A stretch of DNA of 64,000 nt, taken from positions 1-64,000 of the forward strand of contig QEXW01000111.1 in the NCBI GenBank assembly GCA_003130845.1, written 5' to 3'. Positions 1 to 64,000 of the stretch are shown piece by piece. The stretch comes from Anaerolineae bacterium (GTDB lineage Bacteria; Chloroflexota; Anaerolineae; Anaerolineales; Villigracilaceae). The number at the start of each line of letters is the position of its first letter. Position 1 is the first letter of the stretch. Under the pieces are notes generated by a model, which worked only from the letters and a program-made list of their open reading frames with translations, was not told where the DNA came from and made no database searches. A program made the translations under genes and the position numbers.

Positions 1-20
1 TGATGTGTTCTGGGAGCCAT
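1..20 (-). CDS. 5' end of a gene leaving the window (unidentified)
   Basis: Read on the minus strand, an AAGGAG ribosome binding site is followed after six bases by an ATG (bases 20-18) and the codons for Met-Ala-Pro-Arg-Thr-His before the window ends. The Shine-Dalgarno to ATG arrangement is good, but six codons cannot identify a product. The alternative is that bases 1-3 (TGA) and the following hairpin belong to the end of a plus-strand gene. Confidence 0.4.
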
Positions 21-69
21 GGTTTTCTCCTTGTTTTTGTCTGCTAACCTGCAAGGATACCGGCTCCCA
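11..69 (-). promoter_or_regulatory. leader hairpin able to occlude a ribosome binding site and start codon
   Basis: Bases 11-18 pair with 62-69 (8 bp), 21-23 with 59-61 (3 bp) and 28-33 with 52-57 (6 bp), leaving an 18-base loop. In minus-strand RNA the AAGGAG motif (bases 32-27) lies largely in the inner stem and the ATG (20-18) at the outer stem and its bulge. This would be a translational switch such as a leader or thermosensor. On the plus strand the same hairpin is followed by a T-rich stretch (70-76), so a plus-strand terminator is the main alternative. A possible minus-strand -10 (TATAAC, bases 93-88) lies just upstream. Confidence 0.4.
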
Positions 70-154
70 TCTTTTTACACAAGATTCGTTATACTACCCA
101 AAACGCAGCCGCATACATTAAAACAAGCCACAATAACTGTAAAGGATTGTATGG

Positions 155-175
155 ACAAAATTTCGGTTATTTTGT
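155..175 (-). terminator. weak hairpin downstream of pheA
   Basis: ACAAAAT (155-161) and ATTTTGT (169-175) form a 7-bp AT-rich stem with a 7-base loop, 70 bases beyond the pheA stop codon. There is no convincing U-tract on the minus strand, so terminator function is uncertain. Apart from this and the leader hairpin, the AT-rich stretch 70-245 shows no gene. Confidence 0.25.
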
Positions 176-245
176 TGTAAAATAAAATCTGGGGCTTAAA
201 TACAGCACACCAACAAAAAGACCTGCTCAGCACAAAATAAATTTT

Positions 246-1064
246 TCATCCATCAAAGCGCATGCGCGGATACGACCCCAACACGCGCAACATCAGCGCA
301 TATTCGGCCAAATGTTCCAATGCACGCGCAGCACCAGGTTCGTGCGCCGCGCCAATGAAGTCAATATAAAACAAATACTCCCAGGGCTTTCCTTGCAAAG
401 GACGTGATTCGATTTTGGTCAAATCAATATCGCGCAGAGCAAACACACTCAAAGCCTTAAACAAAGCACCGGGGGTGTTCTTCAAGGTGAACACAATGGA
501 CGTTTTGGCCTCCCCAACCGGTTGTGTTGCTTGGCGCGCTACTGCCAGAAAACGGGTGTAATTTTCTGGGTTATCCTCAATCCCTTCTTCCAGGATTTGC
601 ATTTCGTACAGTTCCGCAGCACGACGCGAAGCAATGGCTGCCACATCACGCGCTGCGCTGGCCTTAAGCATTTTGACACTTCCCGCAGTGTCATAAACTG
701 CTTCGGTCTTAACCCCCCAACGGCGTAAATACGCCGCACATTGTCCCAAGGCTTGTGGATGGCTGATGACTTTACGGATTTGATTTTTGTTCACGCCAGG
801 CAAAACAATCAAGCAATGACGCACGCGCAAAAAATACTCACCAACAATGTGTAAATGATAGCGCAACAATAGGTCGTAGTTCTGATGAATGCTGCCTGCC
901 AGAGAATTTTCAATGGGAATGAGTGCCGAATCGGCCCCGCCATCTGCTACCGTTTCAAAAACAATTTCAAAGCTTTCACAAGGAACCGTTTGTACCGGTC
1001 CAAAAAAACCAAACACAGCTTGCTCGCTATAGGCACCTGCTTCACCCTGAAAAGCAACTTTCAT
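246..1064 (-). CDS. pheA: prephenate dehydratase
   Basis: This cytoplasmic enzyme converts prephenate to phenylpyruvate, the committed step to phenylalanine. The 272-aa protein has the two-part layout of monofunctional PheA. The catalytic prephenate dehydratase domain covers about residues 2-175, with the substrate-site 'TRF' near 170-172. A C-terminal ACT domain (about 188-265) carries the 'ESRP' motif at 219-222 that binds phenylalanine for feedback inhibition. The ATG at 1064 was chosen because GAGGAGG lies just upstream; an upstream in-frame extension to 1109 lacks such a site and is rich in Arg. The stop codon of the upstream aminotransferase gene lies inside this Shine-Dalgarno sequence, so the two genes are probably translationally coupled. 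Confidence 0.93.
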
Positions 1065-1075
1065 TGTCAGCCTCC

Positions 1076-2269
1076 TCAAACACCGGTTGACCCTTGCTGT
1101 TCGGCCCACTGCAAAATGGCCTGAAAACCAGCCTGAACTTGCTCATCTGCGGCGGCAATCGTCATGCGCACAAAGCCCTCTCCCTGCGTCCCGAAGGCAG
1201 AACCAGGCACCAACCCCACCCCAGCCTCTTCCAAAACACGCTCACAAAATTCAAGGGAGGACATGTGCAACGGGCGAATATCAAGAAAGAAGTAAAACGC
1301 CCCTTGTGAAGGCTTGGTCAGAATTTTTTCGCTTTGCCATTCCTTGGCCATGCGCAAGACCAAAGCGCGGCGACGAGCGTAGGCAGCACGCATTTCAGCA
1401 GCGGCTTGCTGAACCGTTGGGTCCGTTAACGCAAAAGCCGCCGCCTTTTGCACAAAAGGCGCCACACAGGTGATGGAATTCTGCCCGACCTTAATCGCCT
1501 GTTCAATCACCCGCGCCGGAGCCGCCAAATACCCCACCCGCCAGCCGGTCATTGCATAGGTTTTTGACAAGCTGTGGATAACCAACGTCCGCTCTTTAGC
1601 GCCTTCAAAAGCCGCAGCAGAACAAGGCTTTTCTCCATAGTACAAATTTTCATAGACCTCATCACTGACCACCCACAGATGATGTGCAGCAGCAAATTCT
1701 TGCAGTTGCTGCAAATAGGCACGCGAGGGATATGCCCCCGTGGGGTTCGAGGGATAATTGATAACAATCGCTCGGCTGCGGGGAGAAAGCGCACGTTCCC
1801 AGGCTTCAAATGTGGGCAAAAAGTCGTTTTCAGCCAGAGCCGGGACGCGAATCACGTTGGCACGCAACATCACCGCCATATTGGCATGCGTTGCCCATGT
1901 TGGGTCCGGAATCAGCACTTCATCTCCCGGGTTGAGAATGGACTGCATCGCCAAGTAATAGGCATGAATGCCACCATGCGTGACCAAAATCTCGGCCTGC
2001 GGGTCGTATTCTAGGTGATTATCTCGTGCAAGTTTGAGCGCAGCAGCACGACGCAACTCTAACTCGCCGGTGCTGGCGCTGTAATGGGTCAATCCGGCCT
2101 GTAAAGCCTGCAAAGCAGTTTGTACAACCGGCTGCGGGGTGGGGAAATCTGGGTCGCCGACGTGCAAAGGAAGAATTTGCTTTCCAGCGGCACGCGCAGC
2201 CACAATCCGGTCATTCAACGAGACGGTGGCCGATTGGCGAATCTGGTCAAGTTGGGTATTCAGGTTCAA
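1076..2269 (-). CDS. class I/II pyridoxal-phosphate aminotransferase (aspartate/aromatic type)
   Basis: A fold-type I aminotransferase of 397 aa. It shows 'NYPSNPTG' (about 171-178), 'SDEVYE' (202-207) with the Asp that binds the pyridine nitrogen, the PLP lysine in '[15 protein letters not shown]' (Lys236), and the C-terminal substrate-carboxylate arginine region 'FVRMTIA'. It probably transaminates aspartate or aromatic 2-oxoacids. Its position directly ahead of pheA suggests it makes phenylalanine from phenylpyruvate, or arogenate. The start is taken as TTG at 2269 with GGAG seven bases upstream. The in-frame ATG at 2347 would lie upstream of the TATAAT box at 2302-2297, and its extra 26 residues do not resemble the family. 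Confidence 0.88.
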
Positions 2270-2296
2270 GGCAATTCTCCGGCAGAAATTCCGGCT

Positions 2297-2302
2297 ATTA
2301 TA
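2297..2302 (-). promoter_or_regulatory. -10 box of the aminotransferase-pheA operon
   Basis: The minus strand reads TATAAT here, 28 bases before the proposed TTG start. No good -35 hexamer is seen in the GC-rich sequence upstream. The position supports the TTG start over the upstream ATG. Confidence 0.5.
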
Positions 2303-2431
2303 ACGCGCCCACAGGCCTGTTACCGCATGCCCTCTGCCGATGGACACGAATACGCTCTCTGCTTACACGTTCGAGCAGCTCAAACGTGCAAGATGCGCCG
2401 CCAGATTACAAAGTCGCAAAGCATAGACAAG

Positions 2432-2458
2432 TTGTTTTGTTATTGAACTTGATATAAT
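2432..2458 (+). promoter_or_regulatory. probable promoter of the 16-gene sensory operon
   Basis: TTGTTT (2432-2437) and a perfect TATAAT (2453-2458) are separated by 15 bases, shorter than ideal. The site lies in the 325-base divergent region 2270-2594, which has no gene. Transcription would give an AT-rich leader of about 130 bases ending in CGGAG ahead of the first response regulator. Other AT-rich -10-like hexamers, for example TACAAT near 2515, are alternatives. Confidence 0.45.
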
Positions 2459-2594
2459 AACTTAACGTACGGAAACAATGGCGCGATAAAATAAACGTAA
2501 TAAAATAGGATAGTTACAATCCATAGGCTGTAAGGATGCTGTTATCCATGCCAACGCGCTCTTAAATTAGAATTCAAGTACGGAGTGATGGCAG

Positions 2595-2981
2595 ATGATG
2601 TTCAACGATGAAAACCTTGGCACGATTTTATATGTAGAAGATGACCCCAACAACCGGACATTGATTCGCAGAATCCTGGGGGCAGAAGGGTACACCGTGC
2701 ACGAAGCAGCCAATGCCAGCATTGCGCTGGAAAAACTGAAAACCCTCAAACCCGATTTAATTCTGATGGACATCAACATGCCCGAAGTGGATGGATACAC
2801 CTTAACAGCCCAAATTCGTGCCATACCAGAAATGAGCAACGTGCCGATTGTTGCCCTCACAGCCAATGTCATGAAAGGAGACCGGGAAAGGTCTCTCCAA
2901 GCAGGCTGTGATGGTTACATTCAAAAACCAATTGACATTGACACGATTGCGACCCAGATTCAACGATTTATGAAGAGATAA
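2595..2981 (+). CDS. single-domain response regulator (CheY-like receiver)
   Basis: A 128-aa stand-alone receiver (REC) domain with no output domain. It has the acidic pair in 'YVEDD', the phospho-acceptor Asp59 in 'LMDINMP', Thr89 in 'ALTAN' and Lys111 in 'IQKP', so all phosphorylation residues are present. It should act as a phosphate shuttle or protein-binding switch in the cytoplasm. GGAG at 2582-2585 lies nine bases before the ATG. It is the first gene of the sensory run and sits five bases ahead of a second receiver gene. The distant hybrid kinase in the same run is the natural phosphodonor; this is inferred from context. Confidence 0.9.
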   Translation: MMFNDENLGTILYVEDDPNNRTLIRRILGAEGYTVHEAANASIALEKLKTLKPDLILMDINMPEVDGYTLTAQIRAIPEMSNVPIVALTANVMKGDRERSLQAGCDGYIQKPIDIDTIATQIQRFMKR

Positions 2982-2986
2982 ATCCG

Positions 2987-3454
2987 ATGAGCACAGATAA
3001 CACTCCTCCTACCAACCCCCTCAAAGAAGCCAATCGCAAACCGGGCATTTCAAAAGATACCACCGTACTCGTGGTAGAAGATAACGTGTCAAACTTCGTA
3101 TTGATTGCCCGTTTGCTGGGCTTTATGGGAATTCACTGCGAATGGAAAACTTCCGGCTACGAAGTCGTAGAGTATGCTGATACCTTGCCTCGACTAGACT
3201 TGATTTTGATGGACATTCGCCTGCCTTACGAAGATGGCTACGGCGCCATGAAAAAAATCCGCCAATCGGAGCGCTTGAAATCGGTGCCGATTATCGCCGT
3301 CACTGCAGAGGCCAGCCAAGAGCAAATGAACAAAGCCCGCGCAGCCGGCTTTAATGGTTTCCTAGGCAAACCGCTCGATCCAGACCGTTTCCCCGACCAG
3401 ATACGTAGGATTTTGAATGGAGAGCCCGTCTGGGAAATCCCTTACGAAGAGTAG
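2987..3454 (+). CDS. single-domain response regulator
   Basis: A 155-aa protein with a hydrophilic N-terminal tail of about 24 residues, then one REC domain. It has 'VVEDN', phospho-acceptor Asp76 in 'LMDIRLP', Thr106 in 'AVTAE' and Lys128 in 'GKP'. No DNA-binding or enzymatic output domain follows, only a short acidic tail. It is co-transcribed with the preceding receiver (5-base gap). Two adjacent, diverged receivers without outputs suggest two separate phosphate acceptors or sinks for the same kinase. Confidence 0.9.
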   Translation: MSTDNTPPTNPLKEANRKPGISKDTTVLVVEDNVSNFVLIARLLGFMGIHCEWKTSGYEVVEYADTLPRLDLILMDIRLPYEDGYGAMKKIRQSERLKSVPIIAVTAEASQEQMNKARAAGFNGFLGKPLDPDRFPDQIRRILNGEPVWEIPYEE

Positions 3455-3455
3455 C

Positions 3456-3508
3456 AAACAAGGCGAGCGAGGGCTCCTCAACCAAAGGGAAACTCTCGCT
3501 CTTTGTTT
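3456..3508 (+). terminator. hairpin between the receiver pair and the sensor genes
   Basis: AAACAA (3456-3461) plus GAGCGAG (3465-3471) pair with CTCGCTC (3495-3501) plus TTGTTT (3503-3508), with a small bulge. It could attenuate transcription so that receivers are made in excess of sensors. No new promoter fits in the 21 bases before the next ATG, so readthrough must occur if the run is one transcript. Confidence 0.45.
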
Positions 3509-3529
3509 ATCATAGCCATTGGACATTCT

Positions 3530-5737
3530 ATGAGCGAAAAGACAGCGCATCAGGTTGACTTTCAGCAATTGCTTCGAGTACATCAGGCAAATTACTCGGT
3601 ATTTCAGGCAAAAAGTGAGGATGAAATTCACCAGGCCATCCTGAAAGTTTTTCAGGCTTGTCCATATGCTGGTTTGTACTACCTTGTGACCGATGTCGGC
3701 CTGGAACGTGTCATCACCTATGATGCGCTCACCAAAAAAGAAATTGGAGAAGCGCCAGCGCAAATCGAGCTGACCCCCGCCGAAATTGTGCAATTCTTTG
3801 CACGCGAGGCAAGTATCTCATCCACACAGAATACCAGTTTACCTGAAACGCTAACCTTGTTTTTGAAGGCATCGGGCTGGAAGCAGGTCGCCATCATTCC
3901 GGTCATGCAAGATGTGGTTGTGGTCGGTGTGTTGTTGCTCCTAAGCCATGCCGACAATAAACTGACCAGGGAAACGATTGACCCGTTCTTGTATCTGGCA
4001 GAAACCATCCCACTAGCAATAGACAACGTCAAAGCAGCGCGAGCGACCAAACAGCGCCTGCGTGAATTAGAGAGTATCTCTGAAACAAGTCAACTCATCT
4101 CATCCTCCAGCAATCTTGAACAGTTGTACGAGTTATTACACCGACAAATCACAGCCACCATGGGAGCCGATGTCAACTTTGCGATTGCAATTTACGAACC
4201 GAGCAATGAAACCATCGAAGTTCCCTATGTGGTCGAAAACGGTGTCAAAATTCATGTTGATCCTTTCCCGCTCGGGGAGGGACTCATTTCCATTCTGATA
4301 CGTACCCGGCAGCCGCTGATGTTGGTGGAGGATACAGAGCGCCGCGCGCGCGCCCTAGGCGCCAGATACATCGGAGCACCGCCCAAATCCTGGTTAGGCT
4401 GTCCATTGGTCATCAGCAACGAGGCGATTGGCGCCCTGGTTGTACAAGATTTGGTTCACGAACAGCGCTTCACCCAAGATGACCTGCGGTTCCTGATTGC
4501 ACTATCGGTGCAAGTGGCGGGCGCAATCTACAACATTCGCCTGCTGGAAGATGCCCGCCGCCGCGCACTACAACTGGAAACGGTGGCCGAAATCTCACGG
4601 GAAGTTTCCGGCTCACTGATTGTAGATAATCTCCTGCGTCAAGCAGTGAACCTGGTCCGTGAGCGCTTTAACTTCTATCATGCGGCCGTGTTCCTGGTAG
4701 ATAGCGCAGGAGAGTATGCCGTCATCCGCGAAGCAACAGGGGAAGCGGGTGCGCAAATGAAACGCGCCGGCCATAAACTGGGGGTTGGCTCCAAATCGCT
4801 GGTCGGGCGCGCCACGCTGGAAAAAGAAGCACTGGTTGTGAATGATGTTTCCAAAGACCAGAACTATTACCCCAACCCACTTCTACCCGAGACGAAAGCC
4901 GAAGCCTGTTTACCCCTGCGGGTCGGTGACCGCATTTTGGGTGTGCTGGATGTGCAATCTACCAAAGTCTATGCATTTACCAGCGAAAACGTCAAAATTC
5001 TACAAATCCTAGCCGACCAACTGGCTGTGGCGGTGGTCAACTCGGAGTTGTTCGCTGAAGCGCAAGAACGGCTTTCACAGCATCGCCTGCTTCATCATGT
5101 CACCACCGCCGCCGCTTCTTCAACCACCATTGAAGAAGCCCTAAACAGTGCGGTGCAAGGCCTACAAGTAACCCTAGGCGGTGACCAGATTGCCATTTTG
5201 CTCGCCGATAAAGAACAGAAAACGCTGGAGGTGCGGTCTTCGATTGGGTATCCCAACGACGAATCGGCCCGGCTGAAAATCCCCTTCGGGGTTGGAATCA
5301 CCGGTTGGGTAGCCGCTCACAAACAGCCACAACGCATCAACGATGTCACAAAAGATTCTCGTTACATTGCGGTTAATTCCAAAGTGCGGTCAGAACTCGC
5401 CCTGCCCCTGATTTACCGAAATGAAGTACTCGGCGTGTTGAACGTTGAAAGTGTACGCCCCAACGCGTATACCGAAAACGATGAGGAAATGCTCGGCACG
5501 TTAGCCGGCAGCCTGGCCGCCATTATTGCGCACTCACGTTTGCTAGAACAATACCGCCATCAAGTGGAACGCGAGCACTTACTGTATGAAATCACCGACA
5601 AAATACGACGTACAACCGATAAAAGAAAAATCCTAGCCATTACGGCAGAGGAACTGAGCAAAGTGATTAATGCACGCCGCACAGAAATTGTCATTCAACT
5701 GGGCGATGGAACAGATAAAACTACTCCACGCAATTAA
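3530..5737 (+). CDS. soluble four-GAF-domain signalling protein
   Basis: A 735-aa cytoplasmic protein without membrane segments. Four GAF domains lie at about 20-170, 185-340, 350-510 and 520-675. The third has the core typical of this cluster, with 'YHAAVFLVD', 'NPLLPETKAE' and 'ILGVLDVQS'. Residues 680-725 are an extra half GAF (first helices and first strand, ending 'IVIQLGD') found at the end of all the sensor proteins that follow. There is no kinase, cyclase or DNA-binding domain. GAF domains bind small ligands or mediate dimers; which applies here is unknown. The ATG at 3530 is preferred to an in-frame TTG at 3503, which lies inside the upstream hairpin. It may be a cytosolic adaptor of the sensor array. 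Confidence 0.85.
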   Translation: MSEKTAHQVDFQQLLRVHQANYSVFQAKSEDEIHQAILKVFQACPYAGLYYLVTDVGLERVITYDALTKKEIGEAPAQIELTPAEIVQFFAREASISSTQNTSLPETLTLFLKASGWKQVAIIPVMQDVVVVGVLLLLSHADNKLTRETIDPFLYLAETIPLAIDNVKAARATKQRLRELESISETSQLISSSSNLEQLYELLHRQITATMGADVNFAIAIYEPSNETIEVPYVVENGVKIHVDPFPLGEGLISILIRTRQPLMLVEDTERRARALGARYIGAPPKSWLGCPLVISNEAIGALVVQDLVHEQRFTQDDLRFLIALSVQVAGAIYNIRLLEDARRRALQLETVAEISREVSGSLIVDNLLRQAVNLVRERFNFYHAAVFLVDSAGEYAVIREATGEAGAQMKRAGHKLGVGSKSLVGRATLEKEALVVNDVSKDQNYYPNPLLPETKAEACLPLRVGDRILGVLDVQSTKVYAFTSENVKILQILADQLAVAVVNSELFAEAQERLSQHRLLHHVTTAAASSTTIEEALNSAVQGLQVTLGGDQIAILLADKEQKTLEVRSSIGYPNDESARLKIPFGVGITGWVAAHKQPQRINDVTKDSRYIAVNSKVRSELALPLIYRNEVLGVLNVESVRPNAYTENDEEMLGTLAGSLAAIIAHSRLLEQYRHQVEREHLLYEITDKIRRTTDKRKILAITAEELSKVINARRTEIVIQLGDGTDKTTPRN

Positions 5738-5746
5738 AACGAGCGT

Positions 5747-7675
5747 ATGAACCTTTTAGGCACCGATTCTAATTTGAACATCCGCATCCTGCGCTGGGCT
5801 GGCAGATATTATCCTGTCGCTGCTGTTTTGCTTGCGCGATTAATGTCAAGCACATTCGGATTGGTCATCAGTCAAATCATTACGCGTAACAACAATGACT
5901 TTTCGCCGGAACAATATAACCTATCCCTGCTCATCACCATCGTCCTTTTCTTGCTTGGAGATATTCTGGTAGCGGCCGCGACAGTCTATTACACGCGAGA
6001 CATTGCTCTGCGACTAGAACAATGGAAAGCCGGCAAAACAACCAGTGATACCCAAACAGAGTTGCGGGCTTGGCGGCAGAGCAATGGCATTCTGTGGAAT
6101 TACAGCATGGTAGCAATTCCTGCAGCAGGATTGGTGAATATTTTGCCATTGCTAATTTTCCAGTCCTACAGTCTTAAAGCAACACCCAATCAACTCATCT
6201 ATTCTGCACTTGGAACCGGTCTGGCAGCGTTGATTAGCATTGGCATCTCCATCTTGGTAGTTGAATATTTGATGCGCCCGACCAGAACCCTTTTATTGCC
6301 ATCCAATTTTGAGCAACAAATCAAAGGTGCCATCGGTGCACGCCTGCGCACGAAGCTTATCTTGAACACACTAGCCTTGCTCGGCATCAGCATTCTGGCC
6401 CTGGCACCGCTCGGGTACTCTAGAACATATCGCGTTTTGTATGAAGCCATCGGCTCTTTCAACACACTGACGGAACTACAAGTTAGTTTAATCGTGGCCT
6501 CTCTCGCCATTAGTGCAATTGGTGTCTTCATGGCGTTTTCTACGGCCGAAACGGCAACCACCTCCATTCATGAATTGACCGAAGTATTCCGAAAGGTAGA
6601 AAAAGGCGACTTGAAGCAACGCGCCCGCGTGATTGCCAGTGATGAATTGGGTGAGCTAGCCATCTACTTCAATCGCATGTTGGAGCGCATTGAGGCGCTA
6701 CAGAGCAACCTTGAAAAGCGGGTAGATGAGCAGACGGAAAAATTGCGTGCTTCCAACGAAGTCGGACGGATTGCCAGCACCATTCTTGACCCCGATGTCT
6801 TGGTTTCACGGGTGGTAAACCTGATTGCCAAAACATTCGACTACTACTACGTGGCTATTTTCCTGGTATCGGCCAACGGCCGCTGGGCCGAAATTGTAGA
6901 TGCGACTGGCACAGCCGGTGAAATTTTGAAAGCGCGCCGACACCGCTTGCAAGTGGGTGGAAGCAGCATGGTAGGCAATGCTGTTGCAACCGGCCAAGCA
7001 CAAGTCGCCATGGATGTCGGTGAAGCGGCGGTGCGATTCAATAACCCATTGTTGCCCAATACCCGTTCTGAATTGGCGCTTCCACTGATTGTTGGCGAAC
7101 GGGTGATTGGTGCGCTGGATGTGCAATCAATTCGCGAAGCTGACTTCAAGCAAGATGATATTGCCACACTGCAAAGCCTGGCCAGCCAGGTAGCCATCGC
7201 CATCGAAAACGCACGCCTCTTCCGAGAAATGGAAGATGCCCTAACCGAACTTCGCCAAGCCAATCGTCAATACATTCGATCGGCTTGGCAGGAAACACTC
7301 CAAGCCGGCAAGCTGGAGTATGCGGTGCAATCGGCCGCCATGCCCGAAGCAGAAACCAGCAAAGAAATTTCCGTCAACTTGAACGTGCGCGACCAGCCCA
7401 TTGGGTATATCCGCATCCAAACCAGCGAAGATTGGACGCAGGAAGACCAAGCGTGGGTCGAATCGTTGGCGACACAGGTAGCAATCTCCCTTGAAAACGC
7501 CCGCCTGATAGAACAAAGCAATCAATCCGCGCTACGCGAGCAGCTTTCGGCTTCGATTATTCAAAAACTCTGGTCCACGCCTTCGGTGGAAGGGATTTTA
7601 CAAACCGCCGCTCGCGAACTCGGCCGTGCTTTGGAAGCATCCGAAGCCTCCATTGAGCTCAAAGTGGAGAAATAA
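5747..7675 (+). CDS. membrane sensor: 6 TM, HAMP, GAF, degenerate GAF, half GAF
   Basis: A 642-aa protein. About six hydrophobic helices occupy residues 20-265. A HAMP linker follows at about 268-318 ('RKVEKGDLKQRARV...DELGELA'), then a coiled coil and a full GAF domain (335-492). Next is a shortened GAF-like unit beginning 'IRSAWQETL' (505-590) and a terminal half GAF (592-640). The membrane part resembles N-terminal sensor regions of class III cyclases, but no catalytic domain follows, so it must signal through a partner. It starts nine bases after the previous gene with a weak ribosome binding site, which suggests coupling. The ligand cannot be predicted. Confidence 0.83.
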   Translation: MNLLGTDSNLNIRILRWAGRYYPVAAVLLARLMSSTFGLVISQIITRNNNDFSPEQYNLSLLITIVLFLLGDILVAAATVYYTRDIALRLEQWKAGKTTSDTQTELRAWRQSNGILWNYSMVAIPAAGLVNILPLLIFQSYSLKATPNQLIYSALGTGLAALISIGISILVVEYLMRPTRTLLLPSNFEQQIKGAIGARLRTKLILNTLALLGISILALAPLGYSRTYRVLYEAIGSFNTLTELQVSLIVASLAISAIGVFMAFSTAETATTSIHELTEVFRKVEKGDLKQRARVIASDELGELAIYFNRMLERIEALQSNLEKRVDEQTEKLRASNEVGRIASTILDPDVLVSRVVNLIAKTFDYYYVAIFLVSANGRWAEIVDATGTAGEILKARRHRLQVGGSSMVGNAVATGQAQVAMDVGEAAVRFNNPLLPNTRSELALPLIVGERVIGALDVQSIREADFKQDDIATLQSLASQVAIAIENARLFREMEDALTELRQANRQYIRSAWQETLQAGKLEYAVQSAAMPEAETSKEISVNLNVRDQPIGYIRIQTSEDWTQEDQAWVESLATQVAISLENARLIEQSNQSALREQLSASIIQKLWSTPSVEGILQTAARELGRALEASEASIELKVEK

Positions 7676-7681
7676 GCAACT

Positions 7682-9355
7682 ATGTCCTTTGATATTTCCC
7701 CCCAGCAACCCTCCGGTTCGGTGCTTAGCCGATGGTGGGACAACATCACCGCCCCTTCCCGTCAGGTCACTGATACCTATGAACGTCGGCAAGCGCAACT
7801 GGTGAGCGCGCTGGCTTTGGCAAATCTCCTGTTCAATGGTTTGGGGGCGCTCTTTACACCAACCCAAACCCTGCTCCAAATAGTATGGGCCTTTGGCCCC
7901 TTGCTCTTGCTCTCGGTATTGGCTTATGCCATAGCGCGTACGCGTATTTTTCGAGTTGGCGCCTTCCTCACTGTGCTTGGTTTGTTTTCCTCAGCTTACA
8001 CAAGCATCATCATCGCCGAACGAGATGTTACGTATTCTTTGCTGGTGTACATCAGTTTAGGACTGGCTGTTGGCAGCGCCGTGCTTTCGGGCTGGGCTAT
8101 CTTTTTGCTGCTAGGAATCAATGCAGGTTTTGTACTCTTCGGTTTACCCGCCTTTGGAGTCTCTTTGCCAAGCAACCTGGGTGGTGCACTAGGCCCATTG
8201 ACCAACCTGGGCTTTTTGCTGATTATTTTGAATTATTTCCGCCGAGAAATTGAAAAACAACGCTTACAAGAACTCGAGCAAACCAACCGAGAGCTCATCA
8301 ACATTCGTGATAGCCTGGAACAACGGGTGGAAGAGCGAACCGCGGAGTTAAATCGCCGTTCGACTCAATTGGAGGCCTCGACACTCGTGGCACGTTCCGC
8401 GGCTATGGTGCATAACCTGAACGAATTGTTGGAGAATGTAGTAGAGCAGATTTCCGAGCGATTTGGATATTACCACGTTAGCATCTTTCTGACCGACCCA
8501 AGCGAACGGTTCGTCGTATTAGAAGCCGCCTCCTCTGAAGGTGGAAAAAAACTACTACGTCGAGGATACAAAGCCGAAATTGGCCGGCAAGGCATCGTTG
8601 GATATGCTGCCTACCAACAACGGCCTCGCATTGTACAAGACGTTTCGACAGAGAGCACGTACATATACATTCCTGAACTGCCAGAAACGCGCTCCGAGAT
8701 AGCCCTGCCGTTAATTGTCCGTAATAACCTGATTGGCGTGCTGGATATTCAGTCAGAGGAACGTAACGGCTTCAAGTTTGATGATATTTACACGCTCCAG
8801 AACATGGCCGACCAAATTGCTTTGGCAATTGATAATACCCGCCTCTTGGAAGAGAGCCAAACGCGGTTGCAACAACTGCAAGCACTGAGTGCTGCCAGTG
8901 CGGCGAGCGCTTGGCAAGTGCGCCTACAAGGTGCACGCCAGGGCGTGATTTACACCCCACTCGGCTTGGCGCCATTGACTGAAAGTACTCCTTCCACAGA
9001 GAACCCAGACGAGAAAACGATTTCTATCCCGTTAAGTTTGCGCGGCAAGACCATCGGTGCCATTTCGCTCAAAAGAAAAGCCAACGACCCGAACTGGATC
9101 GAAGCCGAGCGTGAAATGGCCGAGCGAATTGCAGGTCAGGTGGCGCTTGCGATAGAAAATGCCCGTATTCTAGAAGAATCTCAACGGCGAGCAGCGCGTG
9201 AACAAAAAGTAAGCGAATTTTCCAACCGATTTAGCCGTTCGCTGGATGTAAATGCCCTCTTGCAAAATGCGGTGCGCGAATTACATGCCCTGCCCCACGT
9301 GGCCGAAGTCGCAGTGTTGATACAACCAGAAAAAGAAAATCATCAACATCAATAA
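7682..9355 (+). CDS. membrane sensor: multi-TM, coiled coil, GAF modules
   Basis: A 557-aa protein, the shortest of the nine membrane sensors. Several hydrophobic helices fill residues 40-200 with almost no extracytoplasmic loop, so it may sense the membrane or a small lipophilic signal. A coiled coil ('RDSLEQRVEERTAELNRRS') at about 200-240 leads to a full GAF (245-405) with 'YYHVSIFLTD' and 'IPELPETRSE'. A degenerate GAF follows (410-500), then the half GAF (505-550). It has no HAMP and no output domain. It belongs to a small-loop class with the proteins at 20621 and 25207. The start lies six bases after the upstream stop. Confidence 0.82.
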   Translation: MSFDISPQQPSGSVLSRWWDNITAPSRQVTDTYERRQAQLVSALALANLLFNGLGALFTPTQTLLQIVWAFGPLLLLSVLAYAIARTRIFRVGAFLTVLGLFSSAYTSIIIAERDVTYSLLVYISLGLAVGSAVLSGWAIFLLLGINAGFVLFGLPAFGVSLPSNLGGALGPLTNLGFLLIILNYFRREIEKQRLQELEQTNRELINIRDSLEQRVEERTAELNRRSTQLEASTLVARSAAMVHNLNELLENVVEQISERFGYYHVSIFLTDPSERFVVLEAASSEGGKKLLRRGYKAEIGRQGIVGYAAYQQRPRIVQDVSTESTYIYIPELPETRSEIALPLIVRNNLIGVLDIQSEERNGFKFDDIYTLQNMADQIALAIDNTRLLEESQTRLQQLQALSAASAASAWQVRLQGARQGVIYTPLGLAPLTESTPSTENPDEKTISIPLSLRGKTIGAISLKRKANDPNWIEAEREMAERIAGQVALAIENARILEESQRRAAREQKVSEFSNRFSRSLDVNALLQNAVRELHALPHVAEVAVLIQPEKENHQHQ

Positions 9356-9375
9356 ATTCTTTCTCAAACGACCAG

Positions 9376-12138
9376 ATGTTGCAAAAATTTTTTGAACTCC
9401 CCCTTGATAAGCCAGAACTATCCGCAGAAAAACGCAGCCTGTATCAATTGCTTTCTGCCGGCATCCCAGCCATTGTAACATTCCAGCCGCTTATCGGCCT
9501 AGCTATGCTGACAATTGCTGGGTTAACCCTAGCAGGCTACCTCGATACCCCAGAGGACATCTATCTGCTATTCATTGTGGCCAGCATCAACATTCTCAAC
9601 GGCCTGCTACATCTGCCGACCTTTAGCCTGCTGCGGCGCAACCGCTTAGGCCTTGTCGTTCTGCTGTTGGTGTTATGCAACGGTGTTTTTTCTGCTGCGC
9701 AAATCTTGCTTTGGCAAGGCGTGATCTGGTTTCCACTGAGTTTAATAGTTTCGGTTATCGCTGTTTTTCTGGCTGCGCCCGGCCTAACGCGGACACAAAA
9801 AATCTTTATTTTGCTGATAGGCATTCTCTTAAGCAGCGCCGTTATCGTTATAGATAGACAAATTAACTATCCCCGCCTGAGGATGGAAAACCTGAGTCAC
9901 TTTTTGGCCTTGCTCATCTATGGCCTGTTGACTCTTGCTATGGTCTCCATTGGCGTGTCCAATGGATTAATCAACTTCAAAACCATTTCAAGGCGGATGA
10001 TTTCAAATTTCTCCGCCTTGACGCTTACCACCGTTTTAGTTTTCATCACGATCGGCACGTTCACAAATTATCTCGATAGCCGTAAAAGAGCGTTTGAACA
10101 ACTAGAAACCATCTCCAATCTAAAAGCCTCCCAAATAGAACTCATCCTAGAAGAAATTCACGAGCAGGTATCGCAACCGCTTGAAGATACAGCCCTGTTA
10201 AGACTGGCGCAATCTATCTTAAACAGCGACCCAGAAAACGCAATTACAAAAATTGACCTTGAACTGTTTCGTTCATATCTATTTCGCTTGCAAAGACGAC
10301 CTGATGAAGAGTATTTTCTGATTGATGCCACTGGAAAAGTGATTTTATCCACCAACCCCAACATACAAGGGTTATACATCTCATCATTCACCTTGCTCGA
10401 AAAAGCCAAACAAGGACACGCATTTTCTATCGAGAAAGATTTCCCTGGCACGCCTGTGCAGTATTCCCTGTTTGCCATCCAGCCCATCACACAGGCAGAG
10501 CGATTTCTCGGGATGCTAGCCTTGCGAACGACGTTTAAGACCCTAAATGAGATTGCACAAATTGCGCCAACCGCACAACAAACACTCGAAACCTACCTGG
10601 TCAGCCGGATAGAAGGGATTGACACCCCAATCACCCAAACTCGTCAATTTGCCACACAAATTGAGAGCCTGCCGGTGCAGCAAGCCTTTGACCGATTGCT
10701 AACCGGTAATCAAGGCGAATATTTCAACTACGCTAACCGCGAGGTGTTTGGGCATTCTGTCTGGATTCCTGAGCTGCAATCGGTGCTAATTTCCGAAATA
10801 GAACAAGATGAAGCCTTAGCCGGCCTAATCAATTCCATTCCCATCTATCTTTCGATTGGCTTGTTGATGATACTCGTAGCTTTTACAACGGTGTATAGCA
10901 CTTCGCAAGCCATTAGCAGACCGATTCAAGATTTTGCGCAAAAAGCAGCCGCACTGGCAGGGGGTCAACTTTCTATACGCATTCATTCGGCCCGGCGAGA
11001 CGAGCTGGGCGCATTGGCAGAAAGTTTTAACAAAATGGCCAATGAACTAGAAGTGTTGGTAAGAACGTTGGAATCCAGAGTAAATGAGCGCACAAAAGAC
11101 CTGCAAAAACAAGCCAACTATTTGCGTATCGCTGCTGAAGTGGCACGCGATGCCACCACAGCCCAAGACTTGGAAGAATTACTGAACCGCGCTGCCCAAC
11201 TCATTTTGGACCGCTTCAACTTCTATCACACCGGCATCTTTTTAATAGACCCAGAGCGAGAATATGCCATCCTACGGGCCTCACCCACCGAGGCCGGGCG
11301 TAAAATGCTGGAACGGGGCCACCGCTTAAAGATCGGACAGGTTGGCCTGGTAGGATACGTTGCCGCGACCGGTACACCGCGCATTGCACTCGATACCGGG
11401 CAAGATACAGCATACTTCAAAAACCCCTTGCTACCGAACACTCGCTCAGAGGCAGCCATTCCGCTCAAACTAGGGGACACCGTGCTTGGCGTGTTGGATG
11501 TGCAAAGCACACAACCCGAAGCCTTCACCCAAGATGACATCGCCACACTACAAGTCATGGCCGACCAACTTGCGCTTGCGATTCAGCGTGTTGAACTGGT
11601 CAACGACCTGCAACGCAACCTGGCTGAGCTCGAGAACACCTATAAAACATTTACCAGCGAAAGTTGGCAACAATTTAGCCTGCAACAAGATTTCAAGCGC
11701 GGTTACGTTTTCGACGGATTTAAACTCGTTCCTCTACAATCATTGCCAGAGAAAGCACAATCTGCGCTCAAAAGAGGACGCACCACCATCTTGCCACCAG
11801 AACGCGAAAACGAAGGGGCTACTGTTCTTACTCCGCTTAAGCTGCGAGAACAAGTGTTGGGCATTTTAGCGTTGCAATTTGACACCCCCACCGTTGACCC
11901 AGATACCGTCGGTCTGCTGGAAGAAACCGCTGCGCGCTTGGCGATTGCGATGGAAAACGCTCGTCTATACACAGAAACACAAAACTTGGTGCAGCGCGAA
12001 CGTGCAGTGAGTGAAATCTCTAACCAAATTGCCGCATCATTTAACGTTGAAAACATTTTGCGCGCAGCAGTCATAGAAATTGGTAAGCGAATGCCCGATG
12101 CGGAAGTGATTGTGCAGTTAGAAACCGACCAGGATTGA
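9376..12138 (+). CDS. membrane sensor: 6 TM, extracellular Cache-like domain, HAMP, GAF modules
   Basis: A 920-aa protein. It has about six TM helices at 27-195, then a TM at 212-232. An extracytoplasmic region of some 250 residues (235-485) looks like a double Cache ligand-binding domain, with 'EEYFLIDATGKVILSTNP'. A closing TM (488-508) is followed by HAMP (510-560) and a coiled coil. Then come a full GAF (580-742, 'FKNPLLPNTRSE'), a degenerate GAF (755-865) and a half GAF (870-920). Cache domains usually bind small metabolites such as amino or organic acids. There is no kinase or methyl-accepting domain. The four long sensors of this run (here and at 12142, 15919, 22391) share this layout and are paralogues diverged mainly in the Cache region. 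Confidence 0.84.
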   Translation: MLQKFFELPLDKPELSAEKRSLYQLLSAGIPAIVTFQPLIGLAMLTIAGLTLAGYLDTPEDIYLLFIVASINILNGLLHLPTFSLLRRNRLGLVVLLLVLCNGVFSAAQILLWQGVIWFPLSLIVSVIAVFLAAPGLTRTQKIFILLIGILLSSAVIVIDRQINYPRLRMENLSHFLALLIYGLLTLAMVSIGVSNGLINFKTISRRMISNFSALTLTTVLVFITIGTFTNYLDSRKRAFEQLETISNLKASQIELILEEIHEQVSQPLEDTALLRLAQSILNSDPENAITKIDLELFRSYLFRLQRRPDEEYFLIDATGKVILSTNPNIQGLYISSFTLLEKAKQGHAFSIEKDFPGTPVQYSLFAIQPITQAERFLGMLALRTTFKTLNEIAQIAPTAQQTLETYLVSRIEGIDTPITQTRQFATQIESLPVQQAFDRLLTGNQGEYFNYANREVFGHSVWIPELQSVLISEIEQDEALAGLINSIPIYLSIGLLMILVAFTTVYSTSQAISRPIQDFAQKAAALAGGQLSIRIHSARRDELGALAESFNKMANELEVLVRTLESRVNERTKDLQKQANYLRIAAEVARDATTAQDLEELLNRAAQLILDRFNFYHTGIFLIDPEREYAILRASPTEAGRKMLERGHRLKIGQVGLVGYVAATGTPRIALDTGQDTAYFKNPLLPNTRSEAAIPLKLGDTVLGVLDVQSTQPEAFTQDDIATLQVMADQLALAIQRVELVNDLQRNLAELENTYKTFTSESWQQFSLQQDFKRGYVFDGFKLVPLQSLPEKAQSALKRGRTTILPPERENEGATVLTPLKLREQVLGILALQFDTPTVDPDTVGLLEETAARLAIAMENARLYTETQNLVQRERAVSEISNQIAASFNVENILRAAVIEIGKRMPDAEVIVQLETDQD

Positions 12139-12141
12139 GCA

Positions 12142-14907
12142 ATGTCCACGCCAGAAAACGCCACTCCTCTCTCAACCCATATGACACACCTAAGACAGGT
12201 GAATGTTCAGGTTATCACTCTCATCAACATGCTCGGTGCCTGGCTGCTGTTGATTGGTTATGTGGCAGGCTACGCCATTACGCGCGAGGCGCGCTTGCTC
12301 AACTTGATAGCCATGCAAGCCATCTATGGGTTTGCCATCACCATCGCCTGGGGGATGCGAAAACGAGGTCAGGGGCAGGGTGCAATCTGGCTTCTCTTAC
12401 TTTCTAATTTTGCAGCCAGTATTTTCCTGGTCCATGAAATCGAATGGGTTGCCATTTTCTTTGGCATCTTGTTGCCGATTATCTCTTCAATGGTCGCCTG
12501 GCAAACCCTGCCAAAGCGCAGTGCACTTGGGGCAATTTTGGTGAGCATTCTGAGCGGCATACTCATTGTAACAACCGATTTGAATTTTGGCGCCCCCAAC
12601 CGCTTAAGCGGAGGCTTTTTCCTGACATCCTTGCTCATCGTTGCCGGTGGTACCGCTATTTTTATCCTGATTTTGAATGGCTTGCGTGGAACAGAATTCA
12701 AGAGCATTAGCACACAATTACGGGTTGCTTTTCTGCTTACATCCATCTTACCCGTACTCATTGTGGCCATTTTTCAGACTCTCATCCTAGCCAATGTTCT
12801 CACCACCCAAGCCACTAACACCTTGCTACAAAACTCGAATGCATTTACAGAAACACTCGAGTCACAATTATTTAGTATTATCAACTCGGTTGAAGAAGAT
12901 GCCAGCAATCCCGCCATTCGAAATTACCTACAAAAGCCAGATGGAAACACGGCATTCCTTACTCTGTTAGCATCACGCTACCCCGACTTGATTTCGTATG
13001 GCCTATTAAATAAAGACGGTTTTCTGGTAGTAGATAACCGGGGCAATACACGCGGTAACGAAAGAGATACGACCTATTTCCAAAACACCATCTCTACCCG
13101 CATCACCTACATTTCAGACGTGGTTTTGGATGAAAACACACAACGTGGTGTGTTCTTCGTAAGCAAGGCCGTCCTGGATGAGCAAGGCAATCTGCTGGGT
13201 GTGTTACGCATAAAAATATCTGCAGAGCGACTACAAACAATCGCCGAAGAAAGTGCAGCGCAGTTCGGCCCGGGGTTTTCAGTCATAATTCTGGACGATG
13301 CGAATATCATTCTGGCGCATAGCGCCGACCCGGACCTGCGCACAAAAACACTTTCCGTGCCCAACCGCAACGTCTTAAACGCCTTACAACAAGCCGGTCG
13401 TCTACCATTGGCAGGCCAACTGAATGCGGAGCTAGATAGCCTAGAGAAAGCGCTGGCGAAGGCCACCCTAAAAACCGTGTTTACGGGCTTTGTTCTGCCT
13501 GGTGAAACCACGCGAAATTACATCACGGTGACTTCCATTGCATACAAACCTTGGAAAGCGCTCATAGCGCAGCAAACAGCCGTTTTTCTCGCGCCAGCCA
13601 TTAACCAAACCCTGTCCACCTCTTTGATTATCCTTATCTTATTGGCAGCAGTATATTTCGGTGCCAATCTCACCGCCAATTTGTTGGTTGAACCGATTCA
13701 GACCCTGACCGCGGCTGCGCAAGAACTCGGCAAAGGGAAACTAAACGCACCGCTGGTGCTACCACGTAAAGACGAACTCGGCACGCTGGCAAACGTGCTG
13801 GAAAACACCCGCCAACAAATCTATGAGCTGTTAGAGACGTTGGAACAACGGGTAGAACAACGCACATCAGAACTGATGCAAGCCAATGAGAGAAACGAGC
13901 GCCGCGCCCAGCAACTGACGCTTGCTTCGATGATAGCCCATGCTGTCGCCAGTGTACAAGATGTGAATGAGTTGCTTCAACAAATTACCCAACAAATCAG
14001 CGAAGCATTCGGTTACTACCACGTTGGTATATTCCTGCTCGATGAAAGCGGTGAATACGCTGTTTTGCGCGCTGCCAACAGCCAAGGTGGTCAGGCCATG
14101 TTGGCGCGCGGCCATCGGTTGCGCGTGGGACGACAGGGAATTGTCGGCACAGTGACCAACACCGGGCGGTACCGCATTGCTCTCGATGTTGGTGAGGACG
14201 CCGTCTTTTTCAATAACCCCGACCTGCCAAACACCCGTTCGGAAGCAGCCTTACCCCTCATTGTAGGTGAGACCATCATCGGTGCGCTCGATGTACAAAG
14301 CACCGAACCAAACGCGTTCAGTCAAGACGATATTGTCGTCTTGAGTCTGCTAAGCGACCAAATTAGTGTTGCTATCCAAAACGCTCGTCTCTTTGAACAA
14401 ATCCGCAAAGATTTATCAGAAATGCAACGAATCTACGTGGAAACCAGTCAGCTCGGCTGGCGAGCGCTCGTTAGAGAATCAAGTACCAGCGGTTATCGGT
14501 ACACCAAAGGAAGTATTGAACCTCTGCGCAAGATAGCGGAAGATGAAGAGAAGGCAGCCACTCCAACGCTCGAAGTGCCTATCGTTGTGCGTGGGGAAAA
14601 GCTAGGCGCCCTAAAACTCCGGCGACCCGTCCCCTGGACAGAAGCAGAAACCCGTATGTACCAGGCCATTGCAGAGCGCATGTCGTTTGCACTCGATAAT
14701 GCTCGTCTATATTCTGAAGCCCGCCGGCGTGCCAACCTAGAGCGCGTCATTGCAGATACCGCGACCAAAATCAGCTCCTCGGTGCGTGTGGAAACCATCT
14801 TGCGGATTGCAGCAGAAGAAATTAGTAATTTGCTAGATGGCTCTGAAGTTCTTGTCCAACTTCAACCAGAAGCGATAACCCGCTCAGAAAGCAAAATAAC
14901 AGAATAA
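12142..14907 (+). CDS. membrane sensor: 6 TM, Cache, HAMP, GAF modules
   Basis: A 921-aa paralogue of the preceding protein, starting three bases after its stop. TM helices lie at about 25-180 and 193-218. The Cache-like region (220-490) contains 'LISYGLLNKDGFLVVDNRG' and 'DTTYFQNTI', close to the double-Cache consensus. TM 493-515 is followed by HAMP (516-568), a coiled coil, GAF (590-750, 'YYHVGIFLLD', 'FNNPDLPNTRSE'), a degenerate GAF starting near 'LGWRALV' with 'SGYRYTKG', and a half GAF ending 'VLVQLQPE'. It has no output domain. The divergent Cache sequence implies a different ligand from its neighbour. Confidence 0.84.
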   Translation: MSTPENATPLSTHMTHLRQVNVQVITLINMLGAWLLLIGYVAGYAITREARLLNLIAMQAIYGFAITIAWGMRKRGQGQGAIWLLLLSNFAASIFLVHEIEWVAIFFGILLPIISSMVAWQTLPKRSALGAILVSILSGILIVTTDLNFGAPNRLSGGFFLTSLLIVAGGTAIFILILNGLRGTEFKSISTQLRVAFLLTSILPVLIVAIFQTLILANVLTTQATNTLLQNSNAFTETLESQLFSIINSVEEDASNPAIRNYLQKPDGNTAFLTLLASRYPDLISYGLLNKDGFLVVDNRGNTRGNERDTTYFQNTISTRITYISDVVLDENTQRGVFFVSKAVLDEQGNLLGVLRIKISAERLQTIAEESAAQFGPGFSVIILDDANIILAHSADPDLRTKTLSVPNRNVLNALQQAGRLPLAGQLNAELDSLEKALAKATLKTVFTGFVLPGETTRNYITVTSIAYKPWKALIAQQTAVFLAPAINQTLSTSLIILILLAAVYFGANLTANLLVEPIQTLTAAAQELGKGKLNAPLVLPRKDELGTLANVLENTRQQIYELLETLEQRVEQRTSELMQANERNERRAQQLTLASMIAHAVASVQDVNELLQQITQQISEAFGYYHVGIFLLDESGEYAVLRAANSQGGQAMLARGHRLRVGRQGIVGTVTNTGRYRIALDVGEDAVFFNNPDLPNTRSEAALPLIVGETIIGALDVQSTEPNAFSQDDIVVLSLLSDQISVAIQNARLFEQIRKDLSEMQRIYVETSQLGWRALVRESSTSGYRYTKGSIEPLRKIAEDEEKAATPTLEVPIVVRGEKLGALKLRRPVPWTEAETRMYQAIAERMSFALDNARLYSEARRRANLERVIADTATKISSSVRVETILRIAAEEISNLLDGSEVLVQLQPEAITRSESKITE

Positions 14908-14912
14908 TTTTT

Positions 14913-15899
14913 ATGAAACGCTTTTGTGCCATCTCACCATGCAAAATCATTCCCGTGTTGTGGGTCTTCCTGTTGCTAACAGGCTGTGGTCTGCTCTCTG
15001 AAGCGGAAAGCAAACCCAACGCTCCCTTGCGAGTGGAATTCGCCGAGTGGTGGGGAGACTACACGCTGATTATTGCTGAAAAGAACGGCCTGTTCGAGAA
15101 ATATGGCGTTGCAGTAACACCCGTCTTCTATTCGAACTTTTCGCGTGCCTTACCCGATTTAGCCGCCGGACAGATTGACGGCGGGTTGTTTGCCATCGGT
15201 GATGCTATCAGCGTATCCAAGTACACAGACCTCAAAGTAGTAGCCGTGTACGATAACGGGAGTTATAACACCATCGTCTCGGTGCCAGACATCAAACGCA
15301 TCCGAGACTTGACAGGTAAACGCGTTGGCGTGCAGGTCGGCACCAGTTATGAACTGCTTATCAATGAAATGCTGGCTTCCGCAGGAATGAACATGTCTGA
15401 CATCATCTTGGTTAACATTAACCCAGAGGATGTACCTGATAACTTAGGAAAAACGATTGATGCTGGGTTTGTCTACGAACCATACACATCCATCGCCATC
15501 GCCAAAGGAAATTCCCTGCTCATCAAAAGCCAAGATTTCGTTGGGCTTTACCCCGATGTGATTGTTTTCCGGGCCGATGTGGTTAATAAACGCAGCGAAG
15601 ACATCCGCGCGTTTCTAAAAGCCTGGTTTGAGGCTGTAGAATTTCGCCGACGAAACCCACAAGAGAGTTTGCAAATCATTGCTAACCACTTAGGAAAACC
15701 AACAAGCGAAATCAGCATAGATACCTCCCTGGAAATTTTCAGCATCGAAGATAACTACGATATCTTTCAGGCTCAACCTGCCCGAAGACGGTCCATTTAC
15801 CAAACTGCCCGTCTAAACGCCGATTTTTTGGTGCGGATTGGCGTATTACCTGCGCGTCCTAACCTGAACCTCTTGCTCTCGCCAGAGTTCTTGCCTTAA
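14913..15899 (+). CDS. orphan ABC-type substrate-binding lipoprotein (NMT1/SsuA-like)
   Basis: A 328-aa lipoprotein with signal peptide and lipobox 'LLTGC' (Cys25). The mature part has a periplasmic-binding-protein fold of the NMT1/thiamine-precursor/sulfonate/nitrate group: 'EWWGDYTLIIAEKNGLFEKYGV' with 'LPDLAAGQIDGGLFAIGDA' and 'LTGKRVGVQVGTSYELL'. Such proteins normally deliver pyrimidine precursors, sulfonates, nitrate or similar ligands to an ABC permease. No permease or ATPase gene is near. It sits between two membrane Cache sensors in the same run (5 and 19 bases from its neighbours), so it probably presents ligand to a sensor, as in TorT/TorS-type or LuxP/LuxQ-type pairs. The ligand is unknown. 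Confidence 0.85.
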   Translation: MKRFCAISPCKIIPVLWVFLLLTGCGLLSEAESKPNAPLRVEFAEWWGDYTLIIAEKNGLFEKYGVAVTPVFYSNFSRALPDLAAGQIDGGLFAIGDAISVSKYTDLKVVAVYDNGSYNTIVSVPDIKRIRDLTGKRVGVQVGTSYELLINEMLASAGMNMSDIILVNINPEDVPDNLGKTIDAGFVYEPYTSIAIAKGNSLLIKSQDFVGLYPDVIVFRADVVNKRSEDIRAFLKAWFEAVEFRRRNPQESLQIIANHLGKPTSEISIDTSLEIFSIEDNYDIFQAQPARRRSIYQTARLNADFLVRIGVLPARPNLNLLLSPEFLP

Positions 15900-15918
15900 T
15901 CCAAAGTAGCGAGTTTAT

Positions 15919-18663
15919 TTGAGTATGATAACAGGCGAAACAAAACCCTTCTTTGATGAACAACAACAAGCCGCCCGGCGTGCCAGAAACACCTATCGCA
16001 TCGGACTGTGGAATGGCATTTTATTCACGCTGATTGCGATAGCCTCCACCATCTCCACCATCCAAACAGGGCTTTATGTCTTTGGCGGGATTGCGTTAGC
16101 CATCGTCGTTGCGGCTGTCAGTTTCGTGGCGGCTAACTTGGCACAAAAAGGCAAAGCACCCCTAGGCAGCGCCTTGCTGGTTGGGACGATTCTCGCCAGC
16201 TCGTTTACCCTGCCCATCATTGCCAAAGGACAAGGCATTGCACTGGCTTTTCTAATTGTCGTCATCGTCTCCAGCATTTCATACCTTACGCTAACCAGCC
16301 GGTGGACAATCTACGCCACGCTGGCGAGTATTCTCATTGGATTTCTCACAATTATCGCCGATTTTTTCCTACCAGATTTTGGTATCCCAAATGACCCACA
16401 ATTCACCTACGTCATCAGTGCCATTGCCGGCTCCATTTACCTACTAGCGCTTATCCGCCGCTTCAGAGATTTCTCACTGCGCGCCAAGATCATTGCATCG
16501 TTTCTGGCAATCACTCTCTTGCTCATTTTCGGATTAAGTGTTTACACAAACACGGTAACACGCGATATTCTCACCCAACAAGCGGAAAGCACGCTCAGCA
16601 CCTTGGCCATAGAAACCGGTCAAAGAATAGACCAGTTTATCCTCTCCCAATTCGACATCATCAAAATGGAAGCGCAACAACCCCTGTTGGCGCAATTCTT
16701 GCAGCAAAGTCTATTTTCCAGAAATGAAGAACTCGAATCGGCTGCGATTAAGACACTTCTGACCTTCGTCCGCAAAAACCCGGTGTTCATCCAATCCTAC
16801 GCCCTGCTAGATATGAGCGGAAAAGTGGTACTAAGCACCAACCCTGCGCAAATTGGGACAAGTGACGCACAAACCGAATATTTCCGCCTAGCAGTCCTAA
16901 AGCAAGAACCACAACTTTCGAGTATCGCAAACTTGCCTGATGAGCCGGTACTTTATTTTATTTCCCCTATTCGCGCCGAGAGCGGTTTGATTGTGGGCAT
17001 GTTGCGCGCTGAGTACAATGCTGTTATTTTGGAATACCTGGTTAACACGCCATCCGTTCAACGTGAATCTGGGCAGAGAACCATTCTCATAGAGAGCAGT
17101 ACCCTCATCAAACTCGCTGACACACAACAGTTCGATACAATATATCACCCTTTCCCAGAAATTAGCACCTTACTGCCAGACCTAAGCACCCCCACGACCC
17201 TGATGGCACCTGGCAAACAGAGAGGACAAGGTTTGTTTCTCGTCAGTCTACCGCTCAGCACCAACCCCTGGGTGGTGATTGCTTCGCAACCAGAAAACAC
17301 AATCTACGCCCAAGCCGATCGCCAGGCCCGCACACTTGTTTTATTCTCAATCGCACTGACAGCTTTCGCGCTGCTAGTTGCACTCCTTACAGCACAGTTC
17401 ATTTCGCGCCCAATTGCATCGTTGGTAGCAGTAGCTCAAAAAATCATTCTTGGTGATTTGCATGCCCGCTCTGACATCAACACTGACGATGAAGTCGGCA
17501 AGCTGGGGCGTGTGTTCAACCAAATGACAGCCCAACTGAGCCAAACGCTGGCCAGTTTGGAACAGCGCATTCAGGAGCGCACAGCACAATTGCAAGCAAC
17601 AAGTCAGCAGAGCGAACAACGTGCCCGGCAGCTTCAAAGTATTGCAGATATTTCTAAAATCATCACCAGAGAACAAAACCTTGAAAAACTACTCCCTTTG
17701 ATTGCAGAGACCGTCAGTGAACGCTTTGGTTATTACCATGTTGGCATCTTCCTGCTTGATGAAACACGGCGAACCGCGGTGCTACAAGCCTCCAACAGCC
17801 CAGGCGGACAAAAAATGCTGGCCAGTGGTCACAAACTATCGCTTGGTACAAGCAGTATTGTCGGATATGCTGCCTTAACCGGCAAACCACGTATTGCACT
17901 CGATGTAGGCGAAGATGCCGTTTTCTTCAACAACCCCCACCTGCCTGAAACCCGCTCCGAAATGGCTCTACCCTTGGTTGTGCGTAGCGTAGTGATTGGG
18001 GTTCTGGATATGCAAAGCAAACAAGCCAATGCCTTCACCCAAGAAGATATTGAAATTCTCTCCATTCTCGCCGACCAAGTTGCAATTGCGATCGAAAATG
18101 CCCGCCTTTTTGCACAAAATCAAGCTGCGCTCCAAGAGACCCAAGCCATTGTGCAATCCTTTGTGCGACAAGAATGGGCAGCGCTTACCAGCCGGCAAAC
18201 CACCATTGGCTACCTGCATACTAACCTAGGTGGACAATCTCTTACCTCTCCAATCCAACTCGAAGAGATTGAGCAAGCGCTTCGTAAAGGGAACATTATC
18301 AAAAAAGAGAGCAAAACGACACCAAACGCAAACCCTGTGCTTGTCGTACCTCTCAAAATCGGCGAACAATTGGTAGGTGCCATTCGTATTCAGGCGCCTA
18401 ACCCTCAGCATAGCTGGAGTACCGAAGAAATCAACTTGGTGCGTTCGATTGCAGACCGCGTAGGCCTAGCGCTGGATAACGCCCGTCTGGTAGCATCCAG
18501 TCAAAGACGTGCGGCTAAGGAACGCGCGATTGGCGAAATTTCAGCCAAGATTAGCGCTGCAACCGATATGGATGCCATCCTAAAAACTGCCGCCCAAGAA
18601 ATAGGCCGTGTACTCTCTGAAGCAGATGTAGTTATTCAGCTCAAACAATTTGAAGACGAGTAA
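15919..18663 (+). CDS. membrane sensor: 6 TM, Cache, HAMP, GAF modules
   Basis: A 914-aa member of the long sensor class. Helices at about 28-180 and a TM near 190-210 flank the start of a Cache-like domain (210-470) with 'IQSYALLDMSGKVVLSTNP' and 'TEYFRLAV'. TM 473-495, HAMP (497-548), coiled coil, GAF (575-735, 'FNNPHLPETRSE'), degenerate GAF with 'RQEWAALTSRQTTIGYLH', and half GAF ('AEADVVIQL' near the end in the form 'SEADVVIQL') follow. The start is uncertain: TTG at 15919 has GAG five bases upstream, while ATG two codons later (15925) is equally possible. It follows the binding-protein gene directly and is a candidate partner for it. Confidence 0.83.
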   Translation: MSMITGETKPFFDEQQQAARRARNTYRIGLWNGILFTLIAIASTISTIQTGLYVFGGIALAIVVAAVSFVAANLAQKGKAPLGSALLVGTILASSFTLPIIAKGQGIALAFLIVVIVSSISYLTLTSRWTIYATLASILIGFLTIIADFFLPDFGIPNDPQFTYVISAIAGSIYLLALIRRFRDFSLRAKIIASFLAITLLLIFGLSVYTNTVTRDILTQQAESTLSTLAIETGQRIDQFILSQFDIIKMEAQQPLLAQFLQQSLFSRNEELESAAIKTLLTFVRKNPVFIQSYALLDMSGKVVLSTNPAQIGTSDAQTEYFRLAVLKQEPQLSSIANLPDEPVLYFISPIRAESGLIVGMLRAEYNAVILEYLVNTPSVQRESGQRTILIESSTLIKLADTQQFDTIYHPFPEISTLLPDLSTPTTLMAPGKQRGQGLFLVSLPLSTNPWVVIASQPENTIYAQADRQARTLVLFSIALTAFALLVALLTAQFISRPIASLVAVAQKIILGDLHARSDINTDDEVGKLGRVFNQMTAQLSQTLASLEQRIQERTAQLQATSQQSEQRARQLQSIADISKIITREQNLEKLLPLIAETVSERFGYYHVGIFLLDETRRTAVLQASNSPGGQKMLASGHKLSLGTSSIVGYAALTGKPRIALDVGEDAVFFNNPHLPETRSEMALPLVVRSVVIGVLDMQSKQANAFTQEDIEILSILADQVAIAIENARLFAQNQAALQETQAIVQSFVRQEWAALTSRQTTIGYLHTNLGGQSLTSPIQLEEIEQALRKGNIIKKESKTTPNANPVLVVPLKIGEQLVGAIRIQAPNPQHSWSTEEINLVRSIADRVGLALDNARLVASSQRRAAKERAIGEISAKISAATDMDAILKTAAQEIGRVLSEADVVIQLKQFEDE

Positions 18664-18668
18664 GCAGC

Positions 18669-20624
18669 ATGGATACCTCGGCCATGGCTACCACTTCCCG
18701 TAAACTTTCACTGCGCACCATTTTTGCTATCAGCTTTTCAGCACTAGCCACCGTACTGGTTGCGATTGTGATAATTTCTCTCTACTTTAGCTTCAGCCAA
18801 CAAATCCGCCAAGATTTACGCAAGCGCTTGATGAACATTGCTGCAGTGGCGGCTTTGCAACAAAACGGTGACGAGCTGGTATTGATTTCTTCTGAAACCG
18901 ACCCGCTCTACCAAAAAGTACGCGAGCAGAATCAGCGAATTGTGGATATTGACCCGGATATTGCTTATGTTTACACCATGCGTAAAGACGAACAAGGGAT
19001 TTATTTCGTGGTAGATGTTGGTGGAGCAAACTACGCTGATACAGCATCATTTGGCGAGCGCTACCCGGATGCCAGCCCAACCCTGCGTCAAAATTTCGAC
19101 ACCCTCGAAACGGCAATCACCGACCAAGAAATTTATACTGATAGTTTCGGCTCCTTTCTGAGTGGCTACGCACCAATTCGTAACAGTCAAGGAGAAAAAG
19201 TAGGAGTGCTCGGTGTTGATTTGAAAGCCGAAATCGTGATTCAACAAGAGCGCGCTTTCATTTTCACATCTCTGGCAATATTTGCCATCGCCCTGGTGTT
19301 GATTGCCTTGTCCGGCATTCTCATTGGAAACCGAATTTCCAGCCCACTCAGAACACTGGCCTATTCAGCCAACCGAATTGCAAACGGCGACTTGACTCAT
19401 CAGGTTGAAATCAACACCGCAGCCGCAGAAATTGATCAGTTGGCAAAAAATTTCAATCAAATGTCTTTTTCCCTCAAAAATACAATAGAGATGCTGGAAA
19501 GCCGGGTAGCAGAACGAACCAGAGAACTACAGCAACGCACTATCGAGTTGGAAAGCAAATCACAAGAATCGGAACGACGCGTTAATCAGCTGCGTGCCAT
19601 TGCCGAAGTGGCGCGAGCCATTTCGTCCGTCCAAAGATTGCAAGACTTGCTACCCAGTGTGGCGACAGTGATTAGTCGTGAGTTTGGCTTCTATCATGTC
19701 GGTATCTTCTTAATAGACGATGCCAAAGAATATGCTGTCCTGGTTGCCAGCAATTCCGAGGGCGGCCAGCGCATGTTACAACGCAATCACAAACTCAAAA
19801 TTGGCGAGGTAGGCATTGTTGGTTTTGCCGCAGCCACCGGACAGGCACGCGTTGCGCTCGATACAGGAGCAGACGCCATATACTTCAACAACCCTGACCT
19901 GCCTAACACACGCTCCGAAATAGCGCTTCCGTTGCGCATGGGCAATCAAGTGATTGGTATTCTCGATGTGCAGAGTGACCAAACTGCCGCCTTCGACGAA
20001 GAAGACATCGAACTTCTTACGATTATGGCAGACCAAGTGAGCATTGCCATCCAAAACGCCCAACAATTCCAAGCAGCCCAAAAAGCAGCCGAAGAAGCAC
20101 AGGCCATTTACCGCCGTTACATTCAAAGTGAATGGCGAACCCTCGTGCGGGAAACCAAACGACTAGGTTACCGCTACTCCAGAGCAGGAGTTGGGCCACT
20201 GCGGGCGCCCGTTCAATCCCTGGAGGTCCAGCAGGCAACTGCCACCGGTAAAACCAGCGCATCAACACGAGAAAGCCGTTCGCAAATCGTCGTTCCCATC
20301 AAAATACGTGATGAAGTGATTGGCGTTTTACACATCGCATCCGACAGCGGCCATGCCTGGGACCAGGACGAAGTAGATATTGCGGAAGCAGTTGCCGAGC
20401 GTGTGGCACTCGCTGTAGAAAACATCCGCCTGCTCGAGTCTTCCCAAGCTCAAGCCTCGCGCGAACATACCATCAGTCAGGTCACAGCCCGCATCGGGGC
20501 TTCGGTCAACCTACAAAGTATCTTGAAAACAGCAGTGGAAGAGATTGGACGCATTATCCCTGGTTCTGAAGTGGTGATTCAGCTCGGTCAAAAAAGTGAA
20601 AAGCAACCAGGAGCTAGCGTATGA
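18669..20624 (+). CDS. membrane sensor: TM, Cache-like domain, TM, HAMP, GAF modules
   Basis: A 651-aa sensor with the classical two-TM layout. TM1 is at about 18-42 and an extracytoplasmic region at 45-190, with 'IDPDIAYVYTMRKDEQG' and 'GYAPIRNSQGEKVGVLGVD', typical of a Cache/PAS-like fold. TM2 is at 195-218, then HAMP (219-270), coiled coil, GAF (312-470), degenerate GAF with 'QSEWRTLVRETKRLGYRYS' (478-590) and half GAF (598-645). It lacks the N-terminal six-helix bundle of its long neighbours. There is no kinase or other output. An alternative start is ATG at 18684. The end overlaps the next gene by four bases (ATGA). Confidence 0.84.
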   Translation: MDTSAMATTSRKLSLRTIFAISFSALATVLVAIVIISLYFSFSQQIRQDLRKRLMNIAAVAALQQNGDELVLISSETDPLYQKVREQNQRIVDIDPDIAYVYTMRKDEQGIYFVVDVGGANYADTASFGERYPDASPTLRQNFDTLETAITDQEIYTDSFGSFLSGYAPIRNSQGEKVGVLGVDLKAEIVIQQERAFIFTSLAIFAIALVLIALSGILIGNRISSPLRTLAYSANRIANGDLTHQVEINTAAAEIDQLAKNFNQMSFSLKNTIEMLESRVAERTRELQQRTIELESKSQESERRVNQLRAIAEVARAISSVQRLQDLLPSVATVISREFGFYHVGIFLIDDAKEYAVLVASNSEGGQRMLQRNHKLKIGEVGIVGFAAATGQARVALDTGADAIYFNNPDLPNTRSEIALPLRMGNQVIGILDVQSDQTAAFDEEDIELLTIMADQVSIAIQNAQQFQAAQKAAEEAQAIYRRYIQSEWRTLVRETKRLGYRYSRAGVGPLRAPVQSLEVQQATATGKTSASTRESRSQIVVPIKIRDEVIGVLHIASDSGHAWDQDEVDIAEAVAERVALAVENIRLLESSQAQASREHTISQVTARIGASVNLQSILKTAVEEIGRIIPGSEVVIQLGQKSEKQPGASV

Positions 20625-22375
20625 AAGCATGGTTTGAACGGTTTTCCACCACAAATGATAATCATGACGAGGAACTATCCTATCTTCGTCTGTTGCGTGC
20701 CATTCTCGCGGTGTGTGGCATCGGGGTCTTGGCGCTTATCGTTGCCCTGCTGCTCACGCAACCGCCCAATCAAATTGCTCTGTTGCTCCTGACGGGCATG
20801 GAACTCGCAATTGTTGCATCGTTTGTGCTTTCCACCCGCAAAATTTACTGGCCAGCAAAGTTTTTCATTCCTCTTGCGACGATTGGCTTAATCACCTTCT
20901 TAACCAGCATATCCAACGGAATGCATGATACTGCCATGGCAGGATTTCCCGTTGCCATTGTCATTGGCGGGCTGATTTTGGGAAAACCAGGCATTCCCCT
21001 CGTTACCATAATGACACTCATAGGCGTAGCGATTGTGGCTTACCGTGACATGAGTGGGATTAACGCCTCTTTTATGGCGGTTAAAACAGGCTTAGATGAC
21101 CTGCTTATCTTTTCGATAGCCCAAATCATCATTGCAGGGTCTTTAAGTGCGTTGATGACCCGCCTCAATCGCTCACTCCAAAAGTCGCAAGAAAACGCAC
21201 GAGCGCAACAAGAAGCAAATGAAGAGTTACGCCAACTACAAGCCTCTCTAGAAGAGCAAGTTGCCCAACGCACGCTAGAACTCGAACAACGCACCCATGA
21301 ACTTTCAGAGCGCACCACTCAACTGGAACTGGCGAATATCCGCATTCAAAGGCGTGCCGCACAACTTCAAGCCCTTTCTGATACCAGCCGGGCCATTGCC
21401 AATGTGCGCAATTTGGGAGACTTATTGCCGCGCATTGTGAATGTCGTCAGTGAACGCTTCAACTTCTATCACGTCGGCATTTTTCTCACCGATGAGAGCA
21501 ATCAATATGCTATCTTGAGCGCCGCCAGTTCCGACGGCGGAAAACGCATGCTGGCACGCGGTCACCGGTTGGAAGTCGGCACACAAGGTATTGTCGGATA
21601 TGTTATCGGTACAGGTCTTCCGAGAGTCGTCCTCAACACCGGCGCAGATACTGTTTTCTTCAACAACCCAGACTTGCCAGAAACCCGCTCTGAGATGGCC
21701 ATTCCCCTGGTCGTCAACAACCGCGTCATTGGCGCACTGGATATTCAAAGCAAACAATCTAATGCTTTTAGCCAAGACGACATTGAAGTACTCTCGACAC
21801 TCGCAGAACAAATTAGCATTGCCATTGAAACAGCCCGCCTGTTTGAAAGCAGCCAAAAGTCCCTGGCGGAGATGGAAACGGTCTCGCGGGAATACGCGCA
21901 AAGCGCATGGAACCAACTGATTAGTAGCGGACAAGTGATTGGCTTTCGTTACACCATGAGCGGTGCACAACCCTTACAATCTTCTGAACTGGCTGAAACA
22001 CCTCGTCTTGCAGCAGATGGCGAACCATTGGCTCGAACGGGTGAACAAGCCACCCTTACCGTTCCCATCAAAGTCCGCGATGAAACGATTGGCGCATTAA
22101 ATATTCGTGTTCCCAATAAAGACTTATGGAAACAAGATGAGCTCGCCATCGTTCAAGCCATCGCCGAGCGCGTAGCTATTTCGGCAGAAAATGCGCGCCT
22201 CTATCAAGAATCTCAAATTCGGGCTGAAAAAGAACGACTGATTAGTCGCATTTCTGAAAAATTGAGTACATCGGTCAACCTAGAAAACATCTTCCGCACC
22301 GCTTTGCAAGAACTAGGTCAACTCGTCCCTGGTTCCGAGGTATTCGTGGCATTTGAAACCGACCAAACGGACTGA
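20621..22375 (+). CDS. membrane sensor: multi-TM, coiled coil, GAF modules
   Basis: A 584-aa protein of the small-loop class. About six TM helices (22-170), a long coiled coil (178-250) with 'LEEQVAQRTLELEQRTHEL', full GAF (250-405, 'FNNPDLPETRSE'), degenerate GAF opening 'QSAWNQLISSGQVIGFRYT', and half GAF ending 'SEVFVAFETD'. It has no HAMP and no output domain. The start codon overlaps the previous stop (ATGA) and is preceded by GGAG inside the upstream gene, so translation is coupled. Its closest layout matches are the sensors at 7682 and 25207. Confidence 0.84.
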   Translation: MKAWFERFSTTNDNHDEELSYLRLLRAILAVCGIGVLALIVALLLTQPPNQIALLLLTGMELAIVASFVLSTRKIYWPAKFFIPLATIGLITFLTSISNGMHDTAMAGFPVAIVIGGLILGKPGIPLVTIMTLIGVAIVAYRDMSGINASFMAVKTGLDDLLIFSIAQIIIAGSLSALMTRLNRSLQKSQENARAQQEANEELRQLQASLEEQVAQRTLELEQRTHELSERTTQLELANIRIQRRAAQLQALSDTSRAIANVRNLGDLLPRIVNVVSERFNFYHVGIFLTDESNQYAILSAASSDGGKRMLARGHRLEVGTQGIVGYVIGTGLPRVVLNTGADTVFFNNPDLPETRSEMAIPLVVNNRVIGALDIQSKQSNAFSQDDIEVLSTLAEQISIAIETARLFESSQKSLAEMETVSREYAQSAWNQLISSGQVIGFRYTMSGAQPLQSSELAETPRLAADGEPLARTGEQATLTVPIKVRDETIGALNIRVPNKDLWKQDELAIVQAIAERVAISAENARLYQESQIRAEKERLISRISEKLSTSVNLENIFRTALQELGQLVPGSEVFVAFETDQTD

Positions 22376-22390
22376 TAACAGGATTGGCGC

Positions 22391-25210
22391 ATGAACCGCT
22401 TGAAATCACTTTACCTTGCTTTATCAATCCCTACGCGCAGAATATTCTGGTTTATCGCCCTGGTGGCGGTATTGGTAGGTGGGTTTAGCCTTGCCTTATT
22501 CCAGTCGCTCTTACTCTCGGCAACTCTCCTGGACCTGATTGGAGTTTTGATACCTTATGTGTTAGCCTTCGTGGCAATCATCAGCGCCATCAGCATCCTA
22601 TACAACCGCGTCCAGTTTGGTGTGTGGCTGTTCTTCTTCAGTACGCTGATGGCGATGTTGGCTGTTCCGTTTGTTCAGGAAGGTGCAGCCTTCACCGCAG
22701 CGGTTTTTGTGGTGCTTGTCACAATTGTTGTTCCACTGCAATCCATCCAAGGACAAAAAAGCACGCTGATTGTAGTCAGTGGCATTCTTGTAGCTGGCTT
22801 AATTCTCGCCATAGACATCATCTGGCCTGGAGCACGTGCCAAAGTGGCACCGCGTGATATGCCTGTTATCCAAATCGGCACCATTCTTAGTGGAATAATC
22901 TTGCTCGCTTCGATTGGCCTACTATATCAGTCCTTCAACCTGCGCAACAAATTATTGGTCCTCAGCCTGGGGGCAAGTCTTACCTCAGTGATTGTCGTCT
23001 CAGCCGCAGCAACATACTATACGCAAGCTGCGCTTACTCAAAATGCCCGCGAAAAACTCCTAACGGCCGCCAGGCACACTGCTGACTCGATTGATGCCTA
23101 CTTAAGCTTCAACCTGGAACTCGTCAAAGCCGAGGCAACTTTGCCGGTCATTACGCGCTATCTCTCCGCGCAGGACGAGGTGCGAGGCTTGGCAGATGTA
23201 CAGACCACGCTACAAAACCTGGCAGCACGGGATAGCCAAAACATCCGTTCCTATGCACTCTTCGATAAAAATGCAAATATCGTCTGGGATACACGCACTA
23301 TTGGCCTGGCTATCGGACCACGCACAAACCAGAACCAAGAAGATTTCTTTCGCATTCCTTATTCCACTGGAAAACCATATATTAGCCCAGTGCGATTTTC
23401 TCCGGCCGGCACAGGACGCGTATTCTACATTAGCGCGCCGGTACAGAATCAGTTTACCAACGAAATTTTGGGAATTTTGGCAGTTGAAATTCGAGCGTCT
23501 GTACTGGAAGAGATTTTACGAGAACAAAACGAGGCCGCTGGGCAGTCCTCCTATGCCATTCTATTCGATGAATATAACATCATCCTTGCCGATCCGTTCA
23601 ACCCCAAGCGCGTTGCACGCTCGGCAACCGAGTTAGGAGAAGCACAAATTGCCTTTCTCAAAGCGCAAAAGCGGTTAGAAGAAAATACATACGCACCAGA
23701 AATTTCTCTTGGCATGACCTCTCTGGCGCGTGGACTAAGCAATATTAACATCACACCGTTTTTGGAAACTGGCGACCAGTCTTTCGGCGAATCGATGCAA
23801 GGCGCCGCTGTCTATACGTCTAAACAACCCTGGAAAGTGGCGTTCTTGCAGCCTACATCGGTTGCCCTGGCACCGGTTTTACAGCAAAGCCGCGCCATTA
23901 CTGCCGCTGCCTTGCTCACCAGTTTTCTGCTAGGGGCTGCCACACTGTTTATTTCGCGCACCATTACCACCCCCGTCGAACGACTAACCCGCGCGGCGGA
24001 GGAAATATCCAATGGGAATCTCAATGTTCGCGCCGAAGTGCGCTCACAAGACGAGCTTGGCACCCTGGCTGCTACGCTCAACGCCATGAATGACCAGCTG
24101 AAACAAACCTTAAGCAGTCTGGAAGCCACGATTGCCGAACGCACAGCCGACCTCGAACAACGCGGAGCAGAACTCCTGCAGCGCTCCACCGAGCTTGAGC
24201 TGACCAATCAGCGCTCGCAACGCCGCGCCGAGCAACTACTGGCCGTATCGGCCGTCTCGAACGCAATTGCTACCGTGCAAAACTTGGATGATCTGCTGCC
24301 CCTCATCACCCGTACCATCAGCGAAAAATTCGGCTTTTATCACGTTGGTATCTTTCTGAATGACGCTAGCAACCAATTTGCCATCTTACGTGCAGCAAAC
24401 AGCCCGGGCGGTCAACGTATGTTACAACGCGGACACCGCCTAAAAATCGGTGAAACTGGCATTGTTGGCAATGTCGTTGCCATGGGACGCCCACGCATTG
24501 CACTGGATACCGACACCGATACAGTGTTCTTCAACAACCCCGATTTGCCCGAAACACGCTCTGAAATGGCCTTGCCCTTGCGAGATGGCGCCCTCATCAT
24601 CGGTGCACTGGATGTACAAAGCACAGAACCGAACGCCTTCTCAGAAGAAGATGTAGAAATCCTGAGCGCACTCGCTGGCCAAGTCAGTACCGCCATCCGC
24701 AATGCGCGCCTCTTTGAAGCCATTCAACGCTCACAAGCCGAGCTTCAAACCATTCTGCAGCAAGACGCAAGAAGACAATGGCATACCGCTGTTCAAAGAA
24801 TGCAAAAAAGCGGCTACTACTACGATGGCGCCGTTCTTTTGCCATTAGAAAAACCACCTGCCAAAGAAGATGGAACACTGACTATTCCAATTACGGTGCG
24901 CGGGCAGGTCATTGGCAGCCTGGGCATTCGTCCACCTGCCGACCGTCCCCTGAGCGAACATGAGCTCGATATTATTAAGACAGTCAGTGAACGGCTGGCC
25001 ATTGCGGCAGAAAACGCCCGCCTGCTGGAAGATTCGCAAAAACGCGCCGTCAAAGAGCAGATGATTGGCGAAATCTCCGCCAAAATTGGCGCATCCATCA
25101 ACTTGGAAAACATTTTCCAAACTGCAGTCGAAGAATTGGGGCAGGCGTTAAGCGGTTCGCAGGTCTCCATCCGCCTGAAGAGCGACTCAAAAACAGGAAA
25201 AGGCCTATGA
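22391..25210 (+). CDS. membrane sensor: 6 TM, Cache, HAMP, GAF modules
   Basis: At 939 aa this is the longest sensor. TM helices lie at about 18-180 and 195-215. A Cache-like domain (217-500) has 'IRSYALFDKNANIVWDTR', 'EDFFRIPYSTGKPYISPV' and 'RVFYISAPV', a strong double-Cache pattern. TM 503-523, HAMP (524-575), coiled coil, GAF (615-775, 'FNNPDLPETRSE'), a shorter degenerate GAF ('RRQWHTAVQRMQKSGYYYD') and a half GAF (890-935) follow. No output domain is present. An AGGA motif precedes the ATG, and the end overlaps the next start by four bases. Confidence 0.84.
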   Translation: MNRLKSLYLALSIPTRRIFWFIALVAVLVGGFSLALFQSLLLSATLLDLIGVLIPYVLAFVAIISAISILYNRVQFGVWLFFFSTLMAMLAVPFVQEGAAFTAAVFVVLVTIVVPLQSIQGQKSTLIVVSGILVAGLILAIDIIWPGARAKVAPRDMPVIQIGTILSGIILLASIGLLYQSFNLRNKLLVLSLGASLTSVIVVSAAATYYTQAALTQNAREKLLTAARHTADSIDAYLSFNLELVKAEATLPVITRYLSAQDEVRGLADVQTTLQNLAARDSQNIRSYALFDKNANIVWDTRTIGLAIGPRTNQNQEDFFRIPYSTGKPYISPVRFSPAGTGRVFYISAPVQNQFTNEILGILAVEIRASVLEEILREQNEAAGQSSYAILFDEYNIILADPFNPKRVARSATELGEAQIAFLKAQKRLEENTYAPEISLGMTSLARGLSNINITPFLETGDQSFGESMQGAAVYTSKQPWKVAFLQPTSVALAPVLQQSRAITAAALLTSFLLGAATLFISRTITTPVERLTRAAEEISNGNLNVRAEVRSQDELGTLAATLNAMNDQLKQTLSSLEATIAERTADLEQRGAELLQRSTELELTNQRSQRRAEQLLAVSAVSNAIATVQNLDDLLPLITRTISEKFGFYHVGIFLNDASNQFAILRAANSPGGQRMLQRGHRLKIGETGIVGNVVAMGRPRIALDTDTDTVFFNNPDLPETRSEMALPLRDGALIIGALDVQSTEPNAFSEEDVEILSALAGQVSTAIRNARLFEAIQRSQAELQTILQQDARRQWHTAVQRMQKSGYYYDGAVLLPLEKPPAKEDGTLTIPITVRGQVIGSLGIRPPADRPLSEHELDIIKTVSERLAIAAENARLLEDSQKRAVKEQMIGEISAKIGASINLENIFQTAVEELGQALSGSQVSIRLKSDSKTGKGL

Positions 25211-26976
25211 AGTGGAAACTTCCCTCCCCGCCCGTTTTCCCCAATGACGAGGATAAGACCAGCCGTGCCCTAGCGCTATTTCAAGTGCAGACCGCACTCT
25301 TCGCTTTAAGTGTGATTGTTTTGCCGGTGAGTTTTCTTGTACCTACCCTGGGCATTACGCTGACAATTATTACGAGCTCAGTCACATCCACACTGCTGAT
25401 TAGTTATTGGCTCAGTCAAAAAGGGTATCTTACCGTTGCGAGTTATCTTACCGTTATCACTACAATCGCCGCGATTATCTACTTGGATTACACCGGACGG
25501 GGTGATGCGCGACCATTGTTGATTTTTTCGGTCATTCCCATCTTTGTTAGCGGCCTATTGCTTGGGTTTCGCGCCACCATGGCCACGGCCATCTTAATGG
25601 GAATTTCACATGCCTTGCTCGTTTCCATGGATATGAGAGATTTATATCCATTTCCCAAAACAACCATTTCCCCTGTACAAAACATGGTCCTTCCCGGTCT
25701 CGGCTATGTTAGCGCGGCATTCTTATTGCAATTTGCCTTACGGCGCATTCAAAACCTGCTGACACGAGCCCGCGCCAACGAACAAGCCGCACGCGAAACC
25801 AATGCCTTGCTCGAAGAGGCACAACGCGAGCTGCAAGACTACGTGGCGCGGTTGGAAAGCACCGCCCACGAGCTCCAACAGCAATCCGAAGCACTCACCC
25901 GCCAAGCACAAGAACTGGAAGAAGCCAACCTAACCAACCGCCGCCGCGCACTTCAATTTCAAGCCGTTGCCGAAATTTCACGTGCTATCACCGAAATTCG
26001 AGATTTGGACCAACTCCTACCCAGCATCACTCAAACCGTCAGTGATAAGCTAGGCCACTATCACACCGGCATTTTCTTGCTTGACCGCGAAGGCACGTAT
26101 GCCGTCTTAGCAGCCAGCAACAGCGAGGGCGGGCAAAGAATGCTTCAGCGCGGACATCGCCTGGAAGTCGGCAAGAAAGGGATTGTGGGATATGTCGCAG
26201 CCTCGGGAATTGCACGTGTTGCGCTCGATGTAGGTCAAGATGCTGTTTTCTTCGATAACCCTGACCTGCCTAAAACACGTTCAGAAATCGCCCTGCCGCT
26301 GACCGCAGAAGGGCGCATCATCGGCGTTTTGGATGTGCAAAGCACAGCTCCCAATGCCTTCGATCAGCAAGATATTGAAATTCTTTCCACCCTGGCAGCA
26401 CAAATCGGCGCTGCCATTGAAAACGCACGCCTATTCCAAGAAACACAAAAATCCCTGCTTGAAGCGCAATCGCTCTACCGCCAGTTTATCCAAAGTGGTT
26501 GGTCGAGCCTTATGCGCAAACGAAAATTGACCGGGTTCCGCTACGACACCATCCAAGTTACCCCAATCGAGCCAATCGACCCTGAAACCGCCGAACGAAT
26601 TGCCAAACAAAAAGTAGTGGTTGAAACAAATGGCCAAACCTCCAAAATGACCATTCCCATCGTATTGCGCGGGGAGGTTCTTGGGGTTCTCGATGTCGAG
26701 GCCCCTACCGGGCGTGCCTGGAGCCAGGACGAAGTGGATATTGCCCAAGCAGTGGCCGACCGCGTGGCTCTGGCTGCGGAAAATGCCCGTTTGTTCACAC
26801 AAACCGCCGAACGAGCCGAACAAGAACGGATGGTTTCACAAATCACCTCGAAAATCCGTTCAACCAATGACCCGAATGAGATGATTGCAATCGCTATTAA
26901 TGAATTGAAGCAAGCGCTCAGCGTAAAAGATGTTCGTATTCTTCCTTATCAACCCACGCAGGAAGAAAAAGGCTAG
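25207..26976 (+). CDS. membrane sensor: multi-TM, coiled coil, GAF modules
   Basis: A 589-aa small-loop sensor and the last of the nine. TM helices lie at about 20-165, with a coiled coil rich in Glu/Gln at 170-250. A full GAF (253-412) has 'YHTGIFLLD' and 'FDNPDLPKTRSE'. A degenerate GAF with 'QSGWSSLMRKRKLTGFRYD' (420-540) and a half GAF (545-585) follow. It has no effector domain. It is coupled to the preceding sensor by an ATGA overlap. Its stop codon lies inside the AGGAGG ribosome binding site of the downstream ParA-like gene, so sensors and ATPase are tied in one translational chain. Confidence 0.84.
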   Translation: MKWKLPSPPVFPNDEDKTSRALALFQVQTALFALSVIVLPVSFLVPTLGITLTIITSSVTSTLLISYWLSQKGYLTVASYLTVITTIAAIIYLDYTGRGDARPLLIFSVIPIFVSGLLLGFRATMATAILMGISHALLVSMDMRDLYPFPKTTISPVQNMVLPGLGYVSAAFLLQFALRRIQNLLTRARANEQAARETNALLEEAQRELQDYVARLESTAHELQQQSEALTRQAQELEEANLTNRRRALQFQAVAEISRAITEIRDLDQLLPSITQTVSDKLGHYHTGIFLLDREGTYAVLAASNSEGGQRMLQRGHRLEVGKKGIVGYVAASGIARVALDVGQDAVFFDNPDLPKTRSEIALPLTAEGRIIGVLDVQSTAPNAFDQQDIEILSTLAAQIGAAIENARLFQETQKSLLEAQSLYRQFIQSGWSSLMRKRKLTGFRYDTIQVTPIEPIDPETAERIAKQKVVVETNGQTSKMTIPIVLRGEVLGVLDVEAPTGRAWSQDEVDIAQAVADRVALAAENARLFTQTAERAEQERMVSQITSKIRSTNDPNEMIAIAINELKQALSVKDVRILPYQPTQEEKG

Positions 26977-26984
26977 GAGGACGT

Positions 26985-27773
26985 ATGGTTTATGTTATCG
27001 CCATCTCAAATGAAAAAGGCGGAGTGGCAAAAACCACCACGACATACTCGCTGGGCGCTTCGCTGGCAGAAACAAACCGCAAGGTTCTATTGATTGACCT
27101 GGACCCGCAAGGCAACCTGAGTCTGGCCAATGGCATTGAACCCGCGAAGGCAATAAACACAAGCCATGATGTTCTCATGAACGGATTAAACATCCGCGAA
27201 GCGATTGCCAAAACCAGCACCCCCAGCATGGATATTGTCCCTGCCAGCCCGGCACTGATAGAGGTCGAACAAAATCTGCCCATGCGCAGCAATTACGCAT
27301 TCACGCTCAACAACGCGCTGCGGCAGCAACCCCTGGAGTACGACTATATCTTCCTGGATTGCCCACCTTCTATGGGTGCTATTACCTACAACGCCCTGAC
27401 CGCCGCCGAGCTGCTGATTATCCCTACCCAAGCAGAGTATTTCTCTGCCTATGCACTGCGCGATATGATGACGCTCATTCGTCGCGTGCGCAGAGATTCT
27501 AACCCACGTCTGGCTTACCGCATTCTCATCACCCTGCTGGACCAGCGAAACCGCACGCACAAAGTCATCCGCGAACAGTTGGAACAAACCTTTGGCAGCG
27601 GTTTATTCCAAACCGTTATCGAAATAGATACACGCTTGCGCGAAAGCCCAATTATTGGTTTACCCATTACCCAGTACCGCCCCACCAGCCGCGGCTCACA
27701 GCAATATCGCGTTCTGGCCCAGGAGTTAATTGATTATGTCCAGCAACAAAAAGATTCGCAATCGGCTCAATAA
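26985..27773 (+). CDS. ParA/Soj-family ATPase
   Basis: A 262-aa cytoplasmic P-loop ATPase of the ParA/MinD superfamily. It has the deviant Walker A 'KGGVAKTT' with its signature lysine (about 11-18), switch region 'LIDLDPQGNLS' (35-45) and Walker B 'YIFLDCPPSMG'. The length fits chromosomal Soj or orphan ParA proteins; no ParB gene is adjacent. A strong TAGGAGG precedes the ATG. Placed between sensors and kinase, it is unlikely to segregate DNA. By analogy with ParA relatives that position chemoreceptor arrays (PpfA, ParC), it may place or distribute the sensor-kinase complex. That role is inferred. Confidence 0.88.
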   Translation: MVYVIAISNEKGGVAKTTTTYSLGASLAETNRKVLLIDLDPQGNLSLANGIEPAKAINTSHDVLMNGLNIREAIAKTSTPSMDIVPASPALIEVEQNLPMRSNYAFTLNNALRQQPLEYDYIFLDCPPSMGAITYNALTAAELLIIPTQAEYFSAYALRDMMTLIRRVRRDSNPRLAYRILITLLDQRNRTHKVIREQLEQTFGSGLFQTVIEIDTRLRESPIIGLPITQYRPTSRGSQQYRVLAQELIDYVQQQKDSQSAQ

Positions 27774-30700
27774 ACTCTTTACTGACATCGAAACAGCCGA
27801 AGGACAAGCAACCGGCGCCCCCAAGCCGGTTCGCCAGCCTGCGTTTGAATCCCCAATCAAAGCACCAACGCAGCGAACAGTTTCCACTCCAACGGCCGTA
27901 ACGGTGAATGCACGGGTATCTGCGCGAAGCGATGCCTCGGTTTTTGCCTTGCCCTTTCAGGTGGCTTCTGAATGGAATGTGCTGGAATTAGAGGCAGACC
28001 CCTCCTACGAATGGGACGAAACCGAACAAAACCTGGTGCGCCAAGTAGCAGACCAATTGGGTCTTGCACTACAAAACGCACGGCTCTTCCAACAAACCGA
28101 AGCCCAAAACGCAGAACTGGCCGTACTGAACGAGATGGCACGCGAAATTTCCTCGCTGCTTTCAGTGCAGGAAGTGGCCCAGGCACTTTACAAATACGCC
28201 GGTCGGCTCATGGATGTTTCAGACTTTTTTGTTGGCATTTACCACCCCGAAACCGATGAAATTTCCTTTCCGGCCATTTACTTTGATGGTGTGCCAGCCG
28301 GCATCGAACGAACAACGCTCGAAAATGGTATGACCGCGCGGGTCATTCATGACCGTCAGCCGCTCTTGTTTCCTGACCGTGTGAAAGAGCGCGCCGAAGC
28401 GCTGGGCATAGAAATCTTACTAATAGGTGATGATGTCATTCCGCAATGCTGGCTGGGCGTGCCGATGGTGCTAGGTGAGCAAGTTTTAGGCGCCATCGTC
28501 GTGCAAAGCACCAAAGCCCCCCACCTTTACACCGAGCGTCATAAAAACCTGCTGGTGGCCATGGCCAGCCAAGTTGCCATCGCCATCCAAAATGCCCGGC
28601 TATTTGATGAAACCCAAAAACGCGCCGCCGACCTGGCCGCGCTGAACGAAATTGTGCGTGTGGCTTCCGAGGAAATCGAAGTTGATAAAATCATCGCAGC
28701 CGTTTACGAAAAAACATCCGAACTCTTGCCGATGGATGCCTTCATCATGGCCTTGTATTCCAACGATATGATTGACTACCGCCTGGTCATAGATGAAGGC
28801 CAGCGCTTCGAACTGGCACCCTCCCGCCTGGGCAACAACACCATCAGCGAAGTGCTACGGGAGAAAAAGCCCCGCTTGATCCTGCGCACACGCGAAGAAG
28901 TACAAGCACTCGAATCGAAAAACGTTGGACTTGGCACCAAAAAGATTTCTGCCTCTCTCATCTACGTCCCCCTGCTAAAAGGCAACAACATTCTAGGGGT
29001 CATTTCCGTTCAAAGTTACCGCTACCATGCCTATACACCCAACGATTTGGCTTTGGTAGAAAACATTGCCGGGCAGCTCGCCAATCTCATCCAAAATGCC
29101 TTTCTCTATGCCAACCAGCAAAAAACCCTGCAAGACCTGCAACTCATCAACCGGCTGACTTCCCTGGTCAGCAGCTCGCTCGAAATTCAAGCTAGCCTGC
29201 AAAAAATTGCCGAAGAATTGCAAGCCACTTTCAAAATTGGGCACGTAGGGATTGCGTTGCTCGACCAGAACGGCACCAGCCTAACGCTCACTGCCGATGC
29301 TCCCCTCCCCCCCGATGGCAAGGGCGATATTGGCTTGACCATCCCCGTTACATCCAGCCCGGCAACCCTGCAGGTGTTAGAAACGAAAAAGGCCCTTTTC
29401 ATTTATGACGTGCTCAACAACCCATTAACGGCCAACATTAAACACGTCCTGGCAGCACGCGGCACCAAGAACATCCTCTTGCTTCCCCTGCTATCGGGAA
29501 ACGAGGTGGTTGGCACCGTCGGGTTCGACACCTTTGACTTGGAGCGCACCTTCACCGATGACGAAATCCAACTCGCCGAAACCATCTTGTACCAAGTCGC
29601 CACATCCATTCGCAACGCTCAACTGTTTACACAAACCCAACAATCCGAAGAGCGCCTGCGCCGACAAAACGAATACTTAGCAACAGCGACACAAGTCGCC
29701 CGCCTAATCACCTCCACCCTCGACATGGACATCTTGTTCAGCCGTGCGGTAGACCTGATTCGCACACGCTTTGGCTATTATTTTGTCGGTCTATTTATTG
29801 TGGATGACAATAGCTACAATGCTACCTTGCGTGAAGGAACCGGTGAAGCAGGGGAACAACTCAAACAAAGACAATATTCCATCCCCGTTGGCTCTAAATC
29901 GGTGATTGGCTCTGTCACCGGCACAGGCACCACGCTCATTATCAACAACACCGCTCTCGACCCGCTTTACCGTCCCAATCCGCTCTTACCACAAACGCGC
30001 TCTCAGGTCGGCATTCCGCTCAAAATCGGCGCACGCGTCATCGGCGCGCTCGATATTCACTCCGACGAAATTAACACCTTCCATCCAGAAGAAATCGCCG
30101 TGCTAGAGACCCTGGCCGATCAAATTTCTGTCGCCGTTGATAACGCTCGCTCTTACCAGACGGTCCAGAAATCCATGGAGGAAATGAAACAACTGGATGT
30201 CATCAAAAGCCAGTTTTTGGCGAATATGTCGCATGAACTGCGCACGCCCCTCAACTCCATTATCGGCTTTTCACGCGTCATTCTCAAAGGAATTGATGGC
30301 CCCATTACCGAGCAGCAACAACAAGACCTGCTGGCAATTTACAACTCGGGGCAACACTTGCTCGGCCTGATTAACAACATCCTCGACCTATCGAAAATCG
30401 AAGCCGGCAAGATGGAACTAACCCTGGAAGAGTTGAACGTTGCCGATGCCATCGCCAGCGTCATCTCCACCTCGGCCGGCCTGGTGCGCGACAAGCCCAT
30501 CAAGCTCATCCAAAACGTAGAAAGCGGCTTGCCAACCGTACGTGCCGACCCCATGCGTCTGCGCCAAGTTTTACTCAACCTGGTCTCTAACGCTGTCAAA
30601 TTTACCGAGGAAGGCAGCATCACCGTCAGCGCTAGCTTGCACACCCCATCAACCGGTATTCCTGAAGTCATGATAAGCGTAACGGACACCGGCCCTGGCA

Positions 30701-31674
30701 TTGCACCAGAAGACCAGAAAAAACTCTTCCAGGCCTTCTCCCAAGTCGATTCCTCGGCCACCCGCAAAACTGGCGGTACGGGTCTTGGTCTGTCGATTTG
30801 TAAGCACCTGGTCGAGATGCACGGCGGCAAAATCGGCGTGCATAGCACGCTCGGCAAAGGCAGCACCTTCTACTTCACCATGCCGCTCTTCCACATACCG
30901 CTCCCCGAATCGGTCAGCGAGCAACAACGCACCATTTTGTGCATTGATGACGATGTCCAAATCATCAGCCTGTATGAGCGTTACTTGAAACAACAAGGCT
31001 ACCACGTGATTGGTGCCACCAACCCCATCACAGCCAGAGATATTGCCCGGCGGATTAAGCCGTATGCCATTACGCTTGATATTATGATGCCCGAAATAGA
31101 TGGCTGGTCGGTGCTGGAAGAACTCAAATCGGACCCAGAAACGCGCAACATTCCGGTCATTATTTGCAGCATTGTCGAAGAGGAAGAAAAAGGCTTCAGC
31201 TTGGGCGCAGCCGATTATCTCGTCAAGCCCATTTCACAAGAAGACCTGCTTGATTCCCTGAAGATGCTCAATGGCGATGGCAGCATAAATGAAGTGTTGA
31301 TTATTGATGACTCTCCAGAAGATTTGAACCTAATCAAACGAATCCTCACCGAACACGGGAAATACCATGCTATGACTGCACAAGGCGGCGAACAGGGCTG
31401 GCACCTCTTGCTGGAAAAACGCCCGCAAGCGGTTATTTTGGACTTGTTCATGCCGGATATGAACGGGTTTACTATCCTCGAACGATTGCGTACCACGCCC
31501 GAATTACGTGACTTGCCTGTCGTTGTTGTAACCGGTGTCGAATTAACCGCCGAACAAAAAAAGCAACTCGACCAGTTTGGAAAGACACTCCTACAAAAAG
31601 CCATGCTTCACGAACGGGAACTTTTCGAAACGCTCGATAAAGCACTCAAACGATTGGATTCTCCTCACGCCTAG
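27736..31674 (+). CDS. soluble multi-GAF hybrid histidine kinase with two receiver domains
   Basis: A 1312-aa cytoplasmic kinase. After a Pro/Thr-rich linker, residues 68-118 form the C-terminal half of a GAF ('VFALPFQV...LVRQVADQLGLALQNARLF'). Four full GAFs follow (about 130-295, 300-460, 465-635, 645-808). HisKA has the phospho-acceptor His in 'ANMSHELRTPLNSI' (about 833). The ATPase domain has 'NLVSNAVKF', 'DTGPGIAP' and 'GGTGLGLSI'. Two REC domains follow, with Asp in 'TLDIMMP' (1115) and 'ILDLFMP' (1236). No TM or Hpt domain is present. The ATG at 27736 has AGGAG ten bases upstream and overlaps the ParA-like gene by 38 bases. It is the only kinase among eleven GAF proteins and so their likely shared output. 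Confidence 0.92.
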   Translation: MSSNKKIRNRLNKLFTDIETAEGQATGAPKPVRQPAFESPIKAPTQRTVSTPTAVTVNARVSARSDASVFALPFQVASEWNVLELEADPSYEWDETEQNLVRQVADQLGLALQNARLFQQTEAQNAELAVLNEMAREISSLLSVQEVAQALYKYAGRLMDVSDFFVGIYHPETDEISFPAIYFDGVPAGIERTTLENGMTARVIHDRQPLLFPDRVKERAEALGIEILLIGDDVIPQCWLGVPMVLGEQVLGAIVVQSTKAPHLYTERHKNLLVAMASQVAIAIQNARLFDETQKRAADLAALNEIVRVASEEIEVDKIIAAVYEKTSELLPMDAFIMALYSNDMIDYRLVIDEGQRFELAPSRLGNNTISEVLREKKPRLILRTREEVQALESKNVGLGTKKISASLIYVPLLKGNNILGVISVQSYRYHAYTPNDLALVENIAGQLANLIQNAFLYANQQKTLQDLQLINRLTSLVSSSLEIQASLQKIAEELQATFKIGHVGIALLDQNGTSLTLTADAPLPPDGKGDIGLTIPVTSSPATLQVLETKKALFIYDVLNNPLTANIKHVLAARGTKNILLLPLLSGNEVVGTVGFDTFDLERTFTDDEIQLAETILYQVATSIRNAQLFTQTQQSEERLRRQNEYLATATQVARLITSTLDMDILFSRAVDLIRTRFGYYFVGLFIVDDNSYNATLREGTGEAGEQLKQRQYSIPVGSKSVIGSVTGTGTTLIINNTALDPLYRPNPLLPQTRSQVGIPLKIGARVIGALDIHSDEINTFHPEEIAVLETLADQISVAVDNARSYQTVQKSMEEMKQLDVIKSQFLANMSHELRTPLNSIIGFSRVILKGIDGPITEQQQQDLLAIYNSGQHLLGLINNILDLSKIEAGKMELTLEELNVADAIASVISTSAGLVRDKPIKLIQNVESGLPTVRADPMRLRQVLLNLVSNAVKFTEEGSITVSASLHTPSTGIPEVMISVTDTGPGIAPEDQKKLFQAFSQVDSSATRKTGGTGLGLSICKHLVEMHGGKIGVHSTLGKGSTFYFTMPLFHIPLPESVSEQQRTILCIDDDVQIISLYERYLKQQGYHVIGATNPITARDIARRIKPYAITLDIMMPEIDGWSVLEELKSDPETRNIPVIICSIVEEEEKGFSLGAADYLVKPISQEDLLDSLKMLNGDGSINEVLIIDDSPEDLNLIKRILTEHGKYHAMTAQGGEQGWHLLLEKRPQAVILDLFMPDMNGFTILERLRTTPELRDLPVVVVTGVELTAEQKKQLDQFGKTLLQKAMLHERELFETLDKALKRLDSPHA

Positions 31675-31683
31675 GAGCCAGCA

Positions 31684-33369
31684 ATGCCTTTTGTTATTCG
31701 CTGTCTGGATTGCGGCCACGAAACCCCATATCACCCCCTCACCATCAACTGCCCGAACTGCAAAAGCCAGTGGCGGCAGGCCATTTACGATTACGCCGAA
31801 GCAGCCCAAATCTTAAAGCAAGAACTCGCGAAACGCCCATTCGACCTGTGGCGCTATCGTGAAGTCTTACCTGTCCGCAATCCCAACCCTGGTTTGTATC
31901 TCGGCGAGGGCGGCACACCGCTCATTCGCGCTATCAATATGGGCATGATGCTGGGATGCCCAGGAATTTACATCAAAGATGAACGGCAGGGACCGACGGC
32001 TTCCTTCAAAGACCGCCAGGCCGCCTTAACGATTGCTGCGCTTAAGGAGGCCGGTATCACGGAAATGGTCGCTGCCTCGACCGGCAATGTTGCAATTGCC
32101 TATTCGGCGTATGCCGCACGAGCAGGCATCAAACTTTGGGCATTTGTCACTAGCCTGGTACCAGCAGTCAAAATGCGCGAAATTGCTCTCTATGGCAGTC
32201 AGGTCGTCAAAGTAACCGGTTCATACGACCAAGTCAAACAAATCGCGGCCGAATTTGCCCAAAAACGCGGTCTATACCACGACATGGGCACCCGCACTAT
32301 CACCTCGGTGGAGGGAATGAAAACCATCGCCTACGAAGTGGCCGAACAACTAACCGAGCAACTTGGTCCGCCTCCCAACACGCCGCCTGGCGAATTGCGC
32401 TGGCGCGTGCCAGATTGGTATATCCAATCGGTCAGTGGTGGCTTGGGGCCGGTAGGTGTTGCCAAAGGTTATTTAGAAATGATGAGCATGGGCTTAACCG
32501 ACCGAATGCCTGGCATCATCGCTGTTCAGTCCGAAGGATGCGCCCCGATGGTACATGCCTGGAAAGACGACCTGGAAGAGGCCATCCCCGTCACCAACCC
32601 CAAAACCCATATCGAAACACTCGCCACAGGTACACCAGGACGTTCCTATAGCCTGTTACGACAGCAAATGAAACAACACGGTGGCGTATTCGAGAGCGTG
32701 ACCGATGACGAAGCCTTCCGTGCAATGCACGTTTTGGCCAAAATGGAAGGCATCTCTGCCGAACCTGCCGCCGCCGTTGCGTTTGCCGGCTTATTCAAGC
32801 TAATTCGGGCCGGGGTCATCAAACCAACAGACACGGTCGTGGTCAACTGCACCGGTCATACCATGCCTGCTGAACCACTGGTGCTGGGCAGTGGCTGGGC
32901 ACGCAACGTCGTCCTTCCACAAGCCGAAGCAACCGCCACCAAAACCACCACCGAACAAGAAGGTCTGTTAGCCGCTCTCAGCCGGGTAGCCCCTGACCGT
33001 TTCCCCCGCGTTGCAATTATAGATGATACGCCTGATGCCCGCCGCCTCGTGCGTCGCATTTTGCAATCGCAGGGCGATTTCACCCTCTTTGAGGCTGCCG
33101 ATGGACGCGAAGGCCTGGAACTCGTCAATCGCGAACACCCTGACCTAATTATCTTGGACTTGATGATGCCGGAAATGGATGGCTTCTCGGTCCTGGAGGC
33201 ACTCAAAGCCAATCCTGACACTGCTGAAATTCCGGTCATTGTCTCCACTGCCAAAGAATTGACTCTTGAAGAGAAAGCCCGTCTGCAAGGGCAAATTCAG
33301 GCACTCATGCAAAAAGGGGACTTCATGAGCGATGAGTTCCTCGAGGAAGTCAAGGCACTCTTACGTTAA
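31684..33369 (+). CDS. threonine synthase fused to a C-terminal receiver domain
   Basis: A 561-aa fusion. Residues 7-26 form a Cys4 zinc ribbon (Cys7, 10, 23, 26). Residues 60-410 are a PLP fold-type II threonine synthase-like domain with the PLP lysine in 'ASFKDRQ' (Lys109), 'ASTGNVAIAYSAYAARAG' and 'SGGLGPVGVAKG'. This enzyme normally turns O-phosphohomoserine into threonine. Residues 440-560 are a complete REC domain: Asp447/Asp448, phospho-acceptor Asp492 in 'LDLMMPEMDG', Thr522 and Lys544. Ordinary threonine synthases end near residue 400-420. AGGAG lies seven bases before the ATG, nine bases after the kinase gene, so kinase-dependent control of enzyme activity is plausible. Cysteate synthase or another PLP lyase is an alternative for the catalytic part. 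Confidence 0.9.
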   Translation: MPFVIRCLDCGHETPYHPLTINCPNCKSQWRQAIYDYAEAAQILKQELAKRPFDLWRYREVLPVRNPNPGLYLGEGGTPLIRAINMGMMLGCPGIYIKDERQGPTASFKDRQAALTIAALKEAGITEMVAASTGNVAIAYSAYAARAGIKLWAFVTSLVPAVKMREIALYGSQVVKVTGSYDQVKQIAAEFAQKRGLYHDMGTRTITSVEGMKTIAYEVAEQLTEQLGPPPNTPPGELRWRVPDWYIQSVSGGLGPVGVAKGYLEMMSMGLTDRMPGIIAVQSEGCAPMVHAWKDDLEEAIPVTNPKTHIETLATGTPGRSYSLLRQQMKQHGGVFESVTDDEAFRAMHVLAKMEGISAEPAAAVAFAGLFKLIRAGVIKPTDTVVVNCTGHTMPAEPLVLGSGWARNVVLPQAEATATKTTTEQEGLLAALSRVAPDRFPRVAIIDDTPDARRLVRRILQSQGDFTLFEAADGREGLELVNREHPDLIILDLMMPEMDGFSVLEALKANPDTAEIPVIVSTAKELTLEEKARLQGQIQALMQKGDFMSDEFLEEVKALLR

Positions 33370-33406
33370 AGCGATACGATTTGGATTCTTGCGAGAACTT
33401 TGGTCT

Positions 33407-33444
33407 ACACGGGCTATACCTGACAAAATTGTATATGCCCGTGT
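33407..33444 (+). terminator. strong hairpin ending the sensory operon
   Basis: ACACGGGC-TATAC (33407-33419) pairs with GTATA-T-GCCCGTGT (33431-33444): 13 bp with one bulged base and an 11-base loop. It starts 37 bases after the last stop codon. Only a short T-rich stretch follows (CTAGTTT), so it may be a terminator or a 3'-end stabiliser. Confidence 0.6.
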
Positions 33445-33546
33445 CTAGTTTAACATGGAACAGTTTTGTTAAAAAGTGGAGTGCAACACTAAAATGGGCG
33501 CATGACTTCACGCGCCTTGACAAATCAGTGGCTTGAAAGGATTACG

Positions 33547-34494
33547 ATGGCTACCAAAACACGGCAGGGTTTGGGGATTGTCGCAGCCCTGTCTTCTGCA
33601 ATGTTTTTGGGAATGAACCCCGTTCTAGGCCGATGGGCAATCCTGGAGGGGTTTTCTCCCTTGCTTGTTGTTGCCATTCGCACAGGTCTGGCTGCGCTGA
33701 TGATGTTAGCCTATCTGTTGATATTCAAACGCCAATTCTTATACATTTTTCCGGTGGGGTTATTTGGCTGTTTTCTAGCAGGAGCACTCAACGGATTCGG
33801 TTCGTTGCTCTACTATCAAGCCCTGGGTTCACTCCCCGCCAGCCTAGGGCAACTGCTCTACTCTCTTTACCCTCTGTTCGTTGCACTCTTCACCTTTCTG
33901 GATAAACAACCTGTCAGTCGGCTCACCTTCATTCGGGTTGGGATTGCCGCTGTTGCCGTCTTCCTGCTCACGCGCGCCGATGGAGCAACCGCCCCCTTAC
34001 CGGCGGTTCTGATGATGCTGGGGGCAGCCATCCTATATGCCCTACACATTCCTATCAATCAACGTGTCTTATATGAAATTCCTGCGCCAACCGTTACCTT
34101 GTACACCCTACTCTCGATGAGCGCAGTCACGATACCTTTCTACCTGATTTTCGACCGCACACCACCCCGACCAGGTGGAGAATGGACCCCGGTTCTCTTA
34201 CTCACCCTGGTCACCTTTGCTTCGCGGTTCACGCTATTCCTGGGCATCAAAAACATCGGCGGACTACAAGCGGCGCTACTGGGGTTAGGCGAATTGTTTA
34301 TCACCTTCTTACTGGGCTACTATATTCTGCAAGAAACCTTGACCACACTTCAAATCATCGGCGCCGTCATCCTTGCAATCAGCATGTTGCTCGTCGCCCT
34401 CGAAAAACAAGACCCCACCCGTCGCCACCCCAAAGGCGGCTGGCTCGCCTGGCTGCACCCGCCAGAAATCAAACCCTGGAGTTTGCAAGATTAG
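33547..34494 (+). CDS. DMT-superfamily permease (EamA family)
   Basis: A 315-aa inner-membrane protein with about ten hydrophobic helices in two EamA repeats (roughly 10-140 and 155-290). The first repeat has 'FLGMNPVLGRWAI' and ends near 'LFTFLDKQPVSRLTFIRVGIA'. The second ends with 'GLGELFITFLLGYYILQETLT' and 'ILAISMLLVAL', the usual EamA signatures. Members export amino acids or other small metabolites, but the substrate cannot be assigned. The ATG at 33547 has AAAGGA upstream at good spacing; an in-frame ATG at 33502 lacks one. It follows the hairpin of the sensory operon and is probably a separate unit. The 142 bases after it hold nothing recognised. Confidence 0.85.
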   Translation: MATKTRQGLGIVAALSSAMFLGMNPVLGRWAILEGFSPLLVVAIRTGLAALMMLAYLLIFKRQFLYIFPVGLFGCFLAGALNGFGSLLYYQALGSLPASLGQLLYSLYPLFVALFTFLDKQPVSRLTFIRVGIAAVAVFLLTRADGATAPLPAVLMMLGAAILYALHIPINQRVLYEIPAPTVTLYTLLSMSAVTIPFYLIFDRTPPRPGGEWTPVLLLTLVTFASRFTLFLGIKNIGGLQAALLGLGELFITFLLGYYILQETLTTLQIIGAVILAISMLLVALEKQDPTRRHPKGGWLAWLHPPEIKPWSLQD

Positions 34495-34636
34495 TAAAGG
34501 TTTGCCTCACATCCTTGGTATGCAGATACGCCTACTTTCTAACTAATTTATAGACCATTTGACTGGCGTGAGTGTGTGCACAGTTTGAAATTTCAGGACA
34601 TCACGATTCAATCCCTACAATTACAAGCATCACCAC

Positions 34637-36949
34637 TTAAGCGTCTCCTGTTTCTTTTATTAGTTCGAGGAGCCCGTTTTGTGCGCTCACTTTCAATCTC
34701 TGTTCGCCAATGGACTCAATCATGAGTGATGGGGCGCAAGTATAGCCACTCAAAGTCAATTCAGCGGTAAATTGGGGAGGGTCGAGGCGCAGGAACAATC
34801 TGTTATCTGTTTCGCAGAATACGACCACTTCGGCGGTGAGGGAGTGGATGACAATGCCCGGCTTCACCGTCCATTCCAGCGGCAGGATAAGCCCGCATCG
34901 CGCAGGAACCTTGAGCAGAGTCCCGCCAAAGAGCCTTTCCCTCGCCGACGCCAGAGTCATCTCGATGGGGTCGTCCTGATAGTTGTTGACGAACAGAAAA
35001 TTGCCGTTCTCTCCCTCCAAAAGACGTACGTCTGCCCAGTCGCTCATCTCGAAGAGCGGCAGGACGCCCATGCGGTGCGCCATCTGATTCAAAATATCCA
35101 GGTCGTCGAGCGTGTTTGCCGCCAATGCCGCGCCAAAGACCATCACCTGCCCTTTGCCGAGCGTTTTGACGAAACCTGTCACCTTTCCCTCGCCTGCTGT
35201 GGCAAAGACTTCATCGAATTCCCCTTCATACCGCTCCACGAATGAGGCGGGGACATCCTGATACCCAAAGGCGCGGATGAGTTCGTGTTTGAATGGCTCG
35301 CCGCCCATCATCTCTTTGATGTCCAACGCATCACGGAGCAGAGTGCAGGGTTGGCGATGAAAATCCTCCAGGCACATGCGCCCTGCCACAATCAACCTGC
35401 CGCCTGCATGGACGTAATCTATCAACTTTTGCTGAACGGCGGCGTCGCACTGGCTTTCCATCATCACCCACAGCGTGGGCGTTTGGGCGGGGTCGAGCGC
35501 GGCTCGGGAGAGTTCCAGTGCATCGAAGGGACGATGCGTAAGCGCCAGCCCCCGCGCCAGGAAATCAAACAGGATGACCTCGCGCTGATGGGTGAGGATA
35601 TCTGTCGCTTTTTGCGTGAAGGGGTTGTTGACTTCGGTCATGAACTGGTCGAGCAGAAAACCAATGGTGGTGACGGTTTTGGGGCGGGCAAGGATGAGGT
35701 CACGTCCATAGGCGGCGAGCGTTTGCGAGAGGCGCGGGTAGCGGGCATAGTGACGGCGCAGAGAGCCATCCTTGCGCACGGGATGTCCCCAATCGTGCCT
35801 TTTGATGGGGCTGAGAATAGGGTCGTTTTCACCGTCAAAGAACAGGTAGTGGTTGATGGCGCGCATACCGCAGGAGACGCACAAGCGGGTGTGCAGGTCG
35901 TAAAACGAGGTTTGCGCGCCGCTGAAATCTTGGTTGCCGCCCGCCTGAAATTCGATAGAAAAGAGCGGCTGGGCGGGGTTTTGCAGGGCTTTGGTCATTT
36001 CGTTGACCAGCAGGAGTTGATGGAAATTGCCCTCGCCGATGAAGATGGGGTACACGTCGGTGGCGCTGAGCATGCCTTCCATCTCCATCACTTCGATGAG
36101 TTGCGAGAGACCGATGGGGAAGGTCTTGCCGCCGTTGGCAAAGCCGTGAATGTTGACGACGGGCGGCACCTCCATGCCGTTCTCTTTGGCGGCGTTCCAC
36201 AGCCAGGTCATGTAGCCGCGCAGGTAGGTTCGGTAGAAGCGGCGGTAGGCTTCGAGCAGGAAGACGGCGTGCTCCGCTTGGGGGTGGGAGAGTTCGGTTT
36301 GCAGGAATCCAGCCGAAGGTCCAGAGGGGAAGCGGGTGGGGTAATGCTCCCGCAGCCAGGCGGCGAAACGTTCCAGCGTATCGGGATTGATGTCCACGAT
36401 GTTGCGTACCCAGTGGGGCATGCCCATTTCGTTGTCGAGTTGAATCAGCAGGATGTTGCCGCCTCGCGTGATTTGACGCGGGCTGAGCACGCCAAACACA
36501 GCCTGATACCACGCCTGGACGTTTTTCAGGAAGTCGGGGTGCAGGTAAGAGGCGATGTTTTGCGTCCTGCCGTCCTGACTGATGAACGCCGCCTGCGGGT
36601 TTTGCTCGAATACCCAGGGCGGGATGCCTTCGTTGATGGTCTCCGCCATGATGTAGGGACCAGGGCGGGCAATGACGTATAAGCCCATGCGTGCGGCGAG
36701 GTCGAGGAAGCCCGCCAGGTTGCGCATGGGATGGGTATGACCGTCCAAGTCAGTGAGGGTGGGCTGAGGTTGATGCCACAGCCAGGGGATGTAGCAGGCA
36801 ACAGCGTTGAAGCCCGCCTGCTTGAGCAGGTTGAGGCGGTGTTCCCACTGGTCAGCAGGGGTGCGGAAGTAGTGGAATTCGCCCGCTTGCAGGAGGAGAG
36901 GCTGGTCATCGAGCCAGAAGTGTTGATGATGGAAGGTGAAGGTGGGCAT
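34637..36949 (-). CDS. glycoside hydrolase family 35 (beta-galactosidase-like)
   Basis: A 770-aa protein with an N-terminal TIM barrel of GH35 type: 'LLLQAGEFHYFR' (18-29), 'IPWLWHQP' and 'VIARPGPYIMAE' (92-103). The predicted acid/base is Glu174 in 'LIQLDNEMG' and the nucleophile Glu333 in 'FSIEFQAGG'. C-terminal beta domains follow. It has no signal peptide and so is probably cytoplasmic. GH35 enzymes remove beta-galactosyl or, in some members, other beta-linked sugars from oligosaccharide ends. It is the last gene of the 13-gene minus-strand operon, 94 bases beyond a block of repeats. No clear ribosome binding site precedes the ATG. The substrate may be a decorated beta-glucan. Confidence 0.85.
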   Translation of the reverse strand: MPTFTFHHQHFWLDDQPLLLQAGEFHYFRTPADQWEHRLNLLKQAGFNAVACYIPWLWHQPQPTLTDLDGHTHPMRNLAGFLDLAARMGLYVIARPGPYIMAETINEGIPPWVFEQNPQAAFISQDGRTQNIASYLHPDFLKNVQAWYQAVFGVLSPRQITRGGNILLIQLDNEMGMPHWVRNIVDINPDTLERFAAWLREHYPTRFPSGPSAGFLQTELSHPQAEHAVFLLEAYRRFYRTYLRGYMTWLWNAAKENGMEVPPVVNIHGFANGGKTFPIGLSQLIEVMEMEGMLSATDVYPIFIGEGNFHQLLLVNEMTKALQNPAQPLFSIEFQAGGNQDFSGAQTSFYDLHTRLCVSCGMRAINHYLFFDGENDPILSPIKRHDWGHPVRKDGSLRRHYARYPRLSQTLAAYGRDLILARPKTVTTIGFLLDQFMTEVNNPFTQKATDILTHQREVILFDFLARGLALTHRPFDALELSRAALDPAQTPTLWVMMESQCDAAVQQKLIDYVHAGGRLIVAGRMCLEDFHRQPCTLLRDALDIKEMMGGEPFKHELIRAFGYQDVPASFVERYEGEFDEVFATAGEGKVTGFVKTLGKGQVMVFGAALAANTLDDLDILNQMAHRMGVLPLFEMSDWADVRLLEGENGNFLFVNNYQDDPIEMTLASARERLFGGTLLKVPARCGLILPLEWTVKPGIVIHSLTAEVVVFCETDNRLFLRLDPPQFTAELTLSGYTCAPSLMIESIGEQRLKVSAQNGLLELIKETGDA

Positions 36950-36963
36950 GGGAGTCTTTTATA

Positions 36964-37066
36964 AACAGGGTGTACAGGATAGACAGGATTTTTTGTTTTT
37001 TATCCTGTAAACAGGATGCACAGGATAGACAGGATTTTTTATCCTACTCATCCTGTCTATCCTGTT
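36964..37066 (-). repeat. cluster of 31-base direct repeats with an inverted third copy
   Basis: Two nearly identical 31-base copies (36964-36994 and 37010-37040) have the core ACAGGATAGACAGGAT and end in a T-run. A third copy in reverse orientation spans 37041-37066. On the minus strand the inverted and second copies form a perfect 16-bp stem. The third copy overlaps the end of the upstream GH144-like gene and encodes its last residues and stop region. It lies between two genes of one operon, so it may act as terminator, attenuator or RNA-stability element. Confidence 0.8.
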
Positions 37067-38288
37067 TTGGCATAAACCCTAACACTTCGAGGGCGGTTTG
37101 GATGGGGGCGCTGTGGGTGTATACATCCCACATCAGGCGGGTGAGGTGATTTTCGAGCATAATCATCGAACAGCCTTTGTCTATGCCGTAGAGGGAGCGG
37201 CTGTACCAGGGCGGGTTGACGGCGAGGTTGTAGGAATCGAAGAAGCCATATTTGCCCCAGGTTTGCGGGTGTTCGGCGATGAGATAGTCCATCATCGCCA
37301 GCGTTTCTTCGGGGATGAAGGGCAGACAGGAGAGGGCGCTGTAAATGGAAACCGTGCCAGTGTGGTGCGGCGGGACGAGGGACGGCTCACTCCCCGCGAC
37401 TTCGTAGCCAAAGGGGCTGTCGCCTGCGCTGAGTCCCCAACTGCAGGCGTGGTAGGTTTTGTATTGGGCGGCATGTTCGATGCAAAACTGACGGTTGGCG
37501 AGGCAGGCGCGGCGGGTGTTTTGGAACCAGTCTATGCCGTCGGGGTCGAGATAGTTTGCCGCATCCAGCCAGGCTTCGCTGAAGTGGTAGGCGAACAGGT
37601 TGCCGCCAGGGTTGATGATGATGGGTTTGCCATCGAAGAGACGAATGTCTCGGCGGAAGCCCGCATAGAGGCGGCGCGCCAGGCTTGGGTCGAGGTGTGA
37701 GGCGGCTTGCAAGTACATCATCTTTTGTTCCGCCGCCATATCCCAGCGGCTGATGAAGCCAGGCGCGCCGTGGACGTAATCGCCGCCGTTATCGGGGTTG
37801 TATGCCATGTAGAAGAGCGCCTGCCCGTTCTCCTCGAAGACGATGAAGCGCCAGTCCACGCGCTCCAGCAGTTGCGCCGCCAGGTCGCGGATGGCGGAAT
37901 CCTGGAAATAGGCGGCGGCGGTGATGACTCCGTTCAGACACAGGGCGGTGTCTATGGTGGAGTATTCGCATTTGCCCCAGCGCTGGGCGGAATCCATGTG
38001 CAGGAAGTGGGCAAAGAAACCTCGGTGATGGCTGGCGCGCTGGAGCAGGGTTTCGAGCGTGCCGCGCGTGATGTCTTGCGCCTGTTCTTTGGTAAGGATG
38101 CCCCGCTCGGCGGCGATGACCCAGGCAGTGAGGGCAAATCCGCTGGCGGCGATGGAGGCAAGATTTGGTTTTTTGGTGGAGTCAACGGTCAGACCAAAGC
38201 CGGGGCTGTGCGGGTTGAGGTTGGTGTGGTCGAGGAAGAAGCGAATCGAGCCATCGAGTTCCTGGCGGAGGAGGGCGGCGGTGTTCAT
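37044..38288 (-). CDS. GH144/glucoamylase-like (PF10091) hydrolase, cytoplasmic form
   Basis: A 414-aa alpha/alpha-barrel protein of the 'putative glucoamylase' family that includes GH144 endo-beta-1,2-glucanases. Signatures are 'GFGLTVDS', 'SIAASGFALTAW', 'CEYSTIDTALCLNG', 'FAYHFSEAWLD', 'CSWGLSAGDSPFGYEV' and 'KYGFFDSYN...GIDKG'. There is no signal peptide, unlike the homologue at 39342, so it may cut imported oligomers. It starts 12 bases after the LacI-type regulator gene. The final residues (KQDRQDE) are encoded by a dispersed repeat unit, so the natural C-terminus has been altered by the repeat. Assignment to GH144 activity is from family and context. Confidence 0.85.
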   Translation of the reverse strand: MNTAALLRQELDGSIRFFLDHTNLNPHSPGFGLTVDSTKKPNLASIAASGFALTAWVIAAERGILTKEQAQDITRGTLETLLQRASHHRGFFAHFLHMDSAQRWGKCEYSTIDTALCLNGVITAAAYFQDSAIRDLAAQLLERVDWRFIVFEENGQALFYMAYNPDNGGDYVHGAPGFISRWDMAAEQKMMYLQAASHLDPSLARRLYAGFRRDIRLFDGKPIIINPGGNLFAYHFSEAWLDAANYLDPDGIDWFQNTRRACLANRQFCIEHAAQYKTYHACSWGLSAGDSPFGYEVAGSEPSLVPPHHTGTVSIYSALSCLPFIPEETLAMMDYLIAEHPQTWGKYGFFDSYNLAVNPPWYSRSLYGIDKGCSMIMLENHLTRLMWDVYTHSAPIQTALEVLGFMPKQDRQDE

Positions 38289-38300
38289 GAGGCAGCGTTG

Positions 38301-39266
38301 TTATTTTTGGGAGGATTGACGGGCAATAAAGTGGGTGGGGATGCGGCACGGGCGGAAGATTGCTCCCGTCTCCAGGAAGTCTATTAGTTGACGGGTGGCG
38401 GTAGCGCCCCAATCGAAACGCGATGCGCCGACTGTAGATAAGGTGGGCTGCATGTAGCGGGACAGTGGGATGTCATCGAAACCGGCAACAGCAATATCTT
38501 CAGGCGCACGCAGCCCCCGCTCGCGCATGGCGCGCAAGAAGCCGATGGCCATCTGGTCGTTGGCGCAGAAGACGGCTTCGGGAAGGGGGTCGCTGTGCAA
38601 GACAGATTGAGCGGCTTCGTAACCAGAGATTTCGGTGAAATGCCCCTGGACAACCGGCACATGCAAGCCATGTTGTTCGGCTTCATAAAGAAAGGTACGG
38701 GCGCGTTCAGCATTGTCGAAAGAATCTGGCGAGCCGGCCACATACACCATGCGGCGCAGCCCTTGTGCATAAAAGTGATGAAACGCCTCGCGCACGCCTT
38801 GTGCGTTATCAAGCAAGATGGACAGCAAAAAATCTTTTTCCAGTTGACGGTCGAGCACCACGATGGGGAAGCGCTGCGAGGCCAATTTGAGCAATGATTC
38901 GCTTGAGACTTTCGAATCGAACACAATGGCGCCATCTACCTGGCGATGCAGCAACATGCGGCGCGGCGAGCGGCTTTCAGGGCAAACCAGCAGTTCGTAA
39001 TCGGTATCCAAAATGACGCTGTGAATCCCTTCGAGAATGTCTTCGTAAAACGCACCGCCAAAACGCGAGATGAACACCCCAATGTTACGGGTGCGCACTT
39101 TCTTGAGGTGGCGGGCATGGGCGTTGGGATGGTAGTTGAGTTCATCAGCTGCTTGCAAGACGCGCTGCCGTGTGGCTTCGCTGATGTTGCCGGTGTTGTT
39201 CAGCACGTAGGAGGCGGTGGTGATGCTTACGCCAGCTTTTTGGGCGATGTCGCGGATAGTGGTCAT
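38301..39266 (-). CDS. LacI-family transcriptional regulator
   Basis: A 321-aa regulator. The N-terminal helix-turn-helix ('TTIRDIAQKAGVSITTASYVLNN', about 2-24) and hinge helix ('NYHPNAHARHLKK') are followed by a periplasmic-binding-protein-like sugar-sensing domain ('NDQMAIGFLRAMRERG', 'VAGFDDIPLSRYMQPTLSTV'). The ATG at 39266 is used; an in-frame TTG four codons upstream is possible, and no strong ribosome binding site is seen for either. It lies between the two GH144-like genes in the minus-strand operon. It is the natural candidate to bind the GGTGAAACGTTTCACC palindrome at 55441 and repress both divergent units until an oligoglucoside inducer appears. Confidence 0.9.
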   Translation of the reverse strand: MTTIRDIAQKAGVSITTASYVLNNTGNISEATRQRVLQAADELNYHPNAHARHLKKVRTRNIGVFISRFGGAFYEDILEGIHSVILDTDYELLVCPESRSPRRMLLHRQVDGAIVFDSKVSSESLLKLASQRFPIVVLDRQLEKDFLLSILLDNAQGVREAFHHFYAQGLRRMVYVAGSPDSFDNAERARTFLYEAEQHGLHVPVVQGHFTEISGYEAAQSVLHSDPLPEAVFCANDQMAIGFLRAMRERGLRAPEDIAVAGFDDIPLSRYMQPTLSTVGASRFDWGATATRQLIDFLETGAIFRPCRIPTHFIARQSSQK

Positions 39267-39341
39267 AGAGAGTTTCAAGTGTCAGATTTCAAGTTTCTTG
39301 TGCGATAAGGACAGATGGGCGTTCTCTGTCGTTCCCTGAAA

Positions 39342-40676
39342 TTAGGGAGTAGCTGTAATTTGCAAACGCTCCAGTCCGTTACGCAGATATTCGTTCTTCA
39401 TGGTGATGGCATATACCATGTCGTTTTGGTAATTTGCCAGCATGAGCAGACTGATGCCTTTGTCTATGCCGATGACATCGGAGGCGTACCAGTTTTTCGT
39501 CAGGTTATAGGCATCTTGAAAGCCATATTTTCCTTTGAGCGGTTCGATGCTGTAGTAGTTGAGCATCGCCTGAGCAGATTCATTGGGCAGGAAGAGGATC
39601 GAAGCGATGGCGGCATAAGGCGGAACGGTATCGTCCACAGTATGCGCACGGTTATCATAACCAGAAGGAGGCGCTCCATACAAGCCATTATAGCCGTTCG
39701 GTCCATCGCAGGCGCTCAAACCCCAGGCGGCGGGACCCAGGGTGGTGTATTTTTCGTCCATGTTGACGGCAAAGTTGTGGTGGGCACGCGCCGCACGGAC
39801 AGAGTTCTCGAACCAGTTCATACCTTCGCGGTCTGTGGTGTCCCGAAAGTCGAGCCAGGCGTGGCTGAACTGGTAGGTAAAGAGCGAACCGAACCAGGAA
39901 TGAATGAACGGTTCGCCGTCTCCATATTTTGCAACATGGCGCGTGAAGCCATAATATAAACTGTCGTCGGTAGGATGGGTGGGCGAACCCGCCGCCAGCA
40001 CATAGAGCATCAACTGCTCAGCGTAGAAATCCCAGTGACCCTCGAAGCCCTTTTCGGGACGGTATGCCATGTAGAACATATTCCGCGAGTCGTCCACAAA
40101 CCAATTCCAGTTCACGTCGCGGTAGAGTTGGCCGGCTTTGGTTTGCACATCGCCGCCGAAATATTCACCCGCCGTGAGGACGCCCATCATGAGGATGGCG
40201 GTGTCTATACTCGAAACTTCGCTGTTCCAGGCGCGCTTGCCGGTTTGTATATCCACAAAGTGATAAAAGAAGCCTTCGGTGCGCTCCATGCCGAGCAGGG
40301 TATCGAGGGTTTTGTCGGCGCGCTCGTAGGCTTGCTCGTAGGTGATGTATCCTTTTTCGACGCCGATGGGATAAGCGGATAAAGCAAAGCCGATCGCGGC
40401 AACGCTGGAGATGCCGGGCGAGCCGGGATAACGATCACGGATCAGACCGTAGCCGGGGCTGGCGAGGTCTCGATTGGCTTGTTCCCAAAAGAAATCGAAC
40501 GCGCCTCTCATCTCGTACTCGATGACGGTTTCCAGAGTGACAGGTTCAGGGGTGGGGGTGAAGGTTGGAGCGGGAGTAAAGGTTGGGGCGGCAGGGACAG
40601 GCTGCGGCGTCGAGGGTGAGGCGCAGTTTGTCAGCAGGAGCAGGAAAACGGCAAGCAGGGAGAAAATCTTATTCAC
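39342..40676 (-). CDS. secreted GH144/glucoamylase-like lipoprotein
   Basis: A 444-aa lipoprotein with lipobox 'LLTNC' (Cys18), then a Pro/Thr linker of about 25 residues and the same PF10091 catalytic fold as the protein at 37044: 'SPGYGLIRDRYPG', 'SVAAIGFALSAYPIG', 'SSIDTAILMMGVL', 'AAWGLSACDGPNGYNG' and 'KYGFQDAYN...IGIDKG'. It should be tethered to the outer face of the membrane and begin breakdown of an extracellular glucan. In GH144 the known activity is endo-beta-1,2-glucanase. The start is GTG at 40676, overlapping the end of the upstream permease gene by eight bases. Cell-surface and cytoplasmic paralogues in one operon fit attack outside and trimming inside. Confidence 0.86.
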   Translation of the reverse strand: MNKIFSLLAVFLLLLTNCASPSTPQPVPAAPTFTPAPTFTPTPEPVTLETVIEYEMRGAFDFFWEQANRDLASPGYGLIRDRYPGSPGISSVAAIGFALSAYPIGVEKGYITYEQAYERADKTLDTLLGMERTEGFFYHFVDIQTGKRAWNSEVSSIDTAILMMGVLTAGEYFGGDVQTKAGQLYRDVNWNWFVDDSRNMFYMAYRPEKGFEGHWDFYAEQLMLYVLAAGSPTHPTDDSLYYGFTRHVAKYGDGEPFIHSWFGSLFTYQFSHAWLDFRDTTDREGMNWFENSVRAARAHHNFAVNMDEKYTTLGPAAWGLSACDGPNGYNGLYGAPPSGYDNRAHTVDDTVPPYAAIASILFLPNESAQAMLNYYSIEPLKGKYGFQDAYNLTKNWYASDVIGIDKGISLLMLANYQNDMVYAITMKNEYLRNGLERLQITATP

Positions 40677-41607
40677 CGGTAATGCCCGTCCTTTCCACGG
40701 ATTCGACGAACCATCTTTGCAGCAGGAAGTACATCACCAGCAGAGGGGCGATGTTCAAGAATGTACCGCTCATTTTGACGGCTTCGTTGAGGCGGTCGAA
40801 GATGTTGACGGTGCCGGGCGGGTAGAGGTTTTCGTATGCCTGCACAAAACGTGAGAGTTGCATGGGCAGAGTGGTCACGCCGCCTTCAAGGAAGATGGAT
40901 GTGAGAAATGTTTCGTTCCAGTACCAGACGACGGAGAAGATGAAGGAGACGATGAAAGCGGGCAGCGCCGAGGGGATGGCAATGGTCAGGAAGATGCGCA
41001 GGTCGGAGGCGCCGTCGAGACGGGCGGCTTCCTCCAGCACTTTGGGGAGGGAGAGGAAACTCTGGTAGAAGATGAGGATAAAGATGGCGCTTTTATAACC
41101 CTGCGCCAGCATGGCGGGCAGGATGAGTGCCCACGGACTGCCCAGCAAGCCCTGCTCCTTGTAGGTGAGCATTTGCGGGATGACGGTGTTTTGCGGCGGG
41201 ATGATGAAGGTGGCGAGGATAAGCAGGAGGGCGATGTTCCTGCCCCAGAAGCGGTAGCGTGCCAGTCCGTATCCCACCAGCGAGGCAACGAAGGTTTGAA
41301 TCAGCGAGGGAACGACGCTGACCAGAATGGACGCCATGAGGGTGTTGGGGTAATTCAGCACGCGGTAGGCTTTTTCGTAGTTGCCGGTGTAAAACTCGGT
41401 AGGCACCCATTGCACCATCGGGTTGAGCAGGTCGGAGGGACTCTTGAGGCTGGTGACGAACATGAAGAGCAGGGGATACAGATAGACGAAGCCGATGGCA
41501 ATCAGCAGGGCATAGATGAGGACGACGAAGACGAGACCGCTGCGGGTGCGGCTTCCAAAGAGCAGACTCTTCAGCCAGTCGGGGTTGAAGCGGCGCAGGG
41601 TTTGCAT
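40669..41607 (-). CDS. carbohydrate ABC transporter permease, MalG type
   Basis: A 312-aa inner-membrane protein of the CUT1 family with six predicted TM helices and the permease loop motif 'EEAARLDGASDLRIFLTIAIP' in shortened form 'EEAARLDGAS' that contacts the ATPase. The ATG at 41607 is preceded by AAAGGAA, so the longer frame to 41655 was rejected. It follows the MalF-type partner at 41609 directly and overlaps the GH144 lipoprotein gene by eight bases. No ATP-binding subunit is encoded in the window, so a shared MsmX/MsiK-type ATPase elsewhere must energise it. Confidence 0.9.
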   Translation of the reverse strand: MQTLRRFNPDWLKSLLFGSRTRSGLVFVVLIYALLIAIGFVYLYPLLFMFVTSLKSPSDLLNPMVQWVPTEFYTGNYEKAYRVLNYPNTLMASILVSVVPSLIQTFVASLVGYGLARYRFWGRNIALLLILATFIIPPQNTVIPQMLTYKEQGLLGSPWALILPAMLAQGYKSAIFILIFYQSFLSLPKVLEEAARLDGASDLRIFLTIAIPSALPAFIVSFIFSVVWYWNETFLTSIFLEGGVTTLPMQLSRFVQAYENLYPPGTVNIFDRLNEAVKMSGTFLNIAPLLVMYFLLQRWFVESVERTGITGE

Positions 41608-41608
41608 G

Positions 41609-42487
41609 TCAGTTCCTTTCCCTTTTTGCCTGCTGTGCCAGGAAGAGATAGACAATACCCAGCAGCACCGTCATAACGGCAAAGTAGAGGAATGCCATGG
41701 CGCTGGCGTAGCCGATTCCGCCCTGTACGGCGTAGGTCTGATTGTAGACGTACTGGATGACTTTGTTCTCGGAAAAGTGCGAGAGGGTGATGACGGTATA
41801 AACAGCGTTGACGATATTAGCGGTGGAAAGCGAGGGGAGGGTAATCTTCCAGTATGCCTCCCAGGCGGAGGCGCCGTCAATGGCGGCGGCTTCGTAGATG
41901 CTCTTATCCACCTTTTGCAGGCTGGAGAGGTAGATGAGAATCTGCACGCCCGAAAACCACAGGATGAGGATGAACGAGGTCAGCAGGTATTCTGTAGGGT
42001 TGCGCAGGGTGCGCGGTAGTTGCGCAATGAACTCCGCCACCGCCGGGATGTTGGCAATGCCCGGCGCAGAGGTGGCACCCTGGGCGGTCAGTTCGCGGAT
42101 GACCGGTCCGCTGGTGATGACGACCGGCAGGAAGAAGATTGTGCGGAACAAGCCTTTGAATTTGAAGTTCAGGTTGAGGAAGAGGGCAATGATCATCGAG
42201 AAAATCAGCACGATCGGCACGGAGACGAGGGTCTCGATGGCGTAGCCAATGACCAGTTCGATGAAATTGGGGTCGGTGAAGAGGGCGCGGGTGTAGTTTG
42301 CCCACTGCACAAAATCCAAGCGGATGCCCTCGGCGGTCACCGTGACTTGATGTAGGCTATAACGGAAGGTCTCGATGAGCGGAAAGAGCGTGAAGAGCGA
42401 AAAGCCTACGATCCACAGCGCAATGAAACCGTAGCCGTGCAGGGCTTCACGCAGGCGAAGGCTGATGGCGCGGCGCAGGATTGTCAT
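41609..42487 (-). CDS. carbohydrate ABC transporter permease, MalF type
   Basis: A 292-aa membrane protein with six predicted helices and the conserved '[21 protein letters not shown]' loop (here read as 'EAAAIDGAS') of CUT1 sugar permeases. It forms a heterodimer with the product of the next gene (one base apart). The start overlaps the DUF5696 stop (ATGA), a sign of translational coupling. Together with the second permease pair at 46660-48483 it gives this operon two importers. Which of the two binding proteins serves which pair is not evident from sequence. Confidence 0.9.
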
Positions 42488-44647
42488 GGCATATTCTCCA
42501 CCAACGCGGCATCCCGCCCCTGAACGGTGACGCCTTTATAGTTAACGGGTTGGTCCGTATAGTTGACCACGATCTGTTTGCCATTGGCATAGGTGGTGAC
42601 GAACACGCCCTCACGCAACTTTTGGCGGGCGGTAATTTCCTGCCCGCGCACGGGGGCAAGCAGGGCATTCATCCACGCGTAGGTCTGGCGAATTTGCTCA
42701 CCCCACTGCTCATGGGAGGAGGTGTAAATCCAGGTAGAACGGGTATCGAGCATTTTGGCGGTGGGCTCGTAAGTGAGGAAGTAGGAGGGATACATGCCGT
42801 AATCTACGTGGCGCAGGATGTCTTCTTCGAGGTTGGGCGAAAAGTTGAGCGCCGCGCCGTAATACGGCACATAACCCGAAAGCACAATCGGCAGGAACGG
42901 CACGGCTTCGGACGTGTAAATGTAACCGTTGTCGCCCAGCGGCATGTCGTAGTACGCAGACATCAGGCTCCAAAGATAATCATTGGGGCGGTAGAACCCC
43001 AGCGGCACAGGCGATTTGCCCAGCACATCCTGATAGGCGCGTATGGCTTGCTGACGGTTGAGCGGCGCGTTTTCCCTGAAGTCGCTGTAGAGGGTGAAGC
43101 CGATTCCATCCAGCGCCAGGTCTGCCTGCAGTTGCGAAGCGATGCTCTCCGTCAGGGCGGCGAAACGCCGCTGGAGGGCGTCGAGGGTGAAATAGTAGTT
43201 GTAATAACGATTGTAGCCTTCCAGATTGACGTTGGTAATCGCCATCGCCAGGTCTCGACGCGGGGAGTAGCCGCGTTCCTTCCACAGCGCCGCCTGCGGA
43301 TCGAGGTAAAGCGAGAAACGTCCGCCGTCCGCCGTGATTTTTTCCGCCAGCGTGCGCAGGTCATCGAGCGTACCCAAACTGCGTTCCAGTTTCAACGAAA
43401 GCGGAGGCATGCTCGAAGCGCCGAGCGGCTGCCAGCCGAAGTAGATGACTTGCGGGTTGGCGATTTGCAAATTGTCGAGCAGGGTTTGCATTTGGCGAAT
43501 GGTGGTCATGGAGACAAAACGCCACCAAAACAGCGCCTTTTCCTTATCGCCGCCGAGAAACTCCAGGCGAATACCGATGTTCGGATTGGGGTCGGTGACC
43601 TTTTGCAATATGCCCTTTTCGACAAGGTACTGCTGGTAACTGCGCGCCATGCCTACATAATCTGCCGCGCCGCCATGCAAAAAGCGATAATGCACAGTCA
43701 CATCGAAATCGTTGGTTTGTTTCTGAATGGTGGTCACGCCCGCGCCAGAGCGGTTGGTCGCCTGAAAGTAACTTTCGTTGTAGATAAAGGCGTTGTAGAG
43801 AAAGTTGAAGTTGGTGAGAATGCCCGCCGGGTGCGCCTGAATCTCGCCGTATGCCGCGCCGTCCTCCACCACGGCAAGAAAGGCATTTCCCTTTTCCCCA
43901 TGCACCATGCCGAAGACAGGAAACGAAATCGGGTAGGCGCGGTTGATCCCCGGATCGTAGGGCATCACGGCAATCATGCCCAGATCTGCGCCGTAGTAAC
44001 GCCCATAGAACATGTTCTTCGCCTTAGTCGAATCGGCAAAGCGGATGAGGCTGCCCGTGCCGTCGGGCAGGAACATGTAGCCCGGCGTACTGCTTCCGCG
44101 CGTGGCGCCGAGAAACGGATAGAGATAGACCAAGCCCAGTTTGAAGGCGGGATTTTCCTGACGAATCGACACAGAGGGAATTTCAACCCGCACCCCCTCC
44201 GCCTCGAGTCGCAATCGGACCTGGAAACTGATTCCGACTTCCTCGAACTTTATCTCCGCCTCGACTCCATTCTCGATGGGTTTGACCTCCAGCGTGTGTT
44301 CGGCATTGGCAATGGAGATACGTTTGCTGACCGCCTTTTCATCGAGGTATTCGATACTGACGCCGCTTTGGGCAAACGCCCGCCACGATTTGTTCAGGCG
44401 GTCGCCCTGCTGGAGTTCGTCAATGCCCGAATGCCAGAGATAGTTGTTGCGCTTGTCCAGCAGTTTGAAGGCAAGGGTGGCTGAGTCCACGTACAGCGCA
44501 AAAGTTTCGTTTTCGGCAATGCGCTGATAGGAGGGGGGAATCTCCTGCGGGTGTGGGGCAAAGGCACGTGCCGAGCCTGATGGCAGGCTGATTGTCACCA
44601 GCAGGAAGACCATCAACAATATGCGAAATGAATTTCGCAGCACAGAT

Positions 44648-44655
<8 letters not shown>
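42484..44655 (-). CDS. exported DUF5696 protein, possible TIM-barrel glycoside hydrolase
   Basis: A 723-aa protein with a signal sequence (hydrophobic '[20 protein letters not shown]' region). An N-terminal beta-sandwich part resembles glycosidase accessory domains. A C-terminal barrel-like half includes '[12 protein letters not shown]', '[14 protein letters not shown]', '[15 protein letters not shown]' and '[11 protein letters not shown]'. It matches the pattern of DUF5696 proteins that travel with sugar ABC transporters; catalytic activity is not shown. GTG at 44655 is chosen because a perfect AGGAGG lies nine bases upstream; TTG at 44676 would place that site inside the coding sequence. 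It overlaps its neighbours by 8 and 4 bases. Confidence 0.75.
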
Positions 44656-46659
<2,004 letters not shown>

Positions 46660-46663
<4 letters not shown>

Positions 46664-47565
46664 TTTAAACCCGAATGCGACATGGTGCTCATCACCTGGC
46701 TTTGCAGGAAGATGAAGATAATCAGATTGGGCAGGAACATGATAAGCGCGGCAGCGGCGGCAATGCCCTGTCCCGCCACGGCGTTGGCGCCGGTGGCAGT
46801 GGTGGTCAGCGTGCTGAGGTAGAAGGCGAAGGTCTTCAGGCTTTCGGTGTTGATGTAAAGTGTGGAGGTTTCGGCGTTGTTCCAGGCGGCTTGAAAGGTG
46901 AGGATGGCGATGGTGGCAATGGCAGGGCGGATCATGGGCAGGATGATGCGCCAATAAATCTGCAAATCCGAGGCGCCGTCAATCTGAGCGGCTTCGATCA
47001 CCTCGTTGGGGATGCTGTCCATGAATTGTTTGAGCAGGAACAATCCCACCGGCATTGCCAGCCCGGGCAGAATGTGCACCCAGAAAGTATCCAGAAGATT
47101 GAGCCGTTCGATGACGAGGAAGCGCGGAATGGTGACGGCAATTGGCACGAACATCAACGCCACAGTGTTGACGGCAAACAAGGTCTGCTTGAGTTTGAAT
47201 CGTTTTTTGGAGAGCGCATACGCGGCAGTGCTGGACACGAAAATGGATGCCGCCACTGCCACCAGCGTAATCACAATGCTGTTGAATAGATAGCGGCTGA
47301 CCGGCACGCCGGAACTGGACATTTTGGAAAACAGGTCGGTGAAATTTTTAAGCGTGGGGTTAACCACGAAAAAGCGCGGCGGGTAGGCAAAGAGTTCATC
47401 GGGCGGCTTGAAGGCGCTGGAGAAAATGAACACGATAGGCAGGAGCATGAATGCCGCCAGCGGCAGGAGCACCAGATAGAATTTGAGTTGGCTGATATGA
47501 AAGCCCTGCGGGTTGATGCCCCGATTGCGCACTCCACTAAAGCGGCGGAACCAGTTTTTTCTCAT
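46660..47565 (-). CDS. carbohydrate ABC transporter permease, MalG type
   Basis: A 301-aa CUT1 permease with six predicted TM segments and the '[20 protein letters not shown]' loop (core 'EAAQIDGAS'). It lies six bases after its MalF-type partner, and its stop overlaps the start of the NHL/YIP1 gene. It forms the first of two permease pairs in this operon and, from its position, is the likely partner of the large 958-aa binding protein upstream. No ATPase gene accompanies it. Confidence 0.9.
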
Positions 47566-47571
47566 GGTTTC

Positions 47572-48483
47572 TCACTCTTCGCTTGCAAACAGACGGTTCG
47601 AGAGACGGGTGAAGAACAACACCATTAACAACAGCACCACCGAAACGGCGGCGGCGTAGCCCATTTCGTAACGCAGGAAACCATAATCTTCGATGTGATT
47701 GACAATCAACTGCCCGGCATATTGCGGCGTGGGGTTGCTGCCTGAAAGCGTCACACCGATGGCGCCCGCCTGAAACGTGCCGACAATTGCCATCACTGCG
47801 CCGAAGAGCATTTGCGGTTTCATGGAAGGAATCGTGATATAGAAAATTTCCTGCCAGCGGCTGCTCATGCCGTCCAGGGCGGCGGCTTCGTAGAGTTCCG
47901 GGTTGATTTCCAAAATGCCTGCCAGCATTGCCAGGAAGCCGATGCCCATGCTGCTCCACAGCGTAACCACAATCATGATTGTCATCAGATAATCGGGCGA
48001 TTGCAGCCATTGAATGGGTTCCTGGACGATTCCCAAATTCATCAGGAAACTGTTCAGATACCCGATCTGGTCTCCACTGAAGAGAGTCTTCCACACCACT
48101 GCCATCGCCACGCCGGAAGTCATGGAGGGGGAATACAAAATCAGCGCAAACAACGTGCGCGGAATTTTGGGCAGTTGCGCCAGCACCCACGCCAGCAGAA
48201 AAGCGAGCGCATATCCGCCTGGTCCTACAATCACCGCGAACTGAATGGTGTTGGGCAGGACATATTTCATAAAGGTATCGTCCTGCGTAATCAGTGTGAT
48301 GTAATTGCGCAAACCGATGAAACGCGGCAATTGAATCGTATCGAAGAAGGTGAAGGAGAGCAGGAACGCCGCCAGCACCGGCACGACGATGAAGATGAAG
48401 AACATCAACGCGTATATGGAGAGGAAGCCATACGCATTGCCTTCCTTGTAAAGCCACTTTCGAAGAGAAGTTCTACCTGGCAT
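47572..48483 (-). CDS. carbohydrate ABC transporter permease, MalF type
   Basis: A 303-aa CUT1 permease with six predicted TM helices and the loop '[20 protein letters not shown]' (core 'EAAALDGMS'). ATG at 48483 is chosen because the upstream extension lies inside the preceding gene; the two genes overlap by 11 bases. It pairs with the MalG-type protein at 46660. The overlap with the 958-aa binding-protein gene argues that both are expressed in fixed ratio and work together. Confidence 0.88.
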
Positions 48484-51349
48484 GTTCCATCCACTCCTGC
48501 ACGGTTTCAATGGTCGGTATTTTGAACTCTTTCACCCGCCGGCCATTCTCCAGGTAGCCAAACTCCTCCATCTTGCGGGTGATTTCGCGGTTGATGATGA
48601 TGATGGAACGATCCAGCGCTATGCGGGGATTGACGCCGTCGAACACAATGCGATTCCAGACATTACTGAGTTCACGTTCCTGCATGTAACTGCCCGGCAG
48701 TTTGACCGGCTCCTGCAGCCATTTCCACTGTTCCAAAATGACAGCGCGATGCTCCTCGGGAATGGCGAGGCGGCTGAACGCCTCCAGGTTGGCGGAGTTC
48801 CACAGGTATTCCCTGCCATAGTTCAGAATCAGCCGTTCCTGAAAATCCACCTGCGTTTCAGTGGACATCCACCACTTCAGGAACTGCCAGGCTTCCTGCG
48901 GCTGGTCGGTGTTTTTGAACATGATGCTGGCTTGCGCCGAGCCGGTGGCGTAACGGAGTTGCCTGCCATCGGGCAGAACGGTGGCAGGATACAGGTCAAT
49001 CGTCCACAAGCCGTCAATCTCCGGCGCGGCGGTCATCAATTTGATGTAGTCGGTGAAGTTGGAAATGCCGATGGGCAGGTTGCCATAGCGGAAACTCTCG
49101 TAAAAACTTGAGGTGGTCAGCGGCATGCCGTAGATGGTGAAACTCTCTGCCATGAACCTGACAGCGGCGATCGCCTCCTCGCTTTGCAAGCCGGTGGCAA
49201 AACCGTCGTTGCTGTAAAGTTTTGCGCCGTGGTTGAACAGGTAGGGAGCGGTGAGCAGATATCCTTTCAATCCGGCGCCGCTGGAGAGCGGGGTGTTGTA
49301 GTTCATGCCGTAGCGCTGAAGTTCGGGCAAAATTTCAATCACCTCGTTCCAGGTGTGCGGAACGGGAATGCCCAGCGATTCGAGGATGTCCCTGCGGTAA
49401 TATGTCACCCAGAAGTCCTGCGTTTCGGGAATGGCGTAAACGGAATCGTTGATGATGTAACTCAGCAGAGCGCCGGGAGAATAAATGCGGATAAAGGAGT
49501 CGAAGTCATCGAAAGAGCGCAGGTCGTAAAGGGCGTTGCGAATGGCAAGTTCATAAGGAATATTGGTGCTGACGCCCAGCGCCACATCTGGTTGGATGCC
49601 TGCGGCGTTTGCCAGCACCAGTTTTCCTTCATCAGGCATGATGGAAAATTTGACGCGAATCCCCGTCTGCGGCGTGAAGGTTTCGTCGGACATCACTTGC
49701 AGAAGGTCCACGTATTGACGCGGGCGGTTAACCCACACCTCCAGTTCGCCCTCGCCCGCGCCGATGGATTGATACGGATCGGGCTGGAAGGAATGGATGA
49801 AACGTTTGAAACCCTCCGCGAGGGAGCGTGAGAAAGGTGCAGACGGCGTTTGAATGATAATTTCGGGGGAATGAACGATGATTTTATCGAGGGCAAGGGG
49901 CTGGCTTTGCAGTTGAAGCAGGAGCGAACCCAGCAATTGCGCCGCAGAGCCGGGTCCCTCCGAGAAGCGTTTCATGTAGACCGGTATTTTGTCCGGGTCG
50001 GCGGCAAGGAAGAGCAGGTTGTCAATTGCCATCTGATAGGTCAGGACTTCAGGCGATGCCCCGCTTCCTGTAATCTTGAGCAGGGTATCTTTGTCGTCCA
50101 TCAAGTTCCGGGCGATGGCGTTCAGTCGGTCTTCGATGTCGGGGATGTAATCGGAGATGACCCATTCCTTGTAGGGGTCGCGCTGGTTGCCGGTCAGTTT
50201 GCGGATTTCGAGAGCGAGGGTGTTGATGTCGAGCAGGGCTTGCTGAATGGTCTCGATGGCGGGCAGGTACGGAGAGGCGGTCGTTTCGATGCCCAGCGTG
50301 TTCACGCCTTGATGCAGGTGAAGCAGGTAGGATGTTTCCCCGCCGAGCGGCACATCCAGCCAGTCGGTGGAATAGGGGAACGGGAAGGCGTTCAATTCCT
50401 CGAAAGGCGTTTCGCCGTTGACGGTGATGCGGCGGAAAACGGTGAAGTTGCTGCGGGTGTTTTGCAGGGCGCGGAAGGTGACCGCATACATCCCGTCGGC
50501 GGGGACCTCGAATTCATAATACACGGCGCTGCCGCTCTTGTTCCAGCTTTCGCCGCCCAGGGTGTTCAACAAGAGTTTGTAGGTGTCGTAGGGAGTGACG
50601 GTCAAATCGCGGTTGCTGGCAGGGCGCACGGAGGTGTCGTTTTTGTAGGTGGGGAACTCGGCTTCGAGGGTGAGTGAAAAGCCGGAGGAAACAGGAGCAG
50701 GCTGAGCGTCGAGATAAGAAGCGTAGGATGGATAGGGGGAGAAGGTCTCGAGGTAGATGCTTCCCAGGTAAAGCGTGCCTTCCGTCAGGGTGAAGTCGAA
50801 GCGATGTTCTCCCGCTTCCAACGGGATGCGAAGAGGATAGGGCTGGCTGAAGGTTACGTCGCGGGCGGGAGATTTTGTCCAGCGCGTCAGCCGTTCCTGG
50901 CGGATGAGGGCGTCGTTGCCGTAGCGGTCTTTGGGGAAGGTATTGGCGCTGTTGCGGTAGAAGATGGGAAAGAGAACGCGCCGCAAATCGCTGACAGGGA
51001 AATCGCCGTCCACGCGCATCTGACCTTCGGGAGCGGTTCGCGCGGACGGGGAGGCTGCCGCGTCGAACGCAAGCGTATACTCCCCCTCGGCCGGAATGGT
51101 GACGCTAAATTGCAGGCTGTCGCCCTCACGCAGCAGGACGCTCCCCTTGGTGTATTGACGGGCGGTTTCATCCTGCGCCAGCGGCAGACCGAATGACTCG
51201 GCGGGAATTTCGATGACCTGGCGGGGGGATGTTTCTGTGGCAGGCAATTGCCGCCGCGCAGGCAGGGACGCCGCCGATGCCGGGGTGACGGAAAGGAGCA
51301 TCAGCAGGGAGAGCGCCAGTCGGAAGAAGCGGCTGGGTTTCGAGGGCAT
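48473..51349 (-). CDS. very large solute-binding protein with N-terminal beta-sandwich domains
   Basis: A 958-aa exported protein with signal peptide (about 1-26). Residues 40-370 appear to hold two carbohydrate-binding-like beta-sandwiches: '[19 protein letters not shown]', then '[19 protein letters not shown]' with '[13 protein letters not shown]'. A helical linker (370-520) leads to a complete family 1 extracellular solute-binding domain (545-950) with '[19 protein letters not shown]' and '[13 protein letters not shown]'. Typical sugar-binding proteins are 400-500 aa, so this is about twice the usual size. No lipobox cysteine is seen, so it may be held by its extra domains, by partner proteins, or be released. 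AGGAAA precedes the ATG. Confidence 0.85.
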
Positions 51350-51368
51350 ACGCCGGTTTCCTGATTTA

Positions 51369-51415
51369 CCCTCACCCCAACCCCTCTCCCTTGGAAGAGG
51401 GATAGAGGGTGAGGG
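51369..51415. repeat. REP-like palindromic repeat
   Basis: CCCTCACCC (51369-51377) pairs with GGGTGAGGG (51407-51415), with further CCCTC/GAGGG pairing inside. It lies in the 113-base gap between the two binding-protein genes. The motif resembles short palindromic repeats widespread in bacterial genomes. Confidence 0.7.
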
Positions 51416-51420
51416 ACAAG

Positions 51421-51454
51421 CAGGGGAACGTTGTGATTGTACAACGCTCCCCTG
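51421..51454 (-). terminator. intergenic hairpin after the 477-aa binding-protein gene
   Basis: Arms of 14 bases (51421-51434 and 51441-51454) pair with one mismatch around a 6-base loop, nine bases beyond the stop codon. There is no U-tract on the minus strand, so it may stabilise or process mRNA and raise binding protein over permease, a common arrangement in sugar ABC operons. Confidence 0.55.
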
Positions 51455-51462
51455 CCATTGCG

Positions 51463-52896
51463 CTACGGCTTCAATTCAGCGCGGGCGTCATCCAAGATTT
51501 TGTTGGCAAATTCTTCTAATTGAGCAGCATAGTCTTCGTATTTGTATTTGCCATCGTTGGCGAAGTTGAACATGTACCACATGTTCACGTCCTTGTCTTC
51601 GCCAATGTCAATGCCGGGTTTGCCTTCCCAGCGGGCGTTGATGTAACCGGGGACGATTTTTGCCAGCGATTCGAGCAGGCTGTTATCCAGGTTTTCGAGC
51701 GCCTGTCGCAGACCGGGTTTATCGCCCACGAAGGACATGTACAGGTCAATCGAGTCAGCGTTGACCGAAACGGGCATGCGGGTCGGCACAGCGCCCGCCG
51801 CTTTGGCAAGCTCGGCTTCCTTGATGTAACCTTCCTTGGAGAAGGTCATCCATTTGGCAAAGTCATACGCGGCTTCAAGGTTGGAAGCGGTCTTGGAGAC
51901 GACGATGATATCCGCCACCATGGCCTGATTCCCGCCGGGGATGCCCATGAAGTCCCAGTTGAAGGTTGCACTGGCGTAGCCAGGCACCGCCCAGCCGCCG
52001 TCCCAGCGCACGCCGGATTCCTGGTTGAGGAACAGTTCCCACGGTCCGACTGATTTGAAATTCTTCTTCTGTTCATCAGTGAGACCCTGCCAGGTGTGCG
52101 GTTTCATTTCACCCGCCTTGGCGATGCCGGCTTTGAAGGCAGCGGAGTTGTAATTCATGTGCCGACCGTCAAAACTGAACCATTTGAGATTGGAATCCTG
52201 CGTGCTGGGATACCAGCCCATGATGAATTCCATCTCGTCCAAGCCCAGTTTGCCCTTCTGCACATCGGTTAGGGCGGTGGTGGCGGCGAAGAAGTCATCC
52301 ACCGAAACGCCGTAAGTGGGGGCGTCCAGATTGGCGGCTTCGAACAGGTCCTGGTTAACGAAATAGCCCATCACGAATTGTGCGGCGGGCAAACCAAGCA
52401 CTTTGCCATTGTAGGTCACCGCGTCTTTCAAGACCTGCGGCACGTCCTGCCAGTCGGGGTCGTTCTCGACGAGTGACGTCAGATCTGCCAGCCAGCCGTT
52501 CTTGACGTAGAGCGGCGTGCCATCTGCCATGAACACATCGGGCAGTTCGCCTTTGGCGGCGTAGTTGGTCAGTTTCTCATCCCAGCGTCCTTCCATGGAC
52601 ATATCCACAAATTCGATGGTGACGTTGGGGTGCATTTCCATGTAGGCGGCAATCAACTGGCGCTGGAGGTTATTCTCCTCCGGAGTGCCGACGTTCCAGT
52701 TAGCATAGCGGATGGTAACCGGCTCTGCGGGCTTTTCGGTGGGTACCTGAGTGGGAACAGCAGTAGGCTGGACCGTCGGGGCGGCGGTCGGTTGTTCAGG
52801 GGCAGCGGTCGGCGTAGCCTGCGAACCGCAAGCCGCCAGGCTCACAGCCAGCAGGAGGACAAACACGGTATTTATCCATTTAGCAAAGGTTTTCAT
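51463..52896 (-). CDS. sugar ABC transporter substrate-binding lipoprotein
   Basis: A 477-aa lipoprotein with lipobox 'SLAAC' (Cys23) and a linker rich in Thr, Ala, Pro and Gln (25-60). The family 1 extracellular solute-binding fold follows: '[20 protein letters not shown]', '[20 protein letters not shown]' and '[21 protein letters not shown]'. It captures an oligosaccharide outside the cell for one of the two permease pairs downstream. AAGGAG lies seven bases before the ATG. The 84-base gap to the GH94 gene holds a small palindrome (GATATG-T-CATATC, 52923-52935), a possible operator. Substrate is inferred to be a beta-glucan oligomer. Confidence 0.9.
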
Positions 52897-52980
52897 TCTT
52901 CATCTCCTTTTGAAATTTCGAGGATATGTCATATCTGAGCAGGTTAAAACTTGACGTGTCTTTCCGGGTGCCTCCTTTCA

Positions 52981-55377
52981 TTACGTGTCCTGTTTCGTTC
53001 CCAAAACAATTTGAATGATGTGGGTTTTGCCATCTCCAAAAACAGGCAGAAGATTGCTCAAGAAGGGTTGACCGTCCACGGTCACGGAGCGGATGCCGCC
53101 ATTCACATGCTGGGGATTCTCTACGCTGATTTCATAAACCGCATTGCGAAACCGCCGCGTGACCTTGAAACCGTTCCATGCTGACGGGATAGCTGGTTCC
53201 ACCAATAAACCGTTTTCCTGCGGACGGATTCCCAAAAGCCAGTGTGTGGCAACGCGGTGAAGCCACTGCGCCGAGCCGGTGTACCACGTCCAGCCGCCGC
53301 GCCCGTAGTATTCCGAAAGCGGACCATCAATGTTGCCCGGCGTAACGTAAGGCTCGGCTTTGTAGGTTTCGATGTCGGCGCTGCGATTGGGCGGGCAAAT
53401 GCGGCGGTATGCTTCATACGCCAGGTCTGCCTGTCCAATCTGTGCATATGCCCAAACCGACCATGTCGCGGCATGGGTATAGACTCCGCCGTTCTCGCGC
53501 AAGCCCGGCGCATAGCGTGTGACGTAACCAACGTCGGGGCGGGGGCGAGTGAAGGCGGGATAGTTGAGGAGCGTGCCATAGTCCTTGAGCAGATACTTCG
53601 TGACCGATGTCATGGCTGTGCGGGCGCGTTCGGCATCGGCGATGCCGCTCATCACCGCCCAAATATTCGGCATGAGGAAGATTTTGCCTTCTTCATTTTC
53701 CTTCGAACCCAGCAGCAGACCATCATCGGTCGTGGCTTGAAGATACCATTCCCCATCCCAGCCGAAGCGGTTGAAGGCGTTTTTGAGGCTGGTGCGCACA
53801 TCCTCGCATTTGCGGGCAAAGGTCTCGTCGCCGCGGCGACGGGCAAGGGGTGCAAAGCTTTCTAAAATCATGTAGAGAAACTCTGCCACCCAAAAACTCT
53901 CACCTTTTAGGAGTGTCCCTACGGCGCTCAAGCCGTCGTTCCAGTCGTGGTCGCCCATCAGTGGAATGCCGCGCGGCGAAAAGCGGGAGAAGGAACGTTC
54001 GATGGCGCGTTTGCAGTGCTGGTATAACGGCTCGGCGGGAGCGTTCAAGTAGGGGACAGGTTCATCGAGAATGCCGTAGTCGGCGGTCTCTTTTAGGTAG
54101 GCATCCAAAATGAAGGGAAGCCAGAGCAAATCGTCCGAGCAGTTGGTGCGTGGTCCGCCGCCTCGAATGGAGAACCACCAATGCAGTACATCCCCTTCGA
54201 TGAATTGCTGGGAAGCATGGAGTAGAAGTTGCCTGCGCGCATACGCCGGCTCGCTGACCAGGAAAATCTGGCTGTCTTGCAACTGGTCGCGAAAGCCGTA
54301 TCCTGCCGAAACCTGATAAAACGCCGATTTGCCCCACAAGCGGCAGGAAATGGCTTGATATTTTGCCCAAGTGTTGGTCATGAAGTTCAGGGCATCGTCG
54401 GGCGTCTCGACATGTTCCATATCGAGAAAGCGCGACCAGAAATCATGCACTGCCTGAAGCGCCTGTTCGCTTTTCTCCGGCGAAGTAAACCTCTCGATGA
54501 GTTCGTGTACATCTTCGCGTCCATCCTCCGCAGCGCCGAGTGTGAAGACGATGGTCTTCGACGCCCCTGCCTCCAGCGTCACAGCGACCTGAAGGGCAGC
54601 AATGGCATCGGTAAAGCGCCCCAGCCGTCCCGTAAGGTTTGAAGCGCTCATCGCTTCAGGGCGGTCATCGTTGTTGTACAGCCCGAGGAAGGATTCTTTG
54701 TCGCAGTCGAAAGACTTGAGCGGTTCACTGACAGCCATGAAAGCGGTGTAGGGCCAATCTATGTTGTTGTGGCGTCCTTTGTCGTCTGGAAAGCCCCACA
54801 GACATTTGCGGGCAAATACTGCGCTTCGTTCTACATCGGCAGAGGTTTCGATGAACAACTTGTGAAACTCGCGATGCTCATCGGGCGCAAACCCCAGCAG
54901 CCATTCGGCATAGGATGTCACGTCCAATTCACGCGTTTCGTTGCTCCGGTTGGTGAGCGTCAACTGGAACATCTCTACCGGCGCATCTGCCGCCACGAAG
55001 ACCGTCAGCAGGCTTTCAATGTCTTCCGCCACATGCAGAAAACGGGAATAGCCCGCGCCGTGAGTCACTTCATAGCGCTGATAGGGACGCATCACCGGCT
55101 TAAATGTTGCTGACCAGTATGTCTGACGCTTCAGGTCGCGGATGTAGAAATACTTCCCCCAGTTGTCCTTGATAAGGTCCTGAAAGGAGCGCGTAATGCG
55201 GTTTTGCCCGGCGTTCCCCCGCCAACTGTAACCCGAACCCGTCTGCGAAATCATCATGCCGTAATCGCCGTTGCTGATGACATTACCCCACGGGCGCGGC
55301 GTGACGGGTGTGGTGATCACATATTCCCGCCCATCCTCTGAAAAGTAGCCGAAGGGGCTTTCAAATTTTTTCTTCAT
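52981..55377 (-). CDS. glycoside hydrolase family 94 phosphorylase
   Basis: A 798-aa cytoplasmic inverting phosphorylase. The N-terminal beta-sandwich has 'ISNGDYGMMISQTGSGYSW' and an (alpha/alpha)6 barrel carries 'SAGYGFRDQLQD' (about 357-368) and the catalytic-acid motif 'GDHDWNDGL' (475-483). The C-terminal part has 'VENPQHVNGGI'. GH94 enzymes split beta-linked di- or oligosaccharides with phosphate to give alpha-glucose 1-phosphate. Known specificities include cellobiose, laminaribiose, cellobionate and beta-1,2-oligoglucan. The GH144 neighbours favour beta-1,2-oligoglucan. At about 800 aa it is nearer cellobiose phosphorylase in length than the roughly 1100-aa beta-1,2-oligoglucan phosphorylases. 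It is the first gene of the operon, with GAGG before the ATG. Confidence 0.88.
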   Translation of the reverse strand: MKKKFESPFGYFSEDGREYVITTPVTPRPWGNVISNGDYGMMISQTGSGYSWRGNAGQNRITRSFQDLIKDNWGKYFYIRDLKRQTYWSATFKPVMRPYQRYEVTHGAGYSRFLHVAEDIESLLTVFVAADAPVEMFQLTLTNRSNETRELDVTSYAEWLLGFAPDEHREFHKLFIETSADVERSAVFARKCLWGFPDDKGRHNNIDWPYTAFMAVSEPLKSFDCDKESFLGLYNNDDRPEAMSASNLTGRLGRFTDAIAALQVAVTLEAGASKTIVFTLGAAEDGREDVHELIERFTSPEKSEQALQAVHDFWSRFLDMEHVETPDDALNFMTNTWAKYQAISCRLWGKSAFYQVSAGYGFRDQLQDSQIFLVSEPAYARRQLLLHASQQFIEGDVLHWWFSIRGGGPRTNCSDDLLWLPFILDAYLKETADYGILDEPVPYLNAPAEPLYQHCKRAIERSFSRFSPRGIPLMGDHDWNDGLSAVGTLLKGESFWVAEFLYMILESFAPLARRRGDETFARKCEDVRTSLKNAFNRFGWDGEWYLQATTDDGLLLGSKENEEGKIFLMPNIWAVMSGIADAERARTAMTSVTKYLLKDYGTLLNYPAFTRPRPDVGYVTRYAPGLRENGGVYTHAATWSVWAYAQIGQADLAYEAYRRICPPNRSADIETYKAEPYVTPGNIDGPLSEYYGRGGWTWYTGSAQWLHRVATHWLLGIRPQENGLLVEPAIPSAWNGFKVTRRFRNAVYEISVENPQHVNGGIRSVTVDGQPFLSNLLPVFGDGKTHIIQIVLGTKQDT

Positions 55378-55440
55378 TTGCGCCTCGGGAGATTCTGGCT
55401 TTTCATTTATCGGGTTTTAGGATAAACTAGCGGCTGTCAA

Positions 55441-55456
55441 GGTGAAACGTTTCACC
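55441..55456. promoter_or_regulatory. LacI-type operator in the GH94/GH3 divergent promoter
   Basis: GGTGAAACGTTTCACC is a perfect 16-base palindrome of LacI/GalR type with a central CG. It is 63 bases upstream of GH94 and 82 upstream of GH3. On the minus strand it abuts a TTGACA -35 (55440-55435) whose -10 may be TAAAAC. On the plus strand TATCAT (55470-55475) is a possible -10 for GH3. One bound dimer could repress both directions. Confidence 0.75.
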
Positions 55457-55538
55457 TACCACCAAAAATTATCATACCTGCCTTGCTTTGTCAAGGAAAA
55501 TCCTGCCCGTCATGCCATTTCCTGCATCGAGGTGGTTC

Positions 55539-57653
55539 ATGTCCAACGCAACCGACGAGACCTTCATCAGCCAATTGCTTGCCCAAATGACTTTGGAAGA
55601 AAAAATTGGGCAACTCAATCAAATCAATCCTGGGGATGAGTTCGACCCATCCCTGTTGCAAGAGGGGAAGGCTGGTTCGCTCATCAACGCCTCCGGGGCT
55701 TTAACTGGAATGGGTTTTTCCGATTCAGGCAGCGCGGAACTTAGTAATCATTTTCAAAAACTGACTCTCGAGTCGCGCCTCAAAATCCCTCTCATCTTCG
55801 GGCGCGACGTGATTCACGGCTTTCGCACTGTGTTCCCCATCCCTCTTGCCCAAGCCGCCGCCTTCGACCCCGACCTCGCCCGGCAAGCCGCCTCGATTGC
55901 CGCCCGCGAAGCCACCACCAGCGGTATCAAATGGACCTTCGCCCCCATGCTCGATATCGCCCGCGACCCGCGCTGGGGACGTGTGGCGGAAGGAAACGGA
56001 GAAGACCCCTTCCTCGGCTCACAGATGGCGACCGCAATCGTTCAGGGTTTTCAGGGAGAGGACATCTCGGCGCCCGATAAACTCGTTGCCTGCGCCAAGC
56101 ATTACGTCGGGTACGGCGCGGCGGAGGGCGGGCGCGATTACGAGAACGGCGAAATCTCCGAACCTACCCTGCGCGACATCTACCTTCCGCCTTTTCGCGC
56201 TGCCGTCGAAGCGGGCGCCGGCACACTCATGTCCGCTTTCATTGACCTGAACGGTATCCCCGCCACCGCCAATCGCCGCCTGCTCACGGATGTGTTGCGC
56301 GGCGAGTGGGGCTTCGACGGCTTCGTTGTCTCCGACTGGGAATCTATCAAGGAACTTATCCATCATGGCGTTGCCGAAGACGATGCTCACGCTGCCCGCC
56401 TCGCCTTGCAGGCTGGCTTGGATATGGACATGGTCAGCGGCGTGTACCTGAACACGCTGGGCGAAAGCCTGCGACAGGGAAAAATCTCAATGGAAGAGAT
56501 AGACGAAGCCGTACGCCGCATTTTGCGGATCAAACACCGCGCCGGGCTCTTCGACCATCCCTTCACTGACCCGCTTCGCGCCACCCGCGACCTGCTCACT
56601 CCCGAATCGCGCGACCTCGCCCGACAATTTGCGCGCCAAAGCATGGTGCTGCTCAAAAACGACCGCGACCTTTTGCCCTTCAAAGACTTCCGCCGCATTC
56701 TTGTGGCAGGACCGTTCGTTCACGCACGCGGCGAACTCTTCGGTACCTGGACACCCGATGGGCGCGCCGAGGATGTTACCCCGCTCGATGAGGCGCTGCG
56801 TCAAACCGCGCCCAAAGGAACGGAACTGTGGTTCACAGAAAATGTAGATATGGCTTTGCACCTTGCCCATCAGGCGGACGCCGTGCTTCTGCTCCTCGGC
56901 GAACACCCTGTTCGTTCCGGTGAAAACTGCAACGTCAGCGATTTGGGTTTGCCGCCTGGTCAGGCGGAGTTTGTGCAGGCAATGACAGCGCTGGGTAAGC
57001 CGCTTGCACTGGTGGTTTTTGCCGGGCGTCCGCTGGCGATCACGCAACAGGTCAAAGTAGCAGACGCGGTTCTCTACGCCTGGCATCCCGGCATCGAGGG
57101 CGGCGCGGCGCTGGGAGAAATCCTGTTCGGTCAGGCATCCCCCTCCGGGCGATTGCCCATCACCTTTCCGCGCGCCACCGGGCAGGTTCCCATCTACTAT
57201 AATCATAAGAACTCAGGACGCCCGATTGATCCGAATGGAGAGTTCAAAACCCGTTACCTCGACCTGCCGCCCTCGCCTCTCTTTCCATTCGGCTTCGGTC
57301 TGACCTATACCCGCTTCGAATATTCCAATTTGAAATTGAGCGCGGAAACCCTGCGCGGCGCTCTCGAAATCAATGCAGAGATAACCAACATTGGAACAAG
57401 CCCCGGCACGGAGGTAGTTCAACTCTATGTCCGTGATTTGGTCGGCTCGCTCACGCGCCCTATTCGCGAACTGAAGGGTTTCCAGCGCGTGGAGCTTCAG
57501 CCCGGCGAAACTTGCCGCGTCACGTTTACGCTGCGCGAGGAAGACCTGGCGTTCACCCGCGCCGACGGCACTTTTGGCGTGGAGCCGGGCAGTTTCCACG
57601 TTTGGATTGCGTCGGACAGTAAGAGCGGTCTAAACGGTCATTTCAGGCTATAG
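55539..57653 (+). CDS. glycoside hydrolase family 3 beta-glucosidase
   Basis: A 704-aa GH3 enzyme without signal peptide. The N-terminal barrel has 'MTLEEKIGQLNQI', 'GRDVIHGFRTVFPIPL', 'DPRWGRVAEGNGEDPFL', 'CAKHYVGYGAAEGGRDYE' and the nucleophile Asp266 in 'GFVVSDWES'. The second alpha/beta domain ('VLLLLGEHPVRSGE') and a C-terminal fibronectin III-like domain ('EVVQLYVRDLVGSLTRPIRELKGF') complete the common three-domain layout. It releases terminal beta-glucose. The ATG at 55539 is preceded by GAGGTGG; an upstream TTG at 55488 gives 17 residues with no family match. Divergent from GH94 across the shared operator, it probably hydrolyses sophorose-like or other beta-gluco-oligosaccharides. Confidence 0.9.
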   Translation: MSNATDETFISQLLAQMTLEEKIGQLNQINPGDEFDPSLLQEGKAGSLINASGALTGMGFSDSGSAELSNHFQKLTLESRLKIPLIFGRDVIHGFRTVFPIPLAQAAAFDPDLARQAASIAAREATTSGIKWTFAPMLDIARDPRWGRVAEGNGEDPFLGSQMATAIVQGFQGEDISAPDKLVACAKHYVGYGAAEGGRDYENGEISEPTLRDIYLPPFRAAVEAGAGTLMSAFIDLNGIPATANRRLLTDVLRGEWGFDGFVVSDWESIKELIHHGVAEDDAHAARLALQAGLDMDMVSGVYLNTLGESLRQGKISMEEIDEAVRRILRIKHRAGLFDHPFTDPLRATRDLLTPESRDLARQFARQSMVLLKNDRDLLPFKDFRRILVAGPFVHARGELFGTWTPDGRAEDVTPLDEALRQTAPKGTELWFTENVDMALHLAHQADAVLLLLGEHPVRSGENCNVSDLGLPPGQAEFVQAMTALGKPLALVVFAGRPLAITQQVKVADAVLYAWHPGIEGGAALGEILFGQASPSGRLPITFPRATGQVPIYYNHKNSGRPIDPNGEFKTRYLDLPPSPLFPFGFGLTYTRFEYSNLKLSAETLRGALEINAEITNIGTSPGTEVVQLYVRDLVGSLTRPIRELKGFQRVELQPGETCRVTFTLREEDLAFTRADGTFGVEPGSFHVWIASDSKSGLNGHFRL

Positions 57654-57690
57654 GCTACCGTCTGCTTGTAGAGGGAGCGCTTAGATAGAC

Positions 57691-58218
57691 ATGAAACCAC
57701 GCTTTTTCATCCTCATGGGCGTTGCGGGCAGCGGCAAGACGACGGTTGGTCAAGCGCTTGCTGAAAAGTTGGGCTGGGATTTTTTCGACGCGGATGATTT
57801 TCATCCGCCCGCCAACATTGCCAAAATGGCGAGCGGAATCCCGCTCACCGATGAAGACCGCGCCCCCTGGCTGGATTCCTTGCACAGATTGATTGCCTCC
57901 GCGCTAAAAACCAATCGCCCCGGCGTGCTGGCGTGTTCTGCGCTCAAAGAGCGTTACCGCCAGCGCCTGCTGGAAGGCAACCAAGGCGTGCAAATTGTCT
58001 ATCTCAAAGGCAGTTATGACTTAATCTTGCAACGCATGAAAAAACGGACTGACCATTACATGCAACCTGAGATGCTAAAAAGTCAATTCGAGGCGCTTGA
58101 AGAACCAACCGCTGCCTTGACAGTGGACATTACCCTCCCCCTCCCCACCATTTTGGGTCAGATTATGGCGAACATCGCGCAAGATGAAATCCATCACTCC
58201 TGCCAGCGCTCCGAATAG
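57691..58218 (+). CDS. gntK: gluconokinase-like carbohydrate kinase
   Basis: A 175-aa P-loop kinase with Walker A 'GVAGSGKTT' (10-18) and the gluconokinase signature 'DADDFHPPANIAKMASGIPL' (34-53), plus 'CSALKERYR' (82-90). Gluconokinase makes 6-phosphogluconate from gluconate and ATP. The length matches bacterial GntK. It starts 37 bases after the GH3 gene and is probably co-transcribed. A gluconate branch would make sense if the operon also handles oxidised disaccharides such as cellobionate or sophoronate, an alternative reading of the GH94 enzyme. The last 25 bases overlap the convergent SWIM-protein gene. Confidence 0.85.
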   Translation: MKPRFFILMGVAGSGKTTVGQALAEKLGWDFFDADDFHPPANIAKMASGIPLTDEDRAPWLDSLHRLIASALKTNRPGVLACSALKERYRQRLLEGNQGVQIVYLKGSYDLILQRMKKRTDHYMQPEMLKSQFEALEEPTAALTVDITLPLPTILGQIMANIAQDEIHHSCQRSE

Positions 58219-59051
58219 GCCACCTCGACCGCTTTCACGCTGATAGCGTTATAGGCCGCCCGCAGCTGCGACTCCAGCCCTGGCGGGGGAACAAAAGCCG
58301 CTTCGCCCAGCCGCTTAAGCAGGGGCATTTCAATGGTGGGCGGGCGAATCGAAACCGAGAAACTTTCCAGCGGGGCGGAGAATTCCCAAAAACCGGCCAG
58401 CTGCGCCTCGAGCGGAGTCACGGCTTCGGCTTCTTCTATCTCTTCGGCGGGTTCCGCTTGCCCGGCGCGGCGCTGACGCAGGGCAGTCATCACTTGCTCC
58501 TGCGTCCTGCCCCGCAAACGGAAAATCAGGAAGGGGTCTTGGTCAAATCGTTCGCCCAAAATGTAATGGGTGGCGGCAACATGTTTGCAAGGGTTGGCAT
58601 AGTCGGGGCAAGAACAGTCCGTTTGCAAATCGGCGGGTTTGGACGGAAACAGGCTGACCTTTGCCTGCTCAAAAGCCGACTCAATATCCTGTGGCATTTC
58701 CCCAGCCAGCAGCTGAGCGGTGAAAATGGCTTGCTCGGAAAGCGCGTCGAAGACTTTTTCCCATTCGGAATCGGTCAGCGGGGTCATCTGGATGGTGACT
58801 TTATACGGAGTAGGACGCGACCCCTGCACGCGGGCGGCAATTTTGCCTTTGCTTTCTTCGATGGAAAGTACTTGCCCGCTGCGGGCATAACTGCGCCCGC
58901 GCGTCAGCCGACCTGAATCGACCAGCCGCTCTAGCGCCGCAATCCAGCGCTGCGCCCACCAGTTTTTGGCAAAAGAACCGCGCTGGCTCTGGGCCTTAAT
59001 GCCATCTTTGGCCTTTTTTGGTTTGGTCGGTTGATATCCATACCATGACAT
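58194..59051 (-). CDS. SWIM zinc-finger protein
   Basis: A 285-aa protein with a SWIM zinc finger 'CSCPDYANPCKH' (Cys146, Cys148, Cys155, His157). The N-terminal part has 'WWAQRWIAALE' and 'LTRGRSYARSGQV', standard for bacterial SWIM proteins that accompany SNF2 helicases. SWIM domains bind nucleic acid or protein. The C-terminal hundred residues, after an acidic linker 'EEIEEAEA', match nothing I know. It lies 30 bases downstream of the SNF2 gene on the same strand, so the two probably form one operon and complex. The 3' end overlaps the gluconokinase gene tail to tail. Confidence 0.87.
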   Translation of the reverse strand: MSWYGYQPTKPKKAKDGIKAQSQRGSFAKNWWAQRWIAALERLVDSGRLTRGRSYARSGQVLSIEESKGKIAARVQGSRPTPYKVTIQMTPLTDSEWEKVFDALSEQAIFTAQLLAGEMPQDIESAFEQAKVSLFPSKPADLQTDCSCPDYANPCKHVAATHYILGERFDQDPFLIFRLRGRTQEQVMTALRQRRAGQAEPAEEIEEAEAVTPLEAQLAGFWEFSAPLESFSVSIRPPTIEMPLLKRLGEAAFVPPPGLESQLRAAYNAISVKAVEVAYSERWQE

Positions 59052-59081
59052 ACTTCACGCTCTCTTTCACCAACGGTCTTT

Positions 59082-62000
59082 TCAGCGGCGCAAAGAGACC
59101 ACTCTGCGCAGCTCGTCCGTGCTCAATTCGGTCAGCCAGGTCTCGCCAGAGCCAACCACCGCCTGCGCCAGGCCCTTTTTGGATTCAATCATGTCGTCAA
59201 TCATCTCTTCCAGCGTGCCGGTGGTGACGAATTTATGCACTTGCACGTTACGTTTTTGCCCAATGCGAAACGCTCGGTCGGTGGCTTGGTCTTCAACAGC
59301 CGGGTTCCACCAGCGATCGAAGTGGAACACGTGATTGGCGCGGGTCAGGTTCAGGCCGGTGCCGCCTGCCTTGAGCGACAGGATAAACACCGGCGGGGCG
59401 TTGGGTTCTTCCTGAAAGCGTTTCACCATCGCATCGCGCGTTTTGGCGGGTGTGCCGCCGTGCAGGAATTGGGTGGCTGCGCCAAACGCTTTAGGAAGGT
59501 AGGAGGCCAGCATTTCGCCCATTTCAGCAAATTGGGTGAAAATCAGCACCCGGTCGCCATCAGCCAGAATTTCTTCGAGCAGTTCGCCCAGTCGTTCCAG
59601 TTTGCCGCTGCGCCCACCGAGCGCAGCCGCGCCCTCGCTGAACGCAGTCGAAGCGCGAGCCTGGTGGAGATACTGCACCGGATGGTTGCAAATCTGCTTC
59701 AACTGCATCAACATGCTCAAGACCAGTCCGCGCCGCTGCATTCCGTCTTCCTCTTCGATACGCTTCATCGCATCTTGCACGACTGCCTCGTACAGTGTAG
59801 CCTGCTCCTCGGTCAGCGTGCAATAGACTTTGGTTTCCACTTTTTCGGGCAGGTCGGAGAGGACGCGCGGGTCGGTTTTGACGCGCCGCAGAATGAATGG
59901 GCTGGTCAGGGTTTTCAACTGTTCCAAAGCGGTTTTATCCTGGTAACGCTCAATCGGCAGGGCAAAATTCTCCCGAAAGGCTTTGCGCGTCCCCAGGTAG
60001 CCGGGATTCAAGAAGTGCATGATAGACCATAGTTCGGTCAGGCGGTTTTCGACCGGCGTGCCGGTCAGCGCAAGGCGGAAATCGGCTTTGATTTTGCGGA
60101 TGACCTGAGTCTGTTTGGCTTCGGGATTTTTGATGTTTTGGGCTTCATCCAGAATGACGGCTTGCCATTGGATGGATTGGATGGTTTCTGAATCCATGCG
60201 CACCACCGGGTAACTGGTCAGCACCACGTCCTTGTCTTTTATCGCGTTGCGAAACTCCCTGCCCCTCAGCCGGTCTGCGCCGCGATGGATGTAAATTTTC
60301 AGCCCGGGCGCGAAGCGGCGGGTTTCCCGCTCCCAGTTGGTGACGACCGAGGTGGGGGCAATCAGCAGCGCCGGGTGAGCCGGGGTGAGGGTTTCCTTCT
60401 CCCACAACAGCAGCGAAATCGTCTGAATGGTTTTTCCCAGTCCCATGTCGTCGGCCAGGCAGGCGCCCATGCCCCATTGGCGCAGGAAGGCCAGCCACGA
60501 ATAGCCATATTGCTGGTATGGGCGCAGCTGACCGGTCAACCCGGTTGGCTGCGGCAGGACTTCCAGTTTCCCCGATTGGTTGAACTTCTCCAGCCAGGCT
60601 TTCAGCCAGTCGTCTACTTCCACGTCGTCAATCGGCAGGCCGCCTGCTTCGGCTTCGCCGCCCAGCCCCAGGCGCATGGCTTCGAGCAGACTGATTTCAC
60701 CATCGCGTTGATGCTTTTCCCAGAATTGAATGGCAGCGTCAATCTGTTCGGCATCAAGGCTGACCCACTGTCCGCGAATTTGTACTAGCGGCGATTTGAG
60801 TTTTGCCAGCGCGCGGAATTCTTCCTCGGTCAATTCGGTCTCGCCCAGCGAGAGCTTCCACTGGTACCTGACCAAGTTCTCCACCGTCATCCGCCCCGGC
60901 GCGCCTTTCTCGGTCTTGGACTTCATCTTGACTTTGACGCCCAGCCGCGCGCCCTTTTTGTTCCACCAGGGCGGGACGAGGATGCCAAAGCCCGCACCTT
61001 CCAGAATTGGGGCGGTTTCGCGCAGGAAGGTGTACGCGCCGCCGGTATCTAAGGCCAGTTCGGTGGGGCGTTTGCTTTTCAAACTCTCGCCAATGGGCGG
61101 GAACAGCCTTGCGGCATAGCCCAGGCCGGTGAGCAGTTTTTCTTGCGGCTGCTCGAAACGATGACCGAGATGAATGAGCGCGCCTTGCGTCTTTTTCCAT
61201 ACTTCCGCGGCGGGAATCAGCAGGCTGGGGTCGTCTTTGGCCTGGATGAGATAGTGCAGCAGCCAGGGTTGGGTTTGCAGGGCGGGTGCTTCGAGCCGGA
61301 AGGCGATGCGGAAGGCGGAATCCCCGGCGACGTGCAGGTTGCGCATCCAGGCGCGGTGACCAGAGACGAGGGGGTACATCTGGTTGGGGGTCAGTTTCAG
61401 CGCGCCGTCGGGCGTGAATAAGGCTTCAAGCCAGCGGTGGGCAGGCTGGTCATCACCACGAGAAAACCTGGGGGCCGCCGGCTTGCCCCAGGCGCGAGCC
61501 AGCGAATCGCAAAAGGTATTGATGAAATGCTGAAGCAGGGCGCGGGGAGCAGCCTCGCTCTTATTCTCTTTCGTATGGGGAGCGGAGAATTCGGCGCGGC
61601 AAACCGGCGGCATGGCCTCGGCCAGTTGCGCCAGGCGGGCGGCATCTTTGGGCGAATCGAGGACGGGCTGCCAGCGGGCAGTACTGAGCGAAGTCGAAGC
61701 ATTCTCAATGATTGGGACGAGTTTCTGCGCCGCCAGGGTTTCCAGGACCAGGCTGGCCGCCAGGCTCCAATAACGGAAGGCCGATGAAGGGTAGAGCGTT
61801 CCGGTTGAATCCGGGCGGGGCGTGGAGTATTCCAGTAAAACGGTCAGGGCCGCTTCGGGCGGGCAAAAGATTCCGTTCACCACAAAAGGAGCCAGGCTTG
61901 GGTTATCGGTATCGAGTTCCCAATCATGAATCAATTGCGGCGAGGGCAGGGGGATGCCCCTGACGGCGGGCAATCGAAGCGTGATGCGCCGTTTTTCGCC

Positions 62001-62168
62001 GCCCTGAACTTGCTGAAGAGCGGGCGCAGCGCTGAAAGGGTGAGGCCTGGGTTTGGGGTTTTCCGCCATCCGCCCGCGCTGGGGTTTGGGCGCAGGCAGG
62101 TCACTGGTTTCAGTCCAAAAAATCAGGCCAGGTTTTTCAAGAGAATAGTGAGCATGAAGAACTTGCAT
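59082..62168 (-). CDS. SNF2-family helicase/ATPase
   Basis: A 1028-aa protein. An N-terminal half of unknown fold (1-540), including the bacterial SNF2-associated region near 370-490, precedes the two-lobed motor: motif I 'DDMGLGKT' (573-580), Ia 'LLIAPTSVVTNWERE', II 'DEAQ' (674-677), III 'LTGTPVEN', V 'SLKAGGTGLNLT' and VI 'QATDRAFRIGQKR' (961-973). It should translocate on double-stranded DNA using ATP. The SWIM protein downstream is the usual partner. AGGA lies eight bases before the ATG. Two in-frame copies of a short dispersed repeat lie in the gene, near residues 155-163 and 837-846; the second falls between the two motor lobes. Confidence 0.9.
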   Translation of the reverse strand: MQVLHAHYSLEKPGLIFWTETSDLPAPKPQRGRMAENPKPRPHPFSAAPALQQVQGGEKRRITLRLPAVRGIPLPSPQLIHDWELDTDNPSLAPFVVNGIFCPPEAALTVLLEYSTPRPDSTGTLYPSSAFRYWSLAASLVLETLAAQKLVPIIENASTSLSTARWQPVLDSPKDAARLAQLAEAMPPVCRAEFSAPHTKENKSEAAPRALLQHFINTFCDSLARAWGKPAAPRFSRGDDQPAHRWLEALFTPDGALKLTPNQMYPLVSGHRAWMRNLHVAGDSAFRIAFRLEAPALQTQPWLLHYLIQAKDDPSLLIPAAEVWKKTQGALIHLGHRFEQPQEKLLTGLGYAARLFPPIGESLKSKRPTELALDTGGAYTFLRETAPILEGAGFGILVPPWWNKKGARLGVKVKMKSKTEKGAPGRMTVENLVRYQWKLSLGETELTEEEFRALAKLKSPLVQIRGQWVSLDAEQIDAAIQFWEKHQRDGEISLLEAMRLGLGGEAEAGGLPIDDVEVDDWLKAWLEKFNQSGKLEVLPQPTGLTGQLRPYQQYGYSWLAFLRQWGMGACLADDMGLGKTIQTISLLLWEKETLTPAHPALLIAPTSVVTNWERETRRFAPGLKIYIHRGADRLRGREFRNAIKDKDVVLTSYPVVRMDSETIQSIQWQAVILDEAQNIKNPEAKQTQVIRKIKADFRLALTGTPVENRLTELWSIMHFLNPGYLGTRKAFRENFALPIERYQDKTALEQLKTLTSPFILRRVKTDPRVLSDLPEKVETKVYCTLTEEQATLYEAVVQDAMKRIEEEDGMQRRGLVLSMLMQLKQICNHPVQYLHQARASTAFSEGAAALGGRSGKLERLGELLEEILADGDRVLIFTQFAEMGEMLASYLPKAFGAATQFLHGGTPAKTRDAMVKRFQEEPNAPPVFILSLKAGGTGLNLTRANHVFHFDRWWNPAVEDQATDRAFRIGQKRNVQVHKFVTTGTLEEMIDDMIESKKGLAQAVVGSGETWLTELSTDELRRVVSLRR
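59634..59659. repeat. dispersed short repeat inside the SNF2 gene (copy 1)
   Basis: The sequence CTGAACGCAGTCGAAGC (59638-59654) is flanked by CTCGC and GCGAG, which pair as a hairpin. It matches the copy at 61684 in 15 of 17 positions and is read in frame as part of 'ARASTAFSEG'. Confidence 0.6.
61684..61700. repeat. dispersed short repeat inside the SNF2 gene (copy 2)
   Basis: CTGAGCGAAGTCGAAGC is read on the minus strand in frame as 'ASTSLS' within 'NASTSLSTARW'. It resembles a short repeat common in several bacterial groups (recalled, not searched). Confidence 0.6.
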
Positions 62169-62322
62169 AGGATGATTCCTGCCCGGGCATGGTGGCTGTA
62201 ATCTTACCGCGAAAGAGGCGGAATGTCACGCGCGTTGGGTTTGCAGCAGCAAGTCCAAGTCTCTACTTTTGCGCTCGTCATGGTTGGCGTCCCAAGCGTG
62301 TTGCGAATCAGCGCGATGTCGG

Positions 62323-62336
62323 TGTTAGCGCTAACA
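62323..62336. promoter_or_regulatory. LacI-type operator O1
   Basis: Perfect palindrome TGTTAGCGCTAACA, one of three identical copies around the LacI gene at 62442. It lies 155 bases upstream of the SNF2 start on the other strand and 84 bases from O2, a spacing that could allow looping. Confidence 0.8.
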
Positions 62337-62375
62337 AATTGTGACATTCGTCATGCCGAATCGCGCTAAATGTCA

Positions 62376-62420
62376 TTGACTCCTGGAGTGAGTTATGTTA
62401 ATATAATGTTAGCGCTAACA
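62376..62420 (+). promoter_or_regulatory. promoter and operator O2 of the LacI regulator gene
   Basis: TTGACT (62376-62381) and TAATAT (62399-62404), 17 bases apart, form a good promoter; an overlapping TATAAT (62402-62407) is an alternative -10. The palindrome TGTTAGCGCTAACA (62407-62420) begins at or just after the -10 and so covers the transcription start. This indicates autoregulation. Confidence 0.7.
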
Positions 62421-62441
62421 AGCGATAGGAGAAGTTGCCGG

Positions 62442-63470
62442 ATGAATCTCAAACGCGTGCGAATTGAAGATGTTGCCCTGGCTGCCGGGGTTTCGACCCA
62501 GACGGTTTCGCGCGTTGTCAACAATCGCCCCGAAGTCCTTCCGGCTACCCGTCAGCGCGTGTTGGACGCCATTTCGCTCTTGGGCTATGAGCCAAGTCTC
62601 TTTGCGCGCGGGTTGGCAGGCAGCAAGTCACACATCATCGGCATGATTGCCGAAGACCTGAGCGAACCGATGATGGCGCATTTCATTGCCGCCGTGGAGT
62701 TGGAAGCGAAGCGGCGGGGATATTTTCTGCTGGTCAGCAGCAACATCAACCCTGACCCCGAAAATCCCATTTATGCGCGCATGTTAGCTTCTCGACACGT
62801 GGATGGCATTTTGTTTTCGCGCCTGGGCGAAGCACAACAAGAAAAACAGTACTTGCAAGATTTACTGGCGCAAAACATCCCGCTGGTTGCTCTGGGCGAT
62901 TGGCGCGAAGCACAAGGCATGGTCTCAAGCGTGGGGCTAGATGAAGTGGACGGCGGCTATCAGGCGACGCGTTACCTGCTTGACTTGGGACATCGCCAGA
63001 TTGGACTGATTACCGGCCCAAGCGAGAACAGCGCGGCCATCAACCGCCGTAAAGGATACGAGCAGGCATTAGCAGAGTTTGGAATTGCTTTCGACCCTTC
63101 CCTGCTAGCAGAGGGCGATTGGACGTTCGGCAGTGGTTTTCGAGCGGCCATTGCCTTGTTGCAGCGTCACCCTGAAGTGACGGCCATGTTCTGTGAGAAT
63201 GACCGCATGGCCATTGGCGCCATTCAGGCCATACAACAGAGCGGACGGCGCGTGCCGGAAGATGTCTCTATTATTGGTTTCGATGACATTCCCGATGCCG
63301 CCTATGCCAACCCGGCCCTGACAACAATGCGCCAGAGCGCGGAAAAAATTGGCGAAATGGCGGCGCAGATGCTGTTCGAGAAAATCGAAAATCCATCTCT
63401 GCCCGTCCAACGAATCGAGATGAAGGCTGCGCTGGTAGAACGTAATTCTTGTAAAAAATGCTCCCAATAG
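62442..63470 (+). CDS. LacI-family transcriptional regulator
   Basis: A 342-aa regulator. The helix-turn-helix ('VRIEDVALAAGVSTQTVSRVV', about 6-26) and hinge helix ('YEPSLFARGLAGSKS') are followed by a two-lobed sugar-sensing domain with 'HVDGILFSRLG', 'TAMFCENDRMAIGAIQAIQQ' and 'IIGFDDIPDAAYANPALTTM'. ATG at 62442 has TAGGAG about ten bases upstream; an upstream in-frame extension to 62370 would run through the promoter and operator, so it is rejected. Three identical TGTTAGCGCTAACA sites (62323, 62407, 63515) show the likely targets: its own promoter and that of the sugar-binding protein gene downstream. Cys residues end the protein ('CKKCSQ'). Confidence 0.92.
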   Translation: MNLKRVRIEDVALAAGVSTQTVSRVVNNRPEVLPATRQRVLDAISLLGYEPSLFARGLAGSKSHIIGMIAEDLSEPMMAHFIAAVELEAKRRGYFLLVSSNINPDPENPIYARMLASRHVDGILFSRLGEAQQEKQYLQDLLAQNIPLVALGDWREAQGMVSSVGLDEVDGGYQATRYLLDLGHRQIGLITGPSENSAAINRRKGYEQALAEFGIAFDPSLLAEGDWTFGSGFRAAIALLQRHPEVTAMFCENDRMAIGAIQAIQQSGRRVPEDVSIIGFDDIPDAAYANPALTTMRQSAEKIGEMAAQMLFEKIENPSLPVQRIEMKAALVERNSCKKCSQ

Positions 63471-63503
63471 GCTGATTTGACCTTCCTGGCGGGAGTATTT
63501 TTT
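63461..63503 (+). terminator. terminator of the LacI regulator gene
   Basis: CTCCC (63461-63465) pairs with GGGAG (63491-63495), with an inner AGG/CCT pairing, followed by a T-rich run (TATTTTTTTAT). The first arm overlaps the stop-codon region. The stem is short. Confidence 0.45.
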
Positions 63504-63514
63504 TATCTCGTGTT

Positions 63515-63528
63515 TGTTAGCGCTAACA
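63515..63528. promoter_or_regulatory. LacI-type operator O3 upstream of a sugar-binding protein gene
   Basis: Third perfect copy of TGTTAGCGCTAACA. It is directly followed by TTGACC (63529-63534), a likely -35; the -10 is unclear. The position would block promoter access for the gene at 63656. Confidence 0.78.
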
Positions 63529-63655
63529 TTGACCCATTGCAATCATGACTCATGTTTTTACGCAAGGAGGTCGCATTCGCCGATATTTACGCCAGGAGAA
63601 GAAAATCGCTCAGCCTCGAAAACCCGTCATTTACAATTCCAAAAAGGAGACCAGA

Positions 63656-64000
63656 ATGTTCCGCAAAACTCTCGTTCAAATGATTACGTTGCTGGTGGTT
63701 GGCCTGATGGTGCTTTCTGCCTGCGGCAGCCCCACCCCCGCGCCTGCCCCTGCACAGCCGGAAAAAGTGGAAGTCGTTGTCACCCAGCTCGTGCCGGTGG
63801 AAGTGACCCCTACGGCCCAGCCAGTCGTGGAAAAACCCAAGCCTACGGGAAAGATTGTGCTGTGGGGTTGGTCGTTTGGCGTCCTGTTCGATTCAGGTCT
63901 GGTGGATGAGTTCAATAAAGAATACCCTGATATTACGGTTGAATGGGTGAACTATGCCACTGCGGATACCTACCAGAACCTGAAACTGGCCCTGGCTTCG
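63656..64000 (+). CDS. sugar ABC transporter substrate-binding lipoprotein (5' part)
   Basis: The first 115 codons of a gene cut by the window end. A signal peptide with lipobox 'LSAC' (Cys23) and a Pro/Ala/Thr-rich linker are followed by the start of a family 1 solute-binding fold: 'GKIVLWGWSFG', 'LVDEFNKEYPDITVEWVNY' and 'YQNLKLALAS'. AAAAAGGAGA lies before the ATG. Controlled by the LacI-type operator at 63515, it is probably the first gene of a second sugar-import operon whose permeases lie beyond the window. Confidence 0.88.
   Translation, partial: MFRKTLVQMITLLVVGLMVLSACGSPTPAPAPAQPEKVEVVVTQLVPVEVTPTAQPVVEKPKPTGKIVLWGWSFGVLFDSGLVDEFNKEYPDITVEWVNYATADTYQNLKLALAS

Follow-up and report, generated by a model that had tools for sequence, protein, structure and literature searches.

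TorT-TorS, LuxP-LuxQ and AioX-AioS are binding-protein-activated sensors, in which a separate extracytoplasmic solute-binding protein (SBP) is encoded beside a membrane sensor. A binding protein of the NMT1/NrtA type has also been turned to regulation in the NasS-NasT system, where the cytoplasmic NasS acts on an RNA-binding antiterminator. About 10 binding-protein-activated sensor kinases have been characterised according to PMC9602780, which also describes the BctC-BctE pair; NspS-MbaA is described as having the same arrangement, and in these systems the SBP is thought to act on the sensor ectodomain. Gene adjacency can mislead, and PMC11113362 describes nearby sbp and kinase genes of P. aeruginosa whose interaction was not detectable; neighbouring sbp and kinase genes are thus not always functionally linked, which counts against a docking proposal such as the one made below. 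The literature searched yielded no report of a pairing between an NMT1-type SBP and a Cache sensor.

Here, we describe an NMT1/SsuA-fold lipoprotein encoded within an array of sensor genes of an Anaerolineae bacterium, in a 64,000-nucleotide stretch of DNA that was analysed as a whole (hereafter, the window). The lipoprotein appears to have lost its transporter and is probably the detachable ligand-binding 'nose' of the membrane sensor encoded directly downstream. It resembles the known systems in being a separate extracytoplasmic SBP encoded beside a membrane sensor, but the SBP is of the NMT1/SsuA type, the sensor ectodomain is a dCache domain, the output that goes with the same pair varies between kinase, GGDEF, SpoIIE and GAF only, and the partner sensor of the window array has no kinase of its own. 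The direct support consists of the gene, its predicted fold and lipobox, the lack of a fitting transporter, a conserved SBP-to-sensor gene order, and a separate phylogenetic branch.

A lipoprotein gene in a run of sensor genes

The lipoprotein gene lies among 16 successive plus-strand genes spanning 2595 to 33369 with gaps of -44 to 48 nt (Table 1), and is 5 nt from the preceding and 19 nt from the following gene. The run encodes a pair of receivers, one triple-GAF protein, nine membrane GAF proteins that have no kinase domain, the lipoprotein, a ParA, a GAF-kinase-receiver hybrid and a PALP-receiver fusion. Four of the nine membrane GAF proteins have a Pfam dCache match, and the membrane nature of those with neither HAMP nor dCache is a reading of the sequence. 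The nine kinase-less GAF sensors have one hybrid kinase and ParA in common (5747-31674), and similar arrays are present in other Anaerolineales genomes; at one further locus (L043) a 71% identical copy of the PALP-receiver fusion lies behind the hybrid kinase.

Table 1. Coordinates of the lipoprotein gene and of array features in the window.
Feature	Coordinates	Strand	Remarks
Two stand-alone response-regulator receivers	2595..3454	+	Head of run
dCache-HAMP-GAF sensor	9376..12138	+	Domain search
Upstream dCache-HAMP-GAF sensor	12142..14907	+	Position as lipoprotein neighbour not conserved
NMT1/SsuA-fold solute-binding lipoprotein	14913..15899	+	328 aa, ATG start, lipobox LTGC at residues 22-25
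Proposed partner sensor	15919..18663	+	914 aa; multi-TM, dCache, HAMP, two GAF; no kinase domain
Partner ectodomain	16477..17403	+	Residues 187-495; predicted dCache fold
HAMP-GAF sensor	18669..20624	+	Domain search
dCache-HAMP-GAF sensor	22391..25210	+	Domain search
ParA-type ATPase	26985..27773	+	Domain search
GAF-HisKA-HATPase-response regulator hybrid	27730..31674	+	Sole histidine kinase found in array; presumed output
PALP (pyridoxal-phosphate) enzyme-response-regulator receiver fusion	31684-33369	+	End of run

The product matches Pfam NMT1 (PF09084; E 2.4e-23, 83.6 bits against a cut-off of 20.5) and NMT1_2 (E 1e-18), and its structural model (pLDDT 92.7) has the two-lobed SBP fold, so that profile score and model together place it in the NMT1/THI5-like family. 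Its top NCBIfam match is SsuA_fam (TIGR01728), at 144.5 bits below the curated cut-off of 163.5. The lipobox closes a signal region, and Cys25 is kept in 11 of 11 array proteins; it is therefore unlike NasS, which is cytoplasmic and of a type without an export signal, both in this respect and in lying beside a membrane sensor. These features, together with the domains of its neighbours, bear out the earlier note's description of an orphan NMT1/SsuA-type lipoprotein between Cache sensors beginning at 12142 and 15919.

The 15919 sensor scores 41.0 bits for dCache_1, slightly below the 45-bit cut-off, and we count it as a dCache sensor because its ectodomain model (pLDDT 88.9) matches dCache structures, for example PctA and DctB. 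The ectodomains of this sensor and of its L056 counterpart are without about 35 alignment columns found in most other partners.

Binding-protein and sensor genes in relatives

A named-genome scan found 126 relatives, of which the best 80 loci were kept; its queries were peptide patterns drawn from array proteins, and the set is therefore biased towards the lipoprotein's subfamily. In 72 of these best 80 loci the SBP gene, or the last of a tandem, lies directly before a membrane-sensor gene, a count that includes two sensor genes that look broken (L101, L105), and the gaps are mostly -4, 9 or about 25 nt. Three loci (L079, L080, L082) have a single gene for a PF04199 'cyclase' (a hydrolase) between SBP and sensor, at L134 the gene after the SBP encodes a two-TM protein whose 319 aa leave no room for an output domain, at L126 a PF04199 gene follows the SBP and no sensor was seen at the locus, and three loci (L077, L106, L114) end too early to show the downstream gene. 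A Pfam scan of 83 downstream proteins (50 in set A3, including four from further loci and the window's own, and 33 in set A6) identified HAMP in 78, dCache_1 in 72, GAF in 32, HisKA in 27, GGDEF in 19 and SpoIIE in three, and the outputs vary accordingly between kinase, GGDEF, SpoIIE and GAF only. The loci are spread over about nine phyla, archaea among them (Chloroflexota, Cyanobacteriota, Myxococcota, Pseudomonadota, Omnitrophota, Planctomycetota, Nitrospirota, Riflebacteria and Nitrososphaerota). An SBP gene conserved beside the gene of an ectodomain-bearing sensor, as in binding-protein-activated membrane sensors, is thus a property of this family.

Protein searches gave a similar division. 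Among 101 related genomes, that of the window included, 62 match the lipoprotein at E<=1e-3, and all eleven places with at least 39% identity (the window included) are within GAF-sensor gene runs. A plain protein search of 400 genomes of the phylum, free of the motif bias and sharing some places with the first, returned 20 matches at E<=1e-25: the 13 with at least 129 bits all adjoin signalling genes (for L158 and L159 the neighbour recognised is an upstream kinase only), and all seven at or below 118.3 bits adjoin SsuB/SsuC. In six genomes chosen for known pairs, nine matches scoring about 153 bits or higher belong to SBP-sensor pairs or tandems, and of six matches at or below 113 bits two lie by SsuB/SsuC and two by a kinase.

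There are several variations on this arrangement. Two to four tandem SBP genes precede a single dCache sensor at L086 (7883-12008), L091, L115 and L117, perhaps providing several ligands for one receptor. The PF04199 gene directly follows the SBP at L079 (11004-11792), L080 (10910-11773), L082 (9760-10551) and L126 (2106-2918); a lipobox-like LTAC/LAAC motif is present in three of their four products, and the usual metal motif, HxGTHxD, reads N for D. Such a product could make, remove or bind the SBP ligand. Natural SBP-sensor fusions were also sought, and the five long-frame regions inspected all adjoin SsuB/SsuC, with no fusion among them.

The gene order points to the downstream 15919 sensor as the most likely partner, rather than the upstream 12142 sensor: an ortholog of 15919 directly follows the binding-protein gene in most related arrays. 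The earlier proposal of an orphan SBP serving membrane sensors is therefore well supported at its core, by the conserved pairing of the genes, by phylogeny and by the absence of a transporter that fits, but the evidence favours 15919, and the upstream neighbour (12142 in the window) does not keep its position. It is rather unlikely that the lipoprotein serves several array sensors and not chiefly this one. Four array proteins have a dCache match, and in one relative an additional SBP precedes a dCache sensor of 769 aa, the kin of which in other arrays are without an SBP; against this, the directly downstream gene in arrays is mostly of one sensor lineage. In a small comparison of seven loci, in which one control domain is truncated, SBP distances moreover track those of the partner ectodomain (r 0.69, p 0.03), whereas they do not track those of another dCache (r 0.13, p 0.38).

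In an ectodomain tree from which two very long branches were omitted, 37 of 43 partners group with three of the 19 remaining array dCaches in a single clade (support 92/92); the six partners outside it are L067 (a second pair), L079, L080, L081, L082 and L083. Mirror-tree comparisons gave mixed results. With 17 loci, cyclase-bearing ones included, the partial correlation of SBP with ectodomain given GAF is 0.71 and the reverse is 0.01, but with 19 arrays without cyclase-bearing loci the values are 0.23 (p 0.07) for ectodomain given GAF and 0.34 (p 0.02) for GAF given ectodomain; leaving out the window and L056 as well gives 0.56 and 0.34. This support for an SBP-ectodomain link is weak and not robust, and we give it little weight.

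Transporter genes and the branch of sensor-linked binding proteins

The statement that no permease or ATPase lies near the lipoprotein gene holds: a check of the whole window detected no ABC ATPase, as none of the stop-to-stop frames combines a Walker A motif with an ABC signature. The sole ABC permeases found in the window (BPD_transp_1; 40672-42487 and 47575-48510, minus strand) lie near SBP_bac_1 and glycosidase genes, and are part of a sugar locus more than 24 kb away.

The wider genome has five PF09084 matches, namely the window and four others: C47 with SsuC and SsuB, C151 with SsuB, C114 with SsuC (no SsuB seen in 17 kb), and C125, where an NMT1-type SBP precedes a dCache-HAMP-HisKA-HATPase kinase and forms a second SBP-sensor pair (L046, 7683-10544). 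An SsuC query matched six places in the same genome, including a solitary permease at C61, two places at C16, and C130. Permeases common to several SBPs are known in general, and the lipoprotein might by that token be an ordinary importer subunit served by a permease-ATPase from another locus, with chance or co-regulation accounting for its position among the sensors; the solitary SsuC-type permease at C61 and the SsuB/SsuC-bearing loci are what this account has to draw on. The C61 permease, however, shares 57-68% identity with ten permeases and 24-33% with the remaining four compared. For nine of the ten the SBP was compared as well, and these SBPs share 54-63% identity with the C151 protein; we therefore assign the C61 permease to C151. 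That importer is apparently split, with SBP and ATPase at C151 (L055, 9609-11765) and the matching lone permease at C61 (L142, 2354-3103). The C16 and C130 matches are weak, and each adjoins its own ATPases. No permease fitting the lipoprotein remains among the SsuC matches of its own genome, and a matching permease-ATPase pair, which the earlier note had named as grounds for abandoning its idea, has no candidate there; the cognate permease and ATPase of an ABC importer binding protein were thus found neither near the gene in the window nor among the SsuC matches of this genome.

The SBP phylogeny also speaks against an importer role. Among 90 sensor-linked and 20 transporter-linked rows, two label changes are required, compared to 18.7 in shuffles; five rows whose context is missing or has no sensor (L077, L106, both of L114, and L126) were omitted, and the result is the same when they are counted as sensor-linked. 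Sensor-linked SBPs are a branch apart from SsuB/SsuC-linked homologs, with 89 rows forming one side of a branch with support of 90 (not starred); the exception, L128_608, is a sensor-linked long branch that groups with transporter-linked rows. As the sensor pairing is moreover common to many phyla, we regard an importer role as quite improbable.

Candidate ligand and proposed receptor

The structures nearest to the lipoprotein model are TauA, Thi5 and SsuA, with TauA (6ssy) at VIA Z 28.1, rmsd 3.0, 282 aligned positions and 18% identity, and SsuA (2x26) at VIA Z 26.7, rmsd 3.0, 278 aligned and 22% identity. Because these three are close in Z, the model would give the ligand at class level only. 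The lipoprotein has its fold in common with the TauA/SsuA alkanesulfonate-binding proteins, but is unlike them in its TIGR01728 score, in having no permease or ATPase, and apparently at a pocket position. PMC6906117 lists Gln30, Glu106, Trp176 and Asp205 as ligand contacts of TauA, with Gln30 sulfonate-binding and Asp205 on the amine side. Matching residues were read by hand from a profile alignment. Gln30 falls on Trp46 (W in 41 and F in six of 47 family proteins) when the HMM alignment is extended three residues by hand. Asp215 occupies the position of Asp205, where 45 of 47 proteins have D; Tyr188 occupies that of Trp176, where 43 of 47 have W and the aromatic is kept; and Asn119 occupies that of Glu106, where D is found in 38 of 47. 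These correspondences hint, at low confidence, at a ligand with an amine more than at a classic sulfonate. The list of thiamine precursors, sulfonates and nitrate offered previously is thus not supported as written, since the sulfonate-binding Gln of TauA falls on Trp46; thiamine, its precursors, nitrate and bicarbonate may remain candidates. A candidate docking residue, judged from its distribution, is Arg227: 46 of 47 family proteins have R at this position, and all five nearby transporter-linked proteins have N or D.

That the lipoprotein is an accessory or structural protein or a relict, binding the sensor without sensing a ligand, is suggested by Asn119 in place of the family's usual Asp at a likely pocket position, but is very improbable given that the frame is intact, that the protein is 72% identical to its ortholog in a same-genus genome, and that positions 188 (aromatic) and 215 are retained.

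We consider it likely that the lipoprotein and the 15919 sensor make up a two-protein receptor that signals to the hybrid kinase, the lipoprotein binding the ligand and docking on the dCache domain of the sensor. The lipoprotein would be lipid-anchored outside the cytoplasmic membrane, with the site for a small solute lying between the lobes, and one state of the protein would dock on the sensor ectodomain, the change being relayed via HAMP to the sensor's own GAF domains. Since this sensor has no kinase, it presumably acts on the hybrid kinase of the array, a step suggested by gene order alone. More tentatively, and with some doubt, the subfamily could be a dedicated transporter-free adapter, in which an NMT1-type SBP and a dCache-HAMP sensor remain paired in bacteria as well as archaea, whereas kinase, diguanylate cyclase and phosphatase replace one another as the output. 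In Anaerolineales this adapter would feed a membrane array of GAF receptors that are without kinases and have in common a single hybrid kinase together with a ParA, the latter possibly positioning the array.

Binding-protein-activated sensors are already known, and the NMT1-dCache pairing is apparently more widespread than the literature searched describes. Its conservation over about nine phyla with interchangeable output provides a clean set for locating the docking surface and the ligand, importer-type labels on such SBP genes could be corrected, and cultured relatives, such as Nostoc, make the SBP-sensor pairing testable.

Follow-up and report, generated by a model that had tools for sequence, protein, structure and literature searches.

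Does the gene that follows a hybrid histidine kinase gene in an Anaerolineae genome encode a core threonine synthase placed under the control of a fused receiver domain, as an earlier note on this DNA had proposed, or a response regulator with another kind of output? We analysed a window of 64,000 nt (Anaerolineae bacterium, GCA_003130845.1, contig QEXW01000111.1, positions 1–64,000, forward strand) containing this gene, hereafter called TS-REC, and compared it with related loci in other genomes. The coordinates of the features are collected in Table 1. TS-REC is preceded by an AGGAG-like ribosome-binding site and starts 9 nt after the kinase stop codon. The zinc ribbon, the PLP lysine and the full set of receiver residues, which the note had described in a single frame of 561 aa, were all found there. 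The PF00291 match reaches 219.6 bits (gathering score 35) with a complete PLP site, and the Pfam receiver match covers residues 443–528 of the protein (E 5e-20; 72.2 bits, cut-off 30.2). A structure model of medium quality (pLDDT 69, poorest in the linker and the C-terminal part), which informs on the fold only, was used for a Foldseek search, and the top matches to the modelled PLP part were threonine synthases. By its Pfam score and complete PLP residues, TS-REC is predicted to be a fold-type II PLP enzyme. By its acidic pair, phosphoacceptor aspartate, T/S and lysine, together with a candidate cognate kinase nearby, it is also a putative response regulator.

Table 1. Coordinates of the features discussed. 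Positions refer to the window unless a locus is named.
Feature	Position	Strand	Basis or remark
HAMP - GAF protein, 651 aa, without kinase domain	18669..20624	+	Pfam
GAF-domain protein, kinase-less, 584 aa	20621..22375	+	Pfam GAF
dCache - HAMP - GAF protein, 939 aa, without kinase domain	22391..25210	+	Pfam; similar genes upstream in A-type loci
GAF-domain protein, kinase-less, 589 aa	25207..26976	+	Pfam GAF; similar genes upstream in A-type loci
ParA-family ATPase, 262 aa	26985..27773	+	Pfam AAA_31/CbiA; overlaps kinase start
Hybrid histidine kinase, 4 GAF - HisKA - HATPase_c - REC1 - REC2, 1314 aa	27730..31674	+	Pfam
Receiver-fused PLP enzyme (TS-REC), 561 aa	31684..33369	+	uninterrupted ORF, ATG start
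Zinc ribbon, Cys7/Cys10/Cys23/Cys26	31702..31761	+	invariant, 55/55 fused proteins
Fold-type II PLP domain (PALP), residues 73-391	31900..32856	+	Pfam E 7.8e-65
PLP Lys109 codon	32008-32010	+	
Inter-domain linker, EGLLAALxxVAPxRFP conserved	32896..33006	+	kept in orthologs, evolves as coding sequence
Receiver domain, residues 442-561	33007..33366	+	D447 D448 D492 T522 K544
EamA-family (drug/metabolite type) transporter, 330 aa	33502..34494	+	Pfam EamA E 1.1e-28
Receiver-free relatives	L166:8071-9285, L167:9196-10458, L168:9309-10505		

A frame error or a chimeric assembly joining two genes could give the same architecture, and the note had named such an error as a result that would overturn its proposal. 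When the PLP part of TS-REC was searched against 400 Chloroflexota genomes, 57 fused matches (519–805 bits) were obtained in 42 genomes, all with open frames of at least 549 aa; the next match below them scored 267 bits and had a receiver-free length. The fusion is present in all 25 sampled genomes of the window's own family. Among the best matches listed in a scan of 84,980 genomes (one per species), 15 were full-length or nearly full-length relatives, all in Chloroflexota, and 14 of these showed 66–76% identity over the best segment. The relative at L020 is cut inside the receiver by a contig end. The 55 non-identical full-length fusions were contributed by many different genomes, including some assembled as single-contig chromosomes. 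When TS-REC was compared with the fused gene at locus L009, the changes around the junction fell 10/4/25 on codon positions 1/2/3, and in each of the three segments (PLP part, linker and receiver) the changes are concentrated at third codon positions. The PLP part (77%) and the receiver (78%) are conserved to an equal degree. Orthologous fusions, a conserved linker and a coding pattern that runs across the junction exclude a frame error, whose probability we regard as negligible, and on these comparisons the fusion is real and old.

The window's genome carries a second fused copy (C122:26302-27906), 52% identical to TS-REC, and many genomes have two fused copies, one resembling that of the window (A-type) and one resembling this second gene (B-type). 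All 55 non-identical fused proteins keep the zinc cysteines C7, C10, C23 and C26, as well as K109, S132-T133-G134-N135, K163, SGGxGP and T/S390-G391. In each of them the PLP lysine lies in an SFKDR motif and is accompanied by an STGN loop, as in threonine synthase. The receiver residues D448, D492, T/S522 and K544 are likewise found in 55 of 55, and position 447 is occupied by D in 34 proteins and by E in 21.

The label threonine synthase is doubtful for TS-REC. The fold, the PLP lysine, the STGN loop and K163 are common to TS-REC and threonine synthases (TIGR00260 thrC; NF006050/PRK08197; PDB 1UIM, 2ZSJ, 6NMX), and the N-terminal zinc ribbon is also that of the PRK08197 type. In contrast to these enzymes, TS-REC carries a fused receiver and lies below all NCBIfam threonine-synthase cut-offs, with 256 bits for its best model (cut-off 303) and 145.4 bits for TIGR00260 (cut-off 167.1). 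The B-type paralogue (L002) passes the latter cut-off by 5 bits (172.5 vs 167.1). The Thermus thermophilus stretch NSVNPHRLEGQKT reads MGTRTITSVEGMKT in TS-REC, and similarly across the fused family; GNAGN is replaced by SGGLGP and GHGL by GHTM. Over the fused proteins as a whole, the NPxR-EG motif of threonine synthase gives way to a stretch ending in E(A/S/G)MK, GNAGN to SGGxGPxG and GHGLK to GHT.P. The positions aligned with N154, S155, R160 and N188 of the T. thermophilus enzyme are not kept in the fused proteins, and K116 is retained as K163. We take N154/S155, R160 and N188 to be the substrate-phosphate contacts (1V7C complex). In the enzyme tree, the fused clade and its relatives sit on a stem of 1.41 changes per site with a support of 100/100. 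The note had advised looking for a second, receiver-free threonine synthase in the genome, and such genes are present on C33 and C120; the one on C33 is a canonical thrC (308 bits, cut-off 167), and thrB is encoded on C107.

The PLP site is intact, and the missed cut-offs, the replaced motifs and the separate thrC together point to a pocket of its own and to a substrate that probably differs from O-phosphohomoserine. If TS-REC were nevertheless a threonine synthase proper, its receiver would tune the flux from O-phosphohomoserine to threonine. The top NCBIfam and Foldseek matches, the retained K163, the narrow success of the L002 paralogue and the availability of the substrate through thrB all agree with this. 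We consider it unlikely, as TS-REC misses every threonine-synthase cut-off, the presumed phosphate contacts are not kept, and two fused copies beside two free enzymes would be redundant where canonical thrC is separate. The note's identification of a core enzyme of amino acid metabolism is therefore not supported, the more so as the fused proteins form a separate, long-stemmed clade.

The link with the kinase, for which the note had cited adjacency, is supported. In 52 of 56 loci the fused gene comes directly after a kinase gene, so that the genetic association is very strong. In three further loci the kinase is next door in another arrangement: at L014 it is followed by a separate double-receiver gene and then by the fused gene, at L023 it lies downstream of the fused gene, and at L129 it lies upstream with overlapping frames. 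No kinase was found at L130 within the 20 kb examined at that locus. The intervening gene of L014 (L014:5989-6738) corresponds to the two receivers of the hybrid kinase, encoded separately. The H box is intact in all kinases and the G boxes in most; both are intact in the window kinase, for which ATG 27736 is an alternative possible start. In a quick tree of 93 receivers (122 columns), the fused receivers and the REC2 domains of the kinases form one clade (support 98), apart from REC1 and from stand-alone receivers. Because of the short distance and the common receiver lineage, the neighbouring kinase is likely to be the partner of the fused receiver.

In the window, kinase-less GAF/dCache/HAMP genes are followed by the ParA-family ATPase gene, the hybrid kinase gene, TS-REC and the EamA gene. 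Sensor-only genes like the four at 18669–26976 recur in orthologous loci. The ParA-family gene precedes the kinase, after GAF sensor genes, in most A-type loci with enough flank, and none was seen in B-type loci. In 40 loci the fused gene is immediately followed by an EamA homolog (35–70% identity to the window copy); at L023 and L132 one gene lies between the two. The EamA link is absent from B-type loci, where a stand-alone receiver comes next. Many A-type loci (L009:9471-12948, L134:5063-9976 and others) contain a second two-component set beyond EamA, on the opposite strand and made up of REC, REC-HisKA and GAF-HisKA proteins; the window has no such set behind EamA. At L129:8671-11109 (minus strand) a variant carries two receivers after its PLP domain, and another threonine-synthase-like gene follows directly.

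Another possibility is that the receiver serves only as a tag for localisation or dimerisation, bringing the enzyme to a cluster of kinase and ParA while phosphorylation leaves catalysis unaffected. The ParA-family gene of the operon and the ability of receivers to dimerise would suit such a role. A docking tag would not need the phosphorylation residues, however, which all 55 fused proteins retain, so that we regard this explanation as very unlikely.

The idea that the PLP part is always fused was also considered; it holds within the Chloroflexota sample and fails outside it, since receiver-free relatives exist in a cyanobacterial phylum. Relatives scoring 447–472 bits were found in 4 of 146 genomes of this phylum; three of them are receiver-free proteins of 398–420 aa and the fourth ends at a contig end. 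Five other phyla (201, 199, 200, 200 and 199 genomes) gave no match at E <= 1e-100. Both the SGGMGP loop and the E(G/S)MK motif are present in the cyanobacterial-phylum relatives. The GHT.P motif is diverged in two of the four, L167 and L168 ending in CSGRE and not CSGHT. No recognised kinase gene was found beside any of the four examined. In the tree, the receiver-free relatives fall next to the fused proteins or within their base: a branch that sets the fused proteins apart occurs in 17% of bootstrap trees, and their grouping as one clade is not rejected (p-AU 0.51). Because these relatives keep most of the altered pocket, the PLP part can stand alone, and the existence of the altered PLP protein without a receiver favours an enzyme.

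These relatives bear on a different role for the PLP domain, as a sensor or ligand-binding module that would bind PLP and an amino acid and set the phosphorylation of the receiver or drain phosphate from the kinase; in that case the output would be the receiver or the complex. We give this reading, taken as a whole, a low but appreciable probability. The protein is almost always found inside signalling operons in Chloroflexota, no DNA-binding or other output is attached to it, and MocR regulators (PMC5320631) are a precedent for a PLP fold acting as a sensor. On the other hand, the entire PLP catalytic set is invariant, and receiver-free relatives located outside signalling operons retain most of the pocket, which suits an enzyme better.

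On balance we think it probable that TS-REC acts as a response regulator, with a distinct fold-type II PLP enzyme, probably of different substrate, as the output that the adjacent kinase switches. The GAF/dCache sensor proteins and the four-GAF hybrid kinase would gather the signal, and the kinase would phosphorylate Asp492 of the fused receiver. Phosphorylation may then alter the activity of the enzyme, in the simplest case through a receiver–PLP domain contact that is released or imposed. The enzyme itself would be a catalytically competent descendant of the threonine-synthase group with a substrate pocket of its own. Its small amino-acid-like substrate or product may be moved by the EamA transporter encoded in this operon. 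A more specific version, in which this two-component system directly controls a PLP enzyme dedicated to producing an amino-acid-like compound not described before, and the operon's EamA protein exports or imports that compound, is put forward tentatively and with low confidence.

The note had presented this architecture as a new kind of output. The general idea is not new, because a 2018 survey (PMC5847659) already notes that receivers on standard metabolic enzymes are repeatedly seen in bacteria, and describes fusions of receivers with metabolic enzymes in archaea, each narrowly spread. The apparent novelty lies in a PLP enzyme that serves as the output and is maintained over much of a phylum in a conserved operon with a kinase and a transporter. 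Known response regulators with enzymatic output (CheB, PleD/GGDEF, receiver-glycosyltransferase and others; PMC5847659) similarly combine an intact receiver with an enzyme and are paired with a histidine kinase gene. TS-REC differs from them in that its predicted output is a fold-type II PLP enzyme located N-terminal to the receiver, a combination absent from the list in that survey, and in being spread over much of a phylum, not one family or genus. In the searchable literature we came across no description of a receiver with a PLP output; Galperin's output-domain surveys of 2006 and 2010, outside that scope, may mention one. Cysteate synthase (TIGR03844) and other fold-type II enzymes related to threonine synthase share the fold and the zinc ribbon and set a precedent for a changed substrate, whereas TS-REC scores only 120.8 bits against the cysteate synthase model (cut-off 324.9). 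MocR-type regulators also join a PLP fold to a signalling partner, but theirs is an aminotransferase-like (fold-type I) domain linked to a GntR DNA-binding domain, with no receiver.

If our preferred reading is correct, TS-REC would provide a conserved example of a histidine kinase governing small-molecule amino-acid chemistry by direct phosphorylation, a control that bypasses both gene expression and a nucleotide messenger. Signal reception, small-molecule synthesis and transport would be brought together in one operon without a transcription step. TS-REC also marks a clade of enzymes that annotation would name threonine synthase, though the pocket has changed; a metabolite or signal of the Anaerolineae, which are abundant but little studied, may come to light through it.
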